Of a stretch of DNA of 64,000 nt, positions 1 through 64,000 are shown piece after piece; position 1 is the stretch's first letter, and each line of letters begins with the position of its first letter. The DNA comes from Sandaracinaceae bacterium. Lineage in GTDB: Bacteria > Myxococcota_A > Polyangia > Polyangiales > Sandaracinaceae. A program made the translations under genes and the position numbers. The notes under the pieces are model-generated. The model made no database searches, had not been told where the DNA came from, and saw only the letters and a list, made by a program, of their open reading frames with translations. The stretch covers positions 1 to 64,000 of the forward strand of contig JAHBWG010000016.1 in NCBI GenBank assembly GCA_019637095.1. The letters run 5' to 3'.

Positions 1-894
1 GGCCCCGAGCGCCGCGCCGGGCGCGGGCAGCGCCTCGATCAGGCCGCGCACGCACGCCGGCACCTCGTCGGCCGCGAAGAGCAGCGTCGGGTGGAGCGGG
101 CCCGCGCCGGGGCTCTGGCGCAGCGTCTCGACGACGCGGGGCACGTCGTCCGCGACGTACAGGGCCACGCACGCGAGCCCCGGGTCGAGCGCGGCGGCAG
201 GCGCGCCGTGCGCGACGTGGACGCGCACCGCGCCCGCCGCGACCGCCGCGAGCGCGCAGAGCGCGAGCGTGGCGTCGACGAGCGCGCTCGTCGGCGCGCC
301 GTCGAACAGCGACGAAGGCGGCGCCTCGCTCGCCGCGAGCGCGGCCCACACGCGCGCGATCTGTCGCCGCGTGCCCGCGCACACCTGCGCGTCGCCCACG
401 AGCCACGGGCGCTCGTCGAGCCACGCGAAGAGCGTGTCCGCGCCGGGCGGCGGCGCGTCGGCGTCCACGCGCTCCTCGATCAGCGCCGCGGCGATCACCT
501 CGCCGAAGCCGACGCAGACCTTGTAGAGCGCGGCGTCGGCGCGCGGGACCGGCCCCGCGAGCGCCCTCGCCCGCCCGAGCACGGTGCCGGCGACGGCGCG
601 GCGGTACGCGCGCCCGAAGGTGGCGGGCCGCTCGGCCTCGAAGCCCGCGAGCGAGGCGAGGAGCGCGGGCCACGCGCCCTCGAGCTGCGCGAGCGCGGCG
701 AGGTTGGCGGGCTTGCCCGTCGCGTCGCGCCCGTCGCCGAAGGTGCGCCGCGCCTCGCGGTGCGGGCAGCCCGCGTACGCGCGCGCCGCGACCTCGCCGA
801 GCGGCCGGCCGTCCTCGTCGAGCGCCTCGAAGTGCGCGCTCCCGAGCCAGAACGCGACGAGCGCGTCGGTGGAGGCGTCCGGCCCGAGCGTCAC
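1..894 (-). CDS. Unrecognised protein, 3' end outside window
   Basis: An open frame runs on the minus strand from a GTG at 894 to the left edge with no stop, about 298 codons visible. Its codons show the strong third-position GC of genuine genes here. The GTG start overlaps the TGA of the upstream gene (GTGA), so the two are probably translationally coupled. The protein looks soluble: no signal peptide or membrane segment is visible, and I recognise no family motif. The N-terminal third contains an Ala-rich helical stretch with Phe-Trp-Leu and Cys-Pro-His clusters. Function unknown; the reading frame is fairly certain. Confidence 0.6.
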   Translation of the reverse strand, partial: MTLGPDASTDALVAFWLGSAHFEALDEDGRPLGEVAARAYAGCPHREARRTFGDGRDATGKPANLAALAQLEGAWPALLASLAGFEAERPATFGRAYRRAVAGTVLGRARALAGPVPRADAALYKVCVGFGEVIAAALIEERVDADAPPPGADTLFAWLDERPWLVGDAQVCAGTRRQIARVWAALAASEAPPSSLFDGAPTSALVDATLALCALAAVAAGAVRVHVAHGAPAAALDPGLACVALYVADDVPRVVETLRQSPGAGPLHPTLLFAADEVPACVRGLIEALPAPGAALGA

Positions 895-1451
895 GCGAGC
901 CGCGCCCGCGCCTCGAGCCCGACGAGCGGCTCGACGCCCGGCACGTCGGCGCGCTTCACGACGTGGACGGCCAGCTCGCTGCCGCGAGCCGCGTCGCTCG
1001 GCGCCGCCGCGGGCCACTCGCCGCGGAAGCGGCCGTAGCTCACCTCGCGATCCGCCGGCAGCACCACGTGCCGCGCGATGCGGGTGCCCGCGCGGCTGCG
1101 CATCGCGACGGGATCGTACGGCCAGAGTACGATCTCGTGGGGCGCGCCGCGCACGTGGAGCGCGCCCTCGAGGCGGATCGCGCCGCCGGGCAGCTCGAGC
1201 CCGCCGGGGCCGGAGTGCACGAGGAAGAGCTCGGCGAGCAGCGCGCCGTCGGTCACGCTCGCGACCATTCGAGCCCGCAATCGAGCTTGCGCCTCCGCGC
1301 GAACGGAGAGCCAGAGCCCCGCCGCGCCCGCGAGGGCGACGCGAGCGAACCCGCGCCGGGTCAACCCCGTCCGATCCCCGAGGCCGGGCGGCGCTGCGAG
1401 AGACAGGATCGGGGGCGTGCCGTCTCGCCGGGTGCTCGGTGCGTCGCTCAT
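891..1451 (-). CDS. Probable Tat-exported protein of unknown function
   Basis: This 186-residue protein has a twin-arginine-like signal: TRRGFARVALAGAAGLWLS near residues 28-46, followed by an Ala-Gln-Ala cleavage-like site. The mature part looks like a small beta-rich domain and matches no family I can name. The ATG at 1451 is preceded after 5 nt by TACTGT on the minus strand, a -10-like box, so the transcript may be leaderless. Its stop overlaps the GTG of the next gene downstream. Both genes may form an operon for an exported or redox-related function; that is inference only. Confidence 0.6.
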   Translation of the reverse strand: MSDAPSTRRDGTPPILSLAAPPGLGDRTGLTRRGFARVALAGAAGLWLSVRAEAQARLRARMVASVTDGALLAELFLVHSGPGGLELPGGAIRLEGALHVRGAPHEIVLWPYDPVAMRSRAGTRIARHVVLPADREVSYGRFRGEWPAAAPSDAARGSELAVHVVKRADVPGVEPLVGLEARARLA

Positions 1452-1456
1452 GACGG

Positions 1457-1462
1457 ACAGTA
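1457..1462 (-). promoter_or_regulatory. -10-like box, possible leaderless start
   Basis: TACTGT on the minus strand lies 5 nt before the ATG at 1451. At that spacing transcription would begin at or next to the start codon. It is one of eight such boxes in the window. Confidence 0.4.
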
Positions 1463-1556
1463 TGAGGGCGGCCCGGCCCGCGGGTCGTACGAAGTTCGTA
1501 AAGACACGCGCCGCGGGCCCCTTGCGCTCGGCAAGGCGGGCCCCAGACTCGTCGGC

Positions 1557-2363
1557 GTGACCGGCTGGCAGCGCTACACGGACCCGCCCTCGATCGAGCG
1601 CCACGTCGTGCCGCTCCCCGCACACCTCGCCGCGCTCGACGGGACGCGCGTCGTCCAGGTCTCGGATCTGCACGTCGGCCGCTACATGCGCGCGGAGCAC
1701 TGGGCGGCGCACATCGAGCGCATCAACGCGCTCGCGCCCGATCTGGTCGTGATCACGGGCGACGCGATGGACTGGGCGCGCCGCTACGAAGAGGACTACG
1801 TCGAGCCGCTCGACGGGCTCGAGCCGCGCATCGCGGCGCTCGCGATCCTCGGCAACCACGACTTCTACTTCGGCGCCGACCGCCTCGCGCGCGGCTACCG
1901 GCGCAGCCGCAGCGTGCGCGTCCTGCGCGGCGAGCGCTGGGAGTCCGACGCCCTGCCCGGCCTCTCGATCTGGGGCATCGACGACCCGATGAGCTCGCTC
2001 ACCGCGAGCGCGCGCTACCCGCGCCTGCGCACCTGGGCGGACGGCGCGCTCGACCCGCGCCGCTACAACGTGCTGCTCTCGCACCGCCCCGACGCGTTCC
2101 GCTACGCGCCCGAGCTCGGCTTCGACCTGCAGCTCTCGGGGCACACGCACGGCGGGCAGATCGTCGTCGCGCCGTGGGGCAAGAAGCTCCACATCGCGTC
2201 GGTCCTCGGTCCGTGGGATCAGGGCGCCTTCGACGCGCGCGACGCGCGGCTCTACGTGAGCCGCGGCCTCGGCTTCGCCGGCGTCCCGTACCGCCGCGAC
2301 TGCCCGACGGAGATCACCGTGCACGAGCTGCGCGTCGCGCCCGGCGCGCGCGCGGCCGCCTGA
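1557..2363 (+). CDS. Calcineurin-like metallophosphoesterase (YkuE-like)
   Basis: This is a metal-dependent phosphoesterase of about 268 residues. The dinuclear metal-site motifs appear in family order: SDLHVGRY near residue 37, TGDAMD near 65, GNHDFYF near 100, and GHTHGGQ near 195. The order and spacing match the YkuE branch, whose members hydrolyse phosphate esters or lipid-linked pyrophosphates; the substrate cannot be told from sequence. The GTG at 1557 was chosen because homology begins shortly after it and the upstream extension reads as antisense of the neighbouring gene. The usual N-terminal membrane helix of some family members is absent, so it is probably cytoplasmic. Confidence 0.85.
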   Translation: MTGWQRYTDPPSIERHVVPLPAHLAALDGTRVVQVSDLHVGRYMRAEHWAAHIERINALAPDLVVITGDAMDWARRYEEDYVEPLDGLEPRIAALAILGNHDFYFGADRLARGYRRSRSVRVLRGERWESDALPGLSIWGIDDPMSSLTASARYPRLRTWADGALDPRRYNVLLSHRPDAFRYAPELGFDLQLSGHTHGGQIVVAPWGKKLHIASVLGPWDQGAFDARDARLYVSRGLGFAGVPYRRDCPTEITVHELRVAPGARAAA

Positions 2364-2390
2364 GCCCGCACCTCTGGTACAACCGCGCAG

Positions 2391-3590
2391 GTGGAGATCC
2401 TCGCCCTGCTCGGTGCGCTCGTCTTCATCGGGCTGATGATGTCCAGCCCGCTCCTCATCATCGGGGCCGCCATCTACTGGGCGCGGCAGGAGCGGTCGAA
2501 GTGGGACGCGGTCGCGGCGAGCCTGGGCCTGCGGGTCGCGCCCTCGTCCCGCCCGCTCGGGCCCGGGATCGCCTTCTTCGGCAGGCCCTACTTCGCCGAC
2601 GAGCTGGTCGGCGAGCGCGCTGGGTTTCCCGTGCGCATCGGGACGCGGGTCGTCGCCGCCGGCAAGAGCCGCTACTACTACACCTACGCCGCGGTCGACC
2701 TGCCGCGACCGCTCGAGCTCGGGCTCACGCTCTCGCCCACGCCGCGATTCCGCGGCCTGCTCGGTCCTCTCTTCTCGTCCGGCGCGGGCCTGCAGGTCGG
2801 CGATCCCACGATCGACGGGAGCTACACGGTGCAGGCGGCGGAGCCGGACCTCGCGCGCGGGCTCTTGCTCGTCCCCTACGTCGCGGAGGCGCTGCGCGTG
2901 CAAGCGCAGCTCGCGTTCACGCCGCACGTCTCGGACTCCGAGGTCCGCTGCGAACAGGACGGCAAGTGCTTCGAGCCGTGGCTGCTCGCGCGCGCCCTCG
3001 ATCAAGCCGTCGATCTCGCGCGGCGGCTCGCGGCGGCGCGGCAGGAGCTGGGCGCGAGCGACGTGGAGCGCATCGTCGACACGGTCTGGCGCGGGCTCGC
3101 CGAGGCGCGCGGCTTCACGCTCGAGCTCGCGGCGACGCGGATGTACGGGCGCGCCGAGGGCGTGCACGTCGAGGTCGACACGCAGCTGCGCGGACAGCGG
3201 CGCTGCACGGTGTTCGCGGTGCGCTTCGACCGGCCGCTCGGCGTGGGCTTGTCGCTGACGCGGCAGGGCGGGCTCGCGGGGCTCGGGAGGCTGGTGGGGC
3301 TGCAGGACATCCAGGTCGGCGACCCCGCGTTCGATCAGCGCTTCATCGTCAAGGGGCAGCCCGAGGCCGCCGTGCGCGCGCTCTTGACCGACGAGGTGCG
3401 CGCGCGGCTCGTCGAGCTTCAGAGCGACGCGTCACGCCTCGAGGTCGCCGACGACCGCATCCAGGCGGAGGTCGACTGGTTCGTCGCCGACCCGGCGCAT
3501 CTCGCCTCCGGGATCGCCGCGGTCGCGCGTGCCGGCGCCACGCTCGCGCGCGTGCAGGCGCCGCCCGAGATCGGTCCCTACCGCGCCTGA
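2391..3590 (+). CDS. Membrane-anchored protein of unknown function
   Basis: This 399-residue protein has one strong N-terminal membrane segment (about residues 2-28, rich in Leu, Ile and Met) followed by Trp-Ala-Arg-Gln, so the bulk is probably cytoplasmic. Two halves look related: each carries a beta-rich stretch ending in a Val-Gly-Asp-Pro motif (VGDPTIDGSY and VGDPAFDQRF), suggesting an internal duplication. No known family is recognised. The GTG start lies 27 nt after the phosphoesterase stop, so co-transcription is likely. Confidence 0.65.
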   Translation: MEILALLGALVFIGLMMSSPLLIIGAAIYWARQERSKWDAVAASLGLRVAPSSRPLGPGIAFFGRPYFADELVGERAGFPVRIGTRVVAAGKSRYYYTYAAVDLPRPLELGLTLSPTPRFRGLLGPLFSSGAGLQVGDPTIDGSYTVQAAEPDLARGLLLVPYVAEALRVQAQLAFTPHVSDSEVRCEQDGKCFEPWLLARALDQAVDLARRLAAARQELGASDVERIVDTVWRGLAEARGFTLELAATRMYGRAEGVHVEVDTQLRGQRRCTVFAVRFDRPLGVGLSLTRQGGLAGLGRLVGLQDIQVGDPAFDQRFIVKGQPEAAVRALLTDEVRARLVELQSDASRLEVADDRIQAEVDWFVADPAHLASGIAAVARAGATLARVQAPPEIGPYRA

Positions 3591-3648
3591 CGGCGACGCG
3601 TCACCCGCGACCCGCGTCGAGCCTCGTGCCCAGACCCCGGCGCGCGCC

Positions 3649-4977
3649 TCACGCGCGCGCGACGCGCCCGCGGCTCAGGGCCCAGAAGCGGAAGGTCAGC
3701 GCGGCCGCGACGGCGGTGAGCCCAGCGCTCAGGCCCCACCACAGACCGACCGCGCCCCACTCGAGGCCGAACGCGAGGAGCGCGCCGAGCGGGACGCCCA
3801 CCAGGTAGTGGCCCGCGAGGTTCGCGACGAGCGGCCAGCGCGTGTCGCCGGCGCCGCGCAGCGCGCCCGCGGCGACGCACTGCACCCCGTCGGAGAGCTG
3901 GAACGCCGCCGCGACGGCGAGCAGCGGCGCCGCCGCCGCGATCACGCCCGCCTCGTCGGTGAGGATGCGCGCGAGGGGACCCGGCGCCGCGAGGAAGAGC
4001 GCCGCGCCGGCGAGCATGGCCGCGCCGCCCGCCGCGATGCCGGTGAGGCCGGCGCGCCGCGTGTCGCCGGGCGCGTCGCGGCCGATCGCGTGGCCGACGC
4101 GCGTGGCGGTGGCGGCGCCGAGCGCGAGCGCGACCTGAAAGGTCACGCTGATGAGCATCAGCGCGACCTGGTGCGCGCCGAGCGCGCGCGTGCCGATCGT
4201 GCTCATCAACACGCTGACGACGCTGAAGCTCCCGACCTCCGCCACGAGCTGCAGCCCGATCGGCGTGCCGAGCCGCAGGATCTTGAGGATCTCCGCGCGC
4301 GAAGGCGGACGGGCGCCGCGATGCGGTCCCCAGCGCACGCGGACGGCGTGCGCCAGGACGAGCGCCTGCACGACGGTGGCGACGACGCTCGCCCAGCCGG
4401 CGCCCGCGACGCCGAGGCCCGCGAAGCCGCCGGCGCCGAACACGAGCCCCCACGTCAGGGGGACGTTGACCACGTTGGCGACGACCACCGAGATCACGAG
4501 CGGGCGCGTGAGCTCGTAGCCCTGCAGGAACGAGCGCAGCGCCGCGAGGAGCAAGAACGGGAACAGGCTCCACGTGCGCGCGAGGAGGTACGGCGTGAAG
4601 TCGCGCACCGTCTCGGGTGGGACGCCGAAGCGGCCGATCTCGAACGCGATCACGAAGAGCAGCGCGGCGAGCGGCACCGCGCCGGCCGCGGCGACCCACA
4701 CGCCCTGCCACAGCGCGCCGCGCGCGACCTCGGGCTCGCGCGCGCCCGCCGCCTGCGCGATGAGCGGATCGAGCGCGAGCATCCAGCCGAACCCGAGCAC
4801 GCTGACGGTGAAGAAGAGGTTGGCGGCGAGGCCGACCGCGCCGAGCGGGCCCTCGCCGAGGCGACCGACGATCGCGGTGTCGACGACGCCGAGCAGCATG
4901 TGGCCCAGCCCCGTCACGAGGAGCGGGCCGGCGAGGCGGACGAGCGCCGACAGCTCGGCTCGAACGGAAGCGTTCAT
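3649..4977 (-). CDS. MATE-family multidrug efflux transporter
   Basis: This 442-residue protein has about twelve hydrophobic segments and the MATE-family architecture of two similar six-helix bundles. The first bundle begins with a membrane segment carrying Gly-Pro-Leu-Leu-Val and then the family signature VDTAIVGRLG. Family members export cationic drugs or metabolites in exchange for Na+ or H+. I chose the ATG at 4977 rather than an in-frame start 14 codons earlier because it gives the usual N-terminus before helix 1. It is convergent with the upstream unknown and stands alone. Confidence 0.88.
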   Translation of the reverse strand: MNASVRAELSALVRLAGPLLVTGLGHMLLGVVDTAIVGRLGEGPLGAVGLAANLFFTVSVLGFGWMLALDPLIAQAAGAREPEVARGALWQGVWVAAAGAVPLAALLFVIAFEIGRFGVPPETVRDFTPYLLARTWSLFPFLLLAALRSFLQGYELTRPLVISVVVANVVNVPLTWGLVFGAGGFAGLGVAGAGWASVVATVVQALVLAHAVRVRWGPHRGARPPSRAEILKILRLGTPIGLQLVAEVGSFSVVSVLMSTIGTRALGAHQVALMLISVTFQVALALGAATATRVGHAIGRDAPGDTRRAGLTGIAAGGAAMLAGAALFLAAPGPLARILTDEAGVIAAAAPLLAVAAAFQLSDGVQCVAAGALRGAGDTRWPLVANLAGHYLVGVPLGALLAFGLEWGAVGLWWGLSAGLTAVAAALTFRFWALSRGRVARA

Positions 4978-5069
4978 CGCGGGGCCCGCTCCTATGGACA
5001 GGGCCGCGGGACGGAGCAACAGTATCTCTCGCCTGAGTCACGCAAAGGCCCGAGTCACGAGAGACCGTC

Positions 5070-7196
5070 ATGCGCCACACCCTCACGCCCCTGCTCCTCG
5101 CCGTCCTCGCCCTCGCGGGCTGCACCGAGGGGGTGATCACCCCGCCGATGCTCGACGGCGGGCCGAGCCTCGACCGCGACGCGGATCCGTTCCCCGGCTG
5201 GCGCGACCGCTGCACCGGCGAAGGCGGCGTCGCGGGTGACGCGGCCTGCGCGCCGCTCGACGGCGGCGCGATGCCGATGGTGGACGCTGGGCCGCCGCCG
5301 CCGCCGTGCAACGAGATCACGTTCCGCTACACGAACGCGGGCGCCTCGACCGTGTGGATCAGCGGGACGTTCACGCCGCGCGCGGGCGCGCCGGCGGAGT
5401 GGGCCCGCACCCCAGCGGAGGGGGCGCTCGCGATGACGCGCGACGCGTCGGGCCGCTGGGAGCTGACCACGCTCGTCGAGCCGTACGGCCGCCACGAGTA
5501 CAAGCTCATCATCGACGGGACCGACTGGATCGCGGACCCGAGCTCGGACGAGCGCGTCGACGACGGCTTCGGCGGCCAGAACTCGGTCCTGTACGTCTGC
5601 ACGACGGGTTGCGGGGACCTCGACGAGTTCGACTGGCGCGACGCGGTCATGTACTTCGCGATGGTCGACCGCTTCGCGGACTCGGACGGCCGCGCGGACC
5701 CGGTGTCGGGCGCGACCGGCGGGGACGCGCGGACTGGGCCGAGCGGGCAGTTCGAGGGCGGCGACCTGCGCGGCGCGACGATGCGCCTCGACTACCTCGC
5801 GGACCTCGGCGTGACGGCGGTGTGGCTCAGCGCGCCCTACGACAACCGCGACCTCGCGGGCGCCGCGATCGATCCCCGCAGCGACCCGCGCATCTACTCC
5901 GCGTACCACGGGTACTGGCCCTCGCCGGCGAACGTCGACTTCACCAACCCGCTCGCGCCGAGCCCGCGGCCGCAGGTCGAGCGCCGCATCGGGACCGAGG
6001 CCGACCTGCGCGCGTTCGTCGACACCGCCCACCGCACCGACGGCGCCGACGGCCGCCCGATGAAGGTCCTGTTCGACTACGTGATGAACCACGTCGACAT
6101 CGAGAGCGGCCTGTACCGGGCGCACCCGGACTGGTTCGCGCGACGCGACGGGCGCATCCCGCTCTGCGGGCCCGAGAACCTCTGGGACGACCCCTTCTGG
6201 GGGCTGCGCTGCGCGTTCACCGACTACCTCCCCGCGTTCGACTTCGACAACGCGTCGGCGCGCGCGTGGAGCGTGAACGACGCGCTCTGGTGGGCGCGCG
6301 AGTTCGACCTCGACGGCTACCGGCTCGACGCGATCAAGCACGTCCCGTTGAGCTGGCTCGAGGAGCTGCGGGCGCGCCTCAACCGCGAGATCACCGCGCC
6401 CGAGGGCGGGCGCTTCTACCTCGTGGGCGAGACGTTCGCGTACGACGACCGCGATCTCTTGCGCCGCTACGTCGCGCCGAGCACGCGCCTCGACGGCCAG
6501 TTCGACTTCCCGGCGAAGGCGCGCCTCTGCGAGGCGCTCTTCCGGCCGGACGGCAACCTCGGCGCGTTCGCGAGCTGGATGGACGGCAACGACACGTTCT
6601 ACGGCGCGGGCGCGATCATGACGACGTGGATCGGCAACCACGACATCCCGCGCGCGATCCACTTCGCGTCGCAGGAGATCGGCAACTGCCGCGAGGGGAG
6701 CAACCCGGGCAACGGCTGGGACTGGCGCCCCGCGCAGCCGACCGACGCGGCGCCCTACGAGCGCCTCGGCGTGGCGTTCGCGGTGCTCTTCACGAACCCG
6801 GGCGTGCCGCTGATCTACTACGGCGACGAGATCGGCCTCGCCGGCGGCGGCGACCCGGACAACCGCCGGATGATGCCGTGGAACGACGCGTCGCTGAACC
6901 CGCACCAGCGCGCGCTGCGCGACCGGGTGCGCGCGCTCGCGCGGCTGCGCGTGAACCAGCGCGCGCTCACCCGCGGCCGGCGCCGCACCCTCTCGTCCGA
7001 CGCCGACACCTGGGTGTACGCGATGGGCGGCTGCGGCGGCGCAGCCGCGGACGTGACCGTCGCCATCAACCGCGCCGACTCGGCGCGCAACGTGAACCTC
7101 CCCGCCGGCACGTACACGGACCTCCTGGACGGCGGCCGCGTCTCGGGCGGCAACGTGAGCCTCCCGCCGCGCAGCTTCCTCGTCCTGGGGCCGTAG
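5070..7196 (+). CDS. GH13 alpha-amylase-family lipoprotein
   Basis: This is a 708-residue starch-active glycoside hydrolase with a lipoprotein signal (ALAGC, Cys18). A low-complexity Asp/Pro-rich linker leads to an early-set, CBM48-like beta domain (about residues 82-176) and then the GH13 barrel. The catalytic residues are visible: DGYRLDAIKH (Asp420, nucleophile), VGETFAYD (Glu454, acid/base) and IGNHDIPR (Asp525). VLFDYVMNH is conserved region I. A short beta-sandwich domain C closes the protein. It should act on starch-like glucans at the outer membrane or cell surface. A second, smaller GH13 lipoprotein lies 1.7 kb downstream. Confidence 0.9.
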   Translation: MRHTLTPLLLAVLALAGCTEGVITPPMLDGGPSLDRDADPFPGWRDRCTGEGGVAGDAACAPLDGGAMPMVDAGPPPPPCNEITFRYTNAGASTVWISGTFTPRAGAPAEWARTPAEGALAMTRDASGRWELTTLVEPYGRHEYKLIIDGTDWIADPSSDERVDDGFGGQNSVLYVCTTGCGDLDEFDWRDAVMYFAMVDRFADSDGRADPVSGATGGDARTGPSGQFEGGDLRGATMRLDYLADLGVTAVWLSAPYDNRDLAGAAIDPRSDPRIYSAYHGYWPSPANVDFTNPLAPSPRPQVERRIGTEADLRAFVDTAHRTDGADGRPMKVLFDYVMNHVDIESGLYRAHPDWFARRDGRIPLCGPENLWDDPFWGLRCAFTDYLPAFDFDNASARAWSVNDALWWAREFDLDGYRLDAIKHVPLSWLEELRARLNREITAPEGGRFYLVGETFAYDDRDLLRRYVAPSTRLDGQFDFPAKARLCEALFRPDGNLGAFASWMDGNDTFYGAGAIMTTWIGNHDIPRAIHFASQEIGNCREGSNPGNGWDWRPAQPTDAAPYERLGVAFAVLFTNPGVPLIYYGDEIGLAGGGDPDNRRMMPWNDASLNPHQRALRDRVRALARLRVNQRALTRGRRRTLSSDADTWVYAMGGCGGAAADVTVAINRADSARNVNLPAGTYTDLLDGGRVSGGNVSLPPRSFLVLGP

Positions 7197-7206
7197 GACG
7201 ATCGTC

Positions 7207-7584
7207 TCACACGGCGTCGGCGTCGACCCCGAGCGCCTGCGCGACGAGCCGCAGCGCGAGCTCCTCGCGCGGGCGGATCTCCTCGTCGGCGACGACGGCG
7301 GCGCGCGCGGCCTCGAGCACCTCCTCTACGGCCACCGCGTCGCGATCGCTCGTCGCGAGGACGGCCATCACCCACGCGGTGGCGCGGTCGAGGTCGCCCT
7401 TCATCGCGAGCGCGAGCGCGCCGAACGCGGGGGCGTCGCCGCCGACGAGCTCGACGTAGCGCGTGACCTCGCGCTCGGAGACCTCGTGGTCGTACGCCGT
7501 CACGAGGGCGAACGCGGCGGTGCGTGCGTGGACGGCGGGATCGTCGGTGCAGGCGTCGAGGAGGACATCGAAGGAGCTCGGCAC
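7207..7584 (-). CDS. TerB-like small helical protein
   Basis: A 125-residue all-helical acidic protein. The pattern of a helix with LVTAYDHEVSEREV and later VADEEIRPREELAL resembles the two metal-binding repeats of TerB/DjlA-type domains, but the match is only suggestive. The GTG at 7584 was chosen because TACGCT sits 6 nt upstream on the minus strand. It diverges from dinB across 81 nt and its stop nearly abuts that of the convergent amylase gene. No partner ter genes are nearby, so a tellurite role is not implied. Confidence 0.6.
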   Translation of the reverse strand: MPSSFDVLLDACTDDPAVHARTAAFALVTAYDHEVSEREVTRYVELVGGDAPAFGALALAMKGDLDRATAWVMAVLATSDRDAVAVEEVLEAARAAVVADEEIRPREELALRLVAQALGVDADAV

Positions 7585-7590
7585 GCGCGG

Positions 7591-7596
7591 AGCGTA
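7591..7596 (-). promoter_or_regulatory. -10-like box, possible leaderless start
   Basis: TACGCT on the minus strand lies 6 nt before the GTG at 7584. Confidence 0.4.
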
Positions 7597-7653
7597 CGAC
7601 GATCGTCCGCCTCCGCGAAAGCGTCCCGCGCGGGCACGGCGCGCCGGCTCGAC

Positions 7654-7659
7654 TACAGT
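7654..7659 (+). promoter_or_regulatory. -10-like box before dinB
   Basis: TACAGT lies 6 nt before the GTG at 7666. No LexA-type palindrome is evident beside it, so SOS control is not supported here. Confidence 0.4.
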
Positions 7660-7665
7660 ACTCGG

Positions 7666-8895
7666 GTGCGCCCGGCGCGGATCGTCTGCCTCGACCTCGA
7701 CACGTTCTTCGTGTCCGTCGAGCGCCTGATCGACCCGTCGCTCGAGGGCAAGCCGGTGATCGTCGGCGGCGCCCCGGGCTCGCGCGGCGTAGTGACCGCG
7801 TGCAGCTACGAGGTGCGCGCGCACGGCGTGCGCTCGGGCATGTCGCTGACCGAGGCCGCGCGCCTCGCGCCGGACGCGATCTACCTGCCGACGCGGCACG
7901 ACACCTACGGCGACTACGCCGCGAAGGTGCGAGAGATCGCGAGCTCGTACACCCCCGAGAGCCGCGTCGCGTCGATCGACGAGATGTACCTCGACTTCCG
8001 CGGCTGCGAGCGCGTCTACGCGCGGCCAGGCGACGCGGACGCCGACGCGACCATCGAGCGCGTCGTGCGCGAGATCACCGCGCGCATCCGCGCGGAGCTC
8101 GGCCTGCCCTCGAGCGCCGGGATCGGCTCGAGCCGCAGCGTCGCGAAGATCGCGTCCGGCCTCGCGAAGCCCGCCGGCGTGCGGATGGTGCGCGCGGGCG
8201 AGGAGGCGGCGTTCCTCGCGCCGCTGCCGGTGCGGCGGCTCCCCGGCATCGGACCGGTCGCCGAGGGGCGCCTCGTCGGCGCCGGCATCACGACGATCGG
8301 AGCGCTCGCGGGCGCGACGATCGCGACGCTCCGGCCGATCCTCGGGGCCTGGGCGGAGTCGACGCGCGCGCGCGCGAGCGGCGAGGGCTCGGCGGAGCTC
8401 GGGCGCGACCGGCCGGCGTTCCGCGAGCACGACGAGGAGGGCGACGCGATCGGCAGCATCTCGAACGAGCGCACGTTCGACGCGGACGTCGGCGACCCGC
8501 GCGCGGTCGAGGACTGGCTCGCGAGCCTGACCGAGCGCGTGTGCTGGCGCGCGAGGCGCCGCGGCGTCCGCGCGCGCACGATCACGCTCAAGCTCCGCTA
8601 CGCGGACTTCTCGACCCGCACGCGCAGCAAGACGACATCGCCGACGCACTCCGAGCTCGAGGTGTGGCCGATCGTGCTCGAGCTCTTCGCCGCTGCGCAC
8701 ACGCGGCCGCGCGCTCGGGTGCGGCTCGTCGGGCTCGCGCTCTCGAACCTCGGCCACTTCGACGATCAGCTCGAGCTGTTCGAGCGGCACGAGCGCCTGC
8801 ACCGCGCGGTCGACGAGGTGCGCGCCCGCTTCGGCTTCGACGCGCTGCGCACCGCGCGCGGCCTCACCGTCGAGCGAGGGCGCGGCGAGCGGTGA
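7666..8895 (+). CDS. dinB: DNA polymerase IV (Y-family translesion polymerase)
   Basis: This 409-residue Y-family polymerase copies past damaged template bases. The palm carboxylates are present: Asp10 in CLDLDTFFVSVE, and Asp105-Glu106 in SIDEMYLDF. The Phe-Phe after the first motif supplies the steric gate. A thumb with a helix-hairpin-helix-like segment (RRLPGIGPVAEGRL) and a little-finger domain follow, ending in QLELFERHERL and a Gly-Arg-rich tail. GTG 7666 fits the family N-terminus (ARIVCLDLD). The last codons overlap the GTG of the downstream amylase (GTGA), an unusual pairing of a repair polymerase with a secreted glycosidase. Confidence 0.93.
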   Translation: MRPARIVCLDLDTFFVSVERLIDPSLEGKPVIVGGAPGSRGVVTACSYEVRAHGVRSGMSLTEAARLAPDAIYLPTRHDTYGDYAAKVREIASSYTPESRVASIDEMYLDFRGCERVYARPGDADADATIERVVREITARIRAELGLPSSAGIGSSRSVAKIASGLAKPAGVRMVRAGEEAAFLAPLPVRRLPGIGPVAEGRLVGAGITTIGALAGATIATLRPILGAWAESTRARASGEGSAELGRDRPAFREHDEEGDAIGSISNERTFDADVGDPRAVEDWLASLTERVCWRARRRGVRARTITLKLRYADFSTRTRSKTTSPTHSELEVWPIVLELFAAAHTRPRARVRLVGLALSNLGHFDDQLELFERHERLHRAVDEVRARFGFDALRTARGLTVERGRGER

Positions 8896-10565
8896 GACCC
8901 GCGCCGCAGCTTTCCCGCCTCCTCGCGCTCGCCGCGGCGCTCGCCGGCTGCGAGCCGCCGGACGTGCCCGACCCGATCGCGACGCACGTCGGCGACTGGC
9001 GCGACGAGGTGATCTACCAGATCGTCGTCGACCGCTTCGACGACGGCGACCCATCCAACTCGGACGCCGACGGGATCACACCGGACTCGACGGATCTCTC
9101 GCGGATGCAGGGCGGTGACTGGCGCGGGATCCGCCGTCGGCTCGACTACGTGCAGGCGCTCGGCGCGACGACGATCTGGATCTCGCCGCCCTACACGAAC
9201 GTCCCGCGCACCGAGCGCGAGGACGGCTACCACGGCTACTGGCCGCGCGACTTCACGGAGGCGAACGAGCGATTCGGCGGGATGGAGGAGCTGCGCGCGC
9301 TCGTGCGGGACGCGCACGCGCGCGGGATGCTCGTGATCCTCGACGTGGTGCCGAACCACGCCGGGCGCGTGTTCCACTACGACCTGAACGCGAACGGCGA
9401 CGTCGACCCGGGCGAGACCGAGCCGCCGTTCGCCGATCCGCCGTACGACGTCCCGCTGCTCCACACGCACCGCCCGCGCGTGTGGTCGGGCGGCGCGCGC
9501 CTCACCCTCGAGGCCGAGCACTACCACCGCCACGGCGCGGGGGACCTCGGCGATCCGCGGCAGAAGGAGCTGGCGGACTTCCCGAGCGGCCTGCGCGACC
9601 TGCACACGGAGCGCGAGGACGTGATCGAGGCGCTCGTCGAGACCCACGTGTGGTGGGTCGTCCAGACCGACGTCGACGGCTTCCGCGTCGACGCGGTGCC
9701 GCACGCGCCGCGCGCGTTCTGGGCGGCGTTCGCTGGGCGGCTGCGGCGGCGCCTCGCGGCGCTCGGCAAGGAGCGCTTCTTCCTGCTCGGCGAGGTCTTC
9801 GACGGAAGCCCCGACGCGCTCGCGAGCTACACCGGGCTCGACGCGCTCGACGCCAATTTCGCGTTCGACCTCAAGCTCGAGCTGATCGACGGAGTGATCC
9901 TCGAGGGGCGAGCGCCGGCGGGCGCGCTCGGGCCGCTCGGCGGCTACCGCGACCGCTTCCCCGCGTCCGGGCAGCCGTTCGGGCTCGGGCTCTCGCCGTG
10001 GGAGGCGCGGGTCGCGTTCGCCGACAACCACGACGTGTGGCGCGTGCGCGGCGAGCTCGACGACCCGCTCGTGGTCGAGCTCGCGATGACGGTGGTCTTC
10101 ACCGTCGACGCGATCCCGAGCATCTACTACGGCACCGAGCAGGACCTCGACGGAACGGAGCACCACCTCTCGCGCGAGCCCTTGTTCCGGGTCGCGCCCG
10201 CGTTCGACACGACCGGCACCACGTTCCGCTACATCGCGCGGCTCGCCGAGCTGAGGCGCGCCTCGCCCGCGCTTCGCTACGGCGCGCTCGAGGTGCGCTA
10301 CGCGGCGAGGCGCGGCGGCCGCGACGCGATGGGCGCGCCCGACGCGGGCCTCTTCGCGTACGAGCGCGCGCACGAGGGCGAGCGGGTGCTCGTCGTCGTC
10401 AACGCGGCCCTCGCCGAGGCGGAGGCCACGTTCGCGACCGGGTTCCGCGAGGGCGAGGCGCTCGGCGACGCGCTCGGCCGCGCGAGCGGGCGCTTCGCGG
10501 TGGGCTCGCGCGGGCAGCTCACCGTGCGCCTGCCGCCGCGCTCGAGCGTGGTGTTGACGCGATGA
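8892..10565 (+). CDS. GH13 alpha-amylase-family lipoprotein
   Basis: This 557-residue GH13 enzyme has a short lipoprotein signal ending in ALAGC (Cys20). The barrel starts at DEVIYQIVVDRF. Catalytic residues are Asp267 in DGFRVDAVPH, Glu301 in LLGEVFDG and Asp381 in FADNHDVWR; DVVPNHAG is region I. Unlike the 708-residue paralogue at 5070 it has no N-terminal CBM48-like module and keeps only a short C-terminal beta domain. It probably hydrolyses maltodextrins at the cell envelope. It overlaps dinB by four bases and is followed 13 nt later by spermidine synthase, so the three could share a transcript. Confidence 0.9.
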   Translation: MRPAPQLSRLLALAAALAGCEPPDVPDPIATHVGDWRDEVIYQIVVDRFDDGDPSNSDADGITPDSTDLSRMQGGDWRGIRRRLDYVQALGATTIWISPPYTNVPRTEREDGYHGYWPRDFTEANERFGGMEELRALVRDAHARGMLVILDVVPNHAGRVFHYDLNANGDVDPGETEPPFADPPYDVPLLHTHRPRVWSGGARLTLEAEHYHRHGAGDLGDPRQKELADFPSGLRDLHTEREDVIEALVETHVWWVVQTDVDGFRVDAVPHAPRAFWAAFAGRLRRRLAALGKERFFLLGEVFDGSPDALASYTGLDALDANFAFDLKLELIDGVILEGRAPAGALGPLGGYRDRFPASGQPFGLGLSPWEARVAFADNHDVWRVRGELDDPLVVELAMTVVFTVDAIPSIYYGTEQDLDGTEHHLSREPLFRVAPAFDTTGTTFRYIARLAELRRASPALRYGALEVRYAARRGGRDAMGAPDAGLFAYERAHEGERVLVVVNAALAEAEATFATGFREGEALGDALGRASGRFAVGSRGQLTVRLPPRSSVVLTR

Positions 10566-10578
10566 GATCGGGTCGGCG

Positions 10579-11421
10579 ATGACCGAGCGCTGGATCCACG
10601 AGGTGCACCGCGGCGACGCGTCGTTCGGGCTGCGCGTCACGTCCTTCGTGCACGCGGAGGTGAGCCCCCACCAGCGCATCGAGATCGTCGAGACCGCCGC
10701 GCTCGGGCGCGTGCTCGTGCTCGACGGAGTCTTCCAGACGGCGGAGCGAGACGAGCGCGCCTACCACGAGCTGCTCGCGCACCCGGCGCTCTGCGCGGCG
10801 CGCTCGATCGCGCGCGTGCTCGTGATCGGCGGCGGCGACGGAGGGACGGCGCGCGAGGTGCTGCGCCACCCCGAGGTGGAGCGCTGCGTGATGGTCGAGA
10901 TCGATCGCGCGGTCGTCGAGGCGTGCCGCGCCCACCTGCCCTCGATCGGCGGCAGCGCCTGGAGCGACCCGCGGCTCGAGGTCCGCTTCGAGGACGGCGC
11001 GCGGTTCGTGCGCGAGTGCCGCGAGCGCTTCGACGTCGTGATCCTCGACGGCAGCGATCCGATCGGTCCGTCGGCGGGCCTCTTCGGGCGCGCGCTCTAC
11101 GAGGACGTGCGCCGCCTCGTCGGCGACGACGGGCTCTTCGCGCTCCAGACCGAGTCCCCCGCGATCGACCTCGCGCTCTTCCTCGAGATGCAAGGCGCCT
11201 TGCGAGCCTCCTTCGAGCGCGTGCACCCCTACTTCGGCGCGGTGTACCTCTACGCGGCGGGCCTCTTCAGCTGGACGGTGGCGAGCGGCGTGACCGATCC
11301 GCGCGCGCCGCGCCCCGCGCGCGTCGCCGCGATCGAGGCCGGCTGCGCGCATTACGACGCCGAGGTCCACCGCGCCGCCTTCGCCGCGCCGCCGTTCGTG
11401 CGGCGGCGCCTCGCCCGATGA
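10579..11421 (+). CDS. speE: Spermidine synthase (polyamine aminopropyltransferase)
   Basis: This 280-residue enzyme transfers an aminopropyl group from decarboxylated S-adenosylmethionine to putrescine, releasing methylthioadenosine. The N-terminal beta domain carries LGRVLVLDGVFQTAERDE; the methyltransferase-like fold carries VLVIGGGDGGTAREVLRH, VEIDRAVVEACR, and DVVILDGSDPIGPSAGLF, which contains the catalytic-loop Asp. The length matches the family. Methionine-salvage genes 2.5-4.5 kb downstream could recycle its by-product. It could accept other diamines; substrate choice is not fixed by these motifs. Confidence 0.92.
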   Translation: MTERWIHEVHRGDASFGLRVTSFVHAEVSPHQRIEIVETAALGRVLVLDGVFQTAERDERAYHELLAHPALCAARSIARVLVIGGGDGGTAREVLRHPEVERCVMVEIDRAVVEACRAHLPSIGGSAWSDPRLEVRFEDGARFVRECRERFDVVILDGSDPIGPSAGLFGRALYEDVRRLVGDDGLFALQTESPAIDLALFLEMQGALRASFERVHPYFGAVYLYAAGLFSWTVASGVTDPRAPRPARVAAIEAGCAHYDAEVHRAAFAAPPFVRRRLAR

Positions 11422-11480
11422 GCGAAGCGCGCCGCGGCTCGGCGCAGCGGGCGAGCCGCGCGAAGCACCCCTCGGCGAGC

Positions 11481-12575
11481 TCACCGCGAGGCTTCGTCCT
11501 TGCGGCGCGCGTGCTCGAGCAAGGCCATCTGCACGATGACCTGCTCGGTCGGCTCGGGCAGCTCGGCCTCCTCCATGTAGAAGCGGCCGTCCTCCCAGTC
11601 GAGCACCAGGAGCAGCCGCTCGAGGAGCTGCGGCGGCGCCTTCGGGTCCGGGATGTGGACGCTCGTGACCACGCCCTTGTGGATCGCGACGCGCGCCGTG
11701 GTCCGCGGCGTCTGGATCGTCACGACCGCCGTGCGCCGCTCGGACTCCGCGAAGGCGAGCAGCGAGGGCAACGTGACTTGCCGGAGATCACCCGTCATCG
11801 TCGTGCGATCGCCCGGGTCGTGCAGGACCCCTTCCCAGCGCGAGCGGGTCACGATGCGCAGGACGCGCGCGACGAGCTCGGCGCCGGCGAACGGCTTGGC
11901 GATGTAGTCGTCGACGCCGCGCTGGTAGCCCTTGATGCGGTCGCGTTCGGAGTCGAGGCTCGTCAGGAACACCACGGGGACCTTCTTGGTCGCGTCGCGC
12001 GCGCGCAGCAGCCGCAGGAGCTGCCAGCCGTCCATCACGGGCATGGTGACGTCCGTCAGGACGATGTCCGGCGTGCGCTGCATCGCCTTGCCGAACCCCT
12101 CGAGGCCGTTCTCGGCCACCGTCACGTGGTGGCCCGCGTCCTCTAGCGAGCGCGCGACGAGCTCGCGGTAGGACGCCGAGTCGTCGACGACCAAGGCGTG
12201 GATCGGGCCCGGCCGCTCGTGCTCGCCCGAACCGATCGTGTCCGCGAGGAAGCGCGCGATGCGCTCGGCGAGCGGCGTCACGTGGTCCTCGAGGAACTGC
12301 ATGCCCATCCCTGGGTTGCGGCCTTGGGCGCGCGCGGTCGGCTCGTCGAGCAGGTAGGCGACGCGCGCGGGCACGAGCGCGGGCTCCCCCCCGTCGGGCA
12401 GCTCGAGCGAGAGCTGCACCTCGGTGCCCGGCGGCAGCTGCTGCGCCGCGGTCACGTAGAGCCCGCCGCGGCTCACGTCCTCCGTGTACGCGGTGACGAG
12501 CTCCTCGATCGAGCGGAAGCGCACCTTGATGCGCGCCGCGAAGCGGTAGGCGCGTCGCCGTTCGTCGTCCGACAT
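11481..12575 (-). CDS. PilZ-receiver-DUF4388 regulator
   Basis: This 364-residue protein has three modules. Residues 5-112 are a PilZ domain ([15 protein letters not shown] and the DVSRGGLYV motif), which in other proteins binds cyclic-di-GMP. Residues 126-245 are a receiver domain with the phosphoacceptor Asp175 ([13 protein letters not shown]) and the Lys-Pro pair of VDDYIAKPF. The C-terminal ~100 residues resemble DUF4388, common in myxobacterial signalling proteins. It may join phosphorelay and cyclic-di-GMP inputs; no output DNA-binding domain is present. It faces speE convergently. Confidence 0.85.
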
Positions 12576-12650
12576 GGCCGGACGATCATTGTGCCCGTCC
12601 TGCCCGCGCGAGGACCAGCTTTGTGCGCAGGCTCGCGCCCGATCGCGCGC

Positions 12651-13940
12651 TCACCCCTCGACCCAGGCGGCGATCGCGTCGATCGCGTCGACCACCGGGC
12701 GGCAGTGTCGCTTCAGGAACGTCTGATCGAGCGGCTGCTCCTCCGGGATCACGTCGACCGCCTCGAGCGCGCGCGCGCCGTCGAAGTCCACGTACGCGAG
12801 GCGCAGGGTCAGCTCGGCGTCGGGGCGCCCGAGCTCCGAGCCCGGCAGGCTCGCGACCCCCGTCTCCGCGAGCAGCCGCAGCGCGAGCTCGCGCCCGGAG
12901 GAGATCCCGCGCTCGGCGAGCCGCGCGCGCAGCGGCGTGAAGTCGAGGAACAGGTAGAACGCGCCGATCGGCTGCGGGCACTCGATGCCCGCCCCGCGGA
13001 GCTTGCGCGCGCACCAGCGCCCGAGCGCCGAGAGCACGCGCCGCGCGTTATCGAGGTAGCGCTCGATCGCGGGGCCGCCCTCGAACGCGGGGATCGCCGC
13101 GTACTGGATCGGGGCGCTCGTCGCCGTGAACGTCTCGGACGCCGCGGCGCTCATCACGTCGAGGATCGGGCGCAGCGAGTCCGGGAAGACGTAGGCGCCG
13201 AGCCGCCAGCCTCCGGCGCCGACCCACTTGCTCAGCCCCGTCGCGATGATCGTGCCCTCGGGGTAGTAGCGCGCGATCGAGACGTGCTTTCCCTTGTGGT
13301 GGAGCTCCGCGTAGATCTCGTCCGAGAGGATCACCGCGTCGTGCGCGCGCGCGACGGTGGCGAGCGCCTTGAGCTGCTCGATCTTCAGCGTGCCGCCGGT
13401 CGGGTTGTTGGGGTAGCCGAGGTGCACGATGCGCGGGCGCGCGCTCTCCTCGGAGAGCGCCTCCGAGAGCCCCTCGGGGGTGATCATGAACCCGTCCTCG
13501 GCGCGCGTATGGAGCCACCGGATCGGCCGCCCGAGCATGCGCGCCTGCGCGGCGTACGGCGCCCACGACGGCGTGGGCACGATGAGCTCGCCGCGAAAGA
13601 CGAGCTGCAAGAGGAACGCGAGCGACTTGTTGCCGGGGCCGACGAGCACGTCCTCGGCGGTCCGATCGATGCCGGCCTTGCGCTCGGCGTAGTGCGCGAT
13701 CGCCCGGCGCAGCTCGTAGAGGCCGCGCACCGGCAGGTACTCCTTCTCGATCGCGTGCTCGCGCAGCGCCTCGATCACCGGCGGCGGTACGGGGAACGGC
13801 GACTGGCCGAGCCCGAGCCGGAACACGCGGCGGCCCTCGGCGGCGAGGGCGTGGCTGTGCTCGCTGATCGCGCCGGTCGCCGAGTGGCGCAGGCCCCGCA
13901 GGTGCGAGTGGATGTACGTCTCGGCGGGTTTGCGCAGCAT
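12651..13940 (-). CDS. PLP-dependent class I/II aminotransferase
   Basis: This 429-residue fold-type I aminotransferase shows [20 protein letters not shown], and the PLP-lysine motif [17 protein letters not shown]. Enzymes of this group move amino groups between amino acids and 2-oxo acids. Because it diverges from mtnB with only 9 nt between the start codons, it may be the aminotransferase that converts 4-methylthio-2-oxobutyrate to methionine at the end of the salvage pathway; that assignment rests on context, not on specific residues. The ATG at 13940 fits the family N-terminus. Confidence 0.85.
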
Positions 13941-13949
13941 GGGGCCGCG

Positions 13950-14627
13950 ATGATAACCACGAGGGTCGTGGAAGACCCGCGGGAGATCATCTGCGCCCTC
14001 TGCCGCCAGCTCTACGAGCACGGCTGGGTGAGCGGGACGGGCGGCGGCGTGAGCCTGCGCGTCGACGGGCGCGTGTACATGGCGCCGAGCGGCGTGCAGA
14101 AGGAGCGGCTGCGCCCCGAGGACCTGTTCGTGCTCGACGAGGCCGGCGAGGTGCTCGAGGCGCCAGCCGACGCGTCGCTGCGCCTCAGCGCCTGCGCGCC
14201 GCTCTTCTTCCACGCGTTCCGGCTGCGCGGCGCAGGCGCGGTGCTCCACAGCCACTCGATGAACGCGATGCTCGCGACGCTGCTCTTCGACCGCGAGCTG
14301 CGCGTCACGCACCTCGAGATGATGAAGGGCATCGAGGGCGTCGGGTACCACGACGAGCTCGTCGTCCCGATCCTCGAGAACACGGCGCACGAGTGCGACC
14401 TCGCCGACGCGATGGCGGGGGCGCTCGAGGCGTACCCGTCGACGCACGCGGTGCTCGTGCGGCGCCACGGCGTGTACGTGTGGGGGCGCGACTGGGCCGC
14501 CGCCAAGACGCAGGCCGAGTGCTACGACTACCTCTTCGAGGCCGCGGTGCGCATGCGCCAGCTCGGCATCGACCCGGCGGCGCGCCCGGGCACCGGCCTC
14601 GAGCCGCGCCGTGGCTTCACGCACTGA
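13950..14627 (+). CDS. mtnB: Methylthioribulose-1-phosphate dehydratase
   Basis: This 225-residue class II aldolase-fold enzyme dehydrates methylthioribulose-1-phosphate in methionine salvage. [11 protein letters not shown], the metal-ligand pair in [19 protein letters not shown], and the third His in [11 protein letters not shown] follow the MtnB pattern, including the MtnB-like GVQKERL after the sugar-phosphate loop. The ATG at 13950 begins 9 nt from the divergent aminotransferase start. mtnD follows after 24 nt. Other class II aldolases are possible but the adjacent acireductone dioxygenase makes MtnB the best call. Confidence 0.87.
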
Positions 14628-14651
14628 GAGCTTCCAGCACGGCAGGGACGA

Positions 14652-15089
14652 ATGCGCGCTCACTACCTCGACGACGACACCGCCATCGGCCCGGACGCGC
14701 TCACCCGCGAGGGCGTCCACTACGAGCGGCTGCCCACGGCGGCCGCCCAGTACCAGGGCGGGCTCGACGCGCTCAGGGCGCGCGGCGGCTACGTCCATCA
14801 GGACGAGGTCGCGCTCTCGCCCGAGACGCCGGGCCTCGACGCGATCTGCGCAAAGTTCGTGGACGAGCACCTCCACACCGAAGACGAAGTGCGCTTCGTG
14901 CTCGAGGGTGAGGGCGTGTTCGACATCCGCGCAACGGACGAGCGCTGGATGCGCGTCCTGGTCGAGGCGGGCGACCTGATCGTCGTCCCGAGGGACCGCT
15001 ACCACCGCTTCTTCCTGACCGACGCCAAGCGCATCCGATGCGTGCGCCTGTTCCAGGACCCGAGCGGCTGGACCCCCGTCTACCGTTAG
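14652..15089 (+). CDS. mtnD: Acireductone dioxygenase
   Basis: This 145-residue cupin carries the four metal ligands of acireductone dioxygenase: His73, His75 and Glu79 in HLHTEDEVRF, and His118 in DRYHRFF. The enzyme cleaves the acireductone intermediate of methionine salvage; Fe or Ni decides whether the methionine precursor or an off-pathway product forms. It is shorter than the usual ~180 residues, lacking part of the C-terminal tail. A possible ribosome site (CAGGGA) lies about 8 nt before the ATG. No mtnA or mtnC is next to it. Confidence 0.88.
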   Translation: MRAHYLDDDTAIGPDALTREGVHYERLPTAAAQYQGGLDALRARGGYVHQDEVALSPETPGLDAICAKFVDEHLHTEDEVRFVLEGEGVFDIRATDERWMRVLVEAGDLIVVPRDRYHRFFLTDAKRIRCVRLFQDPSGWTPVYR

Positions 15090-15141
15090 ACGGCCGGCGG
15101 GGGAAGGCGCGGCGGGGCGCCCGCGTAGACCGCGACGAGCC

Positions 15142-15663
15142 ATGCGCATCGGCCCGATCCGCATCTCGACCCGCGTCGACCACGCGGGGCTCGCGCGCCT
15201 CTACGCGGGGCGTGAGCCGTTCTCGTGGGCGGGCCCGGGGCAGATCGAGGTGAGCGCGTTCCCGAGCGACGCGGGTCCGCACTGGCACTACGTCGCGCTC
15301 GGCGCGCGCGCGGGGCTCGGGCACGAGCTGACGTTCCGGCTCGCGACGTCCTCGACGCGCGAGCCGCCGCCGCGCTGGCCGGTGGAGCTGCTCGGCCGGC
15401 TCGCGCGCCACGCGGTGGGCTGCCCGCGCCGCATCGGCGAGGGCTGGTACGTGTGCTTCGAGCGCCCGCTCGATCCGGCCGGCGCGCTGCGCGCCGTCGC
15501 GCTCGTGCGCGACCCGGAGCTCGACGACGCGATGCTCGCGGTCGGCCTGCGCGAGTCCGAGCTCGCGGTGGTCAGCGGCGACGGCTACCGCCGGCTCCTC
15601 GAGGCGCTCCGCGCGCGCGCGCCGCTCCTGGTCACCGAGCCAGCCCGCGCGCCGCTCGCCTGA
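15142..15663 (+). CDS. Suppressor-of-fused (SUFU)-domain protein
   Basis: This 173-residue protein has the order of motifs seen in bacterial SUFU-like proteins: HWHYVALGAR, GLGHELTFRL, and PPRWPVELLGRLARHAV. In animals the family acts in Hedgehog signalling; bacterial members have no settled role, though some sit beside polymorphic toxins as immunity proteins. No toxin is adjacent here (the nearest Rhs locus is 7 kb away). It lies 52 nt after mtnD and may ride on that transcript. Confidence 0.75.
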   Translation: MRIGPIRISTRVDHAGLARLYAGREPFSWAGPGQIEVSAFPSDAGPHWHYVALGARAGLGHELTFRLATSSTREPPPRWPVELLGRLARHAVGCPRRIGEGWYVCFERPLDPAGALRAVALVRDPELDDAMLAVGLRESELAVVSGDGYRRLLEALRARAPLLVTEPARAPLA

Positions 15664-15679
15664 CCGCTCCGCCCCCCAC

Positions 15680-16624
15680 TCAGGCGTTCGGGCCGAAGCT
15701 GGTGATCAGGTAGCCGCCCGAGCGCTCGTCACGCGACAGCTCGAGCAGCCCGCGCTTCTGCGCGTCCTCGAGCAGCTCGCTGAACGTGCGGTAGCCGTGG
15801 AAGCGCTCGGAGAAGTTCGGGCGCTTGCGCTTGAGCGTCTGCTTCACCATCGAGCCCCAGAGGTGCGCGTCGCGATCGCTGAAGAGCGCCTCGACGACGT
15901 CGAGCACGTGATCGAGCGCCTGCTGCCGGCGCTCCTCGAGCTCCTCGCCGTTCTGCGCGGGCGCGTCGGCGTCCGTCACCGCCTCGGGCGGCGGCGGCGG
16001 CTCGATCGCGGCGAGCGCGCTCGGCGCGGCCGGGCTCACGCTCGTCGCCCCGGTCGCGGCCACCGGCGGCGCCGAGTCGTCGCGGCCCGGCCCCGGGCGC
16101 TTGCGCGGCTTCTTCGCGCCGACCCCGCGCTCCACCTGGCGCCGCTTGCGCTCGAGATCGTCGTAGTAGATGAACTCGTCGCAGTTCTCGATCAAGAGAT
16201 CGCTCGACGAGTTCTTCACGCCGAGCCCGATCACGATCTTGTCGTTCTCGCGGAGCTTGCTGACCAGGGGCGAGAAGTCGCTGTCGCCGCTGACGATCAC
16301 GAAGTGGTCGATGTGCGGCTTCGTGTAGCAGAGGTCGAGCGCGTCCACGACGAGCCGGATGTCCGCGGAGTTCTTGCCCGAGTACGAGACGTGCGGGATC
16401 TCGATCATCTCGAACGCGGCCTCGTGCATCGAGCGGCGCGTGTTCTTGTACCGGCTCCAGTCCGCGTACGCCTTCTTGACGACGATCTTTCCTTTGTCGA
16501 GCAGGCGCTCGAGCACCATGTGGACGTCGAAGTCCTTGTAGTTCGCGTCGCGCACGCCGATGGCGACGTTCTCGAAGTCGCAGAAGATCGCGAGGTTCGG
16601 TGCGGAGGTGGGAAAATCGGCCAC
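15680..16624 (-). CDS. NYN-domain (PIN-like) RNase with C-terminal LOTUS-like domain
   Basis: This 314-residue protein starts with a NYN/LabA-type domain: AIFCDFENVAIG with the first acidic residues, GKNSADIRLVVDAL, and VIVSGDSDFSPLVSKLRE, where the spaced Asp residues form the expected metal site. An Ala/Pro-rich linker follows, then about 90 C-terminal residues with a winged-helix, OST-HTH/LOTUS-like pattern (FSERFHGYRTFSELLEDAQKRG). The family is predicted to cut or bind RNA. Targets are unknown. Confidence 0.82.
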   Translation of the reverse strand: MADFPTSAPNLAIFCDFENVAIGVRDANYKDFDVHMVLERLLDKGKIVVKKAYADWSRYKNTRRSMHEAAFEMIEIPHVSYSGKNSADIRLVVDALDLCYTKPHIDHFVIVSGDSDFSPLVSKLRENDKIVIGLGVKNSSSDLLIENCDEFIYYDDLERKRRQVERGVGAKKPRKRPGPGRDDSAPPVAATGATSVSPAAPSALAAIEPPPPPEAVTDADAPAQNGEELEERRQQALDHVLDVVEALFSDRDAHLWGSMVKQTLKRKRPNFSERFHGYRTFSELLEDAQKRGLLELSRDERSGGYLITSFGPNA

Positions 16625-16667
16625 GATCGTCCGCCTTACGTCGCCGCGCGCGCGGCGTCAACGCCGA

Positions 16668-17477
16668 TCAGAGCCCGAGGAGCTGCATGATCTCCTTGGG
16701 CGTGACCTCGGCCGCGCACGGGAGCCACGTCGCCGCGTGGGGGACCGCGCCGATCAAGAGCTCGCGCCGCTCGCGGCTCATGCGCCAGAGCACCACGCGG
16801 AGCCCGAGCGCGTCGGTGGTCAGCGAGGCGACCACGCGATCGAGCTTCACCGACGGATCGTGCGCGTCGAGGACCACGACGCTCGCCTTGGACGCCGATC
16901 GCTTGAGCGCGCCGTTGAGCACCGCGACGCTCGACGCGTGCACCACGTCCACGTGCGACGGGGCCGTGCGCAGCGCCTCCGAGACGAGCGTCGAGTCGTT
17001 CGAGACGATGATCCAGAGCGTCGTCCCCGGCTCGGCGTCCGGATCGACGACGCGGATCCCCCACGCCGGCGTGACGCGCGTGTGGACCGCGCCGGTGACG
17101 AGATCGTCGTACGCCTCGGCGGCGTCCGCCTCCGCCGGCGGCGGCAGCGTCGCGGACATCGAGTCGGTGAGGAGCGGCTCGCCGGGGCGGACGAGCTCGG
17201 CCGGCGTCCCGAGCCGCGCGCCGGAGCGCTGCGCCGCCACGAAGATGCGCTCGCGCAGCGGCTCGACGATCGAGCTCGCCACCTCCGGGCCGCGCGTCCC
17301 GGCGAGCGCGCGCCGGAGCGGGCCCTCGACGAACGCGAGCAGCCCGGCGTAGGACTCGGGGAGCGCGGACAGCCCCGCGACCTCGAGGGCCTCGGTCAAC
17401 ACGTCGTTCGCGCCGGCCGCGTCGATGGCGGCGAGCACCAGGTCGCGAGGGGAGGAGGCGTCGGTGGACTCGGTCAC
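16668..17477 (-). CDS. Protein with C-terminal receiver-like domain
   Basis: This 269-residue protein has a helical N-terminal half without a recognised family, then a domain patterned like a response-regulator receiver (TLWIIVSNDSTLVSEAL ... ASVVVLDAHDPS) but lacking the usual acidic pair and conserved Lys-Pro. It is probably a degenerate receiver. GTG 17477 is preceded by TATCCT 11 nt away on the minus strand. It follows the NYN gene's direction but the 43-nt gap does not prove an operon. Confidence 0.55.
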   Translation of the reverse strand: MTESTDASSPRDLVLAAIDAAGANDVLTEALEVAGLSALPESYAGLLAFVEGPLRRALAGTRGPEVASSIVEPLRERIFVAAQRSGARLGTPAELVRPGEPLLTDSMSATLPPPAEADAAEAYDDLVTGAVHTRVTPAWGIRVVDPDAEPGTTLWIIVSNDSTLVSEALRTAPSHVDVVHASSVAVLNGALKRSASKASVVVLDAHDPSVKLDRVVASLTTDALGLRVVLWRMSRERRELLIGAVPHAATWLPCAAEVTPKEIMQLLGL

Positions 17478-17527
17478 GGGCGGAGGGGAGGATACCCGCT
17501 CGTGGCCGAAGTCACCAAATCGGGAGC

Positions 17528-18634
17528 ATGAGCGCCCCGCTCGATCTGTTCGCGGCGTGCGCGCCGGGGCTCGAGCCGCTGCTCGCGGCGGAGCTCGCCG
17601 CGCTCGGCGCGCTCGACGCGCGGCCGCTCGCCGGCGGCGTCGCGTTCCGCGGGCACCGGCGCGTGCTCTACCGCGCGAACCTCGAGTGCGGGCTCGCGAC
17701 GCACGTGCTCGTGCGCCTCGCGCGCTTCGGCGCGGACCGGTTCGAGGCGCTCGAGGCCGAGCTCGCGGCGCTCCCGTGGGAGCGCTGGCTGCTGCCCGGC
17801 GCGCCGCGGCGCGTGCGCGCGAGCGCGCACAAGAGCCGGCTCCACCACACGGGCGCGATCGTCGAGCGCGCCGAGCGCGCGATCGCCCTACGCCTGGGCG
17901 ACGCCCCGCAGGACGACGAGGAGCGCGCGGTGCCGATCGCGCTGCGCCTCGTGCGCGACGAGGTCCACGTCTCGCTCGACACGTCGGGGGCGCCGCTGCA
18001 CCGGCGCGGCTACCGCACGACCTCGGGCCCCGCGCCGCTGCGCGAGGACCTCGCGCGCGCGCTCGTGATCGTGAGCGGCTGGGATCGCGCCTCGCCGCTC
18101 GTCGACCCGCTCTCGGGCATCGGGACCATCCCCATCGAGGCCGCGCTCTACGCCGAGGGCCGCGCGCCCGGCGCGGGGCGCGCCTTCGCGTTCGAGCGGA
18201 CCGCGCTCTTGGACGAGGCGAGCTGGGCGCGGGTGCGCGAGGCGAGCGCGGCGGCGCGCCGCGAGGCCCCGCCGATCCTCGGCCGCGACGCGGACCCGCG
18301 CGCGATCGCGGCGAGCGAGGCGAACGCCGCCCGCGCGGGCGTCACCGTCCGCTTCGAGGTCGCCACGCTGCGCGCCGCCCCGGCCCTCGACGCCCCGCGC
18401 GGCGCGGTCGTGACGCACCCCCCGTTCGGCAAGCGCCTGGGCGCGGGCGAGGACCTCGCGCCGCTCTACCGGGCGCTCGGCGCCTGCGCGCCGCGGGGCT
18501 GGGCGCTCGCGATCCTCACCGCGGACCGCCGGCTCGGCATGCGCGCCGGACAGGACCTCGCGACCGCGTTCCTCACCGACGCCGGTGGCTTGAAGGTGCG
18601 CGCGCTGGTGCGCCGCTCGGGGGGAGCTCGATAG
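17528..18634 (+). CDS. RlmL/TrmN-like RNA methyltransferase
   Basis: This 368-residue protein matches the COG0116 group of THUMP-containing, SAM-dependent RNA methyltransferases. The N-terminal part resembles a ferredoxin-like plus THUMP region (ACAPGLEPLLAAEL ... YRANLECGLATHVLVRLARF). The catalytic domain shows DTSGAPLHRRGYR, DPLSGIGTIPIEAAL (motif I) and THPPFGKRLG (motif IV). Family members methylate guanine N2 in rRNA or tRNA. The usual motif IV Asn is His here (HPPF instead of NPPY), so activity may be altered. Confidence 0.8.
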   Translation: MSAPLDLFAACAPGLEPLLAAELAALGALDARPLAGGVAFRGHRRVLYRANLECGLATHVLVRLARFGADRFEALEAELAALPWERWLLPGAPRRVRASAHKSRLHHTGAIVERAERAIALRLGDAPQDDEERAVPIALRLVRDEVHVSLDTSGAPLHRRGYRTTSGPAPLREDLARALVIVSGWDRASPLVDPLSGIGTIPIEAALYAEGRAPGAGRAFAFERTALLDEASWARVREASAAARREAPPILGRDADPRAIAASEANAARAGVTVRFEVATLRAAPALDAPRGAVVTHPPFGKRLGAGEDLAPLYRALGACAPRGWALAILTADRRLGMRAGQDLATAFLTDAGGLKVRALVRRSGGAR

Positions 18635-18637
18635 CGC

Positions 18638-18673
18638 GCTCGAGCGCGCGGCCGCGGTCGACCGCGCTCGAGC
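18638..18673 (+). terminator. Hairpin after RNA methyltransferase gene
   Basis: A perfect 11-bp inverted repeat (GCTCGAGCGCG / CGCGCTCGAGC) with a 14-nt loop begins 4 nt after the stop codon. There is no T-run, so it would be a hairpin-only terminator or a transcript-end stabiliser. Confidence 0.5.
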
Positions 18674-18719
18674 CCCCGAGGAGTGGTCTCGGTCGGGGTT
18701 TCGTGAGACACCTCCCCGC

Positions 18720-20207
18720 GTGAACGACACCTCCTGGGACTCGCTGGTGGAACACGTCGGGCGGATCGAGACGCTGCGCGGCGTGATGGGGACCCTCGGC
18801 TGGGACGAGCAGACGATGATGCCGCCCAAGGCGCAGCGCCTGCGCGGGGCGCAACGTGCCTTGCTATCGCGCATGGAGCACGAGTGGATCACCGACGCGC
18901 GCATCGGCGGCTGGCTCGAAGCGCTCGAAGGCGACGCCGACCCGGTGCGGCGCGCGTGCGCGCGCAACCTCGGCCGGACCTACCGGCGCGAGCGCGGCGT
19001 CCCCGCGGAGCTGGTGGTGGCGCTCGCGGAGGCCAAGAGCGAGGGCTTCGCGGCGTGGATCGACGCGAAGAAGCGCTCCGACTTCGCGCGGTTCGCGCCC
19101 AGCCTCTCGCGCCTCGTCGAGCTGAGCCGCCGGCGCGCCGACGCGATCGATCCGCACCGCCACCCCTACGAGGTGCTGCTCGAGGAGTTCGACCCCGGCA
19201 CCTCGGTCGAGGGCCTGCGCGCGATGTTCGCGCGCCTGCGCGACGGGCTCACGCCGCTCTTGCGCGCGATCGCGGAGCGGCCTCAGCTCCCTGCGCTCGA
19301 CGCGACGTTCGACCCGGAGCGCCAGACGCTCCTGCACCGCGAGGTCGCCGCGGCGCTCGGCTACGACCTCGACGGCGGCCGGCTCGATCACGCCGAGCAC
19401 CCCTTCACCACCGGGCTCGGCGAGGGCGACGTGCGCATCACCACGCACATCCGCGCGGACGACCTCTTGAGCGGGCTCGGCGCGACGATCCACGAGGCCG
19501 GCCACGCGATGTACGAGCAGGGCCTGCCGCACGCGCTCGCGGGGACGACCGTGACCGACGCCGCGAGCTACGGCCTGCACGAGTCGCAGTCGCGGTTCTG
19601 GGAGAACTTCATCGGGCGCTCGCGCCCGTTCTGCCGGTGGCTCGCCGCGCGGCTCGCCGCGCGCTTCCCCGAGGTCGGCGTCGACGCCGAGCAGCTCTAT
19701 CAGGCGCAGAACCGCGTCGAGCGCGGGCTCGTGCGCGTCGAGGCCGACGAGGTCACCTACAACCTGCACGTCATCGTGCGCTTCGAGCTCGAGCTCGCGC
19801 TCTTCGACGGAACGCTCTCGGTCGCCGACCTCCCCGAGGCGTGGAACGCCCGCTACGTCGAGTACCTCGGCGTGCGCCCGCCCAACGACGCGCGCGGCGT
19901 GCTGCAGGACGTGCACTGGTCCGGCGCCGCCTTCGGCTACTTCCCGAGCTACACGCTCGGCAACCTCTACGCGGCGAGCCTGGGCGCGACGCTCGAGCGC
20001 GAGCTGCCCGACCTCTGGGCGCGCGTCGAGGCGGGCGACTTCGCGCACGTGCTCGCGTTCCTGCGCGAGCGCAGGAACGCGCACGGCCACCTCGAAGAGG
20101 CGCCGGACCTCGTGCGCGCCGCCGTCGGCGAGCGCGACCACGTCGAGGACCTCCTCGCGTACCTCTGGTCGCGCCACGGCGCGCTCTACGGAGTCACGCG
20201 GAGCTGA
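18720..20207 (+). CDS. M32 metallocarboxypeptidase (carboxypeptidase Taq family)
   Basis: This 495-residue zinc carboxypeptidase removes C-terminal residues from peptides, probably in the cytoplasm since there is no signal. HEAGHAMYEQG supplies zinc ligands His258 and His262 and the base Glu259; Glu288 in HESQSRFWEN is the third ligand. The N-terminal LGWDEQTMMPPKA and the late YFPSYTLGNLYAA are family signatures. Length is typical. GTG 18720 is the first codon matching the family. The M15 peptidase gene starts 2 nt after the stop, so the two peptidases are probably co-transcribed. Confidence 0.92.
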   Translation: MNDTSWDSLVEHVGRIETLRGVMGTLGWDEQTMMPPKAQRLRGAQRALLSRMEHEWITDARIGGWLEALEGDADPVRRACARNLGRTYRRERGVPAELVVALAEAKSEGFAAWIDAKKRSDFARFAPSLSRLVELSRRRADAIDPHRHPYEVLLEEFDPGTSVEGLRAMFARLRDGLTPLLRAIAERPQLPALDATFDPERQTLLHREVAAALGYDLDGGRLDHAEHPFTTGLGEGDVRITTHIRADDLLSGLGATIHEAGHAMYEQGLPHALAGTTVTDAASYGLHESQSRFWENFIGRSRPFCRWLAARLAARFPEVGVDAEQLYQAQNRVERGLVRVEADEVTYNLHVIVRFELELALFDGTLSVADLPEAWNARYVEYLGVRPPNDARGVLQDVHWSGAAFGYFPSYTLGNLYAASLGATLERELPDLWARVEAGDFAHVLAFLRERRNAHGHLEEAPDLVRAAVGERDHVEDLLAYLWSRHGALYGVTRS

Positions 20208-20209
20208 CG

Positions 20210-20983
20210 ATGCGGCGCCGATCGATCCTCGCCCTCTCTGTCGCGTCCTCGCTCGCCGCGCTCGCGGCGTGCCTCGCGCTCCCGCGCTCGAGCGCGCAGG
20301 ACGCCCCGGCTTGGCGCCAGCGCGCCGCGGAGGAGGAGATCCTCTGTAATACGCAAGAGCCGTTGCCCTACCTGATCCGGGAGAACTGGTCCACGCGCGC
20401 CTCGATGGATCGCGACGAGCTGCGCGCCCGCCGCGACATCCACCAGAAGGCGATCCGTTTCCGCACCGAGACGTACGGCTTCTTCCGCGGCTTCGGCCTG
20501 CCCGAGTGGAACGCGCGCACGCCCGCGCAGAACGCGGTCAACCTGCGCCTCTTCGACCGGCCGATCCGCCTGAACCAGCGCGTCGTCCCCGCCGCGCGCT
20601 GCGCCGAACAGGAGATCGCGCGCACCTGCCGTGACGACTACCAGCCGCGCCGCCTGAGCGGCCTGCGCGAGCAGAACACCTACCACAACGGCGAGGTGTC
20701 CAACCACGTGTACGGCATCGCGATCGACCTCGATCCGCAGCAGAACACGTGCTGCAACTGCGTGAAGGAGTGGCGCCTGCACCCGCTGTGTCAGGAGACG
20801 CCGCGCTCGATCTTCGATCGGATGATCATGCCCGAGTGCTGGGTGCACGGGTTCGAGCGCTACGGGTTCTACTGGCTCGGCCACGACCGCCTCATGGACA
20901 CCATGCACTTCGAGTTCCTCGGCGACCCCGCGCACATCCTCACGAGCGACGGCCCGCCGCCCCACATGCGCGAGCGAGAGTAG
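20210..20983 (+). CDS. Exported M15-family D-Ala-D-Ala carboxypeptidase-like protein
   Basis: This 257-residue protein begins with an N-terminal signal (RRRSILALSVASSLAALAACLAL) that could be lipoprotein or Sec type. The C-terminal half carries SNHVYGIAIDLDP (zinc His and Asp) and DTMHFEF (second His), the M15/VanY layout, with extra cysteines (NTCCNC) likely to form disulfides. It would trim cell-wall peptides in the periplasm. It follows the M32 gene by 2 nt. Confidence 0.75.
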   Translation: MRRRSILALSVASSLAALAACLALPRSSAQDAPAWRQRAAEEEILCNTQEPLPYLIRENWSTRASMDRDELRARRDIHQKAIRFRTETYGFFRGFGLPEWNARTPAQNAVNLRLFDRPIRLNQRVVPAARCAEQEIARTCRDDYQPRRLSGLREQNTYHNGEVSNHVYGIAIDLDPQQNTCCNCVKEWRLHPLCQETPRSIFDRMIMPECWVHGFERYGFYWLGHDRLMDTMHFEFLGDPAHILTSDGPPPHMRERE

Positions 20984-21004
20984 ACGGCCCCGCGCCGGCC
21001 CGAC

Positions 21005-21058
21005 GGCTCGGGGGCGCGGGTCGCTCACGCAGGCGCGAGACTCGCGTGACCCCGAGCC
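21005..21058. terminator. Nested hairpin between M15 and LuxR genes
   Basis: A 9-bp perfect inverted repeat (GGCTCGGGG / CCCCGAGCC) encloses a second one (TCACGC / GCGTGA). It lies 22 nt after the M15 stop. It could terminate transcription or be a regulatory fold before the LuxR-type gene. Confidence 0.35.
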
Positions 21059-21069
21059 CGTCTCCTCGG

Positions 21070-21075
21070 TATCCT
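21070..21075 (+). promoter_or_regulatory. -10-like box before LuxR-type gene
   Basis: TATCCT lies 6 nt before the ATG at 21082, consistent with a leaderless transcript. Confidence 0.4.
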
Positions 21076-21081
21076 AGGGGC

Positions 21082-22227
21082 ATGGGTCTGGTGCGAGGGA
21101 GCGGTGCGTTCCGAGAGCGCGTGCCCGACGCGACGGGCACGCTCGCGATCCTCGACGCGGCGTACGAGCTCGGCGGCACGTACGAGACGTGGCTCCGCGG
21201 CGTGGCCGAGGCGATGGCGCCGTTCCTCGACGAGGGCGTCGGCGTCGAGGCGTTCGGCGTCGACGCGCGCGGCCCCGGAGGCGCCGACTTCATCGCGCCG
21301 CTCCTCGTCGGCGGGACCGACGAGTGGCAGCAGCGATGGCGCGAGAATTGGTGGGCGCCGTTCATGGAGTCGCTCGACGCGCCGACGCGCCTCTCCCTCG
21401 TGTCGACCGGCGTGTGCCTCTACGCCGTCGAGGCGTGGGAGGTGGCCTCGCGCGGGCTCCCGACCTACCGCGCGTTCCTCGAGGAGCTCGCGCGCTCGGG
21501 CTACGGCCGCACGCTCGGGCGCTTCGCCCCCGACGCGGAGCGCCCCGAGGACGACAAGCTCTTCTACCCGGACTCCTTCAACGTCATGGCGGTCGAGCCG
21601 GGCGGTCTCGGGGCCGTCTTCGCGGCCAACCGCACGCAGCCGGCGCGGGAGCCCGCGCCCGAGGCCGTCCGCGCGACGTGGGCGCAGCTCGCCGCGCACC
21701 TCACCGCCGCGCTGCGCCTGCGCGCGCGGACCACCCCCGAGCGCGCCATCGACGGCGCCGAAGCGATCCTCGACGGCGCGTCGGGCCGGCTCGCCCACGC
21801 GAGCGACGCGATCGCGCGCGACCCCCGCCTCTGCGAGTCGACCCGCGCCGCCCTGCTCGCGCTCGTCGGGCTCAAGGGCAAGCGGCTCCCCGACGCCGCC
21901 GTCCTCGACGTCTGGCGCGCGCTGCACGAGGGCTCGCTCTCCGTCCTCGAGCGCTTCGATCACGACGGCCGGCGTTACTACGTCGCGCACGCGAACGCCC
22001 CGGTCGCCGGCCACGACGCCCTGCTCAGCCGCCGCGAGCGCGAGGTCCTCGAGCGCCTCGCCCTCGGCCTCTCCAACAAGGAGATCGGCTACCAGCTCGG
22101 CATCACCGCCTCGACGGTGACCGCCTACGTGCAGCGCATCGCCGACAAGCTCGGCGTGCGGGGCCGCGTCGCGCTCGTCATGGCGGCGCGCGCGCGCATC
22201 GCCGAGGGCGAGCTGAGCGAGCCTTAG
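21082..22227 (+). CDS. LuxR-type transcriptional regulator
   Basis: This 381-residue protein has a long N-terminal sensing region of unknown family and a C-terminal GerE/LuxR helix-turn-helix (LLSRREREVLERLALGLSNKEIGYQLGI, then STVTAYVQRIADKLGVRGR). The N-terminal part is soluble and does not look like an autoinducer-binding or receiver domain. It ends tail to tail with a second LuxR-type gene, overlapping by 4 nt (TTAG). Confidence 0.85.
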   Translation: MGLVRGSGAFRERVPDATGTLAILDAAYELGGTYETWLRGVAEAMAPFLDEGVGVEAFGVDARGPGGADFIAPLLVGGTDEWQQRWRENWWAPFMESLDAPTRLSLVSTGVCLYAVEAWEVASRGLPTYRAFLEELARSGYGRTLGRFAPDAERPEDDKLFYPDSFNVMAVEPGGLGAVFAANRTQPAREPAPEAVRATWAQLAAHLTAALRLRARTTPERAIDGAEAILDGASGRLAHASDAIARDPRLCESTRAALLALVGLKGKRLPDAAVLDVWRALHEGSLSVLERFDHDGRRYYVAHANAPVAGHDALLSRREREVLERLALGLSNKEIGYQLGITASTVTAYVQRIADKLGVRGRVALVMAARARIAEGELSEP

Positions 22228-22550
22228 CGGCCGCGCGCCGCGAGCGCGGCGAGCTCCCCGCGCGAGCCGACCCCGAGCTTGCGGTACACCGACTCGATCT
22301 GCTTGCGCACGGTGCCCAGGCTCGTCTGCCGCGCGGTCGCGACCTCCGCGTTCGAGCACCCGTCGAGCACCAACCCGACCACCGCCCGCTCCGCGTCCGA
22401 GAGCACCCCGAACGCCTCCGGGAGCTCGCGCGGCGGCGCCGCGAGGGGCCAGCTCAACACCACGAGCGACTCCCCGCCGACCTCGACCACGTCGGCCGTC
22501 AGCCCCATCGGTCGCGCGGGCGGCCGCTCCATCTCGCCCCTCGAGCGCAT
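22224..22550 (-). CDS. Small LuxR-type DNA-binding protein
   Basis: A 108-residue protein with a short beta-rich N-terminus (LTADVVEVGGESLVVLSWPL) and a LuxR helix-turn-helix (LSDAERAVVGLVLDGCSNAEVA, TSLGTVRKQIESVYRKLGVGSR). ATG 22550 or 22532 are both possible starts. The frame stays open upstream to 22880, but that part is read from an Rhs remnant and intergenic DNA, so the present 5' boundary may have been altered by the insertion next to it. It overlaps the opposite-strand LuxR gene by 4 nt. Confidence 0.7.
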   Translation of the reverse strand: MRSRGEMERPPARPMGLTADVVEVGGESLVVLSWPLAAPPRELPEAFGVLSDAERAVVGLVLDGCSNAEVATARQTSLGTVRKQIESVYRKLGVGSRGELAALAARGR

Positions 22551-22904
22551 CGACGACAGCGTGCCCGACCCACGCCGCCCCGCCAAGGGCTCCTCCGGCC
22601 TGCTGCGCACTCCGAACGCCTCGCGCACCCCGTTCGCGCACGTCGCGGCGATACGGCGAGCCGAGCTCGACCGCCGACCCACTGCACGAGCTCCTCGACG
22701 GACGGGAAACGTGATCCTCCCGGGGACGGCCAAAGGGAGCCTGCGTTCGAGCTGCTCGCACACGGTGCGATCGCCGTGACCTCGCACGGCGTCCCGGAAC
22801 GGCGAAAGGGGACGAAGCCGCTCCTCGACTACCCGCCGACGGAACTTCGCTTTCTGGGAGCCGGCGTCGCGCGAAGGCATCGAGACGCCGGGATCGCGCG
22901 AAAC
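22551..22904. other. Gene-free junction next to the Rhs island
   Basis: This 354-nt stretch separates the small LuxR gene from the probable immunity gene. It holds the Rhs remnant (22605-22700). From about 22700 to 22904 I see no credible gene; GC content falls toward the island side. Confidence 0.5.
22605..22700 (-). repeat. Remnant of Rhs core sequence
   Basis: About 95 nt here match the Rhs gene at roughly 24948-25045 in the same orientation. Both share tracts such as TCGCGCACCCCG, CGTCGCGGCGATAC and GCGAGCCGAGCTCGA. In the minus-strand frame the remnant encodes GVREAFGV, against GVRETFGV in the Rhs core. It carries small gaps that destroy the frame. It probably marks a recombination or deletion end of an earlier Rhs copy. 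Confidence 0.7.
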
Positions 22905-23606
22905 CTAGAAGGCTCGAAGCAAGATCTTGGCAACTTCGACGGAGCGGTGCTGCGAATCGAGAGAAGAAATCTCACGACGCTTCGGATTGAACGCGTCAGA
23001 CATGGATATGTAGACGCCACGCCTCAGCCGCTCGACATAGACACCATCGCCACATGCGTTAAGAGCGTCCGCCACGAGCCGCTGACCAAGCCTCGATTCG
23101 CTCAAATAGAAGGTACGGAACGCCAAACTCCGGATATCGCGACGAAGCTCGTCCGGTCGTTCAAGCGAGTACTCGATAGAAATCGCGCCGTATAGAGGAT
23201 CTAGCGCGTCGGCCATCGCCACAAACAGTCGGTACGCCTTCGCCCCGACCGACCGCTTCCCCCTTCGGGATGCTGCATGATCCCCGCAGAGCGCTTCTGC
23301 TTCGGTCCTAAACAGAAGAATCCCCCGGTCTACTTCGAGCTGCTCCGCACAAGGTGTGATCTGCGAGGCCCCCTGAAACTGGACCCGCATTGACTCACAT
23401 CGCCCAGCAGCGGCCTTCACTTCATCTAGGGAATGATCTTCCTGGCGGTAGGCTTCGCTACGCAGGTCGTACTCAACAGCGCCCGTTTGAGACGCACCAC
23501 TCGCCACGAGTAGATCGATCGCAGAGACCAGGCCTTGGACCTGCTCGGACTTGCCTACATAGAACGCCAGCTCTAGGTATGGCGGTGAAATTCGTGCGGC
23601 ACACAT
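22905..23606 (-). CDS. Probable immunity protein for the Rhs toxin
   Basis: A 233-residue protein encoded 3 nt after the toxin stop codon, in noticeably lower-GC DNA than the surroundings. No family is recognised. It is soluble and mixed alpha/beta (LELAFYVGKSEQVQGLVSAI; YGAISIEYSLERPDEL; GDGVYVERLRRGVYISMSDAF). The role is inferred only from position: a gene directly behind a polymorphic toxin tip normally encodes the neutralising partner. The ATG at 23606 is the first codon after the toxin. Confidence 0.65.
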   Translation of the reverse strand: MCAARISPPYLELAFYVGKSEQVQGLVSAIDLLVASGASQTGAVEYDLRSEAYRQEDHSLDEVKAAAGRCESMRVQFQGASQITPCAEQLEVDRGILLFRTEAEALCGDHAASRRGKRSVGAKAYRLFVAMADALDPLYGAISIEYSLERPDELRRDIRSLAFRTFYLSESRLGQRLVADALNACGDGVYVERLRRGVYISMSDAFNPKRREISSLDSQHRSVEVAKILLRAF

Positions 23607-23609
23607 AGC

Positions 23610-24012
23610 TTACCGGAGAAGGGCTAGGATTCTGACCAGCTGTGACTGACTCGGAACAAACGCGGTCGCCAGTTCGCCCGCCCTCGGCCCTTCGCTAAAG
23701 AACTGAACGAAGAAGTACTTGTTCTCAATTCGAGCCAGGTGACCGACCGTTGGCATATCACCTGTACTCCACGGCACCTGCTGACGACTGCGAGACGCCC
23801 GTTCAATGAGTCTCTGCCAGTGGCTCATGTGCGTGTTTCTAGGAACCTCTCTACCGAACCACTGCGCGGAGTGCCGCTCGAACGAATGCTCGAGCCCCCT
23901 CGTACCCGCAACTTGGCGCGGTCCGCGCCCCGGAAGGACGCCTCGTGCCGCTGTGGCGCTCCCGCCGGGTGGGCCGGTGGGCGAGCCCTGGGCGTGGAAA
24001 GCGGTCGAGCCC
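23610..24012 (-). CDS. Rhs C-terminal toxin tip, out of frame with its core
   Basis: This open frame is +1 relative to the Rhs core. Read from the probable slip at 24010-24012 it begins STAFHAQGSPTGPPGG, a Pro/Gly linker typical of Rhs variable regions, and continues LEHSFERHSAQWFGREV, HMSHWQRLIERASRS, VPWSTGDMPTVGHLARI, KYFFVQFF, ELATAFVPSQSQL, then stops. GC falls sharply after the linker. An internal ATG at 23828 would give a 72-residue free product. The biochemical activity is not recognised. The immunity candidate follows at 3 nt. Confidence 0.7.
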
Positions 24013-26256
24013 TTGGAGGGCCTCCGCCAGTTGCGGCCCGTGGAACTGCGTCAGCACCCCTCCTGCGACGTTCACCAGGCCGGCACCGATGACCCAGGCG
24101 GGTATCCCGATCGCCGCGCCCAGGGCGGTTCCCTCCGGCCCGAGGATGGACCCGAGCAGCGGGAGGGACTCCCCGCTCACGATCATCGCCATGCCAGCCG
24201 CCATGACGACGATGTCGGCTGCCGCGCCCACCGCGGAGCCGAGCATCTGGCCGCGCAGATAGAAGAACTGGTGGCGCTCCGTGGCATGACGACTCGGCCC
24301 AACCCCCGGCACGCCCAGTCCTGCGAGGACCCCGGCTCCTTCGTAGACCACGTCGCGAAGGCTCGCCTCCTCCGCCTGTTGGTGGTTGAACCGGCTGTCC
24401 CTCAGCGCGTGCACCCCGACCTCGGCGAGGTGGACCAGCCGATCGTACGACAGCGCCGCAGACGACGTGAGGTCGACGATGCCGTGACCTCCGAAGAAGA
24501 GCACGTCGAAGATCCCGAAACCGTCCGGGTCCACCAGCGTCGACGGGTCGTTCAGCACGTACGCGTACGCGTTCCAGCCGCCCGCCTCCCCCGACACCGG
24601 CGTCATCGGGTCCGGCGTCAGCATCCGCCCGGACACCGGGTCGTACTCCCGCCCCAGCATGTGGATGAAGCCCGCCCCCCGCTCACCCAGCGCCGCCTCC
24701 TGCCCGTCCGCAGCGTGGCCCGCGAAACGCGGCCGCACCTCGCCGAACCCGCTCGACGCGTCCACGAACGCCCCCGTCGACGGGTCCACGCGCCGACCGA
24801 ACGGGGAGTACCAGAACCGCCGCACCGCGCCGCTCGGCTCCGACACCGCAGCCGTCGAGCCCAGGTGGTCGTCGTGCACGTACCGCACCTCGAGCGGCCT
24901 CCCGTCCTCCGACGTCAGCTCCGCCACCTGCCGCCCCCCACCCGGCACCCCGAACGTCTCGCGCACCCCGCTCGGCAGCACGTCGCGGCGATACAGCGAG
25001 CCGAGCTCGAACGACGACTCACCGCTCGAGCTCGACCAGCCCGCCCGCTCTCGCCCCGCCGTGTACGCGAAACGCACGTTCGCTCCGCTCGACTCCTCCT
25101 GCACCTCGTCGAACAGGTCCGAGTCTCGCCACGTCAGGCGCCGACCCCCGCTCGACTCCACCCGACCTCGCGCGTCGTGCGCCACCGGCGCTCCGTCCAC
25201 CGCCGACAGTTGGCGCGTGCGCGGGTGGTACGCCAGCGTCGCCGACTCCGTCCGAAGCACGTTCCCCAGGTCGTCGTACGCGTATCGCGTCTCCCAAGCC
25301 GTCCCCGGCCAGCTCCACCGGTCCAGGCGCCCTCGCTCGTCGTACTCGAACGCCTGCGCGCCCACGACCGGCGCAAGACCATCCGCGACCGACACCACGT
25401 GGCCGTCCGCGTCGAGCATCACGTCCAGCTCCTGCACCCGCGAGCGCAGACCCACCCGCCGGTCCGTCGCGTCCAGGTCCCGCTCCACCTCCAGGCCCCC
25501 GTCCGGGTAGCGCTCACGCGACACGAACCCCTGCGGGTGGTACGCGAGCGCTTCCCAGATCGGACCACCCAGCTCCTCGCTCGACACCTCCGTCAGGTGC
25601 CCTCCGCGGTAGCCGAACCGCAGCCCCGCCCCGGAGCCCAGCCCGCCCGGACCCGCCCCCGCGCGGATACCCGAGAGCCGGCCGCTCGCAGGGTCGTAGC
25701 TCAGCGCCGCGCTCATCGTCAGCGCTCCCACCGTACGCGTCGCGTGCTGAAGCCGGCCCAGCCCGTCGTAATCGTACGTCTCCGTCGTCCCGTCCTCCGC
25801 CACCGAGCGGCCCAGCAGCCCCATCCCCGACGCCGTCGTGTCGTAGACGAATCGCGCCACTCCGTCCACCGACGCCCGCCGCGTCACCCGACCCGCCCCG
25901 TCGCGCCGCACCGCCGTCGAGGCGCCGTCCGCCCGCACCACCTCGAAGACCTCTCCGAAGCCGTCCCGCTCGAAGCGCTCTACCCCTATCGACGAGTCGT
26001 GCACCGTGTGGACCAGCCCCAGGCTGTCGTACGTGTACGCCCGAAACGCCCCGAGCGGAAGATCCACTCGGTCCAACCGACCGAAAGCCCCGTATCGGTA
26101 CGTCGTGCTCGCCCCCCCAGGCTCCACCAGCCGCCTCGTCTGCCAGTGGGCGTCCAGCTCCCTGACGTACGTGCGACCGCGCGGCGTGACGACCTCGTTG
26201 CGCCGGGGATCGTAGACGCCGGACGCCCCTGCAGCGCCATGGCGCAGCTCCGTCAC
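23851..26256 (-). CDS. Rhs/YD-repeat protein core, 5'-truncated and frameshifted
   Basis: This 801-residue frame contains many YD-type repeats (RFERDGFGEV, ETYDYDGLGRL, AFEYDERGRLDRW) and the family core end HMLGREYDPVSGRMLTPDP, NAYAYVLNDPSTLVDPDG. Rhs proteins form a shell that holds a C-terminal toxin for delivery to rival cells. After DPDG there is a hydrophobic segment (GSAVGAAADIVVMAAGMAMIV). The frame then departs into a low-quality Arg-rich tail caused by a one-base slip near 24010. The start (GTG 26256) lies inside repeat sequence, with no signal or N-terminal domain, so most of the usual N-terminus is missing. Confidence 0.8.
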   Translation of the reverse strand: MTELRHGAAGASGVYDPRRNEVVTPRGRTYVRELDAHWQTRRLVEPGGASTTYRYGAFGRLDRVDLPLGAFRAYTYDSLGLVHTVHDSSIGVERFERDGFGEVFEVVRADGASTAVRRDGAGRVTRRASVDGVARFVYDTTASGMGLLGRSVAEDGTTETYDYDGLGRLQHATRTVGALTMSAALSYDPASGRLSGIRAGAGPGGLGSGAGLRFGYRGGHLTEVSSEELGGPIWEALAYHPQGFVSRERYPDGGLEVERDLDATDRRVGLRSRVQELDVMLDADGHVVSVADGLAPVVGAQAFEYDERGRLDRWSWPGTAWETRYAYDDLGNVLRTESATLAYHPRTRQLSAVDGAPVAHDARGRVESSGGRRLTWRDSDLFDEVQEESSGANVRFAYTAGRERAGWSSSSGESSFELGSLYRRDVLPSGVRETFGVPGGGRQVAELTSEDGRPLEVRYVHDDHLGSTAAVSEPSGAVRRFWYSPFGRRVDPSTGAFVDASSGFGEVRPRFAGHAADGQEAALGERGAGFIHMLGREYDPVSGRMLTPDPMTPVSGEAGGWNAYAYVLNDPSTLVDPDGFGIFDVLFFGGHGIVDLTSSAALSYDRLVHLAEVGVHALRDSRFNHQQAEEASLRDVVYEGAGVLAGLGVPGVGPSRHATERHQFFYLRGQMLGSAVGAAADIVVMAAGMAMIVSGESLPLLGSILGPEGTALGAAIGIPAWVIGAGLVNVAGGVLTQFHGPQLAEALQGLDRFPRPGLAHRPTRRERHSGTRRPSGARTAPSCGYEGARAFVRAALRAVVR

Positions 26257-26280
26257 GGTCCGCTCATCGGCGGCCGTGGC

Positions 26281-26295
26281 CGGGGAGTTTCCCCG
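26281..26295. repeat. Short hairpin at Rhs/radical-SAM boundary
   Basis: CGGGGA-GTT-TCCCCG forms a 6-bp stem between the truncated Rhs start and the radical SAM gene. It may mark the island edge or act as a terminator. Confidence 0.3.
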
Positions 26296-26352
26296 ACATC
26301 GACGTGCGGAGGGACCCTGTACACCCGATCAGTCCCTTGGCAGCCTGCTCGG

Positions 26353-27399
26353 ATGGCGCCGCGGCCCACGCACAACCCGCCGAACCGGTTCCACGCGACG
26401 CGCGTGGAGCTCGACGCGCCCGAGGACGCGCGGCTCGAGGTGTACGAGGAGCGGGCGCGCTCGATCGTGACGGAGAACGACAGCCCGGACGTGGGGTTCC
26501 GTTTCAGCGTGAACCCGTACCGCGGGTGCTTCCACGGCTGCATCTATTGCTACGCGCGGCCGACGCACCAGTACCTGGACTTCGGCGCCGGGACGGACTT
26601 CGACCGCAAGATCGTGGTGAAGGTCAACGCGCCCGAGCTGCTCGAGCAGAAGCTCGCGAGCCGAGGCTGGGGCTTCGAGACGATCGCGTTCAGCGGCAAC
26701 ACGGATTGCTATCAGCCGCTCGAGGCGCGCTACGAGCTGACGCGGCGCTGCCTCGAGGCGTGCGCGCGATGGCAGAACCCGGTGACGGTGATCACGAAGG
26801 GGACGCTGATCCGGAGGGACGCGGCGCTGCTCGGGACGCTGGCCGCGGGCGCGGGCTGCCACGTGAACGTGAGCGCGGCGTTCACCGACGAGGCGCTGCG
26901 CAAGGTGTTCGATCCGTTCGCGCCGCCGATCGAGGCCCGCTTCGAGACGATGCGGCAGCTCGCTGAGGCAGGCGTGCCGGTCGGGGTGGCGGTCGCGCCG
27001 ATCTTCCCCGGCGTGAACGACGCGATGATCCCGGAGCTGCTGGAGCGGGCGCACGCGGCGGGGGCGCGCACGGCGTTCATGACGCTGGCGAGGCTGACCG
27101 GCGAGGTGGCGGCGCACTTCGCGAGCGAGGTGCAGGCGGGCCTGCCCGCGGCGCTCGCGCGCAAGGTGGAGCGAGGGCTGCGGGCCGCGCGCGGGGGCGC
27201 GCTGACCGACGTGCGCTTCGGCCGGCGCATGGGGGGCGCGGGCGCTCGGTGGAACGTGGTCGAGCAGCTGTTCGAGCTGCACGTCCGCCGGCTCGGGATG
27301 AGCGCGGGCGAGCTCCCGGCGGCGCCGGAGAGGACGAACGCGCCGCGCCGCGGCGCCGGTCAGCTGGGGCTGGACTTCGGACAGGACGTGGGAGAATGA
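26353..27399 (+). CDS. Radical SAM protein (PA0069-like)
   Basis: This 348-residue protein carries the [4Fe-4S] motif CFHGCIYC (Cys59, Cys63, Cys66) and belongs to the group related to spore photoproduct lyase: NPYRGCFHGCIYCYARPTH, IAFSGNTDCYQPLE, and VAVAPIFPGVND are its marks. The chemistry of this subfamily is unestablished. The ATG at 26353 gives the family N-terminus (NPPNRF). It sits at the edge of the Rhs island and reads away from it. Confidence 0.85.
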   Translation: MAPRPTHNPPNRFHATRVELDAPEDARLEVYEERARSIVTENDSPDVGFRFSVNPYRGCFHGCIYCYARPTHQYLDFGAGTDFDRKIVVKVNAPELLEQKLASRGWGFETIAFSGNTDCYQPLEARYELTRRCLEACARWQNPVTVITKGTLIRRDAALLGTLAAGAGCHVNVSAAFTDEALRKVFDPFAPPIEARFETMRQLAEAGVPVGVAVAPIFPGVNDAMIPELLERAHAAGARTAFMTLARLTGEVAAHFASEVQAGLPAALARKVERGLRAARGGALTDVRFGRRMGGAGARWNVVEQLFELHVRRLGMSAGELPAAPERTNAPRRGAGQLGLDFGQDVGE

Positions 27400-27483
27400 C
27401 GAGATGACGAGGATCGTCCCCCAATTTCATCAACTGATCTCAGTGACTTGAGAGAAACCTCAGGGTCGCGGGAACAAGCCGCC

Positions 27484-27494
27484 TCGACAGCTTG
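27484..27494 (-). promoter_or_regulatory. Candidate regulator-binding motif before NtrC-type gene
   Basis: CAAGCTGTCGA (minus strand) lies 2 nt before the ATG of the regulator at 27497. The identical 11-mer occurs about 66 nt upstream of the sigma-54 -24 element of gspC. It is also one arm of an imperfect dyad ACAAGC-N10-GCTTGT. It may be an autoregulatory site. Confidence 0.4.
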
Positions 27495-27496
27495 TC

Positions 27497-28912
27497 ATGG
27501 GGCGTGACATGCTGGCTTCCGAGGACACAGTGACATTTCCGCTTGCCAATGATGCTCACGAGCCGCCGTCGGGGGCCGTGACCGGGCCTGCGACGACGGT
27601 GCTCGTGGTCGACGACGAGCCGAGCAACCTCGAGTCCCTCGAGCGCATCTTCGCGAAGGAGGGCTTCCGGGTGCGCACGGCGGCGAGCGGGCGCGCGGCG
27701 CTCGACGAGTGCCGGCACCACCGGGTCGACGTGGTGCTGACGGACCTGATGATGCCGGGGATGAGCGGGATCGATCTGATCAAGGCGCTCGCGACGGTTG
27801 CGCCGGACGCCGAGGTCGTGGTGATGACGGCCTACGGGACCATCGAGACGGCCGTCGAGGCGATGCGCGAGGGCGCGTACGACTTCGTGGAGAAGCCGCT
27901 CAAGCGCATGCAGATCGTCAAGACGATCCGCAAGGCGGCGGAGCGGCACGCGCTCGTCCGAGAGAACGAGACGCTCAAGAAGGAGCTCAGCGCGCTCAAG
28001 AGCCGGCCCATCGTGGGGAGCTCGCGCGCGCTGCGACACGCGCTCGAGATCGCGCACCAGGCGGCGCCGTCGACCGCGAACGTGCTCGTGCTCGGCGAGA
28101 GCGGCACGGGCAAGGAGCTGCTCGCGCGCGCGATCCACGAGCGCAGCGGGCGCGACGGGCCGTTCGTCGGGGTGAACCTCGCGGCGCTGCCGGAGACGAT
28201 CGTCGAGTCGGAGCTGTTCGGCCACGAGAAGGGCGCGTTCACCGGCGCGTCGGCCAAGCGCGTCGGGCGGATCGCGCAGGCGGACGGCGGGACGCTCTTC
28301 CTCGACGAGATCGGGGAGCTCTCGCCCGCCGTGCAAGTGAAGTTGCTCCGCGTCCTGCAGGAGGGCGAGTACGAGCCGCTCGGCGGGCGCACGCAGACGG
28401 CGAGCTTCCGGCTGATCGCGGCGACCAACCGCGACCTCGCGCGCTCGGTCGAGGAGGGCACGTTCCGCGAGGACCTCTACTACCGCCTGAACGTCATCGC
28501 GATCACGTGCCCGCGCCTCGCCGACCGGCAGGGGGACGTGCCGCTGCTCGTCGATCACTTCCTCGAGCGCTACTGCGCCAAGAACGGCAAGCCGCGGATG
28601 AGCGTCGAGCGCGACGCGCTCGAGCACCTCGCGAGCTATCGCTGGCCGGGCAACGTGCGCGAGCTCGAGAACGTGATCGAGCGCGCGGTGGTGCTCGGCC
28701 GCGGGCCGACCCTCGGCGTCGCGGACCTGCCGCCGCAGATCACGAGCGCCGCGCCGCGCGCGGGCGACCTCACGTTCTCCCTCGGGACGCCGCTCGAGGA
28801 GATCGAGCGGCGCGTGATCAAGGCGACGCTCGATCACACGGGCGGCGACAAGCAGCTCGCGGCGCAGCTGCTCGGGATCTCCGCGCGCACGATCTACCGC
28901 AAGCTGGATTGA
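27497..28912 (+). CDS. NtrC-family sigma-54 response regulator
   Basis: This 471-residue protein has a receiver (Asp83 in VVLTDLMMPGMSG; Lys-Pro in FVEKPLK), a AAA+ domain with LGESGTGKELLARAIH (Walker A), ELFGHEKGAFTGA (the sigma-54 contact loop, intact) and GGTLFLDEIGELS (Walker B), and a C-terminal Fis-type helix-turn-helix (DKQLAAQLLGISARTIYRKLD). It should drive sigma-54 promoters when phosphorylated. No kinase gene is adjacent. The best target in view is the gspC promoter 1.6 kb downstream. Confidence 0.93.
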   Translation: MGRDMLASEDTVTFPLANDAHEPPSGAVTGPATTVLVVDDEPSNLESLERIFAKEGFRVRTAASGRAALDECRHHRVDVVLTDLMMPGMSGIDLIKALATVAPDAEVVVMTAYGTIETAVEAMREGAYDFVEKPLKRMQIVKTIRKAAERHALVRENETLKKELSALKSRPIVGSSRALRHALEIAHQAAPSTANVLVLGESGTGKELLARAIHERSGRDGPFVGVNLAALPETIVESELFGHEKGAFTGASAKRVGRIAQADGGTLFLDEIGELSPAVQVKLLRVLQEGEYEPLGGRTQTASFRLIAATNRDLARSVEEGTFREDLYYRLNVIAITCPRLADRQGDVPLLVDHFLERYCAKNGKPRMSVERDALEHLASYRWPGNVRELENVIERAVVLGRGPTLGVADLPPQITSAAPRAGDLTFSLGTPLEEIERRVIKATLDHTGGDKQLAAQLLGISARTIYRKLD

Positions 28913-28986
28913 CGTCGAGGCCGCGCTCGCGAGACGCGTCTCACGCAACCGTACTTGACACGCGGACGCGCCGCACGCGGTCGTGG

Positions 28987-28992
28987 TACGCT
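28987..28992 (+). promoter_or_regulatory. -10-like box before PD40 lipoprotein
   Basis: TACGCT lies 6 nt before the GTG at 28999. A TTGACA occurs further upstream at about 28955 but at 26-nt spacing, too far to be its -35. Confidence 0.35.
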
Positions 28993-28998
28993 GACGGC

Positions 28999-30396
28999 GT
29001 GGGTGCCCGGCGTGGGGTGTGGTCGGCGACGGCGCTGCTCTTCGCGGCGGCGTGCGCGCCCGACGAGCACCTGCTCGTCGTCGAGCTGCGCTCGGATCTC
29101 GTGCCGGGCGTCGAGATCGATCGCGTGCGCGTGCTCGTCGACGGCGCCGCGCGCGCCGAGCTCGCGCTCGGGCGCGACGACGCGCTCGCGAGCGGTGTGC
29201 GCGTCGCGGAGACCACGCTGCCGGCGGGCGCGCACGACGTGCTCGCGGTCCTCGAGCGCAACGGGAGCGCGGTGCTCGAGCGCGCGGTGCGGGTCGAGGT
29301 GGTGCGCGCGACGAGCGTCACCGTGCTCGCGACGCGCGACTGCCGCGGCGTGCGCTGCCCGGCCGACGACGCGACCGCGAGCGCGTGCCTCGGGGGCGCG
29401 TGCGTGCGGCCGGAGTGCACGCCCGAGACGCCCGAGGCGTGCCCGGCGCCCGCGTGCCGCGCGGACGCCGACTGCGCGCCCGCGGGCGCGTGCGCGGTCG
29501 GCCGGTGCGCCGGGGGCGCGTGCCTCGCGGTCGGCGAGGACGTGTGCGGCCCCGCGCTCTACTGCGATCCCGATCGCGGCTGCGCGGCGCTCCCCGACGA
29601 GTGCGCCCAGTGGGGCCCGTGGCAGGACGCGGCCCCGATCGCCGAGGTCAACGATCCTTCCGGGGACGACTGGGGGCCGTGGATGTCGCCGGATGGACTG
29701 CGGCTCTACTTCTCGTCCGAGCGGGGCGGCGGGCTCGGCGGGCAGGACCTCTACGTGGCCGCGCGCGCGAGCGCGGCGGCGCCGTTCGGCGCGCCGGCGC
29801 GGATCGAAGCGCTGAGCACCGCGCTCGAAGACAGCGACCCCTCGCTCAGCGCCGACGAGCTCGAGATCTTCTGGTACGGCGGCGCGGTGCCCTACACGCT
29901 CTTCACGGCCCGCCGCGCGGATCTCCGCGCGCCGTTCGGCGCCGCGGCGCCCCTCGCGATCGACGATCCGCGGCAGAACGACATCACGCCGGCGGTGCGG
30001 GCCGACGGGCTCGAGCTCTTCTTCTCGCGCGACGGGAACGACAGCGGCTTCGACCTCTTCCGCGCGACCCGCGCCACGCGCGCCGACGCGTTCGGCGACG
30101 TGCAGCACCTGGCCGCGCTGGCGTCGGGCGCGACGGATTGCTGCCCGGGCGCGTCGAGCGATGGATCGACGCTCTACTTCGAAGAGACCGACGGATCACG
30201 CTACGAGATCCGGGTCGCGAGCCGGCCGTCGGCGGACGCCCCGTTCGGAGCGCCGGTCCCCGTCCCCGAGCTGAGCGCCGGACGCGCGGCGGGCGATCCG
30301 CAGCCGTCCGCCGACGGCCGCACGATCGTCTTCGCCGGCCGGCTCGACGGCGGCAGCTGGGACATCTGGCGGGCGTCCCGCGCTTGCGTCCGCTGA
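28999..30396 (+). CDS. PD40/TolB-type propeller lipoprotein
   Basis: This 465-residue protein has a lipoprotein-like signal (ATALLFAAAC). An N-terminal beta domain is followed by a Cys-rich stretch (DADCAPAGACAVG) and, from about residue 215, repeats of the PD40 type: GPWMSPDGLRLYFSSERGG, SDPSLSADELEIFWYG, ITPAVRADGLELFFSRDG, GASSDGSTLYFEE, and PQPSADGRTIVFAGRL. Such propellers usually mediate protein contacts at the envelope. It lies between the NtrC-type regulator and the secretion operon, but no direct role in secretion is shown. Confidence 0.75.
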   Translation: MGARRGVWSATALLFAAACAPDEHLLVVELRSDLVPGVEIDRVRVLVDGAARAELALGRDDALASGVRVAETTLPAGAHDVLAVLERNGSAVLERAVRVEVVRATSVTVLATRDCRGVRCPADDATASACLGGACVRPECTPETPEACPAPACRADADCAPAGACAVGRCAGGACLAVGEDVCGPALYCDPDRGCAALPDECAQWGPWQDAAPIAEVNDPSGDDWGPWMSPDGLRLYFSSERGGGLGGQDLYVAARASAAAPFGAPARIEALSTALEDSDPSLSADELEIFWYGGAVPYTLFTARRADLRAPFGAAAPLAIDDPRQNDITPAVRADGLELFFSRDGNDSGFDLFRATRATRADAFGDVQHLAALASGATDCCPGASSDGSTLYFEETDGSRYEIRVASRPSADAPFGAPVPVPELSAGRAAGDPQPSADGRTIVFAGRLDGGSWDIWRASRACVR

Positions 30397-30428
30397 CAGA
30401 ATGGCGAGAGCCGTGGGGCCGGGCCCGA

Positions 30429-30461
30429 GCGCCCTGCCAAGCTGTCGAAGCCCGAGGGCGC
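30429..30461. terminator. Inverted repeat before the gsp operon
   Basis: GCGCCCT and AGGGCGC form 7-bp arms around 19 nt that include the CAAGCTGTCGA motif. It could end the upstream transcript or shape the enhancer. Confidence 0.3.
30438..30448 (+). promoter_or_regulatory. Candidate enhancer site for the gsp promoter
   Basis: CAAGCTGTCGA matches exactly the 11-mer at 27484-27494 before the NtrC-type gene. It sits about 80-90 bp upstream of the predicted transcription start, the usual distance for NtrC-type activators. Confidence 0.4.
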
Positions 30462-30503
30462 GACGCGAGGGGTTTCTGCTGGCGAGTCGGGGATCGGCGG
30501 GCT

Positions 30504-30519
30504 AGGCACGCCCGTTGCT
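30504..30519 (+). promoter_or_regulatory. Sigma-54 promoter of the type II secretion operon
   Basis: AGGCACG-N4-TTGCT matches the sigma-54 consensus TGGCACG-N4-TTGCT except for the first base. The GG (-24) and GC (-12) pairs have the correct spacing. Transcription would start near 30530, about 15 nt before the gspC TTG. An NtrC-family activator is encoded two genes upstream. Confidence 0.75.
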
Positions 30520-30544
30520 GTTCACACGCGCGGGATGATGCGTC

Positions 30545-31522
30545 TTGGCCGCTAGCAGTCGACACCTCCGAGTCGCCGCCCTCCTCGTGTTCAGCACGCT
30601 GGGGACGACGGGCGTGCTCGTCGCGCAGGGCGCGACGAAGATGGTCGTCGCGAGCGTGCTGCCGCTCGACCCGGCGCGGGTCGAGCCGCTCGGCACCGTG
30701 CGGCCGACGCCGCCGCAGGACGTCGACGCGACGCCGATCCTGCGCCGCAACATCTTCGACCACGAGACCGGCCGCCTCGACATCGACGAGCCGCCGCCCG
30801 AGGAGATGAACGGGGACGAGGAGGAGCAGCCGGAGCCGGAGCCGCTCGATCCGAACGCGCCCCCGCCGCCGTGCGACGGCAGCATGCGGCTCGTCGGCGC
30901 GTTCGTGCGGATGCGCAGCGAGGAGGACTCGTTCGCCGCGATCACCGACGCGTCCGGCGGCGTGCTGCTCTACCAGCTCGGCATGCAGGTCGACAACCGC
31001 GAGATCGTGCGCATCGAGCGCAACCGCGTGGTGCTGCGGCCGCGCGGCGCGAACCCGTGCTCGCTGAACATGTTCGCGGTCGAGGAGCCGCAGCGCGTCG
31101 CGACCATCGCGCCGGTCGTGCGCCCGGAGCCGGCCGGCGAGGACGTCTCGCCGGAGGGCATGGACGCGGGCGACCTCGAGCGGAGCATCACGAAGGTCAG
31201 CGAGAGCCAGTACACGATCGAGCGCGGGCTCGTCGATCGGCTGCTCGCGAACCAGGCCGCGCTCATGCGCACGGCGCGCGTCATCCCGCACGAGGAAGGC
31301 GGCCGCGTCGTCGGCGTGAAGCTCTACGGCATCCGGCGCAGCAGCCTGCTCGGCCGCCTCGGCATCCAGAACGGCGACATGCTGCGCACGATCAACGGCT
31401 ACGACATGACCGCGCCGGACAGCGCGCTCGAGGCCTACGCGCGGCTGCGCGCCGCGGACCGCATCACCATCAACCTCCAGCGTCGTGGGTCCGACCAGAC
31501 CATCGACTACCAGATCCGGTAG
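30545..31522 (+). CDS. gspC: Type II secretion protein GspC
   Basis: This 325-residue inner-membrane protein couples the cytoplasmic platform to the secretin. It has an N-terminal membrane helix (about residues 9-28), an acidic/Pro-rich stretch (residues 81-108), a homology-region domain (CDGSMRLVGAFVRMRSEEDSFAAI ... GVLLYQLG), and a C-terminal PDZ domain (VIPHEEGGRVVGVKLYGI ... LGIQNGDMLRTINGYDM). The start is a TTG; an ATG just upstream is in another frame and hits a stop. The cluster that follows is gap-free, so gspC heads the operon. Confidence 0.88.
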   Translation: MAASSRHLRVAALLVFSTLGTTGVLVAQGATKMVVASVLPLDPARVEPLGTVRPTPPQDVDATPILRRNIFDHETGRLDIDEPPPEEMNGDEEEQPEPEPLDPNAPPPPCDGSMRLVGAFVRMRSEEDSFAAITDASGGVLLYQLGMQVDNREIVRIERNRVVLRPRGANPCSLNMFAVEEPQRVATIAPVVRPEPAGEDVSPEGMDAGDLERSITKVSESQYTIERGLVDRLLANQAALMRTARVIPHEEGGRVVGVKLYGIRRSSLLGRLGIQNGDMLRTINGYDMTAPDSALEAYARLRAADRITINLQRRGSDQTIDYQIR

Positions 31523-31530
31523 GAGCACCC

Positions 31531-34051
31531 GTGAGGCAACGTTTCGCGATCCCGATCCTCTTGGCCAGCGCCTCCGTGATGCTGTCCGCGATCGGCCTCT
31601 CCTATGCGCAGCCGCCCGGCATGCCGGGGGGGCCGGGCACGCCGCTCGTGCCGCAGCCGCAGGGCGGCGAGGCGCCCGCGCCGGCCGGCAAGCTGCGTCC
31701 GTTCCGCACCGGGCTCGAGGGCCGTCAGGGCGGGCAGGCGCCGCCGGCCGCGCTCGTCGACTTCACGCTCGAGGACGCGGATCTGCCGGACCTCGTGCGG
31801 ATGATCAGCCGCGCGACGGGCAAGCGCTTCATCCTCCCGGGCAAGGCGCGCTCCATCAAGGCGACCGTCGCGAGCGAGCGCCCGGTGACGGCCGCGGCCG
31901 CGTACGCCGCGTTCCTGTCGATCCTCCAGCTCAACGGCATGACCGTCGTGCCGGCCGGGCAGTACCTCAAGATCGTGGAGTCCGCGGGCGCGGAGACGAA
32001 CCCGCTGCCCATCTACACGGACGGCCAGGCCACCCCGGCGGACGACCGGTACATCACGCGGATGCACCGCGTGCAGAACGTCTCGGCGGAGGACGTCGCG
32101 ACGCTGCTCGGTCGCTTCAAGTCGCGCGAGGGCAACGTCACCGCGTACGCGCCGACCAACACGATCATCATCACGGACACCGGCACGAACATCCGCCGCA
32201 TGCTGCGGATCCTCCAGGAGATCGACGTCCCGCGGACGGGCGAGCAGATCTGGGTCGAGCCGATCCACTACGCGAACGCGACGGAGCTCGCCGCGCGATT
32301 GCAAGAGATCTTCCCGAGCGCGGGCGGCGGCGGCGGAGCGCGCCCGCGAGGCGGCGCAGTCCGGGCAGCCCGCGCCGGCCGGTGGTGGCGAGGCCGAGAC
32401 GATCGGGTCGGCCTCCGGCGAGGCGCGGATCACGAACATCCTGCCCGACGAGCGCACGAACTCGCTGATCATCCTGGCGACGGAGCGCGCGTACCTGCGC
32501 ATCCTCGAGGTGATCCGCGCGCTCGACGTGCCGGTCGAGGGCGAGGGCTCCATCCACGTCCACAACCTCCAGTACGCGGACGCCGAGCAGATGGCGACCA
32601 CCCTGCAGAGCCTGATCACGGGCCGCGGCGGCGGCGCCGCGAGCAAGGCGCGGGCGGGCGCGGCCGCGGCCCCGCAAGCCGGCGGCACCGCGGGCGGCGG
32701 GGCGGCCGGGTCGTTCGAGGGGCAGATCAACGTGCAGGCCCACAAGGCCACGAACTCGCTCCTCATCACGTCCTCGCTCCACGACTACCTCTCGCTGCGA
32801 CGCGTGATCGAGCGCCTCGACGCCTCGCCCCGCCAGGTCTTCATCGAGGCGGTCATCATGGAGATGAGCGTGAACCGCTCGTCCCGGCTCGGCCTCGCGT
32901 TCCACGGCGGCGTGCCCTCCCCCGACGACGGCCTCTCGGTCTTCGGCTTCGAGGCGGGTCGCACCGCGACGCCGACGCTGAGCCCCGAGCTGCTCACCGG
33001 CCTCGCGCTCGGCATCCGCGGCCCGGAGATCCCGGAGGCCGCGCAGATCGCCGGCTTCTCGATCCCGAGCTTCGGCATCGTGCTCAACGCGATCGCGAAC
33101 TCGGGCGACGTCAACGTCCTGTCCACGCCGCACATCATCGCGATGGACAACGTGCAGGCGGAGATCACCGTCGGCGCGAACGTGCCGCTGCAGACCTCGG
33201 GCTTCGGCGGGCTCGGCGGCGGCCTGCCCGGCGTCGCGGGGCTCGCCGGCGCGGCGGGCCAGCAGGGCGCGGCCGGCCTCGCGGGCCTCGCCGGGCTCGG
33301 CGGGATGATGGGCATGGGCATGGGCATGATGGGCGTGCAGCGGCAGAACGTCGGCACGACCATCCGCATCACGCCGCACATCAACGACGCCGGCGAGATC
33401 CGCATGGAGATCGAGGAGGAGATCTCCGAGGCCGGCGAGGCGCAGGGCACGCTCGGCGTCATCCCGATCAACCAGCGGATCGCCAAGACGCAGGTCGTCG
33501 TGCGCGACCAGCAGACGATCGTGATCGGCGGCCTGATGCGCGACCGCGTGACGACGAGCGAGGACAAGATCCCGATCCTCGGCGACATCCCGCTGCTCGG
33601 CGTGCTGTTCCGACGCCGCTCGACCTCGACGCAGAAGACCAACCTCCTGTTGTTCCTCACGCCCTACGTCATCCGCTCGCCGGGCGACCTGCGCGCGATC
33701 TTCGAGCGCAAGATGCGCGAGCGGCAGGAGTTCATCGACCGCTTCTTCGTGTTCGGCGACAGCGGCTACACGCCGCCGACCGACTACTCGCGGACCCGCG
33801 GGCTCGTCTCGGAGATCCTCAACGCGATGAGCGCCTCCGAAGAGGAACACCGGCTGATGGAGGAGATGCGGACGCGGCCGCCGCCCGAGCACGTCCCACG
33901 GCCGCCGGTCGGCGCCGGCCCGGACTCGCTCTCCGGCCGCGGCACGATCATCATCGGCCCCGACGGCGAGGAGTCGTTCGGGGACGACGCGGCGTCCATC
34001 GTCGCGCCGGGCGTCGGGACCTCGGTGACCATCCAGGTGCCAGACGAGTAG
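31531..34051 (+). CDS. gspD: Type II secretion secretin GspD, frameshifted
   Basis: GspD forms the outer-membrane channel. From GTG 31531 there is a signal (LLASASVMLSAIGLSYAQ), a Gly/Pro tract, then N0-N1 domains (VDFTLEDADLPDLVRMISRATGK; NVSAEDVATLLGRF). The frame breaks in a GGC tract near 32321-32345. In the +1 frame the gene continues with TITNILPDERTNSLIILAT-like N2/N3 and the secretin domain (VNVLSTPHIIAMDNVQAEI; TIRITPHIN; IVIGGLMRD) to 34051. A Gly-rich insert with GMGMGMMG sits inside the secretin domain. The whole would be about 840 residues. Either an assembly error in the GC repeat or a real lesion; if real, secretion would fail. Confidence 0.88.
32321..32345 (+). other. Frameshift point in gspD (GGC tract)
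   Basis: Homology is in frame 1 up to QEIFPSAGGGGG and in frame 2 from about AREAAQSGQPAPAGG onward. Removing one base in the (GGC)n tract restores a single open gspD. Confidence 0.75.
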
Positions 34052-34055
34052 ACGC

Positions 34056-35969
34056 GTGCAAGTCGAGCAACAGCGCTACGTGGGAGAGATCCTCGTCCGC
34101 CGCGGCGCCCTCGCCGCGGAGCGGATGGAGGAGCTCCTCGTCACGGCGATCGAGAAGGACGCCTCGCTCCTCGACGTGGTGCTCGCCACCCGCGAGACCG
34201 AAGAGGAGAAGGTCGTCCGCGCGCTCGCCGAGGAGGTGGGGATCCCCTTCCTCGAGGAGGAGATCAGGCCCGACGACGTGGCCGCCGAGCTCGTCGACGC
34301 GGTGCCGATCGCGTTCGCCCGCACGCACTGCCTCGTCCCGCTCGTCGACCACGGCGACTACGTCCAGGTCGCCATCTCGAACCCGCTCGACCCGGGCCCG
34401 CTCGACGACCTGCGCGCGCTGCTCGGCAAGCGCGTCGAGCCCGTCGCCGCGCCCGGCGAGAAGATCGAAGACGCGATCAACAGCGTCTACCAGCGCAAGG
34501 CCGACGGCGAGATCGGGCAGGACACCGCCGAAGAGGTCGACGAGATCCAGGACCTGCTCGACGCGACGGACGAGGCGCCGGTCATCCGCTGGGTGAACAA
34601 CCTCTTCTACAACGCGTCGCGCGCGGCCGCGTCGGACATCCACATCGAGCCGGGCGAGCGCGAGGTCATCGTGCGCAACCGGATCGACGGCAAGCTCTTC
34701 CCCGTCAAGACGGCGCCCAAGAGCGTGCACGCGGCGATCGTGAGCCGCGTGAAGATCGAGGCGGGCCTGAACATCGCCGAGAAGCGCCTCCCGCAGGACG
34801 GCCGGATCACGAAGAAGATCCAGGGCCGCCTGATCGACGTGCGCGTCAGCACCATCCCGACCGCGCGCGGGGAGCGCATCGTGATGCGCCTGCTCGACAA
34901 GGAGAAGGTCGTCCTCGACCTGACGGACCTCGGCTACGAGGGCGCGCGGCTCGAGACGCTGCACCACCTGATCACGCGCCCCAACGGCATCCTGCTCGTC
35001 ACCGGCCCGACCGGCTCCGGCAAGACCACGACGCTCTCGGCGTGCCTGCGCCGCATCAACTCGCCCGAGCTCAACATCCTCACCGCCGAGGACCCGGTCG
35101 AGTACGACATCCCGGGCGTCGGCCAGCTCCAGATCCACCCGAAGATCGGGCTCACCTTCGCGTCGGCGCTGCGCGCCTTCCTGCGCCAGGACCCGGACGT
35201 GATCATGGTCGGCGAGATCCGCGACCACGAGACGGCCGAGATCGCGATCCACGCGTCGCTCACCGGCCACCTCGTGCTCTCCACGCTCCACACGAACGAC
35301 GCGGCCGGCGCGGTCACGCGCTTGGTGGAGATGGAGGTGCAGCCCTTCCTGATCTCGTCGAGCGTGCTCGGGGTGATCGCGCAGCGCCTCGTGCGCAAGC
35401 TCTGCCGCACGTGCAAGCAGCCGTACGCGCCGAGCGTGATGGACCTGCGCTCGCTCGGCGTCGACGACGAGCGCTTCGCGGCGCTGCGCCGGCCCGGCGT
35501 GCAGGCGTTCCGCGGCATCGTGCACACGCACGCCGAGGACGCGCCGGCCGCGCCGGAGCGCCTGAGCATCGAGCCATTGCAGCTCCTGACGCCGGAGGAG
35601 CTCACCGAGCTCGAGCTCGGGCTCGACGAGGAGCCGACGCGCATGGTCGCGGCCGACGCGATCACGCCGGCGCTCAAGCCGGGGGGCCTGCCGTCCGACC
35701 TGTCGAGCGCGATCTTCTACCGCGCCATCGGCTGCGACGACTGCGCGCAGACCGGATACAAGGGCCGGCTCGCGATCTCGGAGATGCTCATCATCGACGA
35801 GGCGGTGCGCCGCGACATCCTGAACCACGCGGACGCGGCGACGATCAGCCGCACCGCGATCGCCGGCGGGATGCGCACGCTCCGCGAGGACGGCGCCCGC
35901 CTCGTGCTCTCGGGCATCACGAGCCTCGAGGAGGTCCTCGCGGCCACCCAGGCGGCGGAGATGGAGTAG
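34056..35969 (+). CDS. gspE: Type II secretion ATPase GspE
   Basis: This 637-residue cytoplasmic ATPase powers pseudopilus assembly. The N-terminal MshEN-like domain (residues 1-145) is followed by the Asp/His boxes (SDIHIEP, 193-199), Walker A GPTGSGKTTT (317-326), AEDPVEY and Walker B DPDVIMVGEIRD (379-390). The C-terminal zinc module has CRTC (450-453) and CDDC (560-563), but the 106-residue gap between them is far longer than the ~30 usual in GspE, so an extra domain is inserted there. GTG 34056 follows gspD by 4 nt. Confidence 0.93.
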   Translation: MQVEQQRYVGEILVRRGALAAERMEELLVTAIEKDASLLDVVLATRETEEEKVVRALAEEVGIPFLEEEIRPDDVAAELVDAVPIAFARTHCLVPLVDHGDYVQVAISNPLDPGPLDDLRALLGKRVEPVAAPGEKIEDAINSVYQRKADGEIGQDTAEEVDEIQDLLDATDEAPVIRWVNNLFYNASRAAASDIHIEPGEREVIVRNRIDGKLFPVKTAPKSVHAAIVSRVKIEAGLNIAEKRLPQDGRITKKIQGRLIDVRVSTIPTARGERIVMRLLDKEKVVLDLTDLGYEGARLETLHHLITRPNGILLVTGPTGSGKTTTLSACLRRINSPELNILTAEDPVEYDIPGVGQLQIHPKIGLTFASALRAFLRQDPDVIMVGEIRDHETAEIAIHASLTGHLVLSTLHTNDAAGAVTRLVEMEVQPFLISSSVLGVIAQRLVRKLCRTCKQPYAPSVMDLRSLGVDDERFAALRRPGVQAFRGIVHTHAEDAPAAPERLSIEPLQLLTPEELTELELGLDEEPTRMVAADAITPALKPGGLPSDLSSAIFYRAIGCDDCAQTGYKGRLAISEMLIIDEAVRRDILNHADAATISRTAIAGGMRTLREDGARLVLSGITSLEEVLAATQAAEME

Positions 35970-35977
35970 CGCGCGCC

Positions 35978-37207
35978 ATGGCCGTCTACGTCTGGCGCGG
36001 CATCACGGCCGCCGGAAAAGAGGTCAAGGGCGTCCGCGACGCGGACAACCAGAAGGCCCTGCGCGCGCTCCTGCGCAAGGAGGGGATCTTCGTCACGGAG
36101 ATGCTCGAGGAGGCGCAGGCGCGCGTGAAGAAGGCGCGCGACGTGGACATCGCGCGCTACTTCCGCCGCGTCTCCCCGCTCCAGCTCGCGCTGGCCACCA
36201 AGCAGCTCGCGACGCTGCTGCGGAGCGGCGTGCCGCTCGTCGAGTCCCTCAGCGCGCTCATCGACCAGATGGAGAGCCCCGAGCTGAAGGGCGCGTTCAC
36301 GCAGGCGCGCGACAACGTGAACGAGGGCTCGAGCTTCCACGACGCGCTCGCCAAGCACCCCGCGATCTTCAAGGACCTCTACGTCCACATGGTCGCGGCG
36401 GGCGAGGCGTCGGGCACGCTCGAGCTCGTCCTCAGCCGGCTCGCGGGCTTTCTCGAGAACCAGAGCAAGCTCCAGAACAAGGTGACGGGCGCGCTCGTTT
36501 ATCCGGTCGTGCTCCTCGTGGTCACCTTCCTCACGCTCGCCGTGATGATGACGGTCGTCGTGCCGAAGGTGACGGCGATCTTCCAGTCGTTCCGGCAGGC
36601 GCTGCCCTGGTACACGCGCGCGCTGATCGCGACGAGCGACTTCTTCACGGACTACTGGTGGGCGATGGGGATCGCCATCGTCGGCGGCGCCTTCGGCTTC
36701 CAGCGCTGGCGCAACACGCCCAAGGGCCGCGAGCGCTGGGACCGGCTGATGATCGACCTGCCCGTCCTGGGCAAGCTCAACCTGATGGCGTCGGTGGCGC
36801 GCTTCGCGCGCACGCTCGCGACGCTGCTCACGAGCGGCGTGCCGCTGCTCAACGCGATGGAGATCACGCGCAACGTGCTCGGCAACGTCGCGCTGATGCA
36901 GGTCATCGAGGACGCGCGCAACTCGATCCGCGAGGGCGAGAGCATCGCCGAGCCGCTCAAGCGCTCCGGGCGGCTGCCGCCGATCGTCACGCACATGATC
37001 GCGGTCGGCGAGCGGTCGGGTCAGCTCGAGGAGATGCTCGAGAACGTCGCCGACAGCTACGACCAGCAAGTCGACAACCAGGTCAACGTGATGACCTCGC
37101 TGCTCAACCCGGTGATGATCCTCGTGCTCGCGGGGATCGTCGTCTGCGTGATCTTCCCCATCCTGATGCCGCTGATGCGCATCAACGAGTTCGTGACGGG
37201 CAGGTGA
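35978..37207 (+). CDS. gspF: Type II secretion inner-membrane platform protein GspF
   Basis: This 409-residue protein has the two repeated cytoplasmic helical domains (LALATKQLATLLRSGVPLVESL and VARFARTLATLLTSGVPLLNAM, each followed by GEASGTLE or GERSGQLEEML) and three membrane segments near residues 170-195, 222-240 and 375-398. It anchors GspE and the pseudopilus base. Length is typical. It starts 8 nt after gspE and ends 3 nt before the GspG-like gene. Confidence 0.93.
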   Translation: MAVYVWRGITAAGKEVKGVRDADNQKALRALLRKEGIFVTEMLEEAQARVKKARDVDIARYFRRVSPLQLALATKQLATLLRSGVPLVESLSALIDQMESPELKGAFTQARDNVNEGSSFHDALAKHPAIFKDLYVHMVAAGEASGTLELVLSRLAGFLENQSKLQNKVTGALVYPVVLLVVTFLTLAVMMTVVVPKVTAIFQSFRQALPWYTRALIATSDFFTDYWWAMGIAIVGGAFGFQRWRNTPKGRERWDRLMIDLPVLGKLNLMASVARFARTLATLLTSGVPLLNAMEITRNVLGNVALMQVIEDARNSIREGESIAEPLKRSGRLPPIVTHMIAVGERSGQLEEMLENVADSYDQQVDNQVNVMTSLLNPVMILVLAGIVVCVIFPILMPLMRINEFVTGR

Positions 37208-37210
37208 TGG

Positions 37211-37636
37211 GTGGCCAACCGACGACGGCGGCCCTCGATCGCGCTGCCCTGGGAGCGGCAGGGCGCCTGGCTCCGGACGCTCCTCGCGGGCCGGCGGTGG
37301 CGGCTCGCGCTGGTGGCGGCGGTGATCGTGGCGGCGGTGGTGTCGATGGCGAGCGCGGCGGACGAGCGGCAGCGGACGCGGGAGACGCGCGCGGCGATCG
37401 CGGAGATCAAGCGCTCCATCGCGACGTTCCGCGCGGACTTCGGGCGCTGCCCGCAGAGCTTGCACGAGCTCTTGCACCCGCCCGAGAGCAGGCGACGCTA
37501 TCTGAGGCACGTCCCGGTGGACGGGTGGGGCCGCGCGTTCTGGGTGGAGTGCCCCGGGCGCTACGATCCGGACGACGCCGACGTGGTCTCCGCGGGCCCG
37601 AGCGGCGACTTCCTGAACGACGACAATCTACGCTGA
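37211..37636 (+). CDS. GspG-like protein without a prepilin signal
   Basis: This 141-residue protein has an N-terminal basic segment, one membrane helix (WRLALVAAVIVAAVVSMASA, about residues 30-49) and a C-terminal domain patterned like GspG: TFRADFGRCPQSLHELL, HVPVDGWGRAFWV, YDPDDADVVSAGPSGDF, then Asn-Asp-Asp. It lacks the Gly-hydrophobic-Thr-Leu-x-Glu prepilin peptidase site. It is therefore a membrane-anchored pseudopilin-like domain, not a normal pilin. It lies between gspF and gspG, so it is presumably a dedicated part of this system. Confidence 0.75.
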   Translation: MANRRRRPSIALPWERQGAWLRTLLAGRRWRLALVAAVIVAAVVSMASAADERQRTRETRAAIAEIKRSIATFRADFGRCPQSLHELLHPPESRRRYLRHVPVDGWGRAFWVECPGRYDPDDADVVSAGPSGDFLNDDNLR

Positions 37637-37652
37637 CCGAGCGAGGAGACCG

Positions 37653-38078
37653 ATGAGCAACGAGAACCAGAACCACGACGACCCCACGACGATCCGGCGC
37701 GCCCGGCGGCGCTGGCGCCGCCACCTCCGCCAAGAGGGCATGACCCTCGTCGAGATCATGATCGTCGTCATCATCATGGCGCTGATCGCGACCGGCGTGG
37801 CCGTGGCCGTGCTGCCGCAGCTCGAGTCCGCCAAGGAGGACACGACGCGCACGCGCGCCGCGACCATCCGCTCGGCCGCGACGCTCTTCGTCGCGCAGTC
37901 GAGCCGCTCGCAGTGTCCGAGCGTGTCCGACCTGCGCGACCAGGGCTTCCTGCAGGACGGAACGGACACCACCGACGGCTGGGGCAACGAGTTCACGATC
38001 CGCTGCGAGCGCGGCAGCATCGTGGTCGTGAGCGACCGCTACAACGGCACCGACATCATCGAGGCGACCGGGAACTGA
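37653..38078 (+). CDS. gspG: Major pseudopilin GspG
   Basis: A 141-residue pseudopilin with a 29-residue leader; the prepilin site is QEG|MTLVEIMIVVIIMALI with Glu at +5 (residue 34). The C-terminal domain keeps the family core QLESAKEDTTRTRAATIRSAATLFV and DGWGNEFTIRC but ends at NGTDIIEATGN without the calcium-loop SAGPDG pattern that the preceding gene does have. It forms the pseudopilus shaft. A GAGGAG-type ribosome site lies 6-8 nt before the ATG. Confidence 0.85.
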   Translation: MSNENQNHDDPTTIRRARRRWRRHLRQEGMTLVEIMIVVIIMALIATGVAVAVLPQLESAKEDTTRTRAATIRSAATLFVAQSSRSQCPSVSDLRDQGFLQDGTDTTDGWGNEFTIRCERGSIVVVSDRYNGTDIIEATGN

Positions 38079-38087
38079 CGGGCGGCG

Positions 38088-38813
38088 ATGGGACGGACGA
38101 CGGCGAGCTGGAGACGGCGCCGCGCACGCGCGGGGCTGACGCTGATCGAGATGATGGTCGTCATCTTGATCATCGCGCTCGCGGCCGTCGGCGCCGTCTA
38201 CGGGCTCGGCGCGGTGACGCAAGCCAACTTGCGCTCCGCCGCGATGACCGTCGCCGCCGCCTCGCGCGGCGCGTACGCGCGCTCGATCGCGGAGGGCACG
38301 ACGGTCCGGCTCGTGTTCGAGGTCGGCCAGAGCTCGCTCGCGTTCGAGGAGGCGCACGGGCGCGTGACGCTCACCCGCCTCGACGACGCGACGCGGCGCC
38401 TGATCGAGGACGACGAGGAGGGCGCCGGTGTCGACACCACCGCGGTCGACCCGTGGGCGGCCGCCGAGGCGCGCCTCTCCAAGACGCTGCGCCCGTCGTT
38501 CGGCGCGTCGCCGTTCCAGCAGATCGACAGCCCGCAGTTCCGCCCGCGCGACCTCGGCAACGGGATCCGCATCCTGCGCGTCACCGTCCCGCATGCGCCC
38601 GAGCCGATCGAGGAGGGGCGCGCCACGATCCACTTCTTCCCCGGCGGCCAGACCGAGCACGCGGTGATCTGGATCGGCGACCCGGAGGACCGCGTGTACT
38701 CCGTCGAGCTGCACCCCCTCACCGGCCGCGGCACCGTGTACGACTTCGCCTACGAGCCGGAGCAGCTCCTCGACGACGGCCGCGGCCGCCAGCGCTCGGA
38801 GGTGGAGCGATGA
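38088..38813 (+). CDS. gspH: Minor pseudopilin GspH
   Basis: A 241-residue pseudopilin with prepilin site ARAG|LTLIEMMVVILIIAL (Glu at +5, residue 21). It contains the GspH features of Ala-rich helix (AAMTVAAASRGAYARSIAEG) followed by beta strands (TVRLVFEVGQ; ATIHFFPGGQTEHAVIWIG; YSVELHPLTG). It belongs to the minor pseudopilus tip. The stop overlaps the ATG of gspI (ATGA). Confidence 0.85.
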   Translation: MGRTTASWRRRRARAGLTLIEMMVVILIIALAAVGAVYGLGAVTQANLRSAAMTVAAASRGAYARSIAEGTTVRLVFEVGQSSLAFEEAHGRVTLTRLDDATRRLIEDDEEGAGVDTTAVDPWAAAEARLSKTLRPSFGASPFQQIDSPQFRPRDLGNGIRILRVTVPHAPEPIEEGRATIHFFPGGQTEHAVIWIGDPEDRVYSVELHPLTGRGTVYDFAYEPEQLLDDGRGRQRSEVER

Positions 38814-39589
38814 GCCGGCGATTGTTCGGGGGCTTCACGCTCCTCGAGGTCACGATCGCGGTCGCGATCCTCGGGATCTCGCTCACCGCGATCCTGTCGA
38901 GCCAGGGCGGCGCGGTGCGCACCGGCGCGCGCGCGCGCCACATGACGGCCGCCGCGTTCCTCGCGCGCTGCAAGATGGGAGAGATCGAGGAGCAGTTCGC
39001 GCTCGAGGGCTTCCCCGCGGTCGGCGCGGACGGGCAGGACGCGTGCTGCGAGGGCGGCGAGCAGCCGGGCTTCCGCTGCGAGTGGCTCGTCGAGCGCGTC
39101 GAGCTGCCGGACTCGGTGGATCTCGGCGGCGACAGCGGCGGCGGTGACCCGCTCGGGCTCGCGGGCGGGCTCGGCGGGCTCGGCGGCGCGGGCGGCGCGC
39201 CGGGCACGCCCGGCCCGATGAACCTCGAGAGCGCGCTCTCGGGAGGCGCCGGCGGCGGCGGCATCGGCGGCTACGCGGTGCAGTTCGCCTGGCCGGTGAT
39301 CCGCCCGGTGATCGAGGACCAGGTGCGGCGGGCCACCGTGACGGTGTTCTGGAGCGAGGGCACCTCGGAGCAGTCGTTCGACGTGGTGCAGTACATCGTG
39401 TCGAGCCCGCCCCCGATGGTCGACCCGGCCGCGGTGCCGGGGATGCCGGGCGCGCCGGGGACGCCGGGCGCGCCGGGAACGCCGGGCGCGCCGGGGATGC
39501 CGGGCAGGCCGGGGATGCCCGGGATGCCCGGCGGCCAGGGCATGGTGCCCGGCATCCCGTCCGTTCGCATGCCGGGCCTGCAGAGGTGA
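38810..39589 (+). CDS. gspI: Minor pseudopilin GspI with collagen-like tail
   Basis: This 259-residue protein has prepilin site GG|FTLLEVTIAVAILGIS (Glu13 at +5) and a small core ending around residue 200 (VTVFWSEGTSEQSFDVVQYIV). GspI is normally about 120-130 residues. Extra here are a Gly-rich insert (about 116-152) and a C-terminal tail of ten Gly-X-Pro triplets plus more Gly/Pro/Met (about 211-257). CC and Cys pairs (79-80, 90) may form a disulfide. It starts within the gspH stop. Confidence 0.85.
   Translation: MSRRLFGGFTLLEVTIAVAILGISLTAILSSQGGAVRTGARARHMTAAAFLARCKMGEIEEQFALEGFPAVGADGQDACCEGGEQPGFRCEWLVERVELPDSVDLGGDSGGGDPLGLAGGLGGLGGAGGAPGTPGPMNLESALSGGAGGGGIGGYAVQFAWPVIRPVIEDQVRRATVTVFWSEGTSEQSFDVVQYIVSSPPPMVDPAAVPGMPGAPGTPGAPGTPGAPGMPGRPGMPGMPGGQGMVPGIPSVRMPGLQR
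39440..39538 (+). repeat. Collagen-like Gly-X-Pro repeat coding tract in gspI
   Basis: Near-identical 9-nt units encode GAP, GTP and GMP triplets, ten Gly-X-Pro in a row. The DNA is a GGC/CCG tandem tract prone to slippage. Confidence 0.85.
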
Positions 39590-39590
39590 C

Positions 39591-40292
39591 GTGGTGAGGC
39601 GGCGCATCGTCGGAGGCATGACGCTCGTGGAGGTGATGGTCGCCGTCACCATCCTCGCGATCATCGCGACCGTGACGTTCAGCGGCTTCAACCAGACGAT
39701 GCGCAACCGCGCGTTCATCGAGGAGCAGACGGATCGCGCGCACGTGATCCGCGTCGCGCTCGAGCGGATGGTCGCCGAGCTGTCGATGGCCTACGTGTCG
39801 ATCCACGTGAACCCGAGCCCGCAGCTCCAGATGATGAACACGTGCTTCATCGGCGGGCGCGGCGGCCGCGGCCACCGGATCGACTTCACGAGCTTCAGCC
39901 ACCGCCGCCTCTACCGCGACGCGCACGAGTCCGATCAGAACGAGCTGTCGTACTTCATCACCGACCACCCGGAGGACTCGAGCCGCCGCGTCCTCGTGCG
40001 CCGCATGCAGAACCGGATCGATCGCGACCCGCAGACGGGGGGCGTCCTGTCGATCCTCGTCGAGGACGCCCTCGACCTCGAGTTCGAGTACCTCGACGCG
40101 GTCACCGGCCAGTGGACCGAGACGTGGGACACGCGCGAGATGACGCGCCAGCCGAACCGCCTGCCCATCCAGGTGAAGATCTCGCTCACCGTCGTCGACG
40201 AGCACGCGGAGCGCCAGCAACGCCGCTACGTCACGCGCGCGCAGCCGATGATCACCTGGGGCCTCAACCACTCCGTGTACCAGACGAACTGA
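39591..40292 (+). CDS. gspJ: Minor pseudopilin GspJ
   Basis: A 233-residue pseudopilin with prepilin site GG|MTLVEVMVAVTILAII (Glu14 at +5). The GspJ core follows: RNRAFIEEQTDRAHVIRVALERMVAELSMAYV, then a beta-rich domain (RIDFTSFSHRR, NELSYFITD, VLVRRMQNRID). It forms the pseudopilus tip with GspH, I and K. It starts at a double GTG one nt after gspI. Confidence 0.88.
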   Translation: MVRRRIVGGMTLVEVMVAVTILAIIATVTFSGFNQTMRNRAFIEEQTDRAHVIRVALERMVAELSMAYVSIHVNPSPQLQMMNTCFIGGRGGRGHRIDFTSFSHRRLYRDAHESDQNELSYFITDHPEDSSRRVLVRRMQNRIDRDPQTGGVLSILVEDALDLEFEYLDAVTGQWTETWDTREMTRQPNRLPIQVKISLTVVDEHAERQQRRYVTRAQPMITWGLNHSVYQTN

Positions 40293-40293
40293 C

Positions 40294-41772
40294 GTGACCA
40301 CCGCGACCTCATCGGCGCTGACCCACCTGCCCGCGCTCGCCGGCTCGACGGACTCGCGCGCGCGCGCGCACCGCCCGCTCGCGCATGGAGACGCGGCGCG
40401 CGAGCCGCGCCGCCGGGAGAAGGGGGTCGCCCTGATCGTCGTGTCGATCGCGATCGTGCTGCTCGCCATCGTGCTCGCGGAGATGCACGAGACGACCGCG
40501 ACGTCGTTCGCGCTCGCCACCACGCAGCGCGACCGCGTGCGCGCGGAGTACCTGGCGCGCAGCGGCGTGAACCTGACGCGGATGCTCATCGCCAACGAGC
40601 CCCAGATCCGCGCCGCCGTGCAGCCGCTGATCGGCGCGATGCTCGGCGGCCGCCGGCTGCCACAGCTCCCGATCTGGAGCTTCGCCAACGAGATCCTCGA
40701 GCCCTTCTGCAACTACGAGGCGGCGCAGGCGGAGCGCGCCAACAGCGGGATCGACTTCTCGGCCGCCGCCGGCCTCGGCGACGCGGGCGGCACCTGCGAC
40801 ATCGTCGCGTTCGCGGAGAACAGCAAGCTCAACCTCAACAGCCCCCTGCACATGCCGGGCGACCCGGGCCGCCTCAACGTCGCGATGCAGGTGTTCGCGA
40901 TGACGGGCGGCTACCAGGCGCCGAGCCCCTACGACCCGCTCTTCGAGCGGCGCGACGGCGACGGCCTGATCACGACGCGGCTCGACATCATCAGCGCGCT
41001 CGTCGACTGGTGGGACTACGACACGCAGCGCACGGTGTTCGACCCCGGCGCCGGCCGCATCGACAGCAACAGCGGCGCGGAGGACAGCGCCTACTCGAAC
41101 TTCCGCGACCCCTACGAGGTGAAGAACGCGCCGTTCGACTCGCTCGAGGAGCTGCGCCTGATCCGCGGTGTGGGCGACGACTTCTGGGCGACCTTCGTCG
41201 AGCCCGACCCGGACGACCCGACGACGCGCACGATCACGATCTACGGCTCGGGTCGCGTCCACCTGAACGAGGCGCGCGCCGAGGTGCTGCTCGCGCGGAC
41301 CTGCTCGATCATCCCGATGACCTCGCTCTGCACCGACCCCGGCGAGGCGGCGAAGTTCATCACGGTGATCAACACCGCGCGCGCGCTGGCTCCGATCCCG
41401 TGGTTCAGCAACGTCAACGACTACATCGAGTTCCTGCGCGGAGGCGGCACGGGGATGGCGCTGCGCCCGATGCTCGAGTCGATCGGGCTCGGACAAGGTC
41501 TCTTGCCTGCGCCCGTCCAGATCGACACCGCGGCGCAGCAGCAGATGGGGAACGTCTTCTTGACGAGCGCCGCGATCATCTTCGTGCAGAGCACCGGCCG
41601 CGTCGGCGGCGGCTGCAACGAGGAGATCCCCGAGGAGGAGCGCGGCCCCGGCGGGTGCACCGCCGTGCGCGTGCGCTCGGTGCTGAACTTCGACACGCCG
41701 TGGACGCCGCCTCCGCCCAACGCGGGGATGATGACGCCGCTCGGCATCTTCCACTACTGGAGGCTGGACTAG
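40294..41772 (+). CDS. gspK: Minor pseudopilin GspK
   Basis: This 492-residue protein is the large tip pseudopilin. The prepilin site is REKG|VALIVVSIAIVLLAIV after an unusually long 44-residue leader; +5 is not Glu, which is normal for GspK. The family domain shows YLARSGVNLTRML, the pocket SKLNLNSP, SALVDWWDYD, NAPFDSLEELRLIRGVGDDFW and a helix-hairpin-helix-like RVHLNEARAEVLLA. A late Cys pair may be disulfide-bonded. Confidence 0.9.
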   Translation: MTTATSSALTHLPALAGSTDSRARAHRPLAHGDAAREPRRREKGVALIVVSIAIVLLAIVLAEMHETTATSFALATTQRDRVRAEYLARSGVNLTRMLIANEPQIRAAVQPLIGAMLGGRRLPQLPIWSFANEILEPFCNYEAAQAERANSGIDFSAAAGLGDAGGTCDIVAFAENSKLNLNSPLHMPGDPGRLNVAMQVFAMTGGYQAPSPYDPLFERRDGDGLITTRLDIISALVDWWDYDTQRTVFDPGAGRIDSNSGAEDSAYSNFRDPYEVKNAPFDSLEELRLIRGVGDDFWATFVEPDPDDPTTRTITIYGSGRVHLNEARAEVLLARTCSIIPMTSLCTDPGEAAKFITVINTARALAPIPWFSNVNDYIEFLRGGGTGMALRPMLESIGLGQGLLPAPVQIDTAAQQQMGNVFLTSAAIIFVQSTGRVGGGCNEEIPEEERGPGGCTAVRVRSVLNFDTPWTPPPPNAGMMTPLGIFHYWRLD

Positions 41773-41774
41773 CC

Positions 41775-43319
41775 ATGGCCACGATCCTCGGCCTGGACGT
41801 CGATCCGAAGGCGGTGCGCGCGGTGGTCCTCACGACCTCGCTGCGCCGCTCCGAGATCGCGATGTACGCGTCGGTCGACATCGCGCCCGCGGACACCGAC
41901 GAGGAGCGCGCGGAGAACCGGCACGCGGCGATGCGCACCGTCATGTCGCGCCTCGTGAAGCCGCCGGATCGGATCATCACCGAGCTGAGCGGCGACGAGG
42001 TCTCGATCCGCAAGGTGTCGCTGCCCTCGAAGGCGGCCAAGCGCATCACGGAGCTGCTGCCCTTCGAGCTCGAGGGGCAGGTCCCGTTCGATCCCGCCGA
42101 GGCGGTGCTCGACTACCAGCCGATCGGCGCGAGCGCCGGCGCGCTCCAGCTCTTCGCGGCGGTCGCGCCCAAGGCCCGCGTGGCCGCGCACCTCGCCGCG
42201 ATGCGCGAGGTCGGCGTCGACCCGCGCGAGGTCGCCGTCGGCGCGGTCGCGCTCGACGGGCTCGTGCCGCTCTTGCCCGAGCTCGCGACCCCCGGGCCGC
42301 ACTGCGTGATCGACATCCACCACGAGGGCACGGACGTCTGCATCCTCGACACGGGCGTCGTCGCGTTCGCGCGCACGATCAGCGTGAGCACGGCGGACCT
42401 CGACACCGGCCACGAGGGGCGCCTCCAGCGCGAGCTGCGCCAGACGCTCGCCGCGTACCGGATGGAGGGTGGCAGGGAGCCGGCCGGGTTCTTCGCGTGC
42501 GGAACGATGGCGGTGCGGGCCGGCATCGACGAGTGGCTCACGAGGGTCGTCGGCGCGGAGGTGCGCATCCTGCCGCTGCCCGCGGCGCCGGGCGCGGACG
42601 AGGCAGACCGCCCCGCGTTCGGCCGCGCCGCCGCGCTCGCCGGGCGCGCGCTCGCGCGCGGCAAGCACCTCGACGCGCGCCAAGGCGAGTTCGCCTCGCT
42701 CCAGACGGCGACCGCGATCCGGCGCCACATCCCGCTCGCCGCCGCGTGCCTGCTCGTCCTGCTCGGCGCGTTCATCTTCTCGGGCTACGCGCGCTACTCG
42801 GTCCTCGACGCACGACACGAGCAGCTGCGCGAGCAGCTCGCCGCGGTCACGGACGAGTACCTCGGCGTGCGCGCGACGAGCCCCTCGCAGGCGCTGAGGC
42901 TGCTCGAGCGCGGCGCGCGCGGCGAGGACCCGATGCCCGCGTTCGACGCCTACGACGCGCTCGCCGCGGTGAGCGCCTCGATCCCGGAGTCGGTCGTGCA
43001 CGACGTGCGGCAGCTCCAGATCGACCTCGGCGACGGCGAGGAGACCGGGCGCTTCTCGCTGCGCGGCACCGTCGCGAGCGTCAGCGACACCGAGGTCGTG
43101 CTGCGCGCGCTCCGCGACCACCGCCTGGTGCGCCGCGTGGGCGAGGAGGAGACACGCCTGTCCTGCTTCCGCGAGCTGACCCTCGGCAACACCACCGCGA
43201 CCGCGGACGACCGCCAGGCCTACCGCCTCGAGGGCCACATCCGGTGTCTGCCCGAGAACTGGGAGCCGCCCGAAGAGCCAGCGCGCGACTCGCGCTCCAA
43301 CCGCCGGCGGGGAGGCTGA
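41775..43319 (+). CDS. gspL: Type II secretion protein GspL
   Basis: This 514-residue protein links GspE to the membrane platform. The cytoplasmic part has the actin-like PilM/GspL fold (ILGLDVDPKAVRAVVL; LPFELEGQVPFDPAEAVLDYQ; HCVIDIHHEGTDVCIL). A single membrane helix (HIPLAAACLLVLLGAFIFSGYARY, near residue 330) leads to a periplasmic ferredoxin-like domain. Length is in the family range. gspM follows by 1 nt. Confidence 0.87.
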   Translation: MATILGLDVDPKAVRAVVLTTSLRRSEIAMYASVDIAPADTDEERAENRHAAMRTVMSRLVKPPDRIITELSGDEVSIRKVSLPSKAAKRITELLPFELEGQVPFDPAEAVLDYQPIGASAGALQLFAAVAPKARVAAHLAAMREVGVDPREVAVGAVALDGLVPLLPELATPGPHCVIDIHHEGTDVCILDTGVVAFARTISVSTADLDTGHEGRLQRELRQTLAAYRMEGGREPAGFFACGTMAVRAGIDEWLTRVVGAEVRILPLPAAPGADEADRPAFGRAAALAGRALARGKHLDARQGEFASLQTATAIRRHIPLAAACLLVLLGAFIFSGYARYSVLDARHEQLREQLAAVTDEYLGVRATSPSQALRLLERGARGEDPMPAFDAYDALAAVSASIPESVVHDVRQLQIDLGDGEETGRFSLRGTVASVSDTEVVLRALRDHRLVRRVGEEETRLSCFRELTLGNTTATADDRQAYRLEGHIRCLPENWEPPEEPARDSRSNRRRGG

Positions 43320-43320
43320 C

Positions 43321-43950
43321 GTGGACCGCATCCGCGCACTGTTCGCCGGCCTCGGCGCCTACTGGACCAACCTGACCGACCGCGAGCGGCTCCTGCTCGG
43401 GATCCTGGGCGCGGTCGCCGGCGCGCTCGTCGTGCTGCTGCCCGTGTACCTGCTGTCGACGTCGATCCGCGACCTCGAGCGCGACAACGAGGAGATCACG
43501 ACGGCGCTGCGCACCATCTCCCGCTCGCGCTCGCTCCTCGCGGCGCAGCGCGCCGAGCGCGCGGCGGCCGACCAGCGCTACGCGCGGCAGGCGCCCTCGC
43601 TCGGCTCGTTCCTCGAGGCCAAGGCGGGCGAGCAGCAGGGCCTCGCGATCTCCGACGTCCAGCACGAGCCGGATCGCGAGGTGAACGGCTACCGCCTGCG
43701 CCTCACGCGCGCGCGCTTCCAGGGCACGGGCCTGCGGCCCGCGATCCGCTTGCTCGCCTCCATCAAGAACAGCCGCTACCCCGTGGCGATCGAGCGCATC
43801 CACGTCGATCACCAGCTCGCGGGCGATCGGTACAACTTCCAGATCGGGATCGTCGCGTTCGATCGCCCGGAGGCCCAGGCGGCCACGGGCGCGGACGCCG
43901 GCGTCCCCTCGAGCGCGGGCCCGGGCCGCGCGGGGCCGGCGGCGCCATGA
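43321..43950 (+). CDS. gspM: Type II secretion protein GspM
   Basis: A 209-residue bitopic protein: an amphipathic start (YWTNLTDRERLLLGILG), a membrane helix near residues 28-48, a coiled coil (LERDNEEITTALRTISRSRSLLAAQ) and a periplasmic ferredoxin-like domain. GspM partners GspL. Its end overlaps the gspN ATG by four bases. Confidence 0.82.
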   Translation: MDRIRALFAGLGAYWTNLTDRERLLLGILGAVAGALVVLLPVYLLSTSIRDLERDNEEITTALRTISRSRSLLAAQRAERAAADQRYARQAPSLGSFLEAKAGEQQGLAISDVQHEPDREVNGYRLRLTRARFQGTGLRPAIRLLASIKNSRYPVAIERIHVDHQLAGDRYNFQIGIVAFDRPEAQAATGADAGVPSSAGPGRAGPAAP

Positions 43951-44915
43951 GCGAACGTACGAAGAAGATCTTGCTCTACGGGGTGGCGGCGCCGCCGTTC
44001 TTCCTGCTCTCGCTCGTGCTCGGCGCGTACTGGACCTTCCCGTACGACCACCTGCGCGACTTCATCATCCAGGAGGTCGAGCGCGGCAGCGACCTGACCC
44101 TCGAGATCGGGAGCCTCTCGCCCTCGTGGATCACCGGCGTCGAGCTCGAGGACGTGCGCATCAGCAAGGTCCCGGAGGGCCAGACCGAGCCGGTGACGAT
44201 GGAGATCCCGAGCGCGTCGGCGCGCATCTCGCTCCTCTCGCTCCTCGGCGGCACGGTCTCGGTGAGCTACGACGTCGCGCTCGCCGGCAACGGGCGCGTC
44301 GAGGGCAGCTACGCGCAGAACGACGAGGCGACGCACCTGATCGCGCGGCTCGAGAACGTGCACCTCGCCGGGCTGCGCCCGCTCACCTCCAGCATGCGCC
44401 TGCCGATCTCGGGCCGCGCCGGCGGCACGATCGACATGCGCATCGGCGCCGAGGCGGTGAACACCGAGGGCAACGTCGATCTGCGCATCGAGAACCTCGC
44501 CATCGCCGACGGGCAGACCCCGCTGGAGATCGAGGGGCTCGGCGCCGGCCTCACGCTCGAGCGGCTCGAGCTCGGCACGCTCGAGCTGCGCCTCGAGAGC
44601 GAGCGCGGCAACGGCGTGATCCGGCGCCTGCACGCGGGCGGCGAGCACGCCGAGCTCTGGGGCACCGGCTCGCTGCGCCTCGCGCAGCCGTTCGAGCGCT
44701 CGACGATGGATCTCTTGCTGCGGATCCAGTTCGCCGACGCCTACAAGACGTCGAGCCCGCGCATGGAGGGCCTCTTCGCGCTCATGGAGATCAACCCGCA
44801 GGTGCGCCCGGCGCGCACGTCGAGCGGCGGGTTCCAGTGGCGCATCACCGGCGGCCTCGGCGGACGCATCCGCATGGTGCCGAGCGGCAACGTGCCGATG
44901 CCCGAGGCGGAGTAG
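43947..44915 (+). CDS. gspN: Type II secretion protein GspN
   Basis: This 322-residue protein has one N-terminal membrane helix (ILLYGVAAPPFFLLSLVLGAYWTF) and a beta-rich periplasmic domain with TLEIGSLSPSWITGVELEDVRIS and a late GIGGRIRM-like strand, the pattern of the GspN/AsmA-like group found with some type II systems. GspN is not essential in all species. It ends the operon; a GC-rich hairpin follows after 14 nt. Confidence 0.82.
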   Translation: MSERTKKILLYGVAAPPFFLLSLVLGAYWTFPYDHLRDFIIQEVERGSDLTLEIGSLSPSWITGVELEDVRISKVPEGQTEPVTMEIPSASARISLLSLLGGTVSVSYDVALAGNGRVEGSYAQNDEATHLIARLENVHLAGLRPLTSSMRLPISGRAGGTIDMRIGAEAVNTEGNVDLRIENLAIADGQTPLEIEGLGAGLTLERLELGTLELRLESERGNGVIRRLHAGGEHAELWGTGSLRLAQPFERSTMDLLLRIQFADAYKTSSPRMEGLFALMEINPQVRPARTSSGGFQWRITGGLGGRIRMVPSGNVPMPEAE

Positions 44916-44929
44916 CGCCTCGACATCGC

Positions 44930-44957
44930 GCCCCCGTCCGCGGTACCAAGGGGGCGT
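44930..44957 (+). terminator. Hairpin after gspN
   Basis: CGCCCCC and GGGGGCG pair across a 14-nt loop. All seven pairs are G-C; there is no T-run. It fits the end of the gsp transcript. Confidence 0.45.
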
Positions 44958-44972
44958 GACGGGAGGGTGGCG

Positions 44973-45377
44973 ATGCGTGCGACGATCGGGCTGAGCCTCT
45001 GTGTGTTGACGCTGGCCGCGCTCGCGAGCGGGTGCCGCCGGCACCGCCCCGACGGGCTCGAGGGCTGCACGCCCGGCGTCGTCTACGTCGTGGCGTGCGA
45101 CAACGAAGGCGTCGGCCGCTGCTCGGGCGACCCGGTGATCCGCGTGTGCGACGGCGTCGAGACCGCGGAGTCGTGCGCCGCGCTGTCCTCGGGGTTCCTG
45201 GCGCAGGACGACGACTCCGGCGGCGGGCTCTGCCCGCGCACGACGGCGACGTGCCCGCCGACGGGCGCGTTCACGGTGACGAGCCGCGCCTTCGGCAGCG
45301 GGAGCTTCGCGTGCGACTGGCGCGTGGAGCCGGTCGGCGGCGGAGGCCCGCTGCCTGCCCCGGACGGCGGCGAGTAG
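44973..45377 (+). CDS. Small Cys-rich lipoprotein
   Basis: A 134-residue lipoprotein (LAALASGC) of unknown role with paired cysteines in the mature part. The ATG at 44973 is preferred over a GTG 6 nt upstream because GGGAGGG lies just before it as ribosome site. It has no recognised family. It stands alone after the gsp operon. Confidence 0.6.
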   Translation: MRATIGLSLCVLTLAALASGCRRHRPDGLEGCTPGVVYVVACDNEGVGRCSGDPVIRVCDGVETAESCAALSSGFLAQDDDSGGGLCPRTTATCPPTGAFTVTSRAFGSGSFACDWRVEPVGGGGPLPAPDGGE

Positions 45378-45398
45378 CGGCGGGGTTCCGCTGGGGCG

Positions 45399-45420
45399 GC
45401 GGCGCTCTATAGTGCGCCGC
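45399..45420 (+). promoter_or_regulatory. Dyad with -10-like TATAGT before SDR gene
   Basis: GCGGCGC-N8-GCGCCGC directly abuts the ATG at 45421. The 8-nt centre contains TATAGT (45408-45413), so a bound protein would cover the promoter. Transcription would begin at the start codon. Confidence 0.4.
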
Positions 45421-46074
45421 ATGTCGACGATCGTCATCACGGGCGCCAACCGCGGGATCGGGCTCGAGCTGGCGCGGGCGCGCGCGAAGGACCACGAGGT
45501 CGTCGCCCTCGTGCGCGAGCCGAGCGACGCGCTGCGCGCGCTCGGCGTGCGGATCGAGGCCGGGCTCGACGCGGCGGATGGCGCGTCGATCGATCGCGTC
45601 GCGGCGCGGCTCGAGGGCGCCGACGTCCTGATCAACAACGCCGGGATCATGCGCCGCTCGCCGCTCCACGCGCTCGACTGGGACGGGATCGACGCGCAGA
45701 TGCGCGTCAACGCGTACGCGCCGCTCCGCCTGAGCGCGGCGCTCGCGCCGAAGATGAGCGCGGGCAGCAAGATCGCGATCGTCACGAGCCGCATGGGCTC
45801 GATCGGCGACAACACGAGCGGCGGCGCCTACGGCTACCGCATGAGCAAGGTCGCGGTGAACATGGCCGGCGCGAGCCTCGCGCACGATCTCCGGCCGCGC
45901 GGGATCGCGGTGGCGATCCTGCACCCGGGCCACGTGCGCACGGAGATGACCGGCGGGACCGGTCCGCTCAGCGCCGCGGAGTCGGCGGCGATGCTGTGGG
46001 CGCGGATCGACGCGCTGACGCTCGAGACCTCGGGGACGTTCTGGCACGCGAACGGCGAGGTGCTGCCGTGGTGA
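45421..46074 (+). CDS. Short-chain dehydrogenase/reductase
   Basis: A 217-residue NAD(P)-dependent oxidoreductase. It has the nucleotide loop TGANRGIG, the NNAGI motif, the catalytic Ser in IVTSRMGSIG and the Tyr-x-x-x-Lys pair (YRMSKVAV). The substrate cannot be told. The start ATG gives STIVITGANRG at the N-terminus as usual. The methyltransferase gene follows 4 nt later. Confidence 0.88.
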   Translation: MSTIVITGANRGIGLELARARAKDHEVVALVREPSDALRALGVRIEAGLDAADGASIDRVAARLEGADVLINNAGIMRRSPLHALDWDGIDAQMRVNAYAPLRLSAALAPKMSAGSKIAIVTSRMGSIGDNTSGGAYGYRMSKVAVNMAGASLAHDLRPRGIAVAILHPGHVRTEMTGGTGPLSAAESAAMLWARIDALTLETSGTFWHANGEVLPW

Positions 46075-46078
46075 GCGC

Positions 46079-46675
46079 GTGAGCTGGGAGGCGGCGTGGC
46101 GCGAGGGGCGCACGGGCTGGGACGCGGGGGCGTCGGCGCCCGCGCTGGTCGAGCTCGCCGCGCGGGGCGTGCTGCCCGAAGGGCGCGCGCTCGTGCCCGG
46201 CTGCGGCGCGGGACACGACGTGTTCACGCTGGTGTCTGCGACGCGCGAGGTCGTGGGGCTCGACATCGCGCCGAGCGCGGCCGCGCGCTTCGAGGCGCTG
46301 CGCGCCGAGCGCGGGATCCCGGCCGAGCGCGCGCGCATCGTCACCGGGGACTTCTTCGCCTTCCGCGAGGGGCCGTTCGACGTGATCTTCGACTACACGT
46401 TCCTGTGCGCCCTCGATCCGTCGGTGCGCGGCACGTGGGCAAAGAAAGTAGACAGCCTGCTCGCGCCCGAGGGCGAGCTCGTGACCCTGATCTTCCCGGC
46501 GGTCGAGCGGCCGCTGCGCGGCGAGGGGCCGCCCTTCCCGCTCTGGCCGCGCGAGGTGCGCGCGCTGCTCGAGCCGCTCGGCTTCGAGGCGATCGAGCTC
46601 GCCCCGGCCCCGCGCACGCACCCCGGCCGCGAGGGCATGGAGCACCTCGCCCGCTGGCGGCGCACGGCCGCGTAG
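46079..46675 (+). CDS. TPMT-family SAM methyltransferase
   Basis: A 198-residue protein of the thiopurine-methyltransferase type: WEAAWREGRTGWDAGASAP, motif I GRALVPGCGAGHDVF, and PFDVIFDYTFLCALDP. Relatives methylate thiols, thiopurines or tellurite/selenite. The GTG start follows the SDR by 4 nt, so they likely form an operon. Confidence 0.82.
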   Translation: MSWEAAWREGRTGWDAGASAPALVELAARGVLPEGRALVPGCGAGHDVFTLVSATREVVGLDIAPSAAARFEALRAERGIPAERARIVTGDFFAFREGPFDVIFDYTFLCALDPSVRGTWAKKVDSLLAPEGELVTLIFPAVERPLRGEGPPFPLWPREVRALLEPLGFEAIELAPAPRTHPGREGMEHLARWRRTAA

Positions 46676-46827
46676 AGGCGGAGCGCGCCTTCCGTCTTTG
46701 CGCCGTGGCGCCTTGGCGCGCCAATCGGGGGAGCTCGGATCGAGGCTGTCGCTCCATCGAGCGCCGCGCCGTCGAGCGCGCCATTCGAGGCCAGGCCATC
46801 GCGCAGCGACGGCCGTTGGCCGAGGGG

Positions 46828-46932
46828 CCCCATCGCTCCGCGATGGGGTCGAACGCGGCTCCGCCGCGTTCGCCTGTGGGGGGCCCCGTCGCGGCTTTGC
46901 CGCGACGAGGGAGGGGCTGGAACAGCCCCTCC
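46828..46932. repeat. Array of four trinucleotide-loop hairpins
   Basis: Four stem-loops of at least nine paired bases, each with a 3-nt loop, lie in about 105 nt: CCCCATCGC-TCC-GCGATGGGG (46828-46848), GAACGCGGC-TCC-GCCGCGTTC (46851-46871), CGTCGCGGC-TTT-GCCGCGACG (46887-46907) and GAGGGGCTG-GAA-CAGCCCCTC (46911-46931). The region is between convergent genes. It may act as a two-way terminator or be a REP-like element; 46676-46827 before it holds further short palindromes and no gene. Confidence 0.75.
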
Positions 46933-46938
46933 GAAGAC

Positions 46939-48795
46939 TCAGATCAGGTCGGGGATGCAGACGCCGCCGGAGCAGAACTCGCCGCCGGGGCACTCGGTGT
47001 TGTCGCGGCAGGGCTGCCGGTCGACGCGCGTGACCCACTGCGCGATGTGGTTGCCGCTCTCGATCTCCTGGAACGGGAGCCAGAACGCCGGGTACGAGCC
47101 GTCGCCCGGCCGGCGGGGATCGAACGCGGTCATCCAGATCTGCGCGCGCTCGCCGGTGCCCAGGCGCAGGCCGTAGCCGCGGCGGCTCGCGAAGGTCATC
47201 CACATCAGGCCCCCGCCGCGGTGGCGGTAGATCGTGGGGTCCCACTTCGGCCACGAGTCGCCGCCGCTCGAGGCGGTCGCGAGGTGGCGCGCCGGCGCGC
47301 TGCCGTCCGCGGGGACGATCCAGACCTGCGCGTCGGGGGCGTCGAACGAGTTCGCGTTCGAGGGCGAGCGGTTGAACAGCACCCACGAGCCGTCGGGCGA
47401 GAAGGTGGGGTAGTAGTTGTTCTGTCCGTCGAAGCGCACGAGCGTCGCGCCCGGCGACCACGCGCCGCCCGAGCGCACGAGCAGCTCGAGGCTCGCCGAG
47501 TCGGTGCCGGGAACGCCGCACGGGAAGCCCGGGAAGCACGGCGGCGAGGTGCCCCCCGGCCGCGCGAACACCATGCGGTCTCCGTCGGGCGCCCAGTCCG
47601 GCATCGTGCCTCGCTCGACGAGCGGGTCGGTGATCACCGCGCCGGTGTCGCTGTCGCGCAGGACGATGGAGAGGCCGTTCGACGCCATCATCTGGCGCGC
47701 GTCCGGCGAGAACGTGAAGAAGTTCGCGCCGCCGCCGCCGAACATGCTCCCGTCGCGGTTGAGCTCGCGCCGGCTCGAGACCTCGTAGACGCGGTAGGGC
47801 GAGGGCGCGGGGATGTCGACGCCGACCGCGATGCGGCTCCCGTCGCGCGAGACGACGTGGCAGCCGACGCAGGTCATCGCCCCCGCGCGCGGCGCGTCGA
47901 TGTAGTTCTCGGCGCGCTGGCCGCGCAGCCCGAAGTCGTAGCGGCGGACGGCGCCCGCGCCGGCGTTCCAGTAGTAGATGCCGCCGACGACGTCCTCCTC
48001 CGCGAACTCGATCGTGTGCTCCGCGCTCGCGCCGACGCCCCCGCCGGCGCGGCTCGTCCCGCGCAGCCGATAGCGCACGGCGCCTTGCCCCCGCTCGGCC
48101 TCGGCGATGGCGCGCCAGACCGTGTCGTCGGGCGTGTACGCGCAGCCGGCGCCCAGCGTCATGCAAGTGAAGTAGACACGCACGTCCACCGTCGCCCCGA
48201 CGAACGACAGCTCGAACACGTCGGCGCCGCTCGCGCGGTAGTGCACCTCGAGCTCGTTCAGGTTCGGCGGGACGATGATCCCGTCCGGCGGGTAGACCAG
48301 CTCCGGCGCGCGTGACGGTTCGTCGGCCCCCTCGAAGCGGCCGGGGTCGTCGGGCGAGGCGCCGGGGCCGATGAAGTTGCGGCGCAGCCGCACGGTCAGC
48401 GTGGTCGTCGCCATGCGCCCGCGCGCGCTCGCGATCACGGTGGTGCGGCCGCCGCGATCGGTCGCCGAGGTGAAGCGGTTGCCCGAGAAGCTCCCGAGAC
48501 CCGGCGAGCCGAGCGCGAACGACGCCTCGCTCGTCACGTCCTCGTCGCGGCCCTCGTCGTTCACGTAGATCGCGCGGTAGTCGAGCACGCCAGGCGCGCC
48601 CTCCATCGCGGTGACCTCCGCGTCGAGCGGCTCGACGCGCAGGGTGCCCGGACCGGAGGGCGGCGCGTCGGGCAGTGTCCCGTCGAGGCCTCCGCCGCCG
48701 CCGCCATCGGACGCGCCGCCGCCGGTCGTGCAGCCAGAGAGCGCGAGGATCAGCGCGACGCCGACCGCGCGCCGAGGGAGAGTGAGCTCGAGCAT
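46939..48795 (-). CDS. TolB-like propeller lipoprotein with CxxCH motif
   Basis: A 618-residue lipoprotein (ALSGC, Cys22) with an Ig-like N-terminal region (VTSEASFALG ... TVIASARGRMATTT), a beta domain, and PD40-like repeats (FFTFSPDARQMMASNG, MPDWAPDGDRMVFARPG, YPTFSPDGSWVLFNRSP). Mid-protein CVGCH matches a single heme c attachment site, near a redox or dehydrogenase-like module. The ATG at 48795 has GGAGG 6-10 nt before it, so it is chosen over an upstream start. The function is unknown. Confidence 0.75.
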   Translation of the reverse strand: MLELTLPRRAVGVALILALSGCTTGGGASDGGGGGGLDGTLPDAPPSGPGTLRVEPLDAEVTAMEGAPGVLDYRAIYVNDEGRDEDVTSEASFALGSPGLGSFSGNRFTSATDRGGRTTVIASARGRMATTTLTVRLRRNFIGPGASPDDPGRFEGADEPSRAPELVYPPDGIIVPPNLNELEVHYRASGADVFELSFVGATVDVRVYFTCMTLGAGCAYTPDDTVWRAIAEAERGQGAVRYRLRGTSRAGGGVGASAEHTIEFAEEDVVGGIYYWNAGAGAVRRYDFGLRGQRAENYIDAPRAGAMTCVGCHVVSRDGSRIAVGVDIPAPSPYRVYEVSSRRELNRDGSMFGGGGANFFTFSPDARQMMASNGLSIVLRDSDTGAVITDPLVERGTMPDWAPDGDRMVFARPGGTSPPCFPGFPCGVPGTDSASLELLVRSGGAWSPGATLVRFDGQNNYYPTFSPDGSWVLFNRSPSNANSFDAPDAQVWIVPADGSAPARHLATASSGGDSWPKWDPTIYRHRGGGLMWMTFASRRGYGLRLGTGERAQIWMTAFDPRRPGDGSYPAFWLPFQEIESGNHIAQWVTRVDRQPCRDNTECPGGEFCSGGVCIPDLI

Positions 48796-48922
48796 GCCGG
48801 GACCTCCAGGTCGGCTCATTGAATGACGAGCCGGGCCGGCGCCCCGTGAGTTTGCGCTCACCGCTCGCGTGGCGCGCGCCGCGCCGCCGCCCTCGCCGGG
48901 GCGCTCGGCGCCGCCTTCTTGG

Positions 48923-48928
48923 TAGGCT
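48923..48928 (+). promoter_or_regulatory. -10-like box before sulfurtransferase
   Basis: TAGGCT lies 8 nt before the ATG at 48937. Confidence 0.3.
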
Positions 48929-48936
48929 CGGGGGCG

Positions 48937-49755
48937 ATGTCAGCGCTGATCGACCCCGGCGACCTGCACGAAGGCTTGCGGCTCTTCGACGTGCGCATGG
49001 GCCCGGACGCCGCGGAGGCGTACCGCGCGGCGCACCTCGAGGGCGCGCACTTCGTCGACGTCGAGCGCGACCTCTCGGGCGACGCGAGCGACCCGGCGCG
49101 GGGCGGGCGACACCCGCTGCCGAGCGTGCGCGCGTTCTCTCAGACGCTCGGCCGGCTCGGCGTGACGCCCGAGACGGACGTCGTGGTCTACGACGACGCG
49201 AGCGGGGCGAAGGCCGCCGCGCGCGCGTGGTGGATGCTGCGCGCGGTCGGTCACGCGCGCGTGCGCGTGCTCGATGGCGGCATGCAGGCGGCGCTCGCCG
49301 CCGGCTGGCCGGCGAGCGCCGAGATCCCGACGCGGATCCCGGCGCCGCCCTACCCCGCGAGCGCGTGGGCGCTCCCGACGGTCGAGCTCGGCGCGCTCGA
49401 GGACGCGCTCGCGCGCGGCGCGGTGCTGCTCGACGTGCGCTCCGCCGCGCGCTTCCGCGGTGAGGCGGAGCCGTTCGACCCGCCGGGCGGCCACATCCCG
49501 GGCGCGATCAACGTGCCGCTCACCGAGAGCCTCGACGCGAGCGGCCGCTTCCTCCCGCCCGAGGCGCTGCGCGCGCGCTTCGCGGAGGCGCTCGGCGAGC
49601 CCGCGAGCCGCGCGCTGATCGTGAGCTGCGGCTCGGGCATCACCGCCTGCCACACGCTGCTCGCGCTCGAGCACGCGGGGATCTCGGGCGCGGCGCTCTA
49701 CGTGGGCTCGTTCTCCGAGTGGTCGCGCGCCGGCCGGCCGGTCGAGCGCGCGTGA
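48937..49755 (+). CDS. Thiosulfate/3-mercaptopyruvate sulfurtransferase
   Basis: A 272-residue protein of two rhodanese domains. The second has the active-site loop VSCGSGITACH with the persulfide Cys, in the SseA form. The first (VVVYDDASGAKAAARAWWMLR) is inactive. It moves sulfane sulfur to cyanide or thiols. Its last bases overlap the GTG of the hydrolase. Confidence 0.88.
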   Translation: MSALIDPGDLHEGLRLFDVRMGPDAAEAYRAAHLEGAHFVDVERDLSGDASDPARGGRHPLPSVRAFSQTLGRLGVTPETDVVVYDDASGAKAAARAWWMLRAVGHARVRVLDGGMQAALAAGWPASAEIPTRIPAPPYPASAWALPTVELGALEDALARGAVLLDVRSAARFRGEAEPFDPPGGHIPGAINVPLTESLDASGRFLPPEALRARFAEALGEPASRALIVSCGSGITACHTLLALEHAGISGAALYVGSFSEWSRAGRPVERA

Positions 49756-51005
49756 CGCTGATCCGCGACACCTACTGGGGGCGGTTCCCGTTCGACTTCG
49801 CGCGCGCGCCTCGGGCGCACGTCGAGCCGGTGACGCTGCGCTCGCACGATCACCGCGTCCTGCGCGGCCTCTACTGGGGGCCCGACGCGCCCTCGCGCGC
49901 CGCGCTCGTGATGCACCCGCGCGTGGACTTCACGCGCCACTACACGATCCCGCGCCTCCTCGACGCAGGCGTCGCGGTCCTCGCGCTGAACGGGCGCAGC
50001 CCGAACGACGACACGGACACCGTGCACGAAGAGCTCCTCTTCGACGTCGCGGCCGGGGTGGCGTGGCTGCGGCGGCGGGTCGAGCACGTCACGTTGCTCG
50101 GCAACTCCGGCGGCGGATCGCTGATGGCGCTCTACGCGGCGGAGGCGGCGGCCGCGCCGGAGGCGCGCCTGGCGCGTACGCCGGCGGGCGCACCGACCGG
50201 CTTGGCCGAGGCGCCGCTCGTGGCGGCGGACGCGCTCTGCCTGATCGCCGCGCACCGCGGCGAGGGGCACGTCGCCGCGCGCGCGATCGATCCGAGCGTG
50301 ATCGACGAAGCGGATCCGCACGCGACCGACGAGGCGCTCGACATGTACGCGCCGGCCAACGGCTTCGCCGAGCCGCCCGCGCCGAGCCGCTACGCGCCCG
50401 CGTTCGTCGAAGCCTACCGCGCGGCGCAGCGCGCGCGCGTCGCCCGCATCGACGCCCACGCCCGCGCGCTCGTCGGGGCCGCACGCGACGCGGCCCGCGC
50501 GATGAAGGACCCCGCCTTCGCCGCGCGCCCGTTCGCCGAGCGGCAGGCGATCGAGCGCGCGCGCCACACGCGCCACGTGATGGTCGTCTACCGCACCATG
50601 GCGAGCCTCCACTACACCGACCCGACGATCGATCCGTCACCGCGCCCGTACGGCTCGCTCCTGAGCGCGCGGCCCGATCTGATGAACCGCTCGCTCCCCG
50701 GCTTCGCGCGCACGGTGACGCCGCGCGCGTGGCTGAGCACCTGGTCGGGCCTCTCCTCGCACGCGGACCTCGCGGCGACGCTGCCGCGCGTCACGCTCCC
50801 GATCCTCGTCGTCCACGCGGAGCGCGACGTCGAGATCACGCCCGAAGCGGACCGCGCGCCGGTCGAGGCCGCCCTCGCGGGCCGCGCCACGATCGTGACC
50901 CTCGAAGGCGCCGGACATTACTTCGAGGCGCCGCTCGGCGCGCGCGACGCGCCGCACGTCGAGGCGCTGATGGACGTCGTCGTCGACTGGCTCGCGCGCC
51001 GGTAG
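49752..51005 (+). CDS. Alpha/beta hydrolase
   Basis: A 417-residue hydrolase. The nucleophile elbow is GNSGGGS; a late VVHAERDVEITPEA and AGHYFEAP supply candidate Asp and His of the triad. A large helical insert (about residues 215-280) forms the cap. Substrate unknown. It is coupled to the sulfurtransferase by the GTGA overlap. Confidence 0.8.
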   Translation: MTLIRDTYWGRFPFDFARAPRAHVEPVTLRSHDHRVLRGLYWGPDAPSRAALVMHPRVDFTRHYTIPRLLDAGVAVLALNGRSPNDDTDTVHEELLFDVAAGVAWLRRRVEHVTLLGNSGGGSLMALYAAEAAAAPEARLARTPAGAPTGLAEAPLVAADALCLIAAHRGEGHVAARAIDPSVIDEADPHATDEALDMYAPANGFAEPPAPSRYAPAFVEAYRAAQRARVARIDAHARALVGAARDAARAMKDPAFAARPFAERQAIERARHTRHVMVVYRTMASLHYTDPTIDPSPRPYGSLLSARPDLMNRSLPGFARTVTPRAWLSTWSGLSSHADLAATLPRVTLPILVVHAERDVEITPEADRAPVEAALAGRATIVTLEGAGHYFEAPLGARDAPHVEALMDVVVDWLARR

Positions 51006-51007
51006 CG

Positions 51008-51670
51008 TCACGTGAGCTCGATGCCCTCGAACCGGCAGAGCTCGACGAGCGCCTCCTCCATGAGGCCGCGCGCGACCGCGCTCTTCTCGTAGAGCATGCG
51101 GTGGACGCGCGCGTCGTCCGGCGAGCGGTTCTCGCACTCCTTCGAGTAGTCCTCGAAGGCGCCGAGGCTCTGCACGAGCCCGGAGAGGTGGTTCGGACAC
51201 TCACAGTCGACCACGCTCGTGCGCTCCTGCAGCCGGCCGAGCGCGACCGGGTCGAAGCGCTTGGGCGCGAGCTCGAGCTCGCGCGGGGATTGCTCCGCGT
51301 CGCCCTCGAGGATGCTGCGGATGATCACGCCGAGCATGTTCGAGCGGAGCGACGCGAGGCTCACGGGGAGCTTCACGACCTTCACGGTCTGCCCGGTCAG
51401 CTCGCGCAGCAGCGACCGCGTGGCGAAGTTGTAGAGGACGATGACGAGCTCCGCGCGGCACGCGTCCTCGAGCGCCCTCACCTCGCGCGCCGGGTGCTCG
51501 CCGAGCAGGCCGAGGTTGAGCAAGAGGACCTGCGGCCCGTGACGCGGCGCGTCGCGGCGGAACGCGTCGAGCGATGTCGTGTGGTAGGTCAGGTCCAGGT
51601 TCTCGGTCGCGCCATCGGTCTCTTCGAACTGGGCCGGCAACGACGCGTCGAGCACCGCGAGCTTCACCAT
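51008..51670 (-). CDS. Pseudo-receiver regulator with Cys-rich C-terminal domain
   Basis: This 220-residue protein starts with a receiver-like fold in which the phosphoacceptor Asp is replaced (VLLLNLGLLG) and the conserved Lys-Pro is Lys-Leu-Pro. The C-terminal ~70 residues contain DCECPNHLSGLVQSLGAFEDYSKEC, a cysteine pattern that suggests metal or redox sensing; similar segments occur in regulators of related bacteria, from memory. It follows the NtrC-type regulator by 71 nt on the same strand. AGAGGAG lies 5-8 nt before the ATG. Confidence 0.6.
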   Translation of the reverse strand: MVKLAVLDASLPAQFEETDGATENLDLTYHTTSLDAFRRDAPRHGPQVLLLNLGLLGEHPAREVRALEDACRAELVIVLYNFATRSLLRELTGQTVKVVKLPVSLASLRSNMLGVIIRSILEGDAEQSPRELELAPKRFDPVALGRLQERTSVVDCECPNHLSGLVQSLGAFEDYSKECENRSPDDARVHRMLYEKSAVARGLMEEALVELCRFEGIELT

Positions 51671-51741
51671 GAGGGCTCCTCTTCCCCTCGCCCGTGCACA
51701 CCGTCCTAGGGCGCGGAGGCGCGCCCGCAACTCCCTGCGCG

Positions 51742-53196
51742 TCACTCGCCGCGGAACTGATCGGCGTCGAGGCCGTGGCGCTTGATCAGCGCGTGCAGGT
51801 CCGTCCGGTTGCGCCCGGCCATCCGCGCCGCGGCCGAGACGTTGCCCTTCGCGCGGCGCAGCGCCTCCTCGAGGTAGAGCCGGTCGAAGCGCTCGCGCGC
51901 CTCGCGCAGCGGCGCGAGCTCCTCTTCGCCGCCGAGCGCGACGTGCGCGAGCGACTCGGCGGACGGCGCCGGCCGCTCGACGGGGGGCACCGAGCGCCCC
52001 TCCGCCCTCGCGAGGACCGCGTTGACGTGCGGCGCGCGCAGCACTCCGTCGGGCGCGAGCAACATCGCGCCCTCGATCACGTTGGCGAGCTCGCGAACGT
52101 TGCCCGGCCAGTCGTGCTCCCAGAGCACGCGCAGCGCGTCGCTCGAGAGGTGCGGCGCGACGACGTCGTGGCGCGAGGCGACGCGGGTGAGGAAGAGCTC
52201 CGCGAGCAGCGGCACGTCCTCCCGCCGCTCGCGCAGCGGCGGCAGCTCGATCGGCACGACGTGGAGGCGATAGAACAGGTCCTCGCGGAACGTGCCGCGC
52301 TCCACCTCGCGCTGGAGGTCGCGGTGCGTCGCGGCGACGACGCGCACGTCGACGGGCACCGGCGTCGTCGTGCCGACGGGGACGATCTCGCGCTCCTCGA
52401 GCACGCGCAGGAGCTTCACCTGCACGGCGAGCGGCGCGTCGCCGATCTCGTCGAGCAAGAGCGTACCGCCCTGGGCCGCGGCGAACAGCCCCTCCTTGTC
52501 GCGCACCGCGCCGGTGAAGGCACCCTTGGCGTGCCCGAAGAGCTCGCTCTCGAGCAGGTCGCTGGGGAGCGCGCCGCAGTTGATCGCGACGAAGCGCGCC
52601 TTGGCGCGCCCGGAGAGGCTGTGGAGCATCCGCGCGGCGAGCTCCTTGCCGGTCCCCGACTCCCCGAGCAGGAGCACCGTCGCGTCCGACGGCGCGACCC
52701 GCGCGATGCGCTCGCGCACCTCGGCGATGCGCGTGCTCGTCCCGATCAGGCGTGCGTCGTCCTCGTTGCCGACGAGGCGCCGCAGCCCGGCGACCTCGCG
52801 CCGCAGCCGCGCGCGCTCGACCGCGTGGCTGACCTTCGAGAGCAGCTCGTGGTCGTGGAACGGCTTGGTCAAGAAGCCGTACGCGCCGCGCTGGAGGGCC
52901 GCGACCGCCATCTCGACCGTCCCGTGCGCGGTCAACACGACGACCGGCAGGTCGAGCGAGCGGCGCTGCACCTCGTCGAGGACGTCGAGCCCGTCCTCGT
53001 CGTCGAGCCGCATGTCGAGGATGATCGTGTCGACGACCTCGCGCTCGAGCACCTCGAGCGCGCCGCGCCCCGTCGTCTCGATGCTCACGCGGAAGCCGTG
53101 ATGCTCGAGCCGCATCGCGAGCAGCTCGCAGAGGTCCTCTTCGTCATCGACGACGAGGACGTGGCCCTGGGTCGCTCCGGTCTCGCTCTCGGTCAC
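51742..53196 (-). CDS. NtrC-family sigma-54 response regulator
   Basis: A 484-residue regulator: receiver (Asp61 in TIILDMRLDDEDG; Lys-Pro in FLTKPFH), AAA+ domain with LGESGTGKELAARMLH, ELFGHAKGAFTGA, and GGTLLLDEIGDAP, and a C-terminal Fis helix-turn-helix (GNVSAAARMAGRNRTDLHALIKRHG). It is a cognate partner of the kinase, with which it overlaps by 4 nt (GTGA). It should activate sigma-54 promoters such as the one predicted at 54924. Confidence 0.92.
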   Translation of the reverse strand: MTESETGATQGHVLVVDDEEDLCELLAMRLEHHGFRVSIETTGRGALEVLEREVVDTIILDMRLDDEDGLDVLDEVQRRSLDLPVVVLTAHGTVEMAVAALQRGAYGFLTKPFHDHELLSKVSHAVERARLRREVAGLRRLVGNEDDARLIGTSTRIAEVRERIARVAPSDATVLLLGESGTGKELAARMLHSLSGRAKARFVAINCGALPSDLLESELFGHAKGAFTGAVRDKEGLFAAAQGGTLLLDEIGDAPLAVQVKLLRVLEEREIVPVGTTTPVPVDVRVVAATHRDLQREVERGTFREDLFYRLHVVPIELPPLRERREDVPLLAELFLTRVASRHDVVAPHLSSDALRVLWEHDWPGNVRELANVIEGAMLLAPDGVLRAPHVNAVLARAEGRSVPPVERPAPSAESLAHVALGGEEELAPLREARERFDRLYLEEALRRAKGNVSAAARMAGRNRTDLHALIKRHGLDADQFRGE

Positions 53197-54686
53197 GGGC
53201 CGGCTCCTAGCACGTTCAGCTGGATCTCGTTGGAGGTGGTGACGCTCCCGGCGGGCTCGAGCGGCAAGCGCAGGACGAAGGTCGCGCCGCCCGCCTCGCC
53301 TGCGTCGAGCTCGAGCTCGCCGCCGTGCGCGCGCGCGACCTCGCGGGAGAGCGACAGGCCCAGGCCCACGCCGACGGCCTTGGGGCTGCCCTCGACGGGG
53401 ACGGTGACGAACGGCTCGAAGAGCATCTTGCGCACGCTCTCGGGGACGCCGGGGCCCTGGTCGGACACGCGCACGACGGCGGTCGGCGAGCCGTCGACGC
53501 GCTCGATCGAGCGCACGACGCGCACCGTCTGCCCCGACTTCGAGACGGCGACCGCGTTGCGCACGAGGTTGGCGACCGCGCGCTCCACGAGCACCTCGTC
53601 GAGCGGGCCCTTGGGCGCGGCGCCGCCCTCGCGGGCCGTCTCGAGGGAGACCTTGCGCGCCTTGGCCTCGCCCTCCTCGTCGGCGACGGCGAGCGAGACG
53701 ATGTCGTCGATCGAGGCGTCGGGCCGGCGCCGCAGCGGCACGCCCGCGCGCAGGCGCGACAGGTCGAGGAGCGTCGTGACGAGGCGGATCTCTCGCTCGC
53801 ACGCCGTGCGCGCGATCGAGACGACGCGCGTCTGCCGATCCGAGAGGGGCCCGGTCGCGCCGTCCGCGAGCAGCGCGAGCGCCTCGCGGATCTTCGAGAG
53901 CGGCGTGCGCAGCTCGTGCGAGACGGACGCGAGGAAGCCCTGCTTGAGGGAGTCGAGCTCGGCGAGGCGCACGCGCATCGCCTCGAGCTCGTCGGCGAGC
54001 TCCTCGATCTCCGCGGGGCCGCTCGCCTCGACGGGCTGCCCGAAGTCGCCCTTGGCGAGCCGGCGGCTCGTCGCGGAGATCGCCGCGAGCGGCTCGCCGA
54101 TCTCGCGCGCCATGCGCCGCGCCGTCGCGAACGCGAGGACGATCGCGATCGCCGCGAGCAGCACGCCGCCCACGAGCGCGCTCACGCCGAGGGTGTGCGC
54201 CTCGACCTCCTCCGCGCGCGCGGCGGCGTTGAGCTCGGCGAGGCGCTCGACCCAGATCGTCGTGATCCGCGCGTCGAGCTCGTCGCGCGCCGCCTCGACC
54301 TCCGGGCCCGCGCCGCAGACGTCGGACGCGAGGGCCCGGTCGGCGAGCGCGAGGTAGCCGCGAGAAGCGTCCGCGAGCGGATCGGAGACGGGGCGGGAGC
54401 GGTCGAGCTGTGCGTGCAGCGCGTCGCGCGCGCTGCCGACGTCGGCGAGCGCCTGAGCGTCCTGTCCTCGCGCGCACCGGCCGACCGACGCGCGCATCGC
54501 GAGGTCGAGGTCCCAGTTCGCGTGGTGCAGCGCGCCCTCGCGGCCGAGCGTGTTGAGCTCGTCCTCGCCGAGATCGGCGATGCGCTGCGTGAGGCGGCCG
54601 AGCGCGACGAGCACGAGCGCGAGCGCGGCCGTCAGCACGAGCAGCGGGACGGTGTGCGAGACGACGAGGCGCGTGAAGAGCCGCAT
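53193..54686 (-). CDS. Membrane sensor histidine kinase
   Basis: A 497-residue kinase. Two membrane segments (about 8-29 and 165-190) enclose a periplasmic helical domain with two Cys residues (71, 124). A HAMP domain (ATARRMAREIGEPLAAI) leads to a HisKA domain (SVSHELRTPLSKI, His257) and an ATPase domain (NLVRNAV, DQGPGVPE, GVGLGLSLSREVA). It phosphorylates the adjacent regulator. The ATG at 54686 starts just before the first helix; an upstream start is possible. Confidence 0.9.
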   Translation of the reverse strand: MRLFTRLVVSHTVPLLVLTAALALVLVALGRLTQRIADLGEDELNTLGREGALHHANWDLDLAMRASVGRCARGQDAQALADVGSARDALHAQLDRSRPVSDPLADASRGYLALADRALASDVCGAGPEVEAARDELDARITTIWVERLAELNAAARAEEVEAHTLGVSALVGGVLLAAIAIVLAFATARRMAREIGEPLAAISATSRRLAKGDFGQPVEASGPAEIEELADELEAMRVRLAELDSLKQGFLASVSHELRTPLSKIREALALLADGATGPLSDRQTRVVSIARTACEREIRLVTTLLDLSRLRAGVPLRRRPDASIDDIVSLAVADEEGEAKARKVSLETAREGGAAPKGPLDEVLVERAVANLVRNAVAVSKSGQTVRVVRSIERVDGSPTAVVRVSDQGPGVPESVRKMLFEPFVTVPVEGSPKAVGVGLGLSLSREVARAHGGELELDAGEAGGATFVLRLPLEPAGSVTTSNEIQLNVLGAGP

Positions 54687-54810
54687 GCCGTTCCAGGACT
54701 GGAGCCGACCGGGGGCGTTGGGAAGCTCCGAGGGCCGCGGCATCCGCACTCTCCGTGCCGGGAGCATAGCGCAGCCGGACGTCGCGCCAGGCGCGCGCCA
54801 CGGCCCGGGG

Positions 54811-54862
54811 TGTCGGCCGACGCCGACGGTGTCTGCGATCGATGTGTCGGCTCGCGCCGACA
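54811..54862. promoter_or_regulatory. Duplicated operator dyad upstream of sigma-54-like element
   Basis: Two near-identical dyads, TGTCGGC-N4-GCCGACG (54811-54828) and TGTCGGC-N4-GCCGACA (54845-54862), are 34 bp apart, about three helical turns. They fit paired binding of an activator dimer. The likely binder is the NtrC-family regulator encoded next door. Confidence 0.55.
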
Positions 54863-54923
54863 GCCCACCCTCGCGCGGGCGCTGGACCGTCGATCCCTCG
54901 GGATCCGCCGCGCTCGCGCGCGC

Positions 54924-54940
54924 TGGCACGATCTTCGAGA
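54924..54940 (+). promoter_or_regulatory. Sigma-54-like promoter element
   Basis: TGGCACG is a perfect -24 element. After N4 comes TCGAG where TTGCA/T is expected, so the -12 element is weak. It lies about 80 nt before the ATG at 55010 and about 62 nt after the second dyad. The 323-nt stretch 54687-55009 otherwise holds no gene. Confidence 0.4.
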
Positions 54941-55009
54941 AGGGGTGGGGTCGACCCAGGCACACGCGGAGGCTCCGGCGCTGCGGAAGCCGGAGGAGAG
55001 GAACACGAC

Positions 55010-55300
55010 ATGGCCCGATCGACGACGCACGACGCAACCCACGACGCGACCCACGGGCAGGCCGAGGTCTCCGCGCGCGCGGAGCCGGGCATCGCGCGGG
55101 AGAACGCCGGGGCCATCGCCGCCTCCGTGGGGACCGTGGTGTTCCTCGCGTCCGCAGGCGCGCTCGCCACCGCGTCGGACGCGGCCGTGCTGCCGGGCCT
55201 CGTCGGCGCGGGCCTGGGCCTGCTCGGGGTCGTGGTCGGCCACCAGCTCCACGTGGGCGGCCGCTCGAGCCTGCCGCGCGAGCGCGCCCCCCGGGATTGA
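55010..55300 (+). CDS. Small membrane protein of unknown function
   Basis: A 96-residue protein with two membrane helices (about 34-53 and 61-78) and a hydrophilic His/Thr-rich N-terminus (THDATHDATHG). GGAGGAGAGG precedes the ATG, a strong ribosome site. It is downstream of the duplicated operator and sigma-54-like element, so it may be the output of the kinase-regulator pair. Confidence 0.6.
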   Translation: MARSTTHDATHDATHGQAEVSARAEPGIARENAGAIAASVGTVVFLASAGALATASDAAVLPGLVGAGLGLLGVVVGHQLHVGGRSSLPRERAPRD

Positions 55301-55354
55301 GCCCCGCTCAGGCGCGAGCGCGCGCCGCCGCGCGTGCCATGCTGCGCGCTCGGG

Positions 55355-56122
55355 ATGGAGCCGGAGCGCATCGCCCTGTTGGGCCTCCTCGCGCTCGCTG
55401 GCGTGGCCGCCGGGTTCATCAACGTCGTCGCGGGCGGCGGCTCGCTCCTCACGCTGCCGGCGCTGATGCTGCTCGGCCTGCCGGCCGGCCTCGCGAACGG
55501 CACGAACCGGCTCGCGATCGTGACGCAGTCGGTGGCCGGCGTGATCGCGTACCGCCGCGCGGGGCGCCTCCCGTCCGAGGCGATGGCGCCGGTCCTCGTG
55601 CCGACGGTGCTCGGCGCCGGCTGCGGCGCGGCGGTCGCCGCCTACGTCCCGGACGCGATCCTCGAGCCGGTGCTCCTCGGCACGCTCGTCCTGATGGCGC
55701 TCGTGATGCTCGTGCGTCCGAGCCTGCTGACGCCCGCCGAGGGCGACGGGCCGGTCAGCTGGCGAGAGCGGCCGTGGGCGCTCGCCGGCCTGTTCGGGGC
55801 GGGGCTCTACGGCGGGTTCATCCAGGCGGGCGTCGGCTTCGTACTGCTCGCGGTGCTCGGCGGGGTGCTCCGCTACGATCTCGCGCGGGCGAACGCGCTC
55901 AAGCTCGTCTGCACCGCGCTCTACGGCGTGGTCGTGCTCGCGATCTTCGTCGCGGCCGGGCAGGTCGAGTGGGTGGCCGCCTCCGTCTTGGCGGTCGCCA
56001 CGGTCGTCGGCTCGCAGCTCGGCGTGCGCTTCGCGGTGAAGGCGAGCCCGAAGGTGCTCAACGCGATCGTGTTCGTCGCGGTCGTCGCGAGCGCCATCGC
56101 GATCGCGCTGCGCGGAAGGTGA
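55355..56122 (+). CDS. TSUP-family (TauE/SafE) transporter
   Basis: A 255-residue protein with about eight membrane segments and TSUP signatures: AGFINVVAGGGSLLTLPALM near the N-terminus and its repeat GLYGGFIQAGVGFVLLAVL. The family moves sulfite, taurine breakdown products or organic anions. ATG 55355 fits the family start. It is followed 16 nt later by an unknown gene. Confidence 0.88.
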   Translation: MEPERIALLGLLALAGVAAGFINVVAGGGSLLTLPALMLLGLPAGLANGTNRLAIVTQSVAGVIAYRRAGRLPSEAMAPVLVPTVLGAGCGAAVAAYVPDAILEPVLLGTLVLMALVMLVRPSLLTPAEGDGPVSWRERPWALAGLFGAGLYGGFIQAGVGFVLLAVLGGVLRYDLARANALKLVCTALYGVVVLAIFVAAGQVEWVAASVLAVATVVGSQLGVRFAVKASPKVLNAIVFVAVVASAIAIALRGR

Positions 56123-56138
56123 GCGATACTCGCGGTCG

Positions 56139-57332
56139 ATGGACGTCCACCCGAGCGCGCGACACTGGGCGCTGCCGCCGGCCGCGCGGCCCGCGCTACC
56201 GCCGCCGCTCGAGCGCACGAACCTCCGCGCGCTCGCCGCGCGCGAGGGCCGGCTCGAGCACCACCTCGTCGTGGTCGCGCGGACCGGCGACGCGCAGCTC
56301 GAGCTCGTCACCGCAAGCGAGCCGCTCTTCTTCGCGCACGACAACGTCTCGGACGAGCACGTGCTCGCGCTCGGCAGCGGCGATCCGCTCCTCGACGCGA
56401 TGCCGATCCGGACGTTCCTCTCCGATCCCGCGAGCGGCGAGGACGTCGCGCGGCTGCTCTCTCGCGCGCACGATCTCGTGCTGCATCCCTTCGGTTGGTC
56501 GCACTGGCCGGGGCGGCTGCGGCCGCCGTTCGAGCCGCCTCACGCGCCGCCCGGGGTCGGCCGCCGCGCCGGGCTCTCCGTCGTGCTCTGCGCCGCGCGC
56601 CCGACCGCGCCGAGCGGCCCACCCCCGCGCGTGAGCGCGCACCGCGCGGACGACGCGAAGGCGTACGTCGAGGAGGGGCCGCCGCTCGGGCTGATCGAGC
56701 TCGCGAGCGCGGGAGACGGCGCGCTCGCCGCGATCGACGACGTGACCCTCTCGCTCGCGCCCCCGCCGTTCGCGCCGCCCGCCGGCGGGTGGGTCCTGCT
56801 CCTCGACGGAGACACGCCCGGCGCGTTCGCGGGCGACCTCGTGCGCGTGCCGCGCGGGGCGCGCTTCGACCCGGACGTCGCGCGCGCGCTCGTCATCGCG
56901 TCGCCGACGCGCGAGCCGTCGCCACCTCCGGCGGTGTGGCAGCGCGTGCCGGAGCGGCCGTTCGATCCGCCGGTCGCGCGCGGTCCGCGGGCGACGATCG
57001 GCGCGCTGAGCCTGGCGGTCGTCTCGCCCACCGAGGTCGAGGCGCGGCTCGGCGAGCGCAGCGCCCGCGTCCCGCGCTACTGGCTCGCGCGGATGCTGTA
57101 CCGCATCGCCCTGCACACCGCGCTCGACGATGGCCTGCGCGTCGCGCCGCGCCCGTGCTTCGGCCGCGTGGAGACGTACGGCGGCCTCTACTACGACGAT
57201 CGCGACGGCGCGTTCCGCTTCGGGCTCCGCGGCGGCGCGAGCGTCACCGTCTCCGCCGGCGCGCTCGTGGACGAGCTCGCCGCCGCGTACGCCGCCGTCG
57301 CGCCGCAGGGCCACACCGAGGACCTGCGCTGA
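56139..57332 (+). CDS. Unrecognised soluble protein
   Basis: A 397-residue protein, Pro/Ala-rich and soluble, with a motif LHPFGWSHWPGRLRPP near residues 115-130 and a C-terminal CFGRVETYGGLYYDD. The beta-rich layout could be a cupin pair, but no metal-ligand motif is convincing. The upstream GATACT box is 8 nt from the ATG. Function unknown. Confidence 0.55.
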   Translation: MDVHPSARHWALPPAARPALPPPLERTNLRALAAREGRLEHHLVVVARTGDAQLELVTASEPLFFAHDNVSDEHVLALGSGDPLLDAMPIRTFLSDPASGEDVARLLSRAHDLVLHPFGWSHWPGRLRPPFEPPHAPPGVGRRAGLSVVLCAARPTAPSGPPPRVSAHRADDAKAYVEEGPPLGLIELASAGDGALAAIDDVTLSLAPPPFAPPAGGWVLLLDGDTPGAFAGDLVRVPRGARFDPDVARALVIASPTREPSPPPAVWQRVPERPFDPPVARGPRATIGALSLAVVSPTEVEARLGERSARVPRYWLARMLYRIALHTALDDGLRVAPRPCFGRVETYGGLYYDDRDGAFRFGLRGGASVTVSAGALVDELAAAYAAVAPQGHTEDLR

Positions 57333-57334
57333 CC

Positions 57335-58351
57335 TCAGCGCGGGATGCGGAACGCGACCTGCGGGCGCTGCGTCCCGTTCGGGAACGCCGCGCCGAGGAA
57401 CGAGACGACCCGCATCGCGGGCGTCGTCGCGTCGGTGACGAACACCGCGCGGCACTGCGAGTCGGCGCAGGTCGGCGCCAGGATCGCGGAGATCGAGCTG
57501 TTCTCCGACGTGGCGTCCTGCTGGCGGACGGTGAACGCCCCCTCGGTGGCGCCGGGCGTCTCCGCCTGCGCGGGCGCGGCGGGCGCGGGCGCGACGCCCT
57601 CGATGAGGGCCGGCCCCCCGCCGCCGCGCGGGCGCTCGGCCGCGGGCGCGTTGATCTGGCGGAAGCTCACCTTCATCCCCTGCCCGCGCGTCCAGAGCTC
57701 GATCTCGAGATCCCCGCCGCGCGCGGTGTTCGTGTAGGGCGCGTCGCAGTCGACGTACTGTCCGGCGCGGCACGCGTCGTAGACCGAGCGCCACACCGTG
57801 ACGAACTCGTCCCACGGGATCGGCCGGCCTTCGAAGGTCGGCGGCTCGTCGCCCGCGGGCACGACGGTGAAGTGCGGCCACTGCATCCACGCCTCCGTCG
57901 GCGTCGCGCCGAGCGTGCGCACCGCGACGAGCACGTCGCGCAGCCCCGCCGAGTGGAGCGTGTGGAGCACCTCGACGAGCGTGAGGTACGGGACGTTCGC
58001 GTGGATGCGCAGCGCGACCTGCGAGCGCGCGGCGCCGCTCGTGATCTCCTGGCGCAGGCGCGTGATCACGTGGTCGGCGACCTCCGCCGCGGGCGGCCGG
58101 CCGCGCTCGAGCGCGAGCAGCGAGCGGTGGTTGAGGAGGAGCTCCGTCGGGCTGATCTCGACGCGCAGCGGATCGCTCGGCCGGCTCGCCTGGTTGTTGC
58201 GCGAGATGGGGATCTCGTAGAGGCCGACGCGGTCGGTGGTGTCGACCGGCGCCTCCTCGGCGGTCTCACCGCCGCAGCCGAGCGCCGCGAGCGCGAGGAC
58301 GACGGCGGGAGCGCAGAGGACGCGAAGGCACGAGGCGGAGAGCGGCTGCAT
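57335..58351 (-). CDS. Lipoprotein with ExbD/TolR-like periplasmic domain
   Basis: A 338-residue lipoprotein (ALAALGC, Cys26). Residues about 50-145 match the periplasmic domain of ExbD/TolR: LRVEISPTELLLNHRS, EVADHVITRLRQEI, VALRIHANVPYLTLVEVLHTLHSAGL, then DVLVAV. The ExbD membrane helix with its Asp is absent, being replaced by the lipid anchor. A Pro/Ala linker and a Cys-bearing C-terminal region follow. TATCGT lies 8 nt before the ATG. It does not look like an energy-transducing subunit. Confidence 0.65.
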   Translation of the reverse strand: MQPLSASCLRVLCAPAVVLALAALGCGGETAEEAPVDTTDRVGLYEIPISRNNQASRPSDPLRVEISPTELLLNHRSLLALERGRPPAAEVADHVITRLRQEITSGAARSQVALRIHANVPYLTLVEVLHTLHSAGLRDVLVAVRTLGATPTEAWMQWPHFTVVPAGDEPPTFEGRPIPWDEFVTVWRSVYDACRAGQYVDCDAPYTNTARGGDLEIELWTRGQGMKVSFRQINAPAAERPRGGGGPALIEGVAPAPAAPAQAETPGATEGAFTVRQQDATSENSSISAILAPTCADSQCRAVFVTDATTPAMRVVSFLGAAFPNGTQRPQVAFRIPR

Positions 58352-58359
58352 GGCGCGGG

Positions 58360-58365
58360 ACGATA
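58360..58365 (-). promoter_or_regulatory. -10-like box, possible leaderless start
   Basis: TATCGT on the minus strand lies 8 nt before the ATG at 58351. Confidence 0.35.
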
Positions 58366-58407
58366 GCGCGGCGCGCGGGCGGGGTGAACCACCGCGCGGG
58401 CGCGGGC

Positions 58408-60606
58408 TCACGGCGCGGGCGCCTCCGGAGGGGGCTCGTCGGCGGGCGGCAGGGGCTCGGCCTCGCGCGTGGCGCGCGCCTCCTCGCGCCGCCCCATGGC
58501 GAGCAGCACCTCCGTGACGAGCGCGCGATAGCGCGGGCTCTGGCGGCGCTGTCGCTGCGCCCAGCGCGCCCACGCGAGCGCGAGGTCGTGGCGATCGGCG
58601 GCGAGGTGGTGGCGCGCGATCGCGACGGCGACGTGCGGGTTGTTCGGCGCGGTCACGAACGCCTGGTGCAGGAGCTCACGCGAGGCCGCGGGACCCTCGC
58701 CAGCGCGCGCGAGGAGCGCGTCGGAGCGCGCACGCGCCGCGCGCGGATCGCGCGGGTAGCCCTGGCGCGCCGCGATCAGGAGCGAGAGCGGCCCGAGCGC
58801 GTCGTGCGCCCAGGCGGGGCTCGTCACCTCGGCGGCCGCGGTCGGCGCGCTCGGCGCGCTCGGCGCGGACGGCGCGGCGACGGGCGACCGGACGATCGCG
58901 CGCTCGGCGAGGCCGCGGGGTGCGTCGGAGGCCTCCGGCTCCGCGCCGCGCTCGGCCTCGGCGATGCCGGCGGGCGCCGCGACGGCGCGCGCGTACGTCG
59001 CGCTCGCCGCGGCGACAGGGGGCGCCGCGGTCGTGGGCGCGGGCGGATCGAGCGCGTCGGTCACGAGCTCGATCATCGCGGGCGCGATCGCGGCGGGCTC
59101 GAGGGTCGCGAGTCCGTCCGGCGCGAGCGCCTCGGACGTCGGGGGCGCCCCGGGCGCACGCGCCGCCTCCGCGACGGCGGCCGCGGCGAGATCCTCGCGC
59201 GCGGGCGTGCGCGCGACCGGCGCCGCGTCCCTTTGGAACACGGCGATCATGGCGCCCGCGAGGCCCGAGACGAGCACGGCGAGCAGGACCACCGCGATCC
59301 CGAGGAGGAGCGGCCACGAGTCGGCGCGCGCGGGCCCCGCGATCGCCGGGATCGACGCGGCGGGCTCGCGCGCGGGCGGCTCCCTCGCCTCGCGCGCGTC
59401 GGGGGCGGACCGCGCGCTCGGGCCCGGTTCGAGCTCCACCGCGCTGAGCCGGATGCGCGGGCGCGTCGGCACGAGGTGCTCGATGCCCTCGGCGAGCCCC
59501 TTGGCCTCCGTCAGCGCGTCGAGCATCGGGACGCCGATGGGCGCGCCGACCGGGCGCAACGTCCCGTGCGTGATGCGGACCCACGCGTCGTCGACCGCGA
59601 GGAACGCCGCCAGCGCCGTGAGGTCGCTGAAGCGCGGGTCGCGGTCGCCCTCGTGCCACCAGCGCGCTCCGACCAGGCGCGATGACGCGAGCTCCAGCTC
59701 GCCGCGCTGACCCTGCGCGACGATCTCGACCCGCAGTAGACCGGAGAGGCGCGCGAGCGCGCGACAGAGCCGCGCCGGACCGAGCAGATCGAGCGTGACG
59801 TGCACGACCGGGCAGCTCGCGACCCGGCGGCGCAGCGCCGCTTCGGCGCGCACGTTGGAGGACAGGCGCTCGACCACCGGCGCGAGGCGCAGGCGGCCGC
59901 AGCGGTCGTCGGACACGTTCCACCGGAACGGGAGCACGCTCGCCCAGCGCAGGATCGGATCGCTCGCCAGAAGCCGCGTCAGTCCCTCGGCGCGCGCGGA
60001 GGCGTCGACGAGGATCGCCTGCGGATCGAGGAGGCGCGCCGCGTCGAGCCCGACCCCGGACGGCTCGGCGACGCTCACCGCGGCGCCGCGCGCGCGCAGG
60101 GCGTCGACGAGGCGATCGACACGCACCGGCCGGCGACCGATCACGACGAGGCGCGCGCCGTCGAGCGGGAGGTCGGACGGCGCGTCGTCGCGACCGGGGC
60201 GGGCGCGCCGGGCCACCCGCGCCTCGCGGACGAGCCCGCCCACCGCGTCGGCGAGGTGCACCGCGTCGCGCGTCGAGGCGATCGCGAGGACCGGGATCTC
60301 GAGCGCGTTCGCGAGCGCGGCCGCCGCCGCCGCGTCCGCGTGGACGACGACGCCGTCGGGGTACGTCTCGAGCGCCTCCTCGAGCGCCTCCTCGACGGCG
60401 ACACGACGCAGCTCCGCGCCGGTCGCGAGCACCGCCGCCTCGATCGGACCGGGAGGCGCGTTGCGCCGCGCGGCGACGAGGATCCGGGGCGCGCCGGTCT
60501 CTGGCGTCGCGGCCCGCGGCGCGTCGGAGCGCGGCTCGATGCGGCGCGGCCCGCTCACCCGGCGCGGCCGGCGCGGGCTCGCCGCATCGCAAAGGTCAGC
60601 GCGCAT
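58408..60606 (-). CDS. Large receiver-like/DUF4388 membrane protein
   Basis: A 732-residue protein. Residues about 40-250 hold two receiver-like units (RILVAARRNA; ARLVVIGRRPVRVDRL), the second with an Asp (AILVDASA) but no intact acidic pair. A DUF4388-like segment (residues 265-385) follows. One membrane helix (about 429-452) leads to a Pro/Ala-rich linker and a C-terminal TPR-like helical region (HQAFVTAPNNPHVAVAIARHHLAADRHDLALAWARWA). A GGAGGAG site precedes the ATG. It looks like a myxobacterial signalling scaffold; the function is unknown. Confidence 0.6.
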   Translation of the reverse strand: MRADLCDAASPRRPRRVSGPRRIEPRSDAPRAATPETGAPRILVAARRNAPPGPIEAAVLATGAELRRVAVEEALEEALETYPDGVVVHADAAAAAALANALEIPVLAIASTRDAVHLADAVGGLVREARVARRARPGRDDAPSDLPLDGARLVVIGRRPVRVDRLVDALRARGAAVSVAEPSGVGLDAARLLDPQAILVDASARAEGLTRLLASDPILRWASVLPFRWNVSDDRCGRLRLAPVVERLSSNVRAEAALRRRVASCPVVHVTLDLLGPARLCRALARLSGLLRVEIVAQGQRGELELASSRLVGARWWHEGDRDPRFSDLTALAAFLAVDDAWVRITHGTLRPVGAPIGVPMLDALTEAKGLAEGIEHLVPTRPRIRLSAVELEPGPSARSAPDAREAREPPAREPAASIPAIAGPARADSWPLLLGIAVVLLAVLVSGLAGAMIAVFQRDAAPVARTPAREDLAAAAVAEAARAPGAPPTSEALAPDGLATLEPAAIAPAMIELVTDALDPPAPTTAAPPVAAASATYARAVAAPAGIAEAERGAEPEASDAPRGLAERAIVRSPVAAPSAPSAPSAPTAAAEVTSPAWAHDALGPLSLLIAARQGYPRDPRAARARSDALLARAGEGPAASRELLHQAFVTAPNNPHVAVAIARHHLAADRHDLALAWARWAQRQRRQSPRYRALVTEVLLAMGRREEARATREAEPLPPADEPPPEAPAP

Positions 60607-60769
60607 CGATCCGGCTCCTCCGGCCGTCGAGCGTAACGAGCGCCGCGCGTGGCCGGCTTACATCGTCTGTCGCGCGCGCCCGCCCGCGCGACGGGGTCGG
60701 CCGCGCCGTGTCCGCGCCCGCGTTCGCGGACGTGCAACTCACCGCCGAGCGCGGCACCATCGTCCCCGC

Positions 60770-61753
60770 ATGCGCCACCTCCTCGTCCTCGCGATCGCGC
60801 TCGCCGGTTGTGACGGCCCCCCGCCGGCCGGCGGCGAAGACGCCGCGGCTCCGCCCGCGTGCGAGTACCCCTCGCACGACGGAACGCTCGCGCTCGGCCG
60901 GGTGATCCCGCCCTGGCGCTGGGAGAACGTGCGCGACGAGGACGGCGCCGTGCGCGCGCTCGACCTGCGCGAGGTCCACTGCTCGCCCGCGTACGACGGC
61001 TACCGCTCGATCGTGCTGGTCGTGGGCGCGGGCTGGTGCCCGGCGTGCCCTGAGTACCTGCGCGCGGTGAACGCGATGAGCCGCGCGCTCGAGGATCGCG
61101 GCGCGCTGGTCGTCTACGTCGAGGTGGAGACGGCGGCGTTCGAGCCGGCGAGCGGCGAGGACGCGGAGCGCTACGTGAACGGGCTCATCGGCGACGGCCC
61201 GGGCCTGCGGGTCGGCGACGGGGACAACACCGAGCCGAGCGCGCTGCGCCGGCTCGTGACGCGCATGCCGAGCGGCTACTTCATCCGGCGGCGCGACATG
61301 GTGGTCGGCGCCGATCAGAAGGACACGATCTACCAGCTCGACTGGGGCTCGCTCGCGGCCGATCCCGAGCAGCCGTGGACGCCGATGCCGCCGCCCTTCG
61401 TCGCGCGGTGCGGGCCCGAGGACGAGGAGGCCGGCGAGCCCAACGACGAGCTCGCGCGCGCGCAGCCGATCCGCTTCGACGAGGAGGTCGCCGGCGGGGT
61501 CTGCGCGCCCGGCGGCGACTTCTATCGGATCGACGAGACCGGGCCCTGGCGGTTCGATCTCTACACCCAGTTCCTCGCGGACCGGCAGAACCTCGACCTG
61601 CGCTTGTACGATCGGTCGGGCGAGCGGATCGGGGGCTCGACGCAGCGCTCGAACCACGACTGGGTCGACTACGAGGGCCCCGCGTACGTCGAGGTGTACG
61701 GGCACGACGGCGCGTCGGCGACGTACCGCGTGACGCTCGGGCCGCAGCCCTGA
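60770..61753 (+). CDS. Thioredoxin-fold lipoprotein with PPC domain
   Basis: A 327-residue lipoprotein (AIALAGC, Cys14). Residues about 75-200 form a thioredoxin-like domain with GWCPACPEY (Cys90, Cys93). A C-terminal beta domain from about 230 is of the bacterial pre-peptidase C-terminal (PPC) type (EPNDELARAQPI, FYRIDETGPWRFDLYTQ, VEVYGHDGASATYRVTL). It is probably a thiol-disulfide protein of the cell envelope. Confidence 0.78.
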   Translation: MRHLLVLAIALAGCDGPPPAGGEDAAAPPACEYPSHDGTLALGRVIPPWRWENVRDEDGAVRALDLREVHCSPAYDGYRSIVLVVGAGWCPACPEYLRAVNAMSRALEDRGALVVYVEVETAAFEPASGEDAERYVNGLIGDGPGLRVGDGDNTEPSALRRLVTRMPSGYFIRRRDMVVGADQKDTIYQLDWGSLAADPEQPWTPMPPPFVARCGPEDEEAGEPNDELARAQPIRFDEEVAGGVCAPGGDFYRIDETGPWRFDLYTQFLADRQNLDLRLYDRSGERIGGSTQRSNHDWVDYEGPAYVEVYGHDGASATYRVTLGPQP

Positions 61754-61762
61754 CACGAGGGC

Positions 61763-62923
61763 TCACCCCGGGGGCGTCTCGAGCTCGCCCCCGGGCCGCA
61801 GCGCGAAGCGATCGCGCTCGCGCGGGTGGACGGGCTCCGGGCTCGGCCACGGCCAGCCGCCGAACTGCGTGCGCTGGTAGTCCGCGTAGGCCTGCCGGAT
61901 CTCCGCGTCGGTGTTCATCACGAACGGGCCGTGCCGCGCGACGGGCTCGCGGATCGGCACGCCGGAGAGCACGAGCAGCTCGCTCGGGCCGGCGCCCGCG
62001 CTCAGCGCGACCTCCGCGTCGGGGCGCAAGACGACGTGATGGTAGCGAGGGATCGCGCGCCCGCCCGCGGAGAGGCCCTCACCCTCGAAGTAGTAGAGCG
62101 AGCGGTTCGCGCCCGCGGGCGCGGCGGGCAGCGTGAACGTCGCGCCGGGCTCGAGCGCGACGCTCCAGATGTCGACGCGGTGATCGTCCGACGACGCCCA
62201 CGAGCGCGGCGGCGGCGCGGGCGCGCGCGTGCCCTCGTAGCGCCCCGCGACCACCGTCACGCGGGCGCGGCGCCCCGCCGCGTCCACGCGCTCCGCCGAG
62301 GGGATGCTCGGCTGCCAGAGCATCGAGAAGTGCGGCTCGACCATCTTGTGCGTGGCCGGCAGGTTCAGCCAGATCTGGAAGAGCTCGAGGCGGTTCTCCT
62401 CCTCGCCCGACAACAACGGGAACATCTCCGCGTGCTGGATCCCGCGGCCCGCGGTGAGCCACTGCACGTCGCCGCCGCCGTATCGCGCGGTCGCGCCGAG
62501 CGAGTCGGCGTGATCGAGCCGGCCGCGGCGCACCACCGTCACCGTCTCGAAGCCGCGGTGCGGGTGCCGCGGGAACCCGGGGACGACCTCGCCGTGGTAC
62601 ATGCGCCAGCCGTCGAGGCCCGCGAAGTCGTTCCCGAGTCGCCGCCCCGCGAGCGAGGTCGCCGGCCCGAGCCGCGGGTTGCCCGGCGGGTAGCGGTCGT
62701 CGTGGTGCATGCAGAAGAGGAACGGATCGCGCGTCTGCCACGGCGTCGTGAGCGGCTCGACGGAGAGCACCGCGTCGGCGCCGGTGCGCGCGGGGGGCGG
62801 CAGGCGCGCGCCGCCGAGATCGACGCGGGCGCGGCGCTCCGGCTCGGGCGCGCAGCCGACGAGGGCGTAGGCGCCCGAGGCCATCAGCAGCTCGAGCGCG
62901 CGGCGGCGGCCGATCTCGTCCAT
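61763..62923 (-). CDS. Pirin-family protein with lipoprotein/Tat-type signal
   Basis: A 386-residue pirin: N-terminal cupin with HPHRGFETVTVV and DVQWLTAGRGIQHAEMF (metal ligands), and a C-terminal cupin (LYYFEGEGLSAGG). Unusually it starts MDEIGRRRALELLMASGAYALVGC, with basic residues, a hydrophobic stretch and a lipobox (Cys24), implying export. Most pirins are cytoplasmic quercetinases or redox regulators. ATG 62923 is preceded by an in-frame GTG. Confidence 0.85.
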   Translation of the reverse strand: MDEIGRRRALELLMASGAYALVGCAPEPERRARVDLGGARLPPPARTGADAVLSVEPLTTPWQTRDPFLFCMHHDDRYPPGNPRLGPATSLAGRRLGNDFAGLDGWRMYHGEVVPGFPRHPHRGFETVTVVRRGRLDHADSLGATARYGGGDVQWLTAGRGIQHAEMFPLLSGEEENRLELFQIWLNLPATHKMVEPHFSMLWQPSIPSAERVDAAGRRARVTVVAGRYEGTRAPAPPPRSWASSDDHRVDIWSVALEPGATFTLPAAPAGANRSLYYFEGEGLSAGGRAIPRYHHVVLRPDAEVALSAGAGPSELLVLSGVPIREPVARHGPFVMNTDAEIRQAYADYQRTQFGGWPWPSPEPVHPRERDRFALRPGGELETPPG

Positions 62924-62963
62924 CACGCGCGATCGTGGGGCGCGCGGCCCGACGCGTAAAGGC

Positions 62964-64000
62964 TCACAGCGTCAGGTAGAAGAAGTTGAGGCACATCTCG
63001 TCTTGCGTGCCGTCGCCCCAGCGCACCGTGTCGTCGCGCGACATCGTGTTGTAGGTGCACGTGATCGAGACGGTGTCGCTCGGCTGGATCGTGATCGGGC
63101 GGGTGAACCAGTAGGCGAGCTGCCAGTTGAAGTCCCAGCGCGGGACGTCGATGAGGCACTCGTCCGACGAGCCCGTCCGCTCCACGCGGAGCTGGCGCCC
63201 CAGCGTGTGCATGTGGGGGAACATCCCGTGCGCGCGCACGGGGACCGGCAGCACCGAGAGGCTCTGCGAGGTGGTCTGCGTCACGCTCGCCATCCGCGGC
63301 GGCAGGACGATGCCGGTGTGCGCGAGCGGGACGATGTAGGCCGGGCTCGCGCTCGACGCGGTCCGCAGATCGACGCGCGTGCGGTCGTCCGTCGGCGCGC
63401 CGCGCACGAGGTTGTTGTAGTGGATCTGCACGACCTGCGCGCGGCCCGCGGCGAGCTGCACGCCGGTCCCGCGCGGGAAGAGCGTGGCGCCGGCGCCCGG
63501 CGCCCAGAGCACCATCGGCGCCGCGTCGACGCGCGGCCCGCCGAAGCACTGGTAGCCGTCGCCGACCGCGCCCTCCGTCGCGTCGAGGTTGCGCGCCTCG
63601 CGGGCCGCCGCGTCGCTCGTCGGGTTGTAGACGATGACGTGGTGGACGCGCTGCGTGTTGCCGGGGTGCACCTCGTAGCCGGTCACGTACGTGTCCGCCG
63701 TCGTGCCCGTCTCGATGACGAAGCAGCGGTAGTCGTCGTCCATGCCCTGCATGATCGCGTACGTGTCGGGCATCTCGAGCGTGAGGTCCGCGGTGCCCAG
63801 GCTCGGGAGCTCCGACGGCGTCGGCGCCGGCGTGCTCGGATCGCCTTCGAGCATGCCCTGCTCGACCCAGCGGCCGATCGTCGCGATCTCCGCGTCGGTC
63901 AGCCCGCGGTGGTTCGAGAACGTCTGGCACTCACCGGAGTTGTCGGCGAGGAACGGCGGCATGATGCGCGCGGCGGTGATCTCGGCCATCCGCTCGCCGA
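62964..64000 (-). CDS. Copper type II monooxygenase-like protein, 5' end outside window
   Basis: An open frame from the right edge to a stop at 62964. It has the layout of ascorbate-dependent copper monooxygenases: QRVHHVIVYN (first His cluster), VQIHYNN, HGMFPHMHTLG (second His cluster) and DEMCLNFFYL (Met ligand). The visible N-terminal part contains an ITAARIMPPF and GLTDAEIATIGRWVEQG segment like the end of a c-type cytochrome domain, whose heme site would lie beyond the edge. The family hydroxylates or binds copper in the periplasm. Confidence 0.8.
   Translation of the reverse strand, partial: GERMAEITAARIMPPFLADNSGECQTFSNHRGLTDAEIATIGRWVEQGMLEGDPSTPAPTPSELPSLGTADLTLEMPDTYAIMQGMDDDYRCFVIETGTTADTYVTGYEVHPGNTQRVHHVIVYNPTSDAAAREARNLDATEGAVGDGYQCFGGPRVDAAPMVLWAPGAGATLFPRGTGVQLAAGRAQVVQIHYNNLVRGAPTDDRTRVDLRTASSASPAYIVPLAHTGIVLPPRMASVTQTTSQSLSVLPVPVRAHGMFPHMHTLGRQLRVERTGSSDECLIDVPRWDFNWQLAYWFTRPITIQPSDTVSITCTYNTMSRDDTVRWGDGTQDEMCLNFFYLTL

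What the first reader, a model, noticed from the sequence alone, without database searches (positions are those of the whole stretch)
30504..30519. Sigma-54 promoter drives the whole type II secretion operon
AGGCACG-N4-TTGCT sits 26 nt before the gspC start with correct -24/-12 spacing. An NtrC-type activator with intact GAFTGA is encoded just upstream. Sigma-54 control of a complete gsp cluster would tie secretion to a signal, for example development or starvation.
Basis: partly seen in the sequence, partly recalled or inferred. Interest (0 to 1): 0.62.

Follow-up and report, generated by a model that had tools for sequence, protein, structure and literature searches.

The report
Conserved sigma-54 switch for protein secretion
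The predicted sigma-54 start site in front of the protein-secretion genes passes every sequence test available, carries a matching pair of activator-binding sites, and belongs to an old circuit found across the myxobacterial phylum that also seems to control a secreted surface protein and whose Myxococcus regulator (Nla4) has so far been explained only through the starvation response.

Summary
AGGCACG-N4-TTGCT lies at 30504-30519, 25 nt before the gspC start. A match of this quality is not above chance genome-wide (47 hits, 72 for the reversed control), so the motif alone proves nothing. Conservation does: of 135 non-redundant gspC loci from Myxococcota, 105 have a -24/-12 site with an upstream palindrome TGNCA-N3-TGNCA, against 2 on the reverse strand and 0.2 expected by shuffling. 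The NtrC-type regulator (27497-28912) is adjacent to gspC in most relatives, and the same palindrome is clustered at its own start. Second gspC copies in one genus lack both regulator and site. The sites recur before a MXAN_2561-like MYXO-CTERM protein and its beta-barrel partner. In M. xanthus the gene at this position is nla4 (MXAN2516; gspD is MXAN2514). Precedents exist: Nla28 binds a type II secretion promoter, and sigma-54 sites are reported enriched at such genes in Myxococcia. No expression data; the signal is unknown.

The parts
30504..30519 (+). sigma-54 -24/-12 promoter of gspC (AGGCACG-N4-TTGCT), predicted transcription start about 30530
30394..30406 (+). distal activator site TGACAGAATGGCG (7 of 8 to TGNCA-N3-TGNCA); its first three bases are the stop codon of the upstream gene
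30435..30447 (+). proximal activator site TGCCAAGCTGTCG (7 of 8), 41 bp from the distal one
27497..28912 (+). NtrC-type response regulator (receiver, AAA+ with GAFTGA, Fis-type HTH); the conserved part begins near residue 33, so the true start may lie downstream of 27497
27485..27497 (+). palindrome CGACAGCTTGTCA at the regulator's own start (candidate autoregulatory site 1)
27505..27517 (+). palindrome TGACATGCTGGCT (candidate autoregulatory site 2)
27523..27535 (+). palindrome GGACACAGTGACA (candidate autoregulatory site 3)
28999..30396 (+). gene between regulator and gspC, no Pfam family in the other frame tested and only weak NCBIfam matches; absent at this place in the relatives compared
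   Evidence: start inferred by eye
30545..31522 (+). gspC (TTG start), first gene of the operon
31531..34051 (+). gspD secretin, frameshifted between 32319 and 32363 in this assembly
34056..35969 (+). gspE ATPase
35966..37207 (+). gspF (start approximate)
37211..40292 (+). gspG (37211-37636), two or three pseudopilins with N-methylation motif, gspJ (39591-40292)
40294..44915 (+). gspK (40294-41772), gspL (about 41769-43319), gspM (43321-43950), gene at the gspN position (43947-44915, no Pfam match)

Best explanation
The gspC-gspN operon is transcribed from a sigma-54 promoter at 30504-30519. The NtrC-type response regulator encoded upstream binds as dimers to two palindromes, TGNCA-N3-TGNCA, 41 bp apart at 30394 and 30435. 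On activation it assembles into a ring, contacts the sigma-54 holoenzyme by looping on the same face of the helix, and opens the promoter. The same protein binds three sites over its own start and probably limits its own synthesis. In this and related genomes it also activates a second promoter, before a MYXO-CTERM-like surface protein of the MXAN_2561 kind and its MXAN_2562-type beta-barrel partner, so that the secretion machine and a probable client are switched together. Shown by sequence: sites, spacing, conservation, gene neighbourhood, domains. Inferred: binding, phosphorylation, activation, autoregulation, client relation. Unknown: sensor kinase and signal.
For: Conserved -24/-12 plus palindrome before gspC in 105 of 135 non-redundant loci, reverse strand 2, shuffled 0.2; palindromes 84 against 2.4 expected in 48 loci; spacing 40-42 bp and helical phasing to the promoter; pair pattern 0-2 per genome, mainly at gspC, in 28 genomes; regulator adjacent and codirectional in most loci; regulator from a distant family finds this one as best match, 513 against 415 bits; same palindrome clustered at the regulator's start, 58 against 1.3 expected; five second gspC copies of one genus lack both regulator and site; second target in 19 of 30 loci, reverse 0; no sigma-70-like promoter found between 30350 and 30600; gsp genes contiguous with almost no gaps.
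Against: No transcript, binding or mutant data. The first base of the -24 element is A instead of T. Loci L337-L339 of other families in the class have the regulator next to gspC but no recognisable site, and 30 of 135 loci lack the composite. In families f5 and f7 the site is kept although the regulator is not adjacent or is inverted. gspD is frameshifted in this assembly.
Confidence: 0.85

Rival explanations
1. The promoter is sigma-54 dependent, but another of the many enhancer-binding proteins of the genome (for example an Nla28-type protein) is the main activator, and the adjacent NtrC gene is only a neighbour.
For: The genome encodes dozens of homologues; in M. xanthus Nla28 binds a promoter of a type II secretion operon starting at MXAN2511 (PMC9765219); some loci keep the site without an adjacent regulator.
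Against: The reported Nla28 half-site CT(C/G)CG(C/G)AG does not resemble TGNCA-N3-TGNCA; the palindrome also sits at the adjacent regulator's own start; regulator and site are absent together at second gspC copies.
Confidence: 0.1
2. The main gsp promoter is of another sigma class, and the sigma-54 site only adds a conditional boost or acts by occlusion.
For: Only a sigma-70 consensus scan was possible, and other promoter types are not covered by it; type II secretion is often constitutive (general knowledge).
Against: No sigma-70-like site between 30350 and 30600; information in 131 aligned promoters is confined to the -24 and -12 elements.
Confidence: 0.12
3. The site is a chance match to the consensus.
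For: One-mismatch hits are no more frequent than the reversed pattern genome-wide.
Against: Conservation at the same place in 105 of 135 loci, against 0.2 expected by shuffling.
Confidence: 0.01

Closest known systems
M. xanthus Nla4 (MXAN2516), NtrC-type activator
   Same: Same protein class and same place: nla4 is MXAN2516 (PMC2875238) and the secretin gene gspD is MXAN2514 (PMC3222651), as the regulator precedes gspC and gspD here.
   Different: Nla4 is described as acting on relA, the stringent response and nla6 (PMC4048283; PMC7910581), not on secretion.
Nla28 control of the MXAN2511 type II secretion operon in M. xanthus
   Same: A sigma-54 promoter and an enhancer-binding protein at type II secretion genes of a myxobacterium (PMC9765219).
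   Different: Other promoter (a 10-gene operon starting at MXAN2511, not gspC), other activator and other half-site, CT(C/G)CG(C/G)AG.
Survey of sigma-54 regulons (PMC12316311)
   Same: Reports sigma-54 sites enriched at type II secretion gene families in Myxococcia, less in Polyangia.
   Different: In the passages read it names no activator, enhancer site or second target.
MYXO-CTERM sorting and myxosortase
   Same: MYXO-CTERM proteins depend on type II secretion for surface display (PMC11980579); the second target here has a MYXO-CTERM-like tail.
   Different: Common transcriptional control of the secretion machine and such a protein was not mentioned in the passages read.

Membership tests
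sigma-54 (RpoN) promoter | GG at -24 and GC at -12 with the consensus spacing TGGCACG-N4-TTGCW | tested here: met
   15 of 16 pattern positions including both cores
sigma-54 (RpoN) promoter | site conserved at the same place in relatives | tested here: met
   105 of 135 non-redundant loci with palindrome; 48 of 61 loci of the order within two mismatches
sigma-54 (RpoN) promoter | transcription from it requires RpoN | not testable with these tools
   rpoN gene present; no expression data
NtrC-type enhancer-binding protein | sigma-54 activation domain with Walker A and GAFTGA | tested here: met
   PF00158 E 7e-66; GESGTGKE and GAFTGA at residues 200 and 246
NtrC-type enhancer-binding protein | receiver domain and Fis-type DNA-binding domain | tested here: met
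   PF00072 E 2.5e-32 and PF02954 E 1.3e-14
NtrC-type enhancer-binding protein | dyad-symmetric binding sites, usually two or more, upstream of the promoter | tested here: met
   sites found as sequence, paired 41 bp apart; binding itself not testable
Orthologue of M. xanthus Nla4 | gene position beside gspC/gspD | tested here: met
   nla4 = MXAN2516, gspD = MXAN2514; same order here
Orthologue of M. xanthus Nla4 | reciprocal best sequence match with Nla4 | not tested
   no Myxococcus genome was found among 377 searched; a gspC-adjacent regulator of another family does match this one best
Type II secretion operon | gspC to gspM in order on one strand | tested here: met
   GspC, D, E, F, G, J, K, L (weak), M recognised; gspD frameshifted in the assembly
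MXAN_2561 family, MYXO-CTERM anchored (second target) | score above the family cut-off | tested here: not met
   NF045522 16.6 of 150 bits, TIGR03901 18.1 of 20 bits; the neighbouring protein meets NF040596 (MXAN_2562), 122.7 of 100 bits. Described as like it, not as a member

The most novel reading that the evidence does not exclude
A dedicated secretion regulon ancestral to Myxococcota: the Nla4-type activator directly controls the type II secretion operon and a co-regulated MYXO-CTERM-like surface protein and beta-barrel pair through TGNCA-N3-TGNCA enhancers, so that the growth, ppGpp and development defects of nla4 mutants would be at least partly downstream of failed secretion.
Probability: 0.5. 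Interest if true: 0.75.

Novelty: new member of a known kind. Interest (0 to 1): 0.62.

Why it matters
It names the enhancer, the activator and two target operons of a sigma-54 circuit conserved over a phylum known for predation and multicellularity, and gives a directly testable role to Nla4, whose mutants grow and develop poorly. It would make type II secretion in myxobacteria a switched rather than a housekeeping function, and links the machine to a specific surface protein through common control.

Tried and rejected
A looser composite pattern gave mostly background and was used only where it agreed with gspC or MXAN_2561-like genes. A first best-match search used wrong coordinates and returned nothing; it was repeated correctly. 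My first translation of the gene between regulator and gspC was in the wrong frame, so its absence in relatives rests on the regulator lying directly before gspC there, not on that search. An attempt to recognise Myxococcus through its encapsulin found no close match among 377 genomes. Chance match: rejected by conservation. My first count of gspC loci (131 of 167) contained overlaps between collections; the de-duplicated count is 105 of 135. Two primary papers on Nla4 and its cascade are not in the library.

Full report
What is there. The window lies in a 9.25 Mb draft genome related to Sandaracinus, Polyangium and Sorangium. At 30504-30519 stands AGGCACGCCCGTTGCT, one mismatch from TGGCACG-N4-TTGCW with GG and GC cores intact. 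gspC starts with TTG at 30545, and gspD, E, F, G, further pseudopilins, J, K, L, M and a gene at the gspN position follow with almost no gaps up to 44915. The NtrC-type protein at 27497-28912 has a receiver, an AAA+ domain with GESGTGKE and GAFTGA, and a Fis-type DNA-binding domain. The genome has one rpoN.

Chance. Taken alone the match is worth little: 47 one-mismatch hits in the genome against 72 for the reversed control pattern, and in the window no more two-mismatch hits than expected.

Conservation. Upstream regions of gspC were read from genomes of the same order, from 39 further loci drawn mostly from the rest of the phylum and from loci with organism names. In the order, 48 of 61 loci have a -24/-12 site within two mismatches, while the reverse strand usually offers nothing better than four. 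Over all sources, after removal of overlaps, 105 of 135 loci have the site with at least one palindrome TGNCA-N3-TGNCA upstream, against 2 on the reverse strand and 0.2 in shuffled sequence. Among 131 aligned promoters the strong information is confined to GGCACG and TTGC (the GG core was a condition of selection). Named examples are Polyangium fumosum DSM 14668 and Sorangium cellulosum So0157-2.

The enhancers. The palindromes were found by lining up the promoters. There are 84 in 48 loci against 2.4 expected. Where paired they are mostly 40-42 bp apart, four turns of the helix. The distance of the proximal site to the promoter varies between loci in steps of about a helical turn (clusters near 68, 78, 88 and 99 bp): R 0.57 at 10.5 bp on 36 non-redundant distance patterns, with none of 5000 random sets as phased over 9.5-11.5 bp, and R 0.65 on 49 loci. 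Related sequences are not independent, so these numbers are descriptive. In the window the pair is at 30394 and 30435; the first three bases of the distal site are the stop codon of the gene before it. This is the only such composite in the 64 kb window on either strand. Genome-wide in 28 relatives the pair pattern occurs at 0-2 places in most genomes, mainly at gspC, and almost never in the control.

The activator. A regulator about 65-80% identical to the window's lies upstream of gspC on the same strand in most loci of the order, and one 55-60% identical in several distant families. The regulator beside gspC in a distant family finds 27602-28906 as best match in this genome, 513 bits against 415 for the next of dozens of homologues. 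The same palindrome is clustered, 18-20 bp apart, over the regulator's own start: 58 copies against 1.3 expected in 34 loci, three in the window at 27485, 27505 and 27523. Five second gspC copies in one genus have neither the regulator nor the site. Together these point to this protein as the one that binds. In the window a gene at about 28999-30396 separates regulator and promoter; in most relatives the regulator is directly before gspC. Both palindromes are intact.

A second target. The pair pattern also occurs at G000:C142:28681 in the same genome, followed by a sigma-54-like site and a gene between asd and truA. Its product looks exported and has a MYXO-CTERM-like tail (TIGR03901 18.1 bits, cut-off 20; MXAN_2561 family far below cut-off), and its neighbour is an MXAN_2562-family beta-barrel (122.7 bits, cut-off 100). 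In relatives 19 of 30 such loci have palindrome plus sigma-54 site upstream, none on the reverse strand, 0.02 expected. MYXO-CTERM proteins need type II secretion to reach the surface (PMC11980579). A second gspC of this genome (C79) also has one palindrome and a possible sigma-54 site.

What is known. In M. xanthus nla4 is MXAN2516 (PMC2875238) and gspD is MXAN2514 (PMC3222651), so the activator at this position is by all appearance Nla4. Nla4 is described as activating relA and the stringent response; mutants grow and develop poorly (PMC4048283, PMC7910581). Nla28 binds a promoter fragment of a 10-gene type II secretion operon starting at MXAN2511 (PMC9765219), and a survey reports sigma-54 sites enriched at type II secretion genes in Myxococcia (PMC12316311). 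Sigma-54 control of this machine in myxobacteria is thus partly anticipated. The gspC promoter with its enhancers, the assignment of the activator, the autoregulatory sites and the second target were not found in the library searched.

Limits. Nothing was measured. Loci L337-L339 of other families in the class have the regulator without a recognisable site. The sequence of Nla4 itself was not available. The sensor kinase and signal are unknown. gspD is frameshifted in this assembly between 32319 and 32363, in a GC-rich repeat, which may be an assembly error.

Noticed in passing
window 32319-32363: gspD is split by a frameshift in a GGC-rich stretch; may be an assembly error or a real lesion.
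   Followed up: partly
G000:C79:31661-32552 (L160): A second gspC in the same genome has a palindrome TGCCAAGTTGACG and a possible sigma-54 site CGGCACGCGAGTTGCG just before it.
   Followed up: partly
window 30394-30396; L064, L084, L086: The distal palindrome begins with the TGA stop codon of the gene before it, both where that gene is the regulator (relatives) and where another gene has come between (window).
   Followed up: no
gspC promoters of families f5, f7, f12 (L091-L118): The -12 element is mostly TCGC or CCGC instead of TTGC while the -24 element stays TGGCAC.
   Followed up: no
window 23806-27399 (3' third): A radical SAM protein region lies upstream of the regulator and has counterparts at a similar place in several relatives; its annotated start is probably far too early.
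   Followed up: no
window 52009-53157 (-): A second NtrC-type regulator region in the same window, not studied.
   Followed up: no
L076, L078, L079, L081 (genus g9), about 80-100 bp before the regulator: TGGCYCG-N4-ATTGCA, a possible sigma-54 promoter of the regulator itself, with palindromes downstream of it.
   Followed up: no
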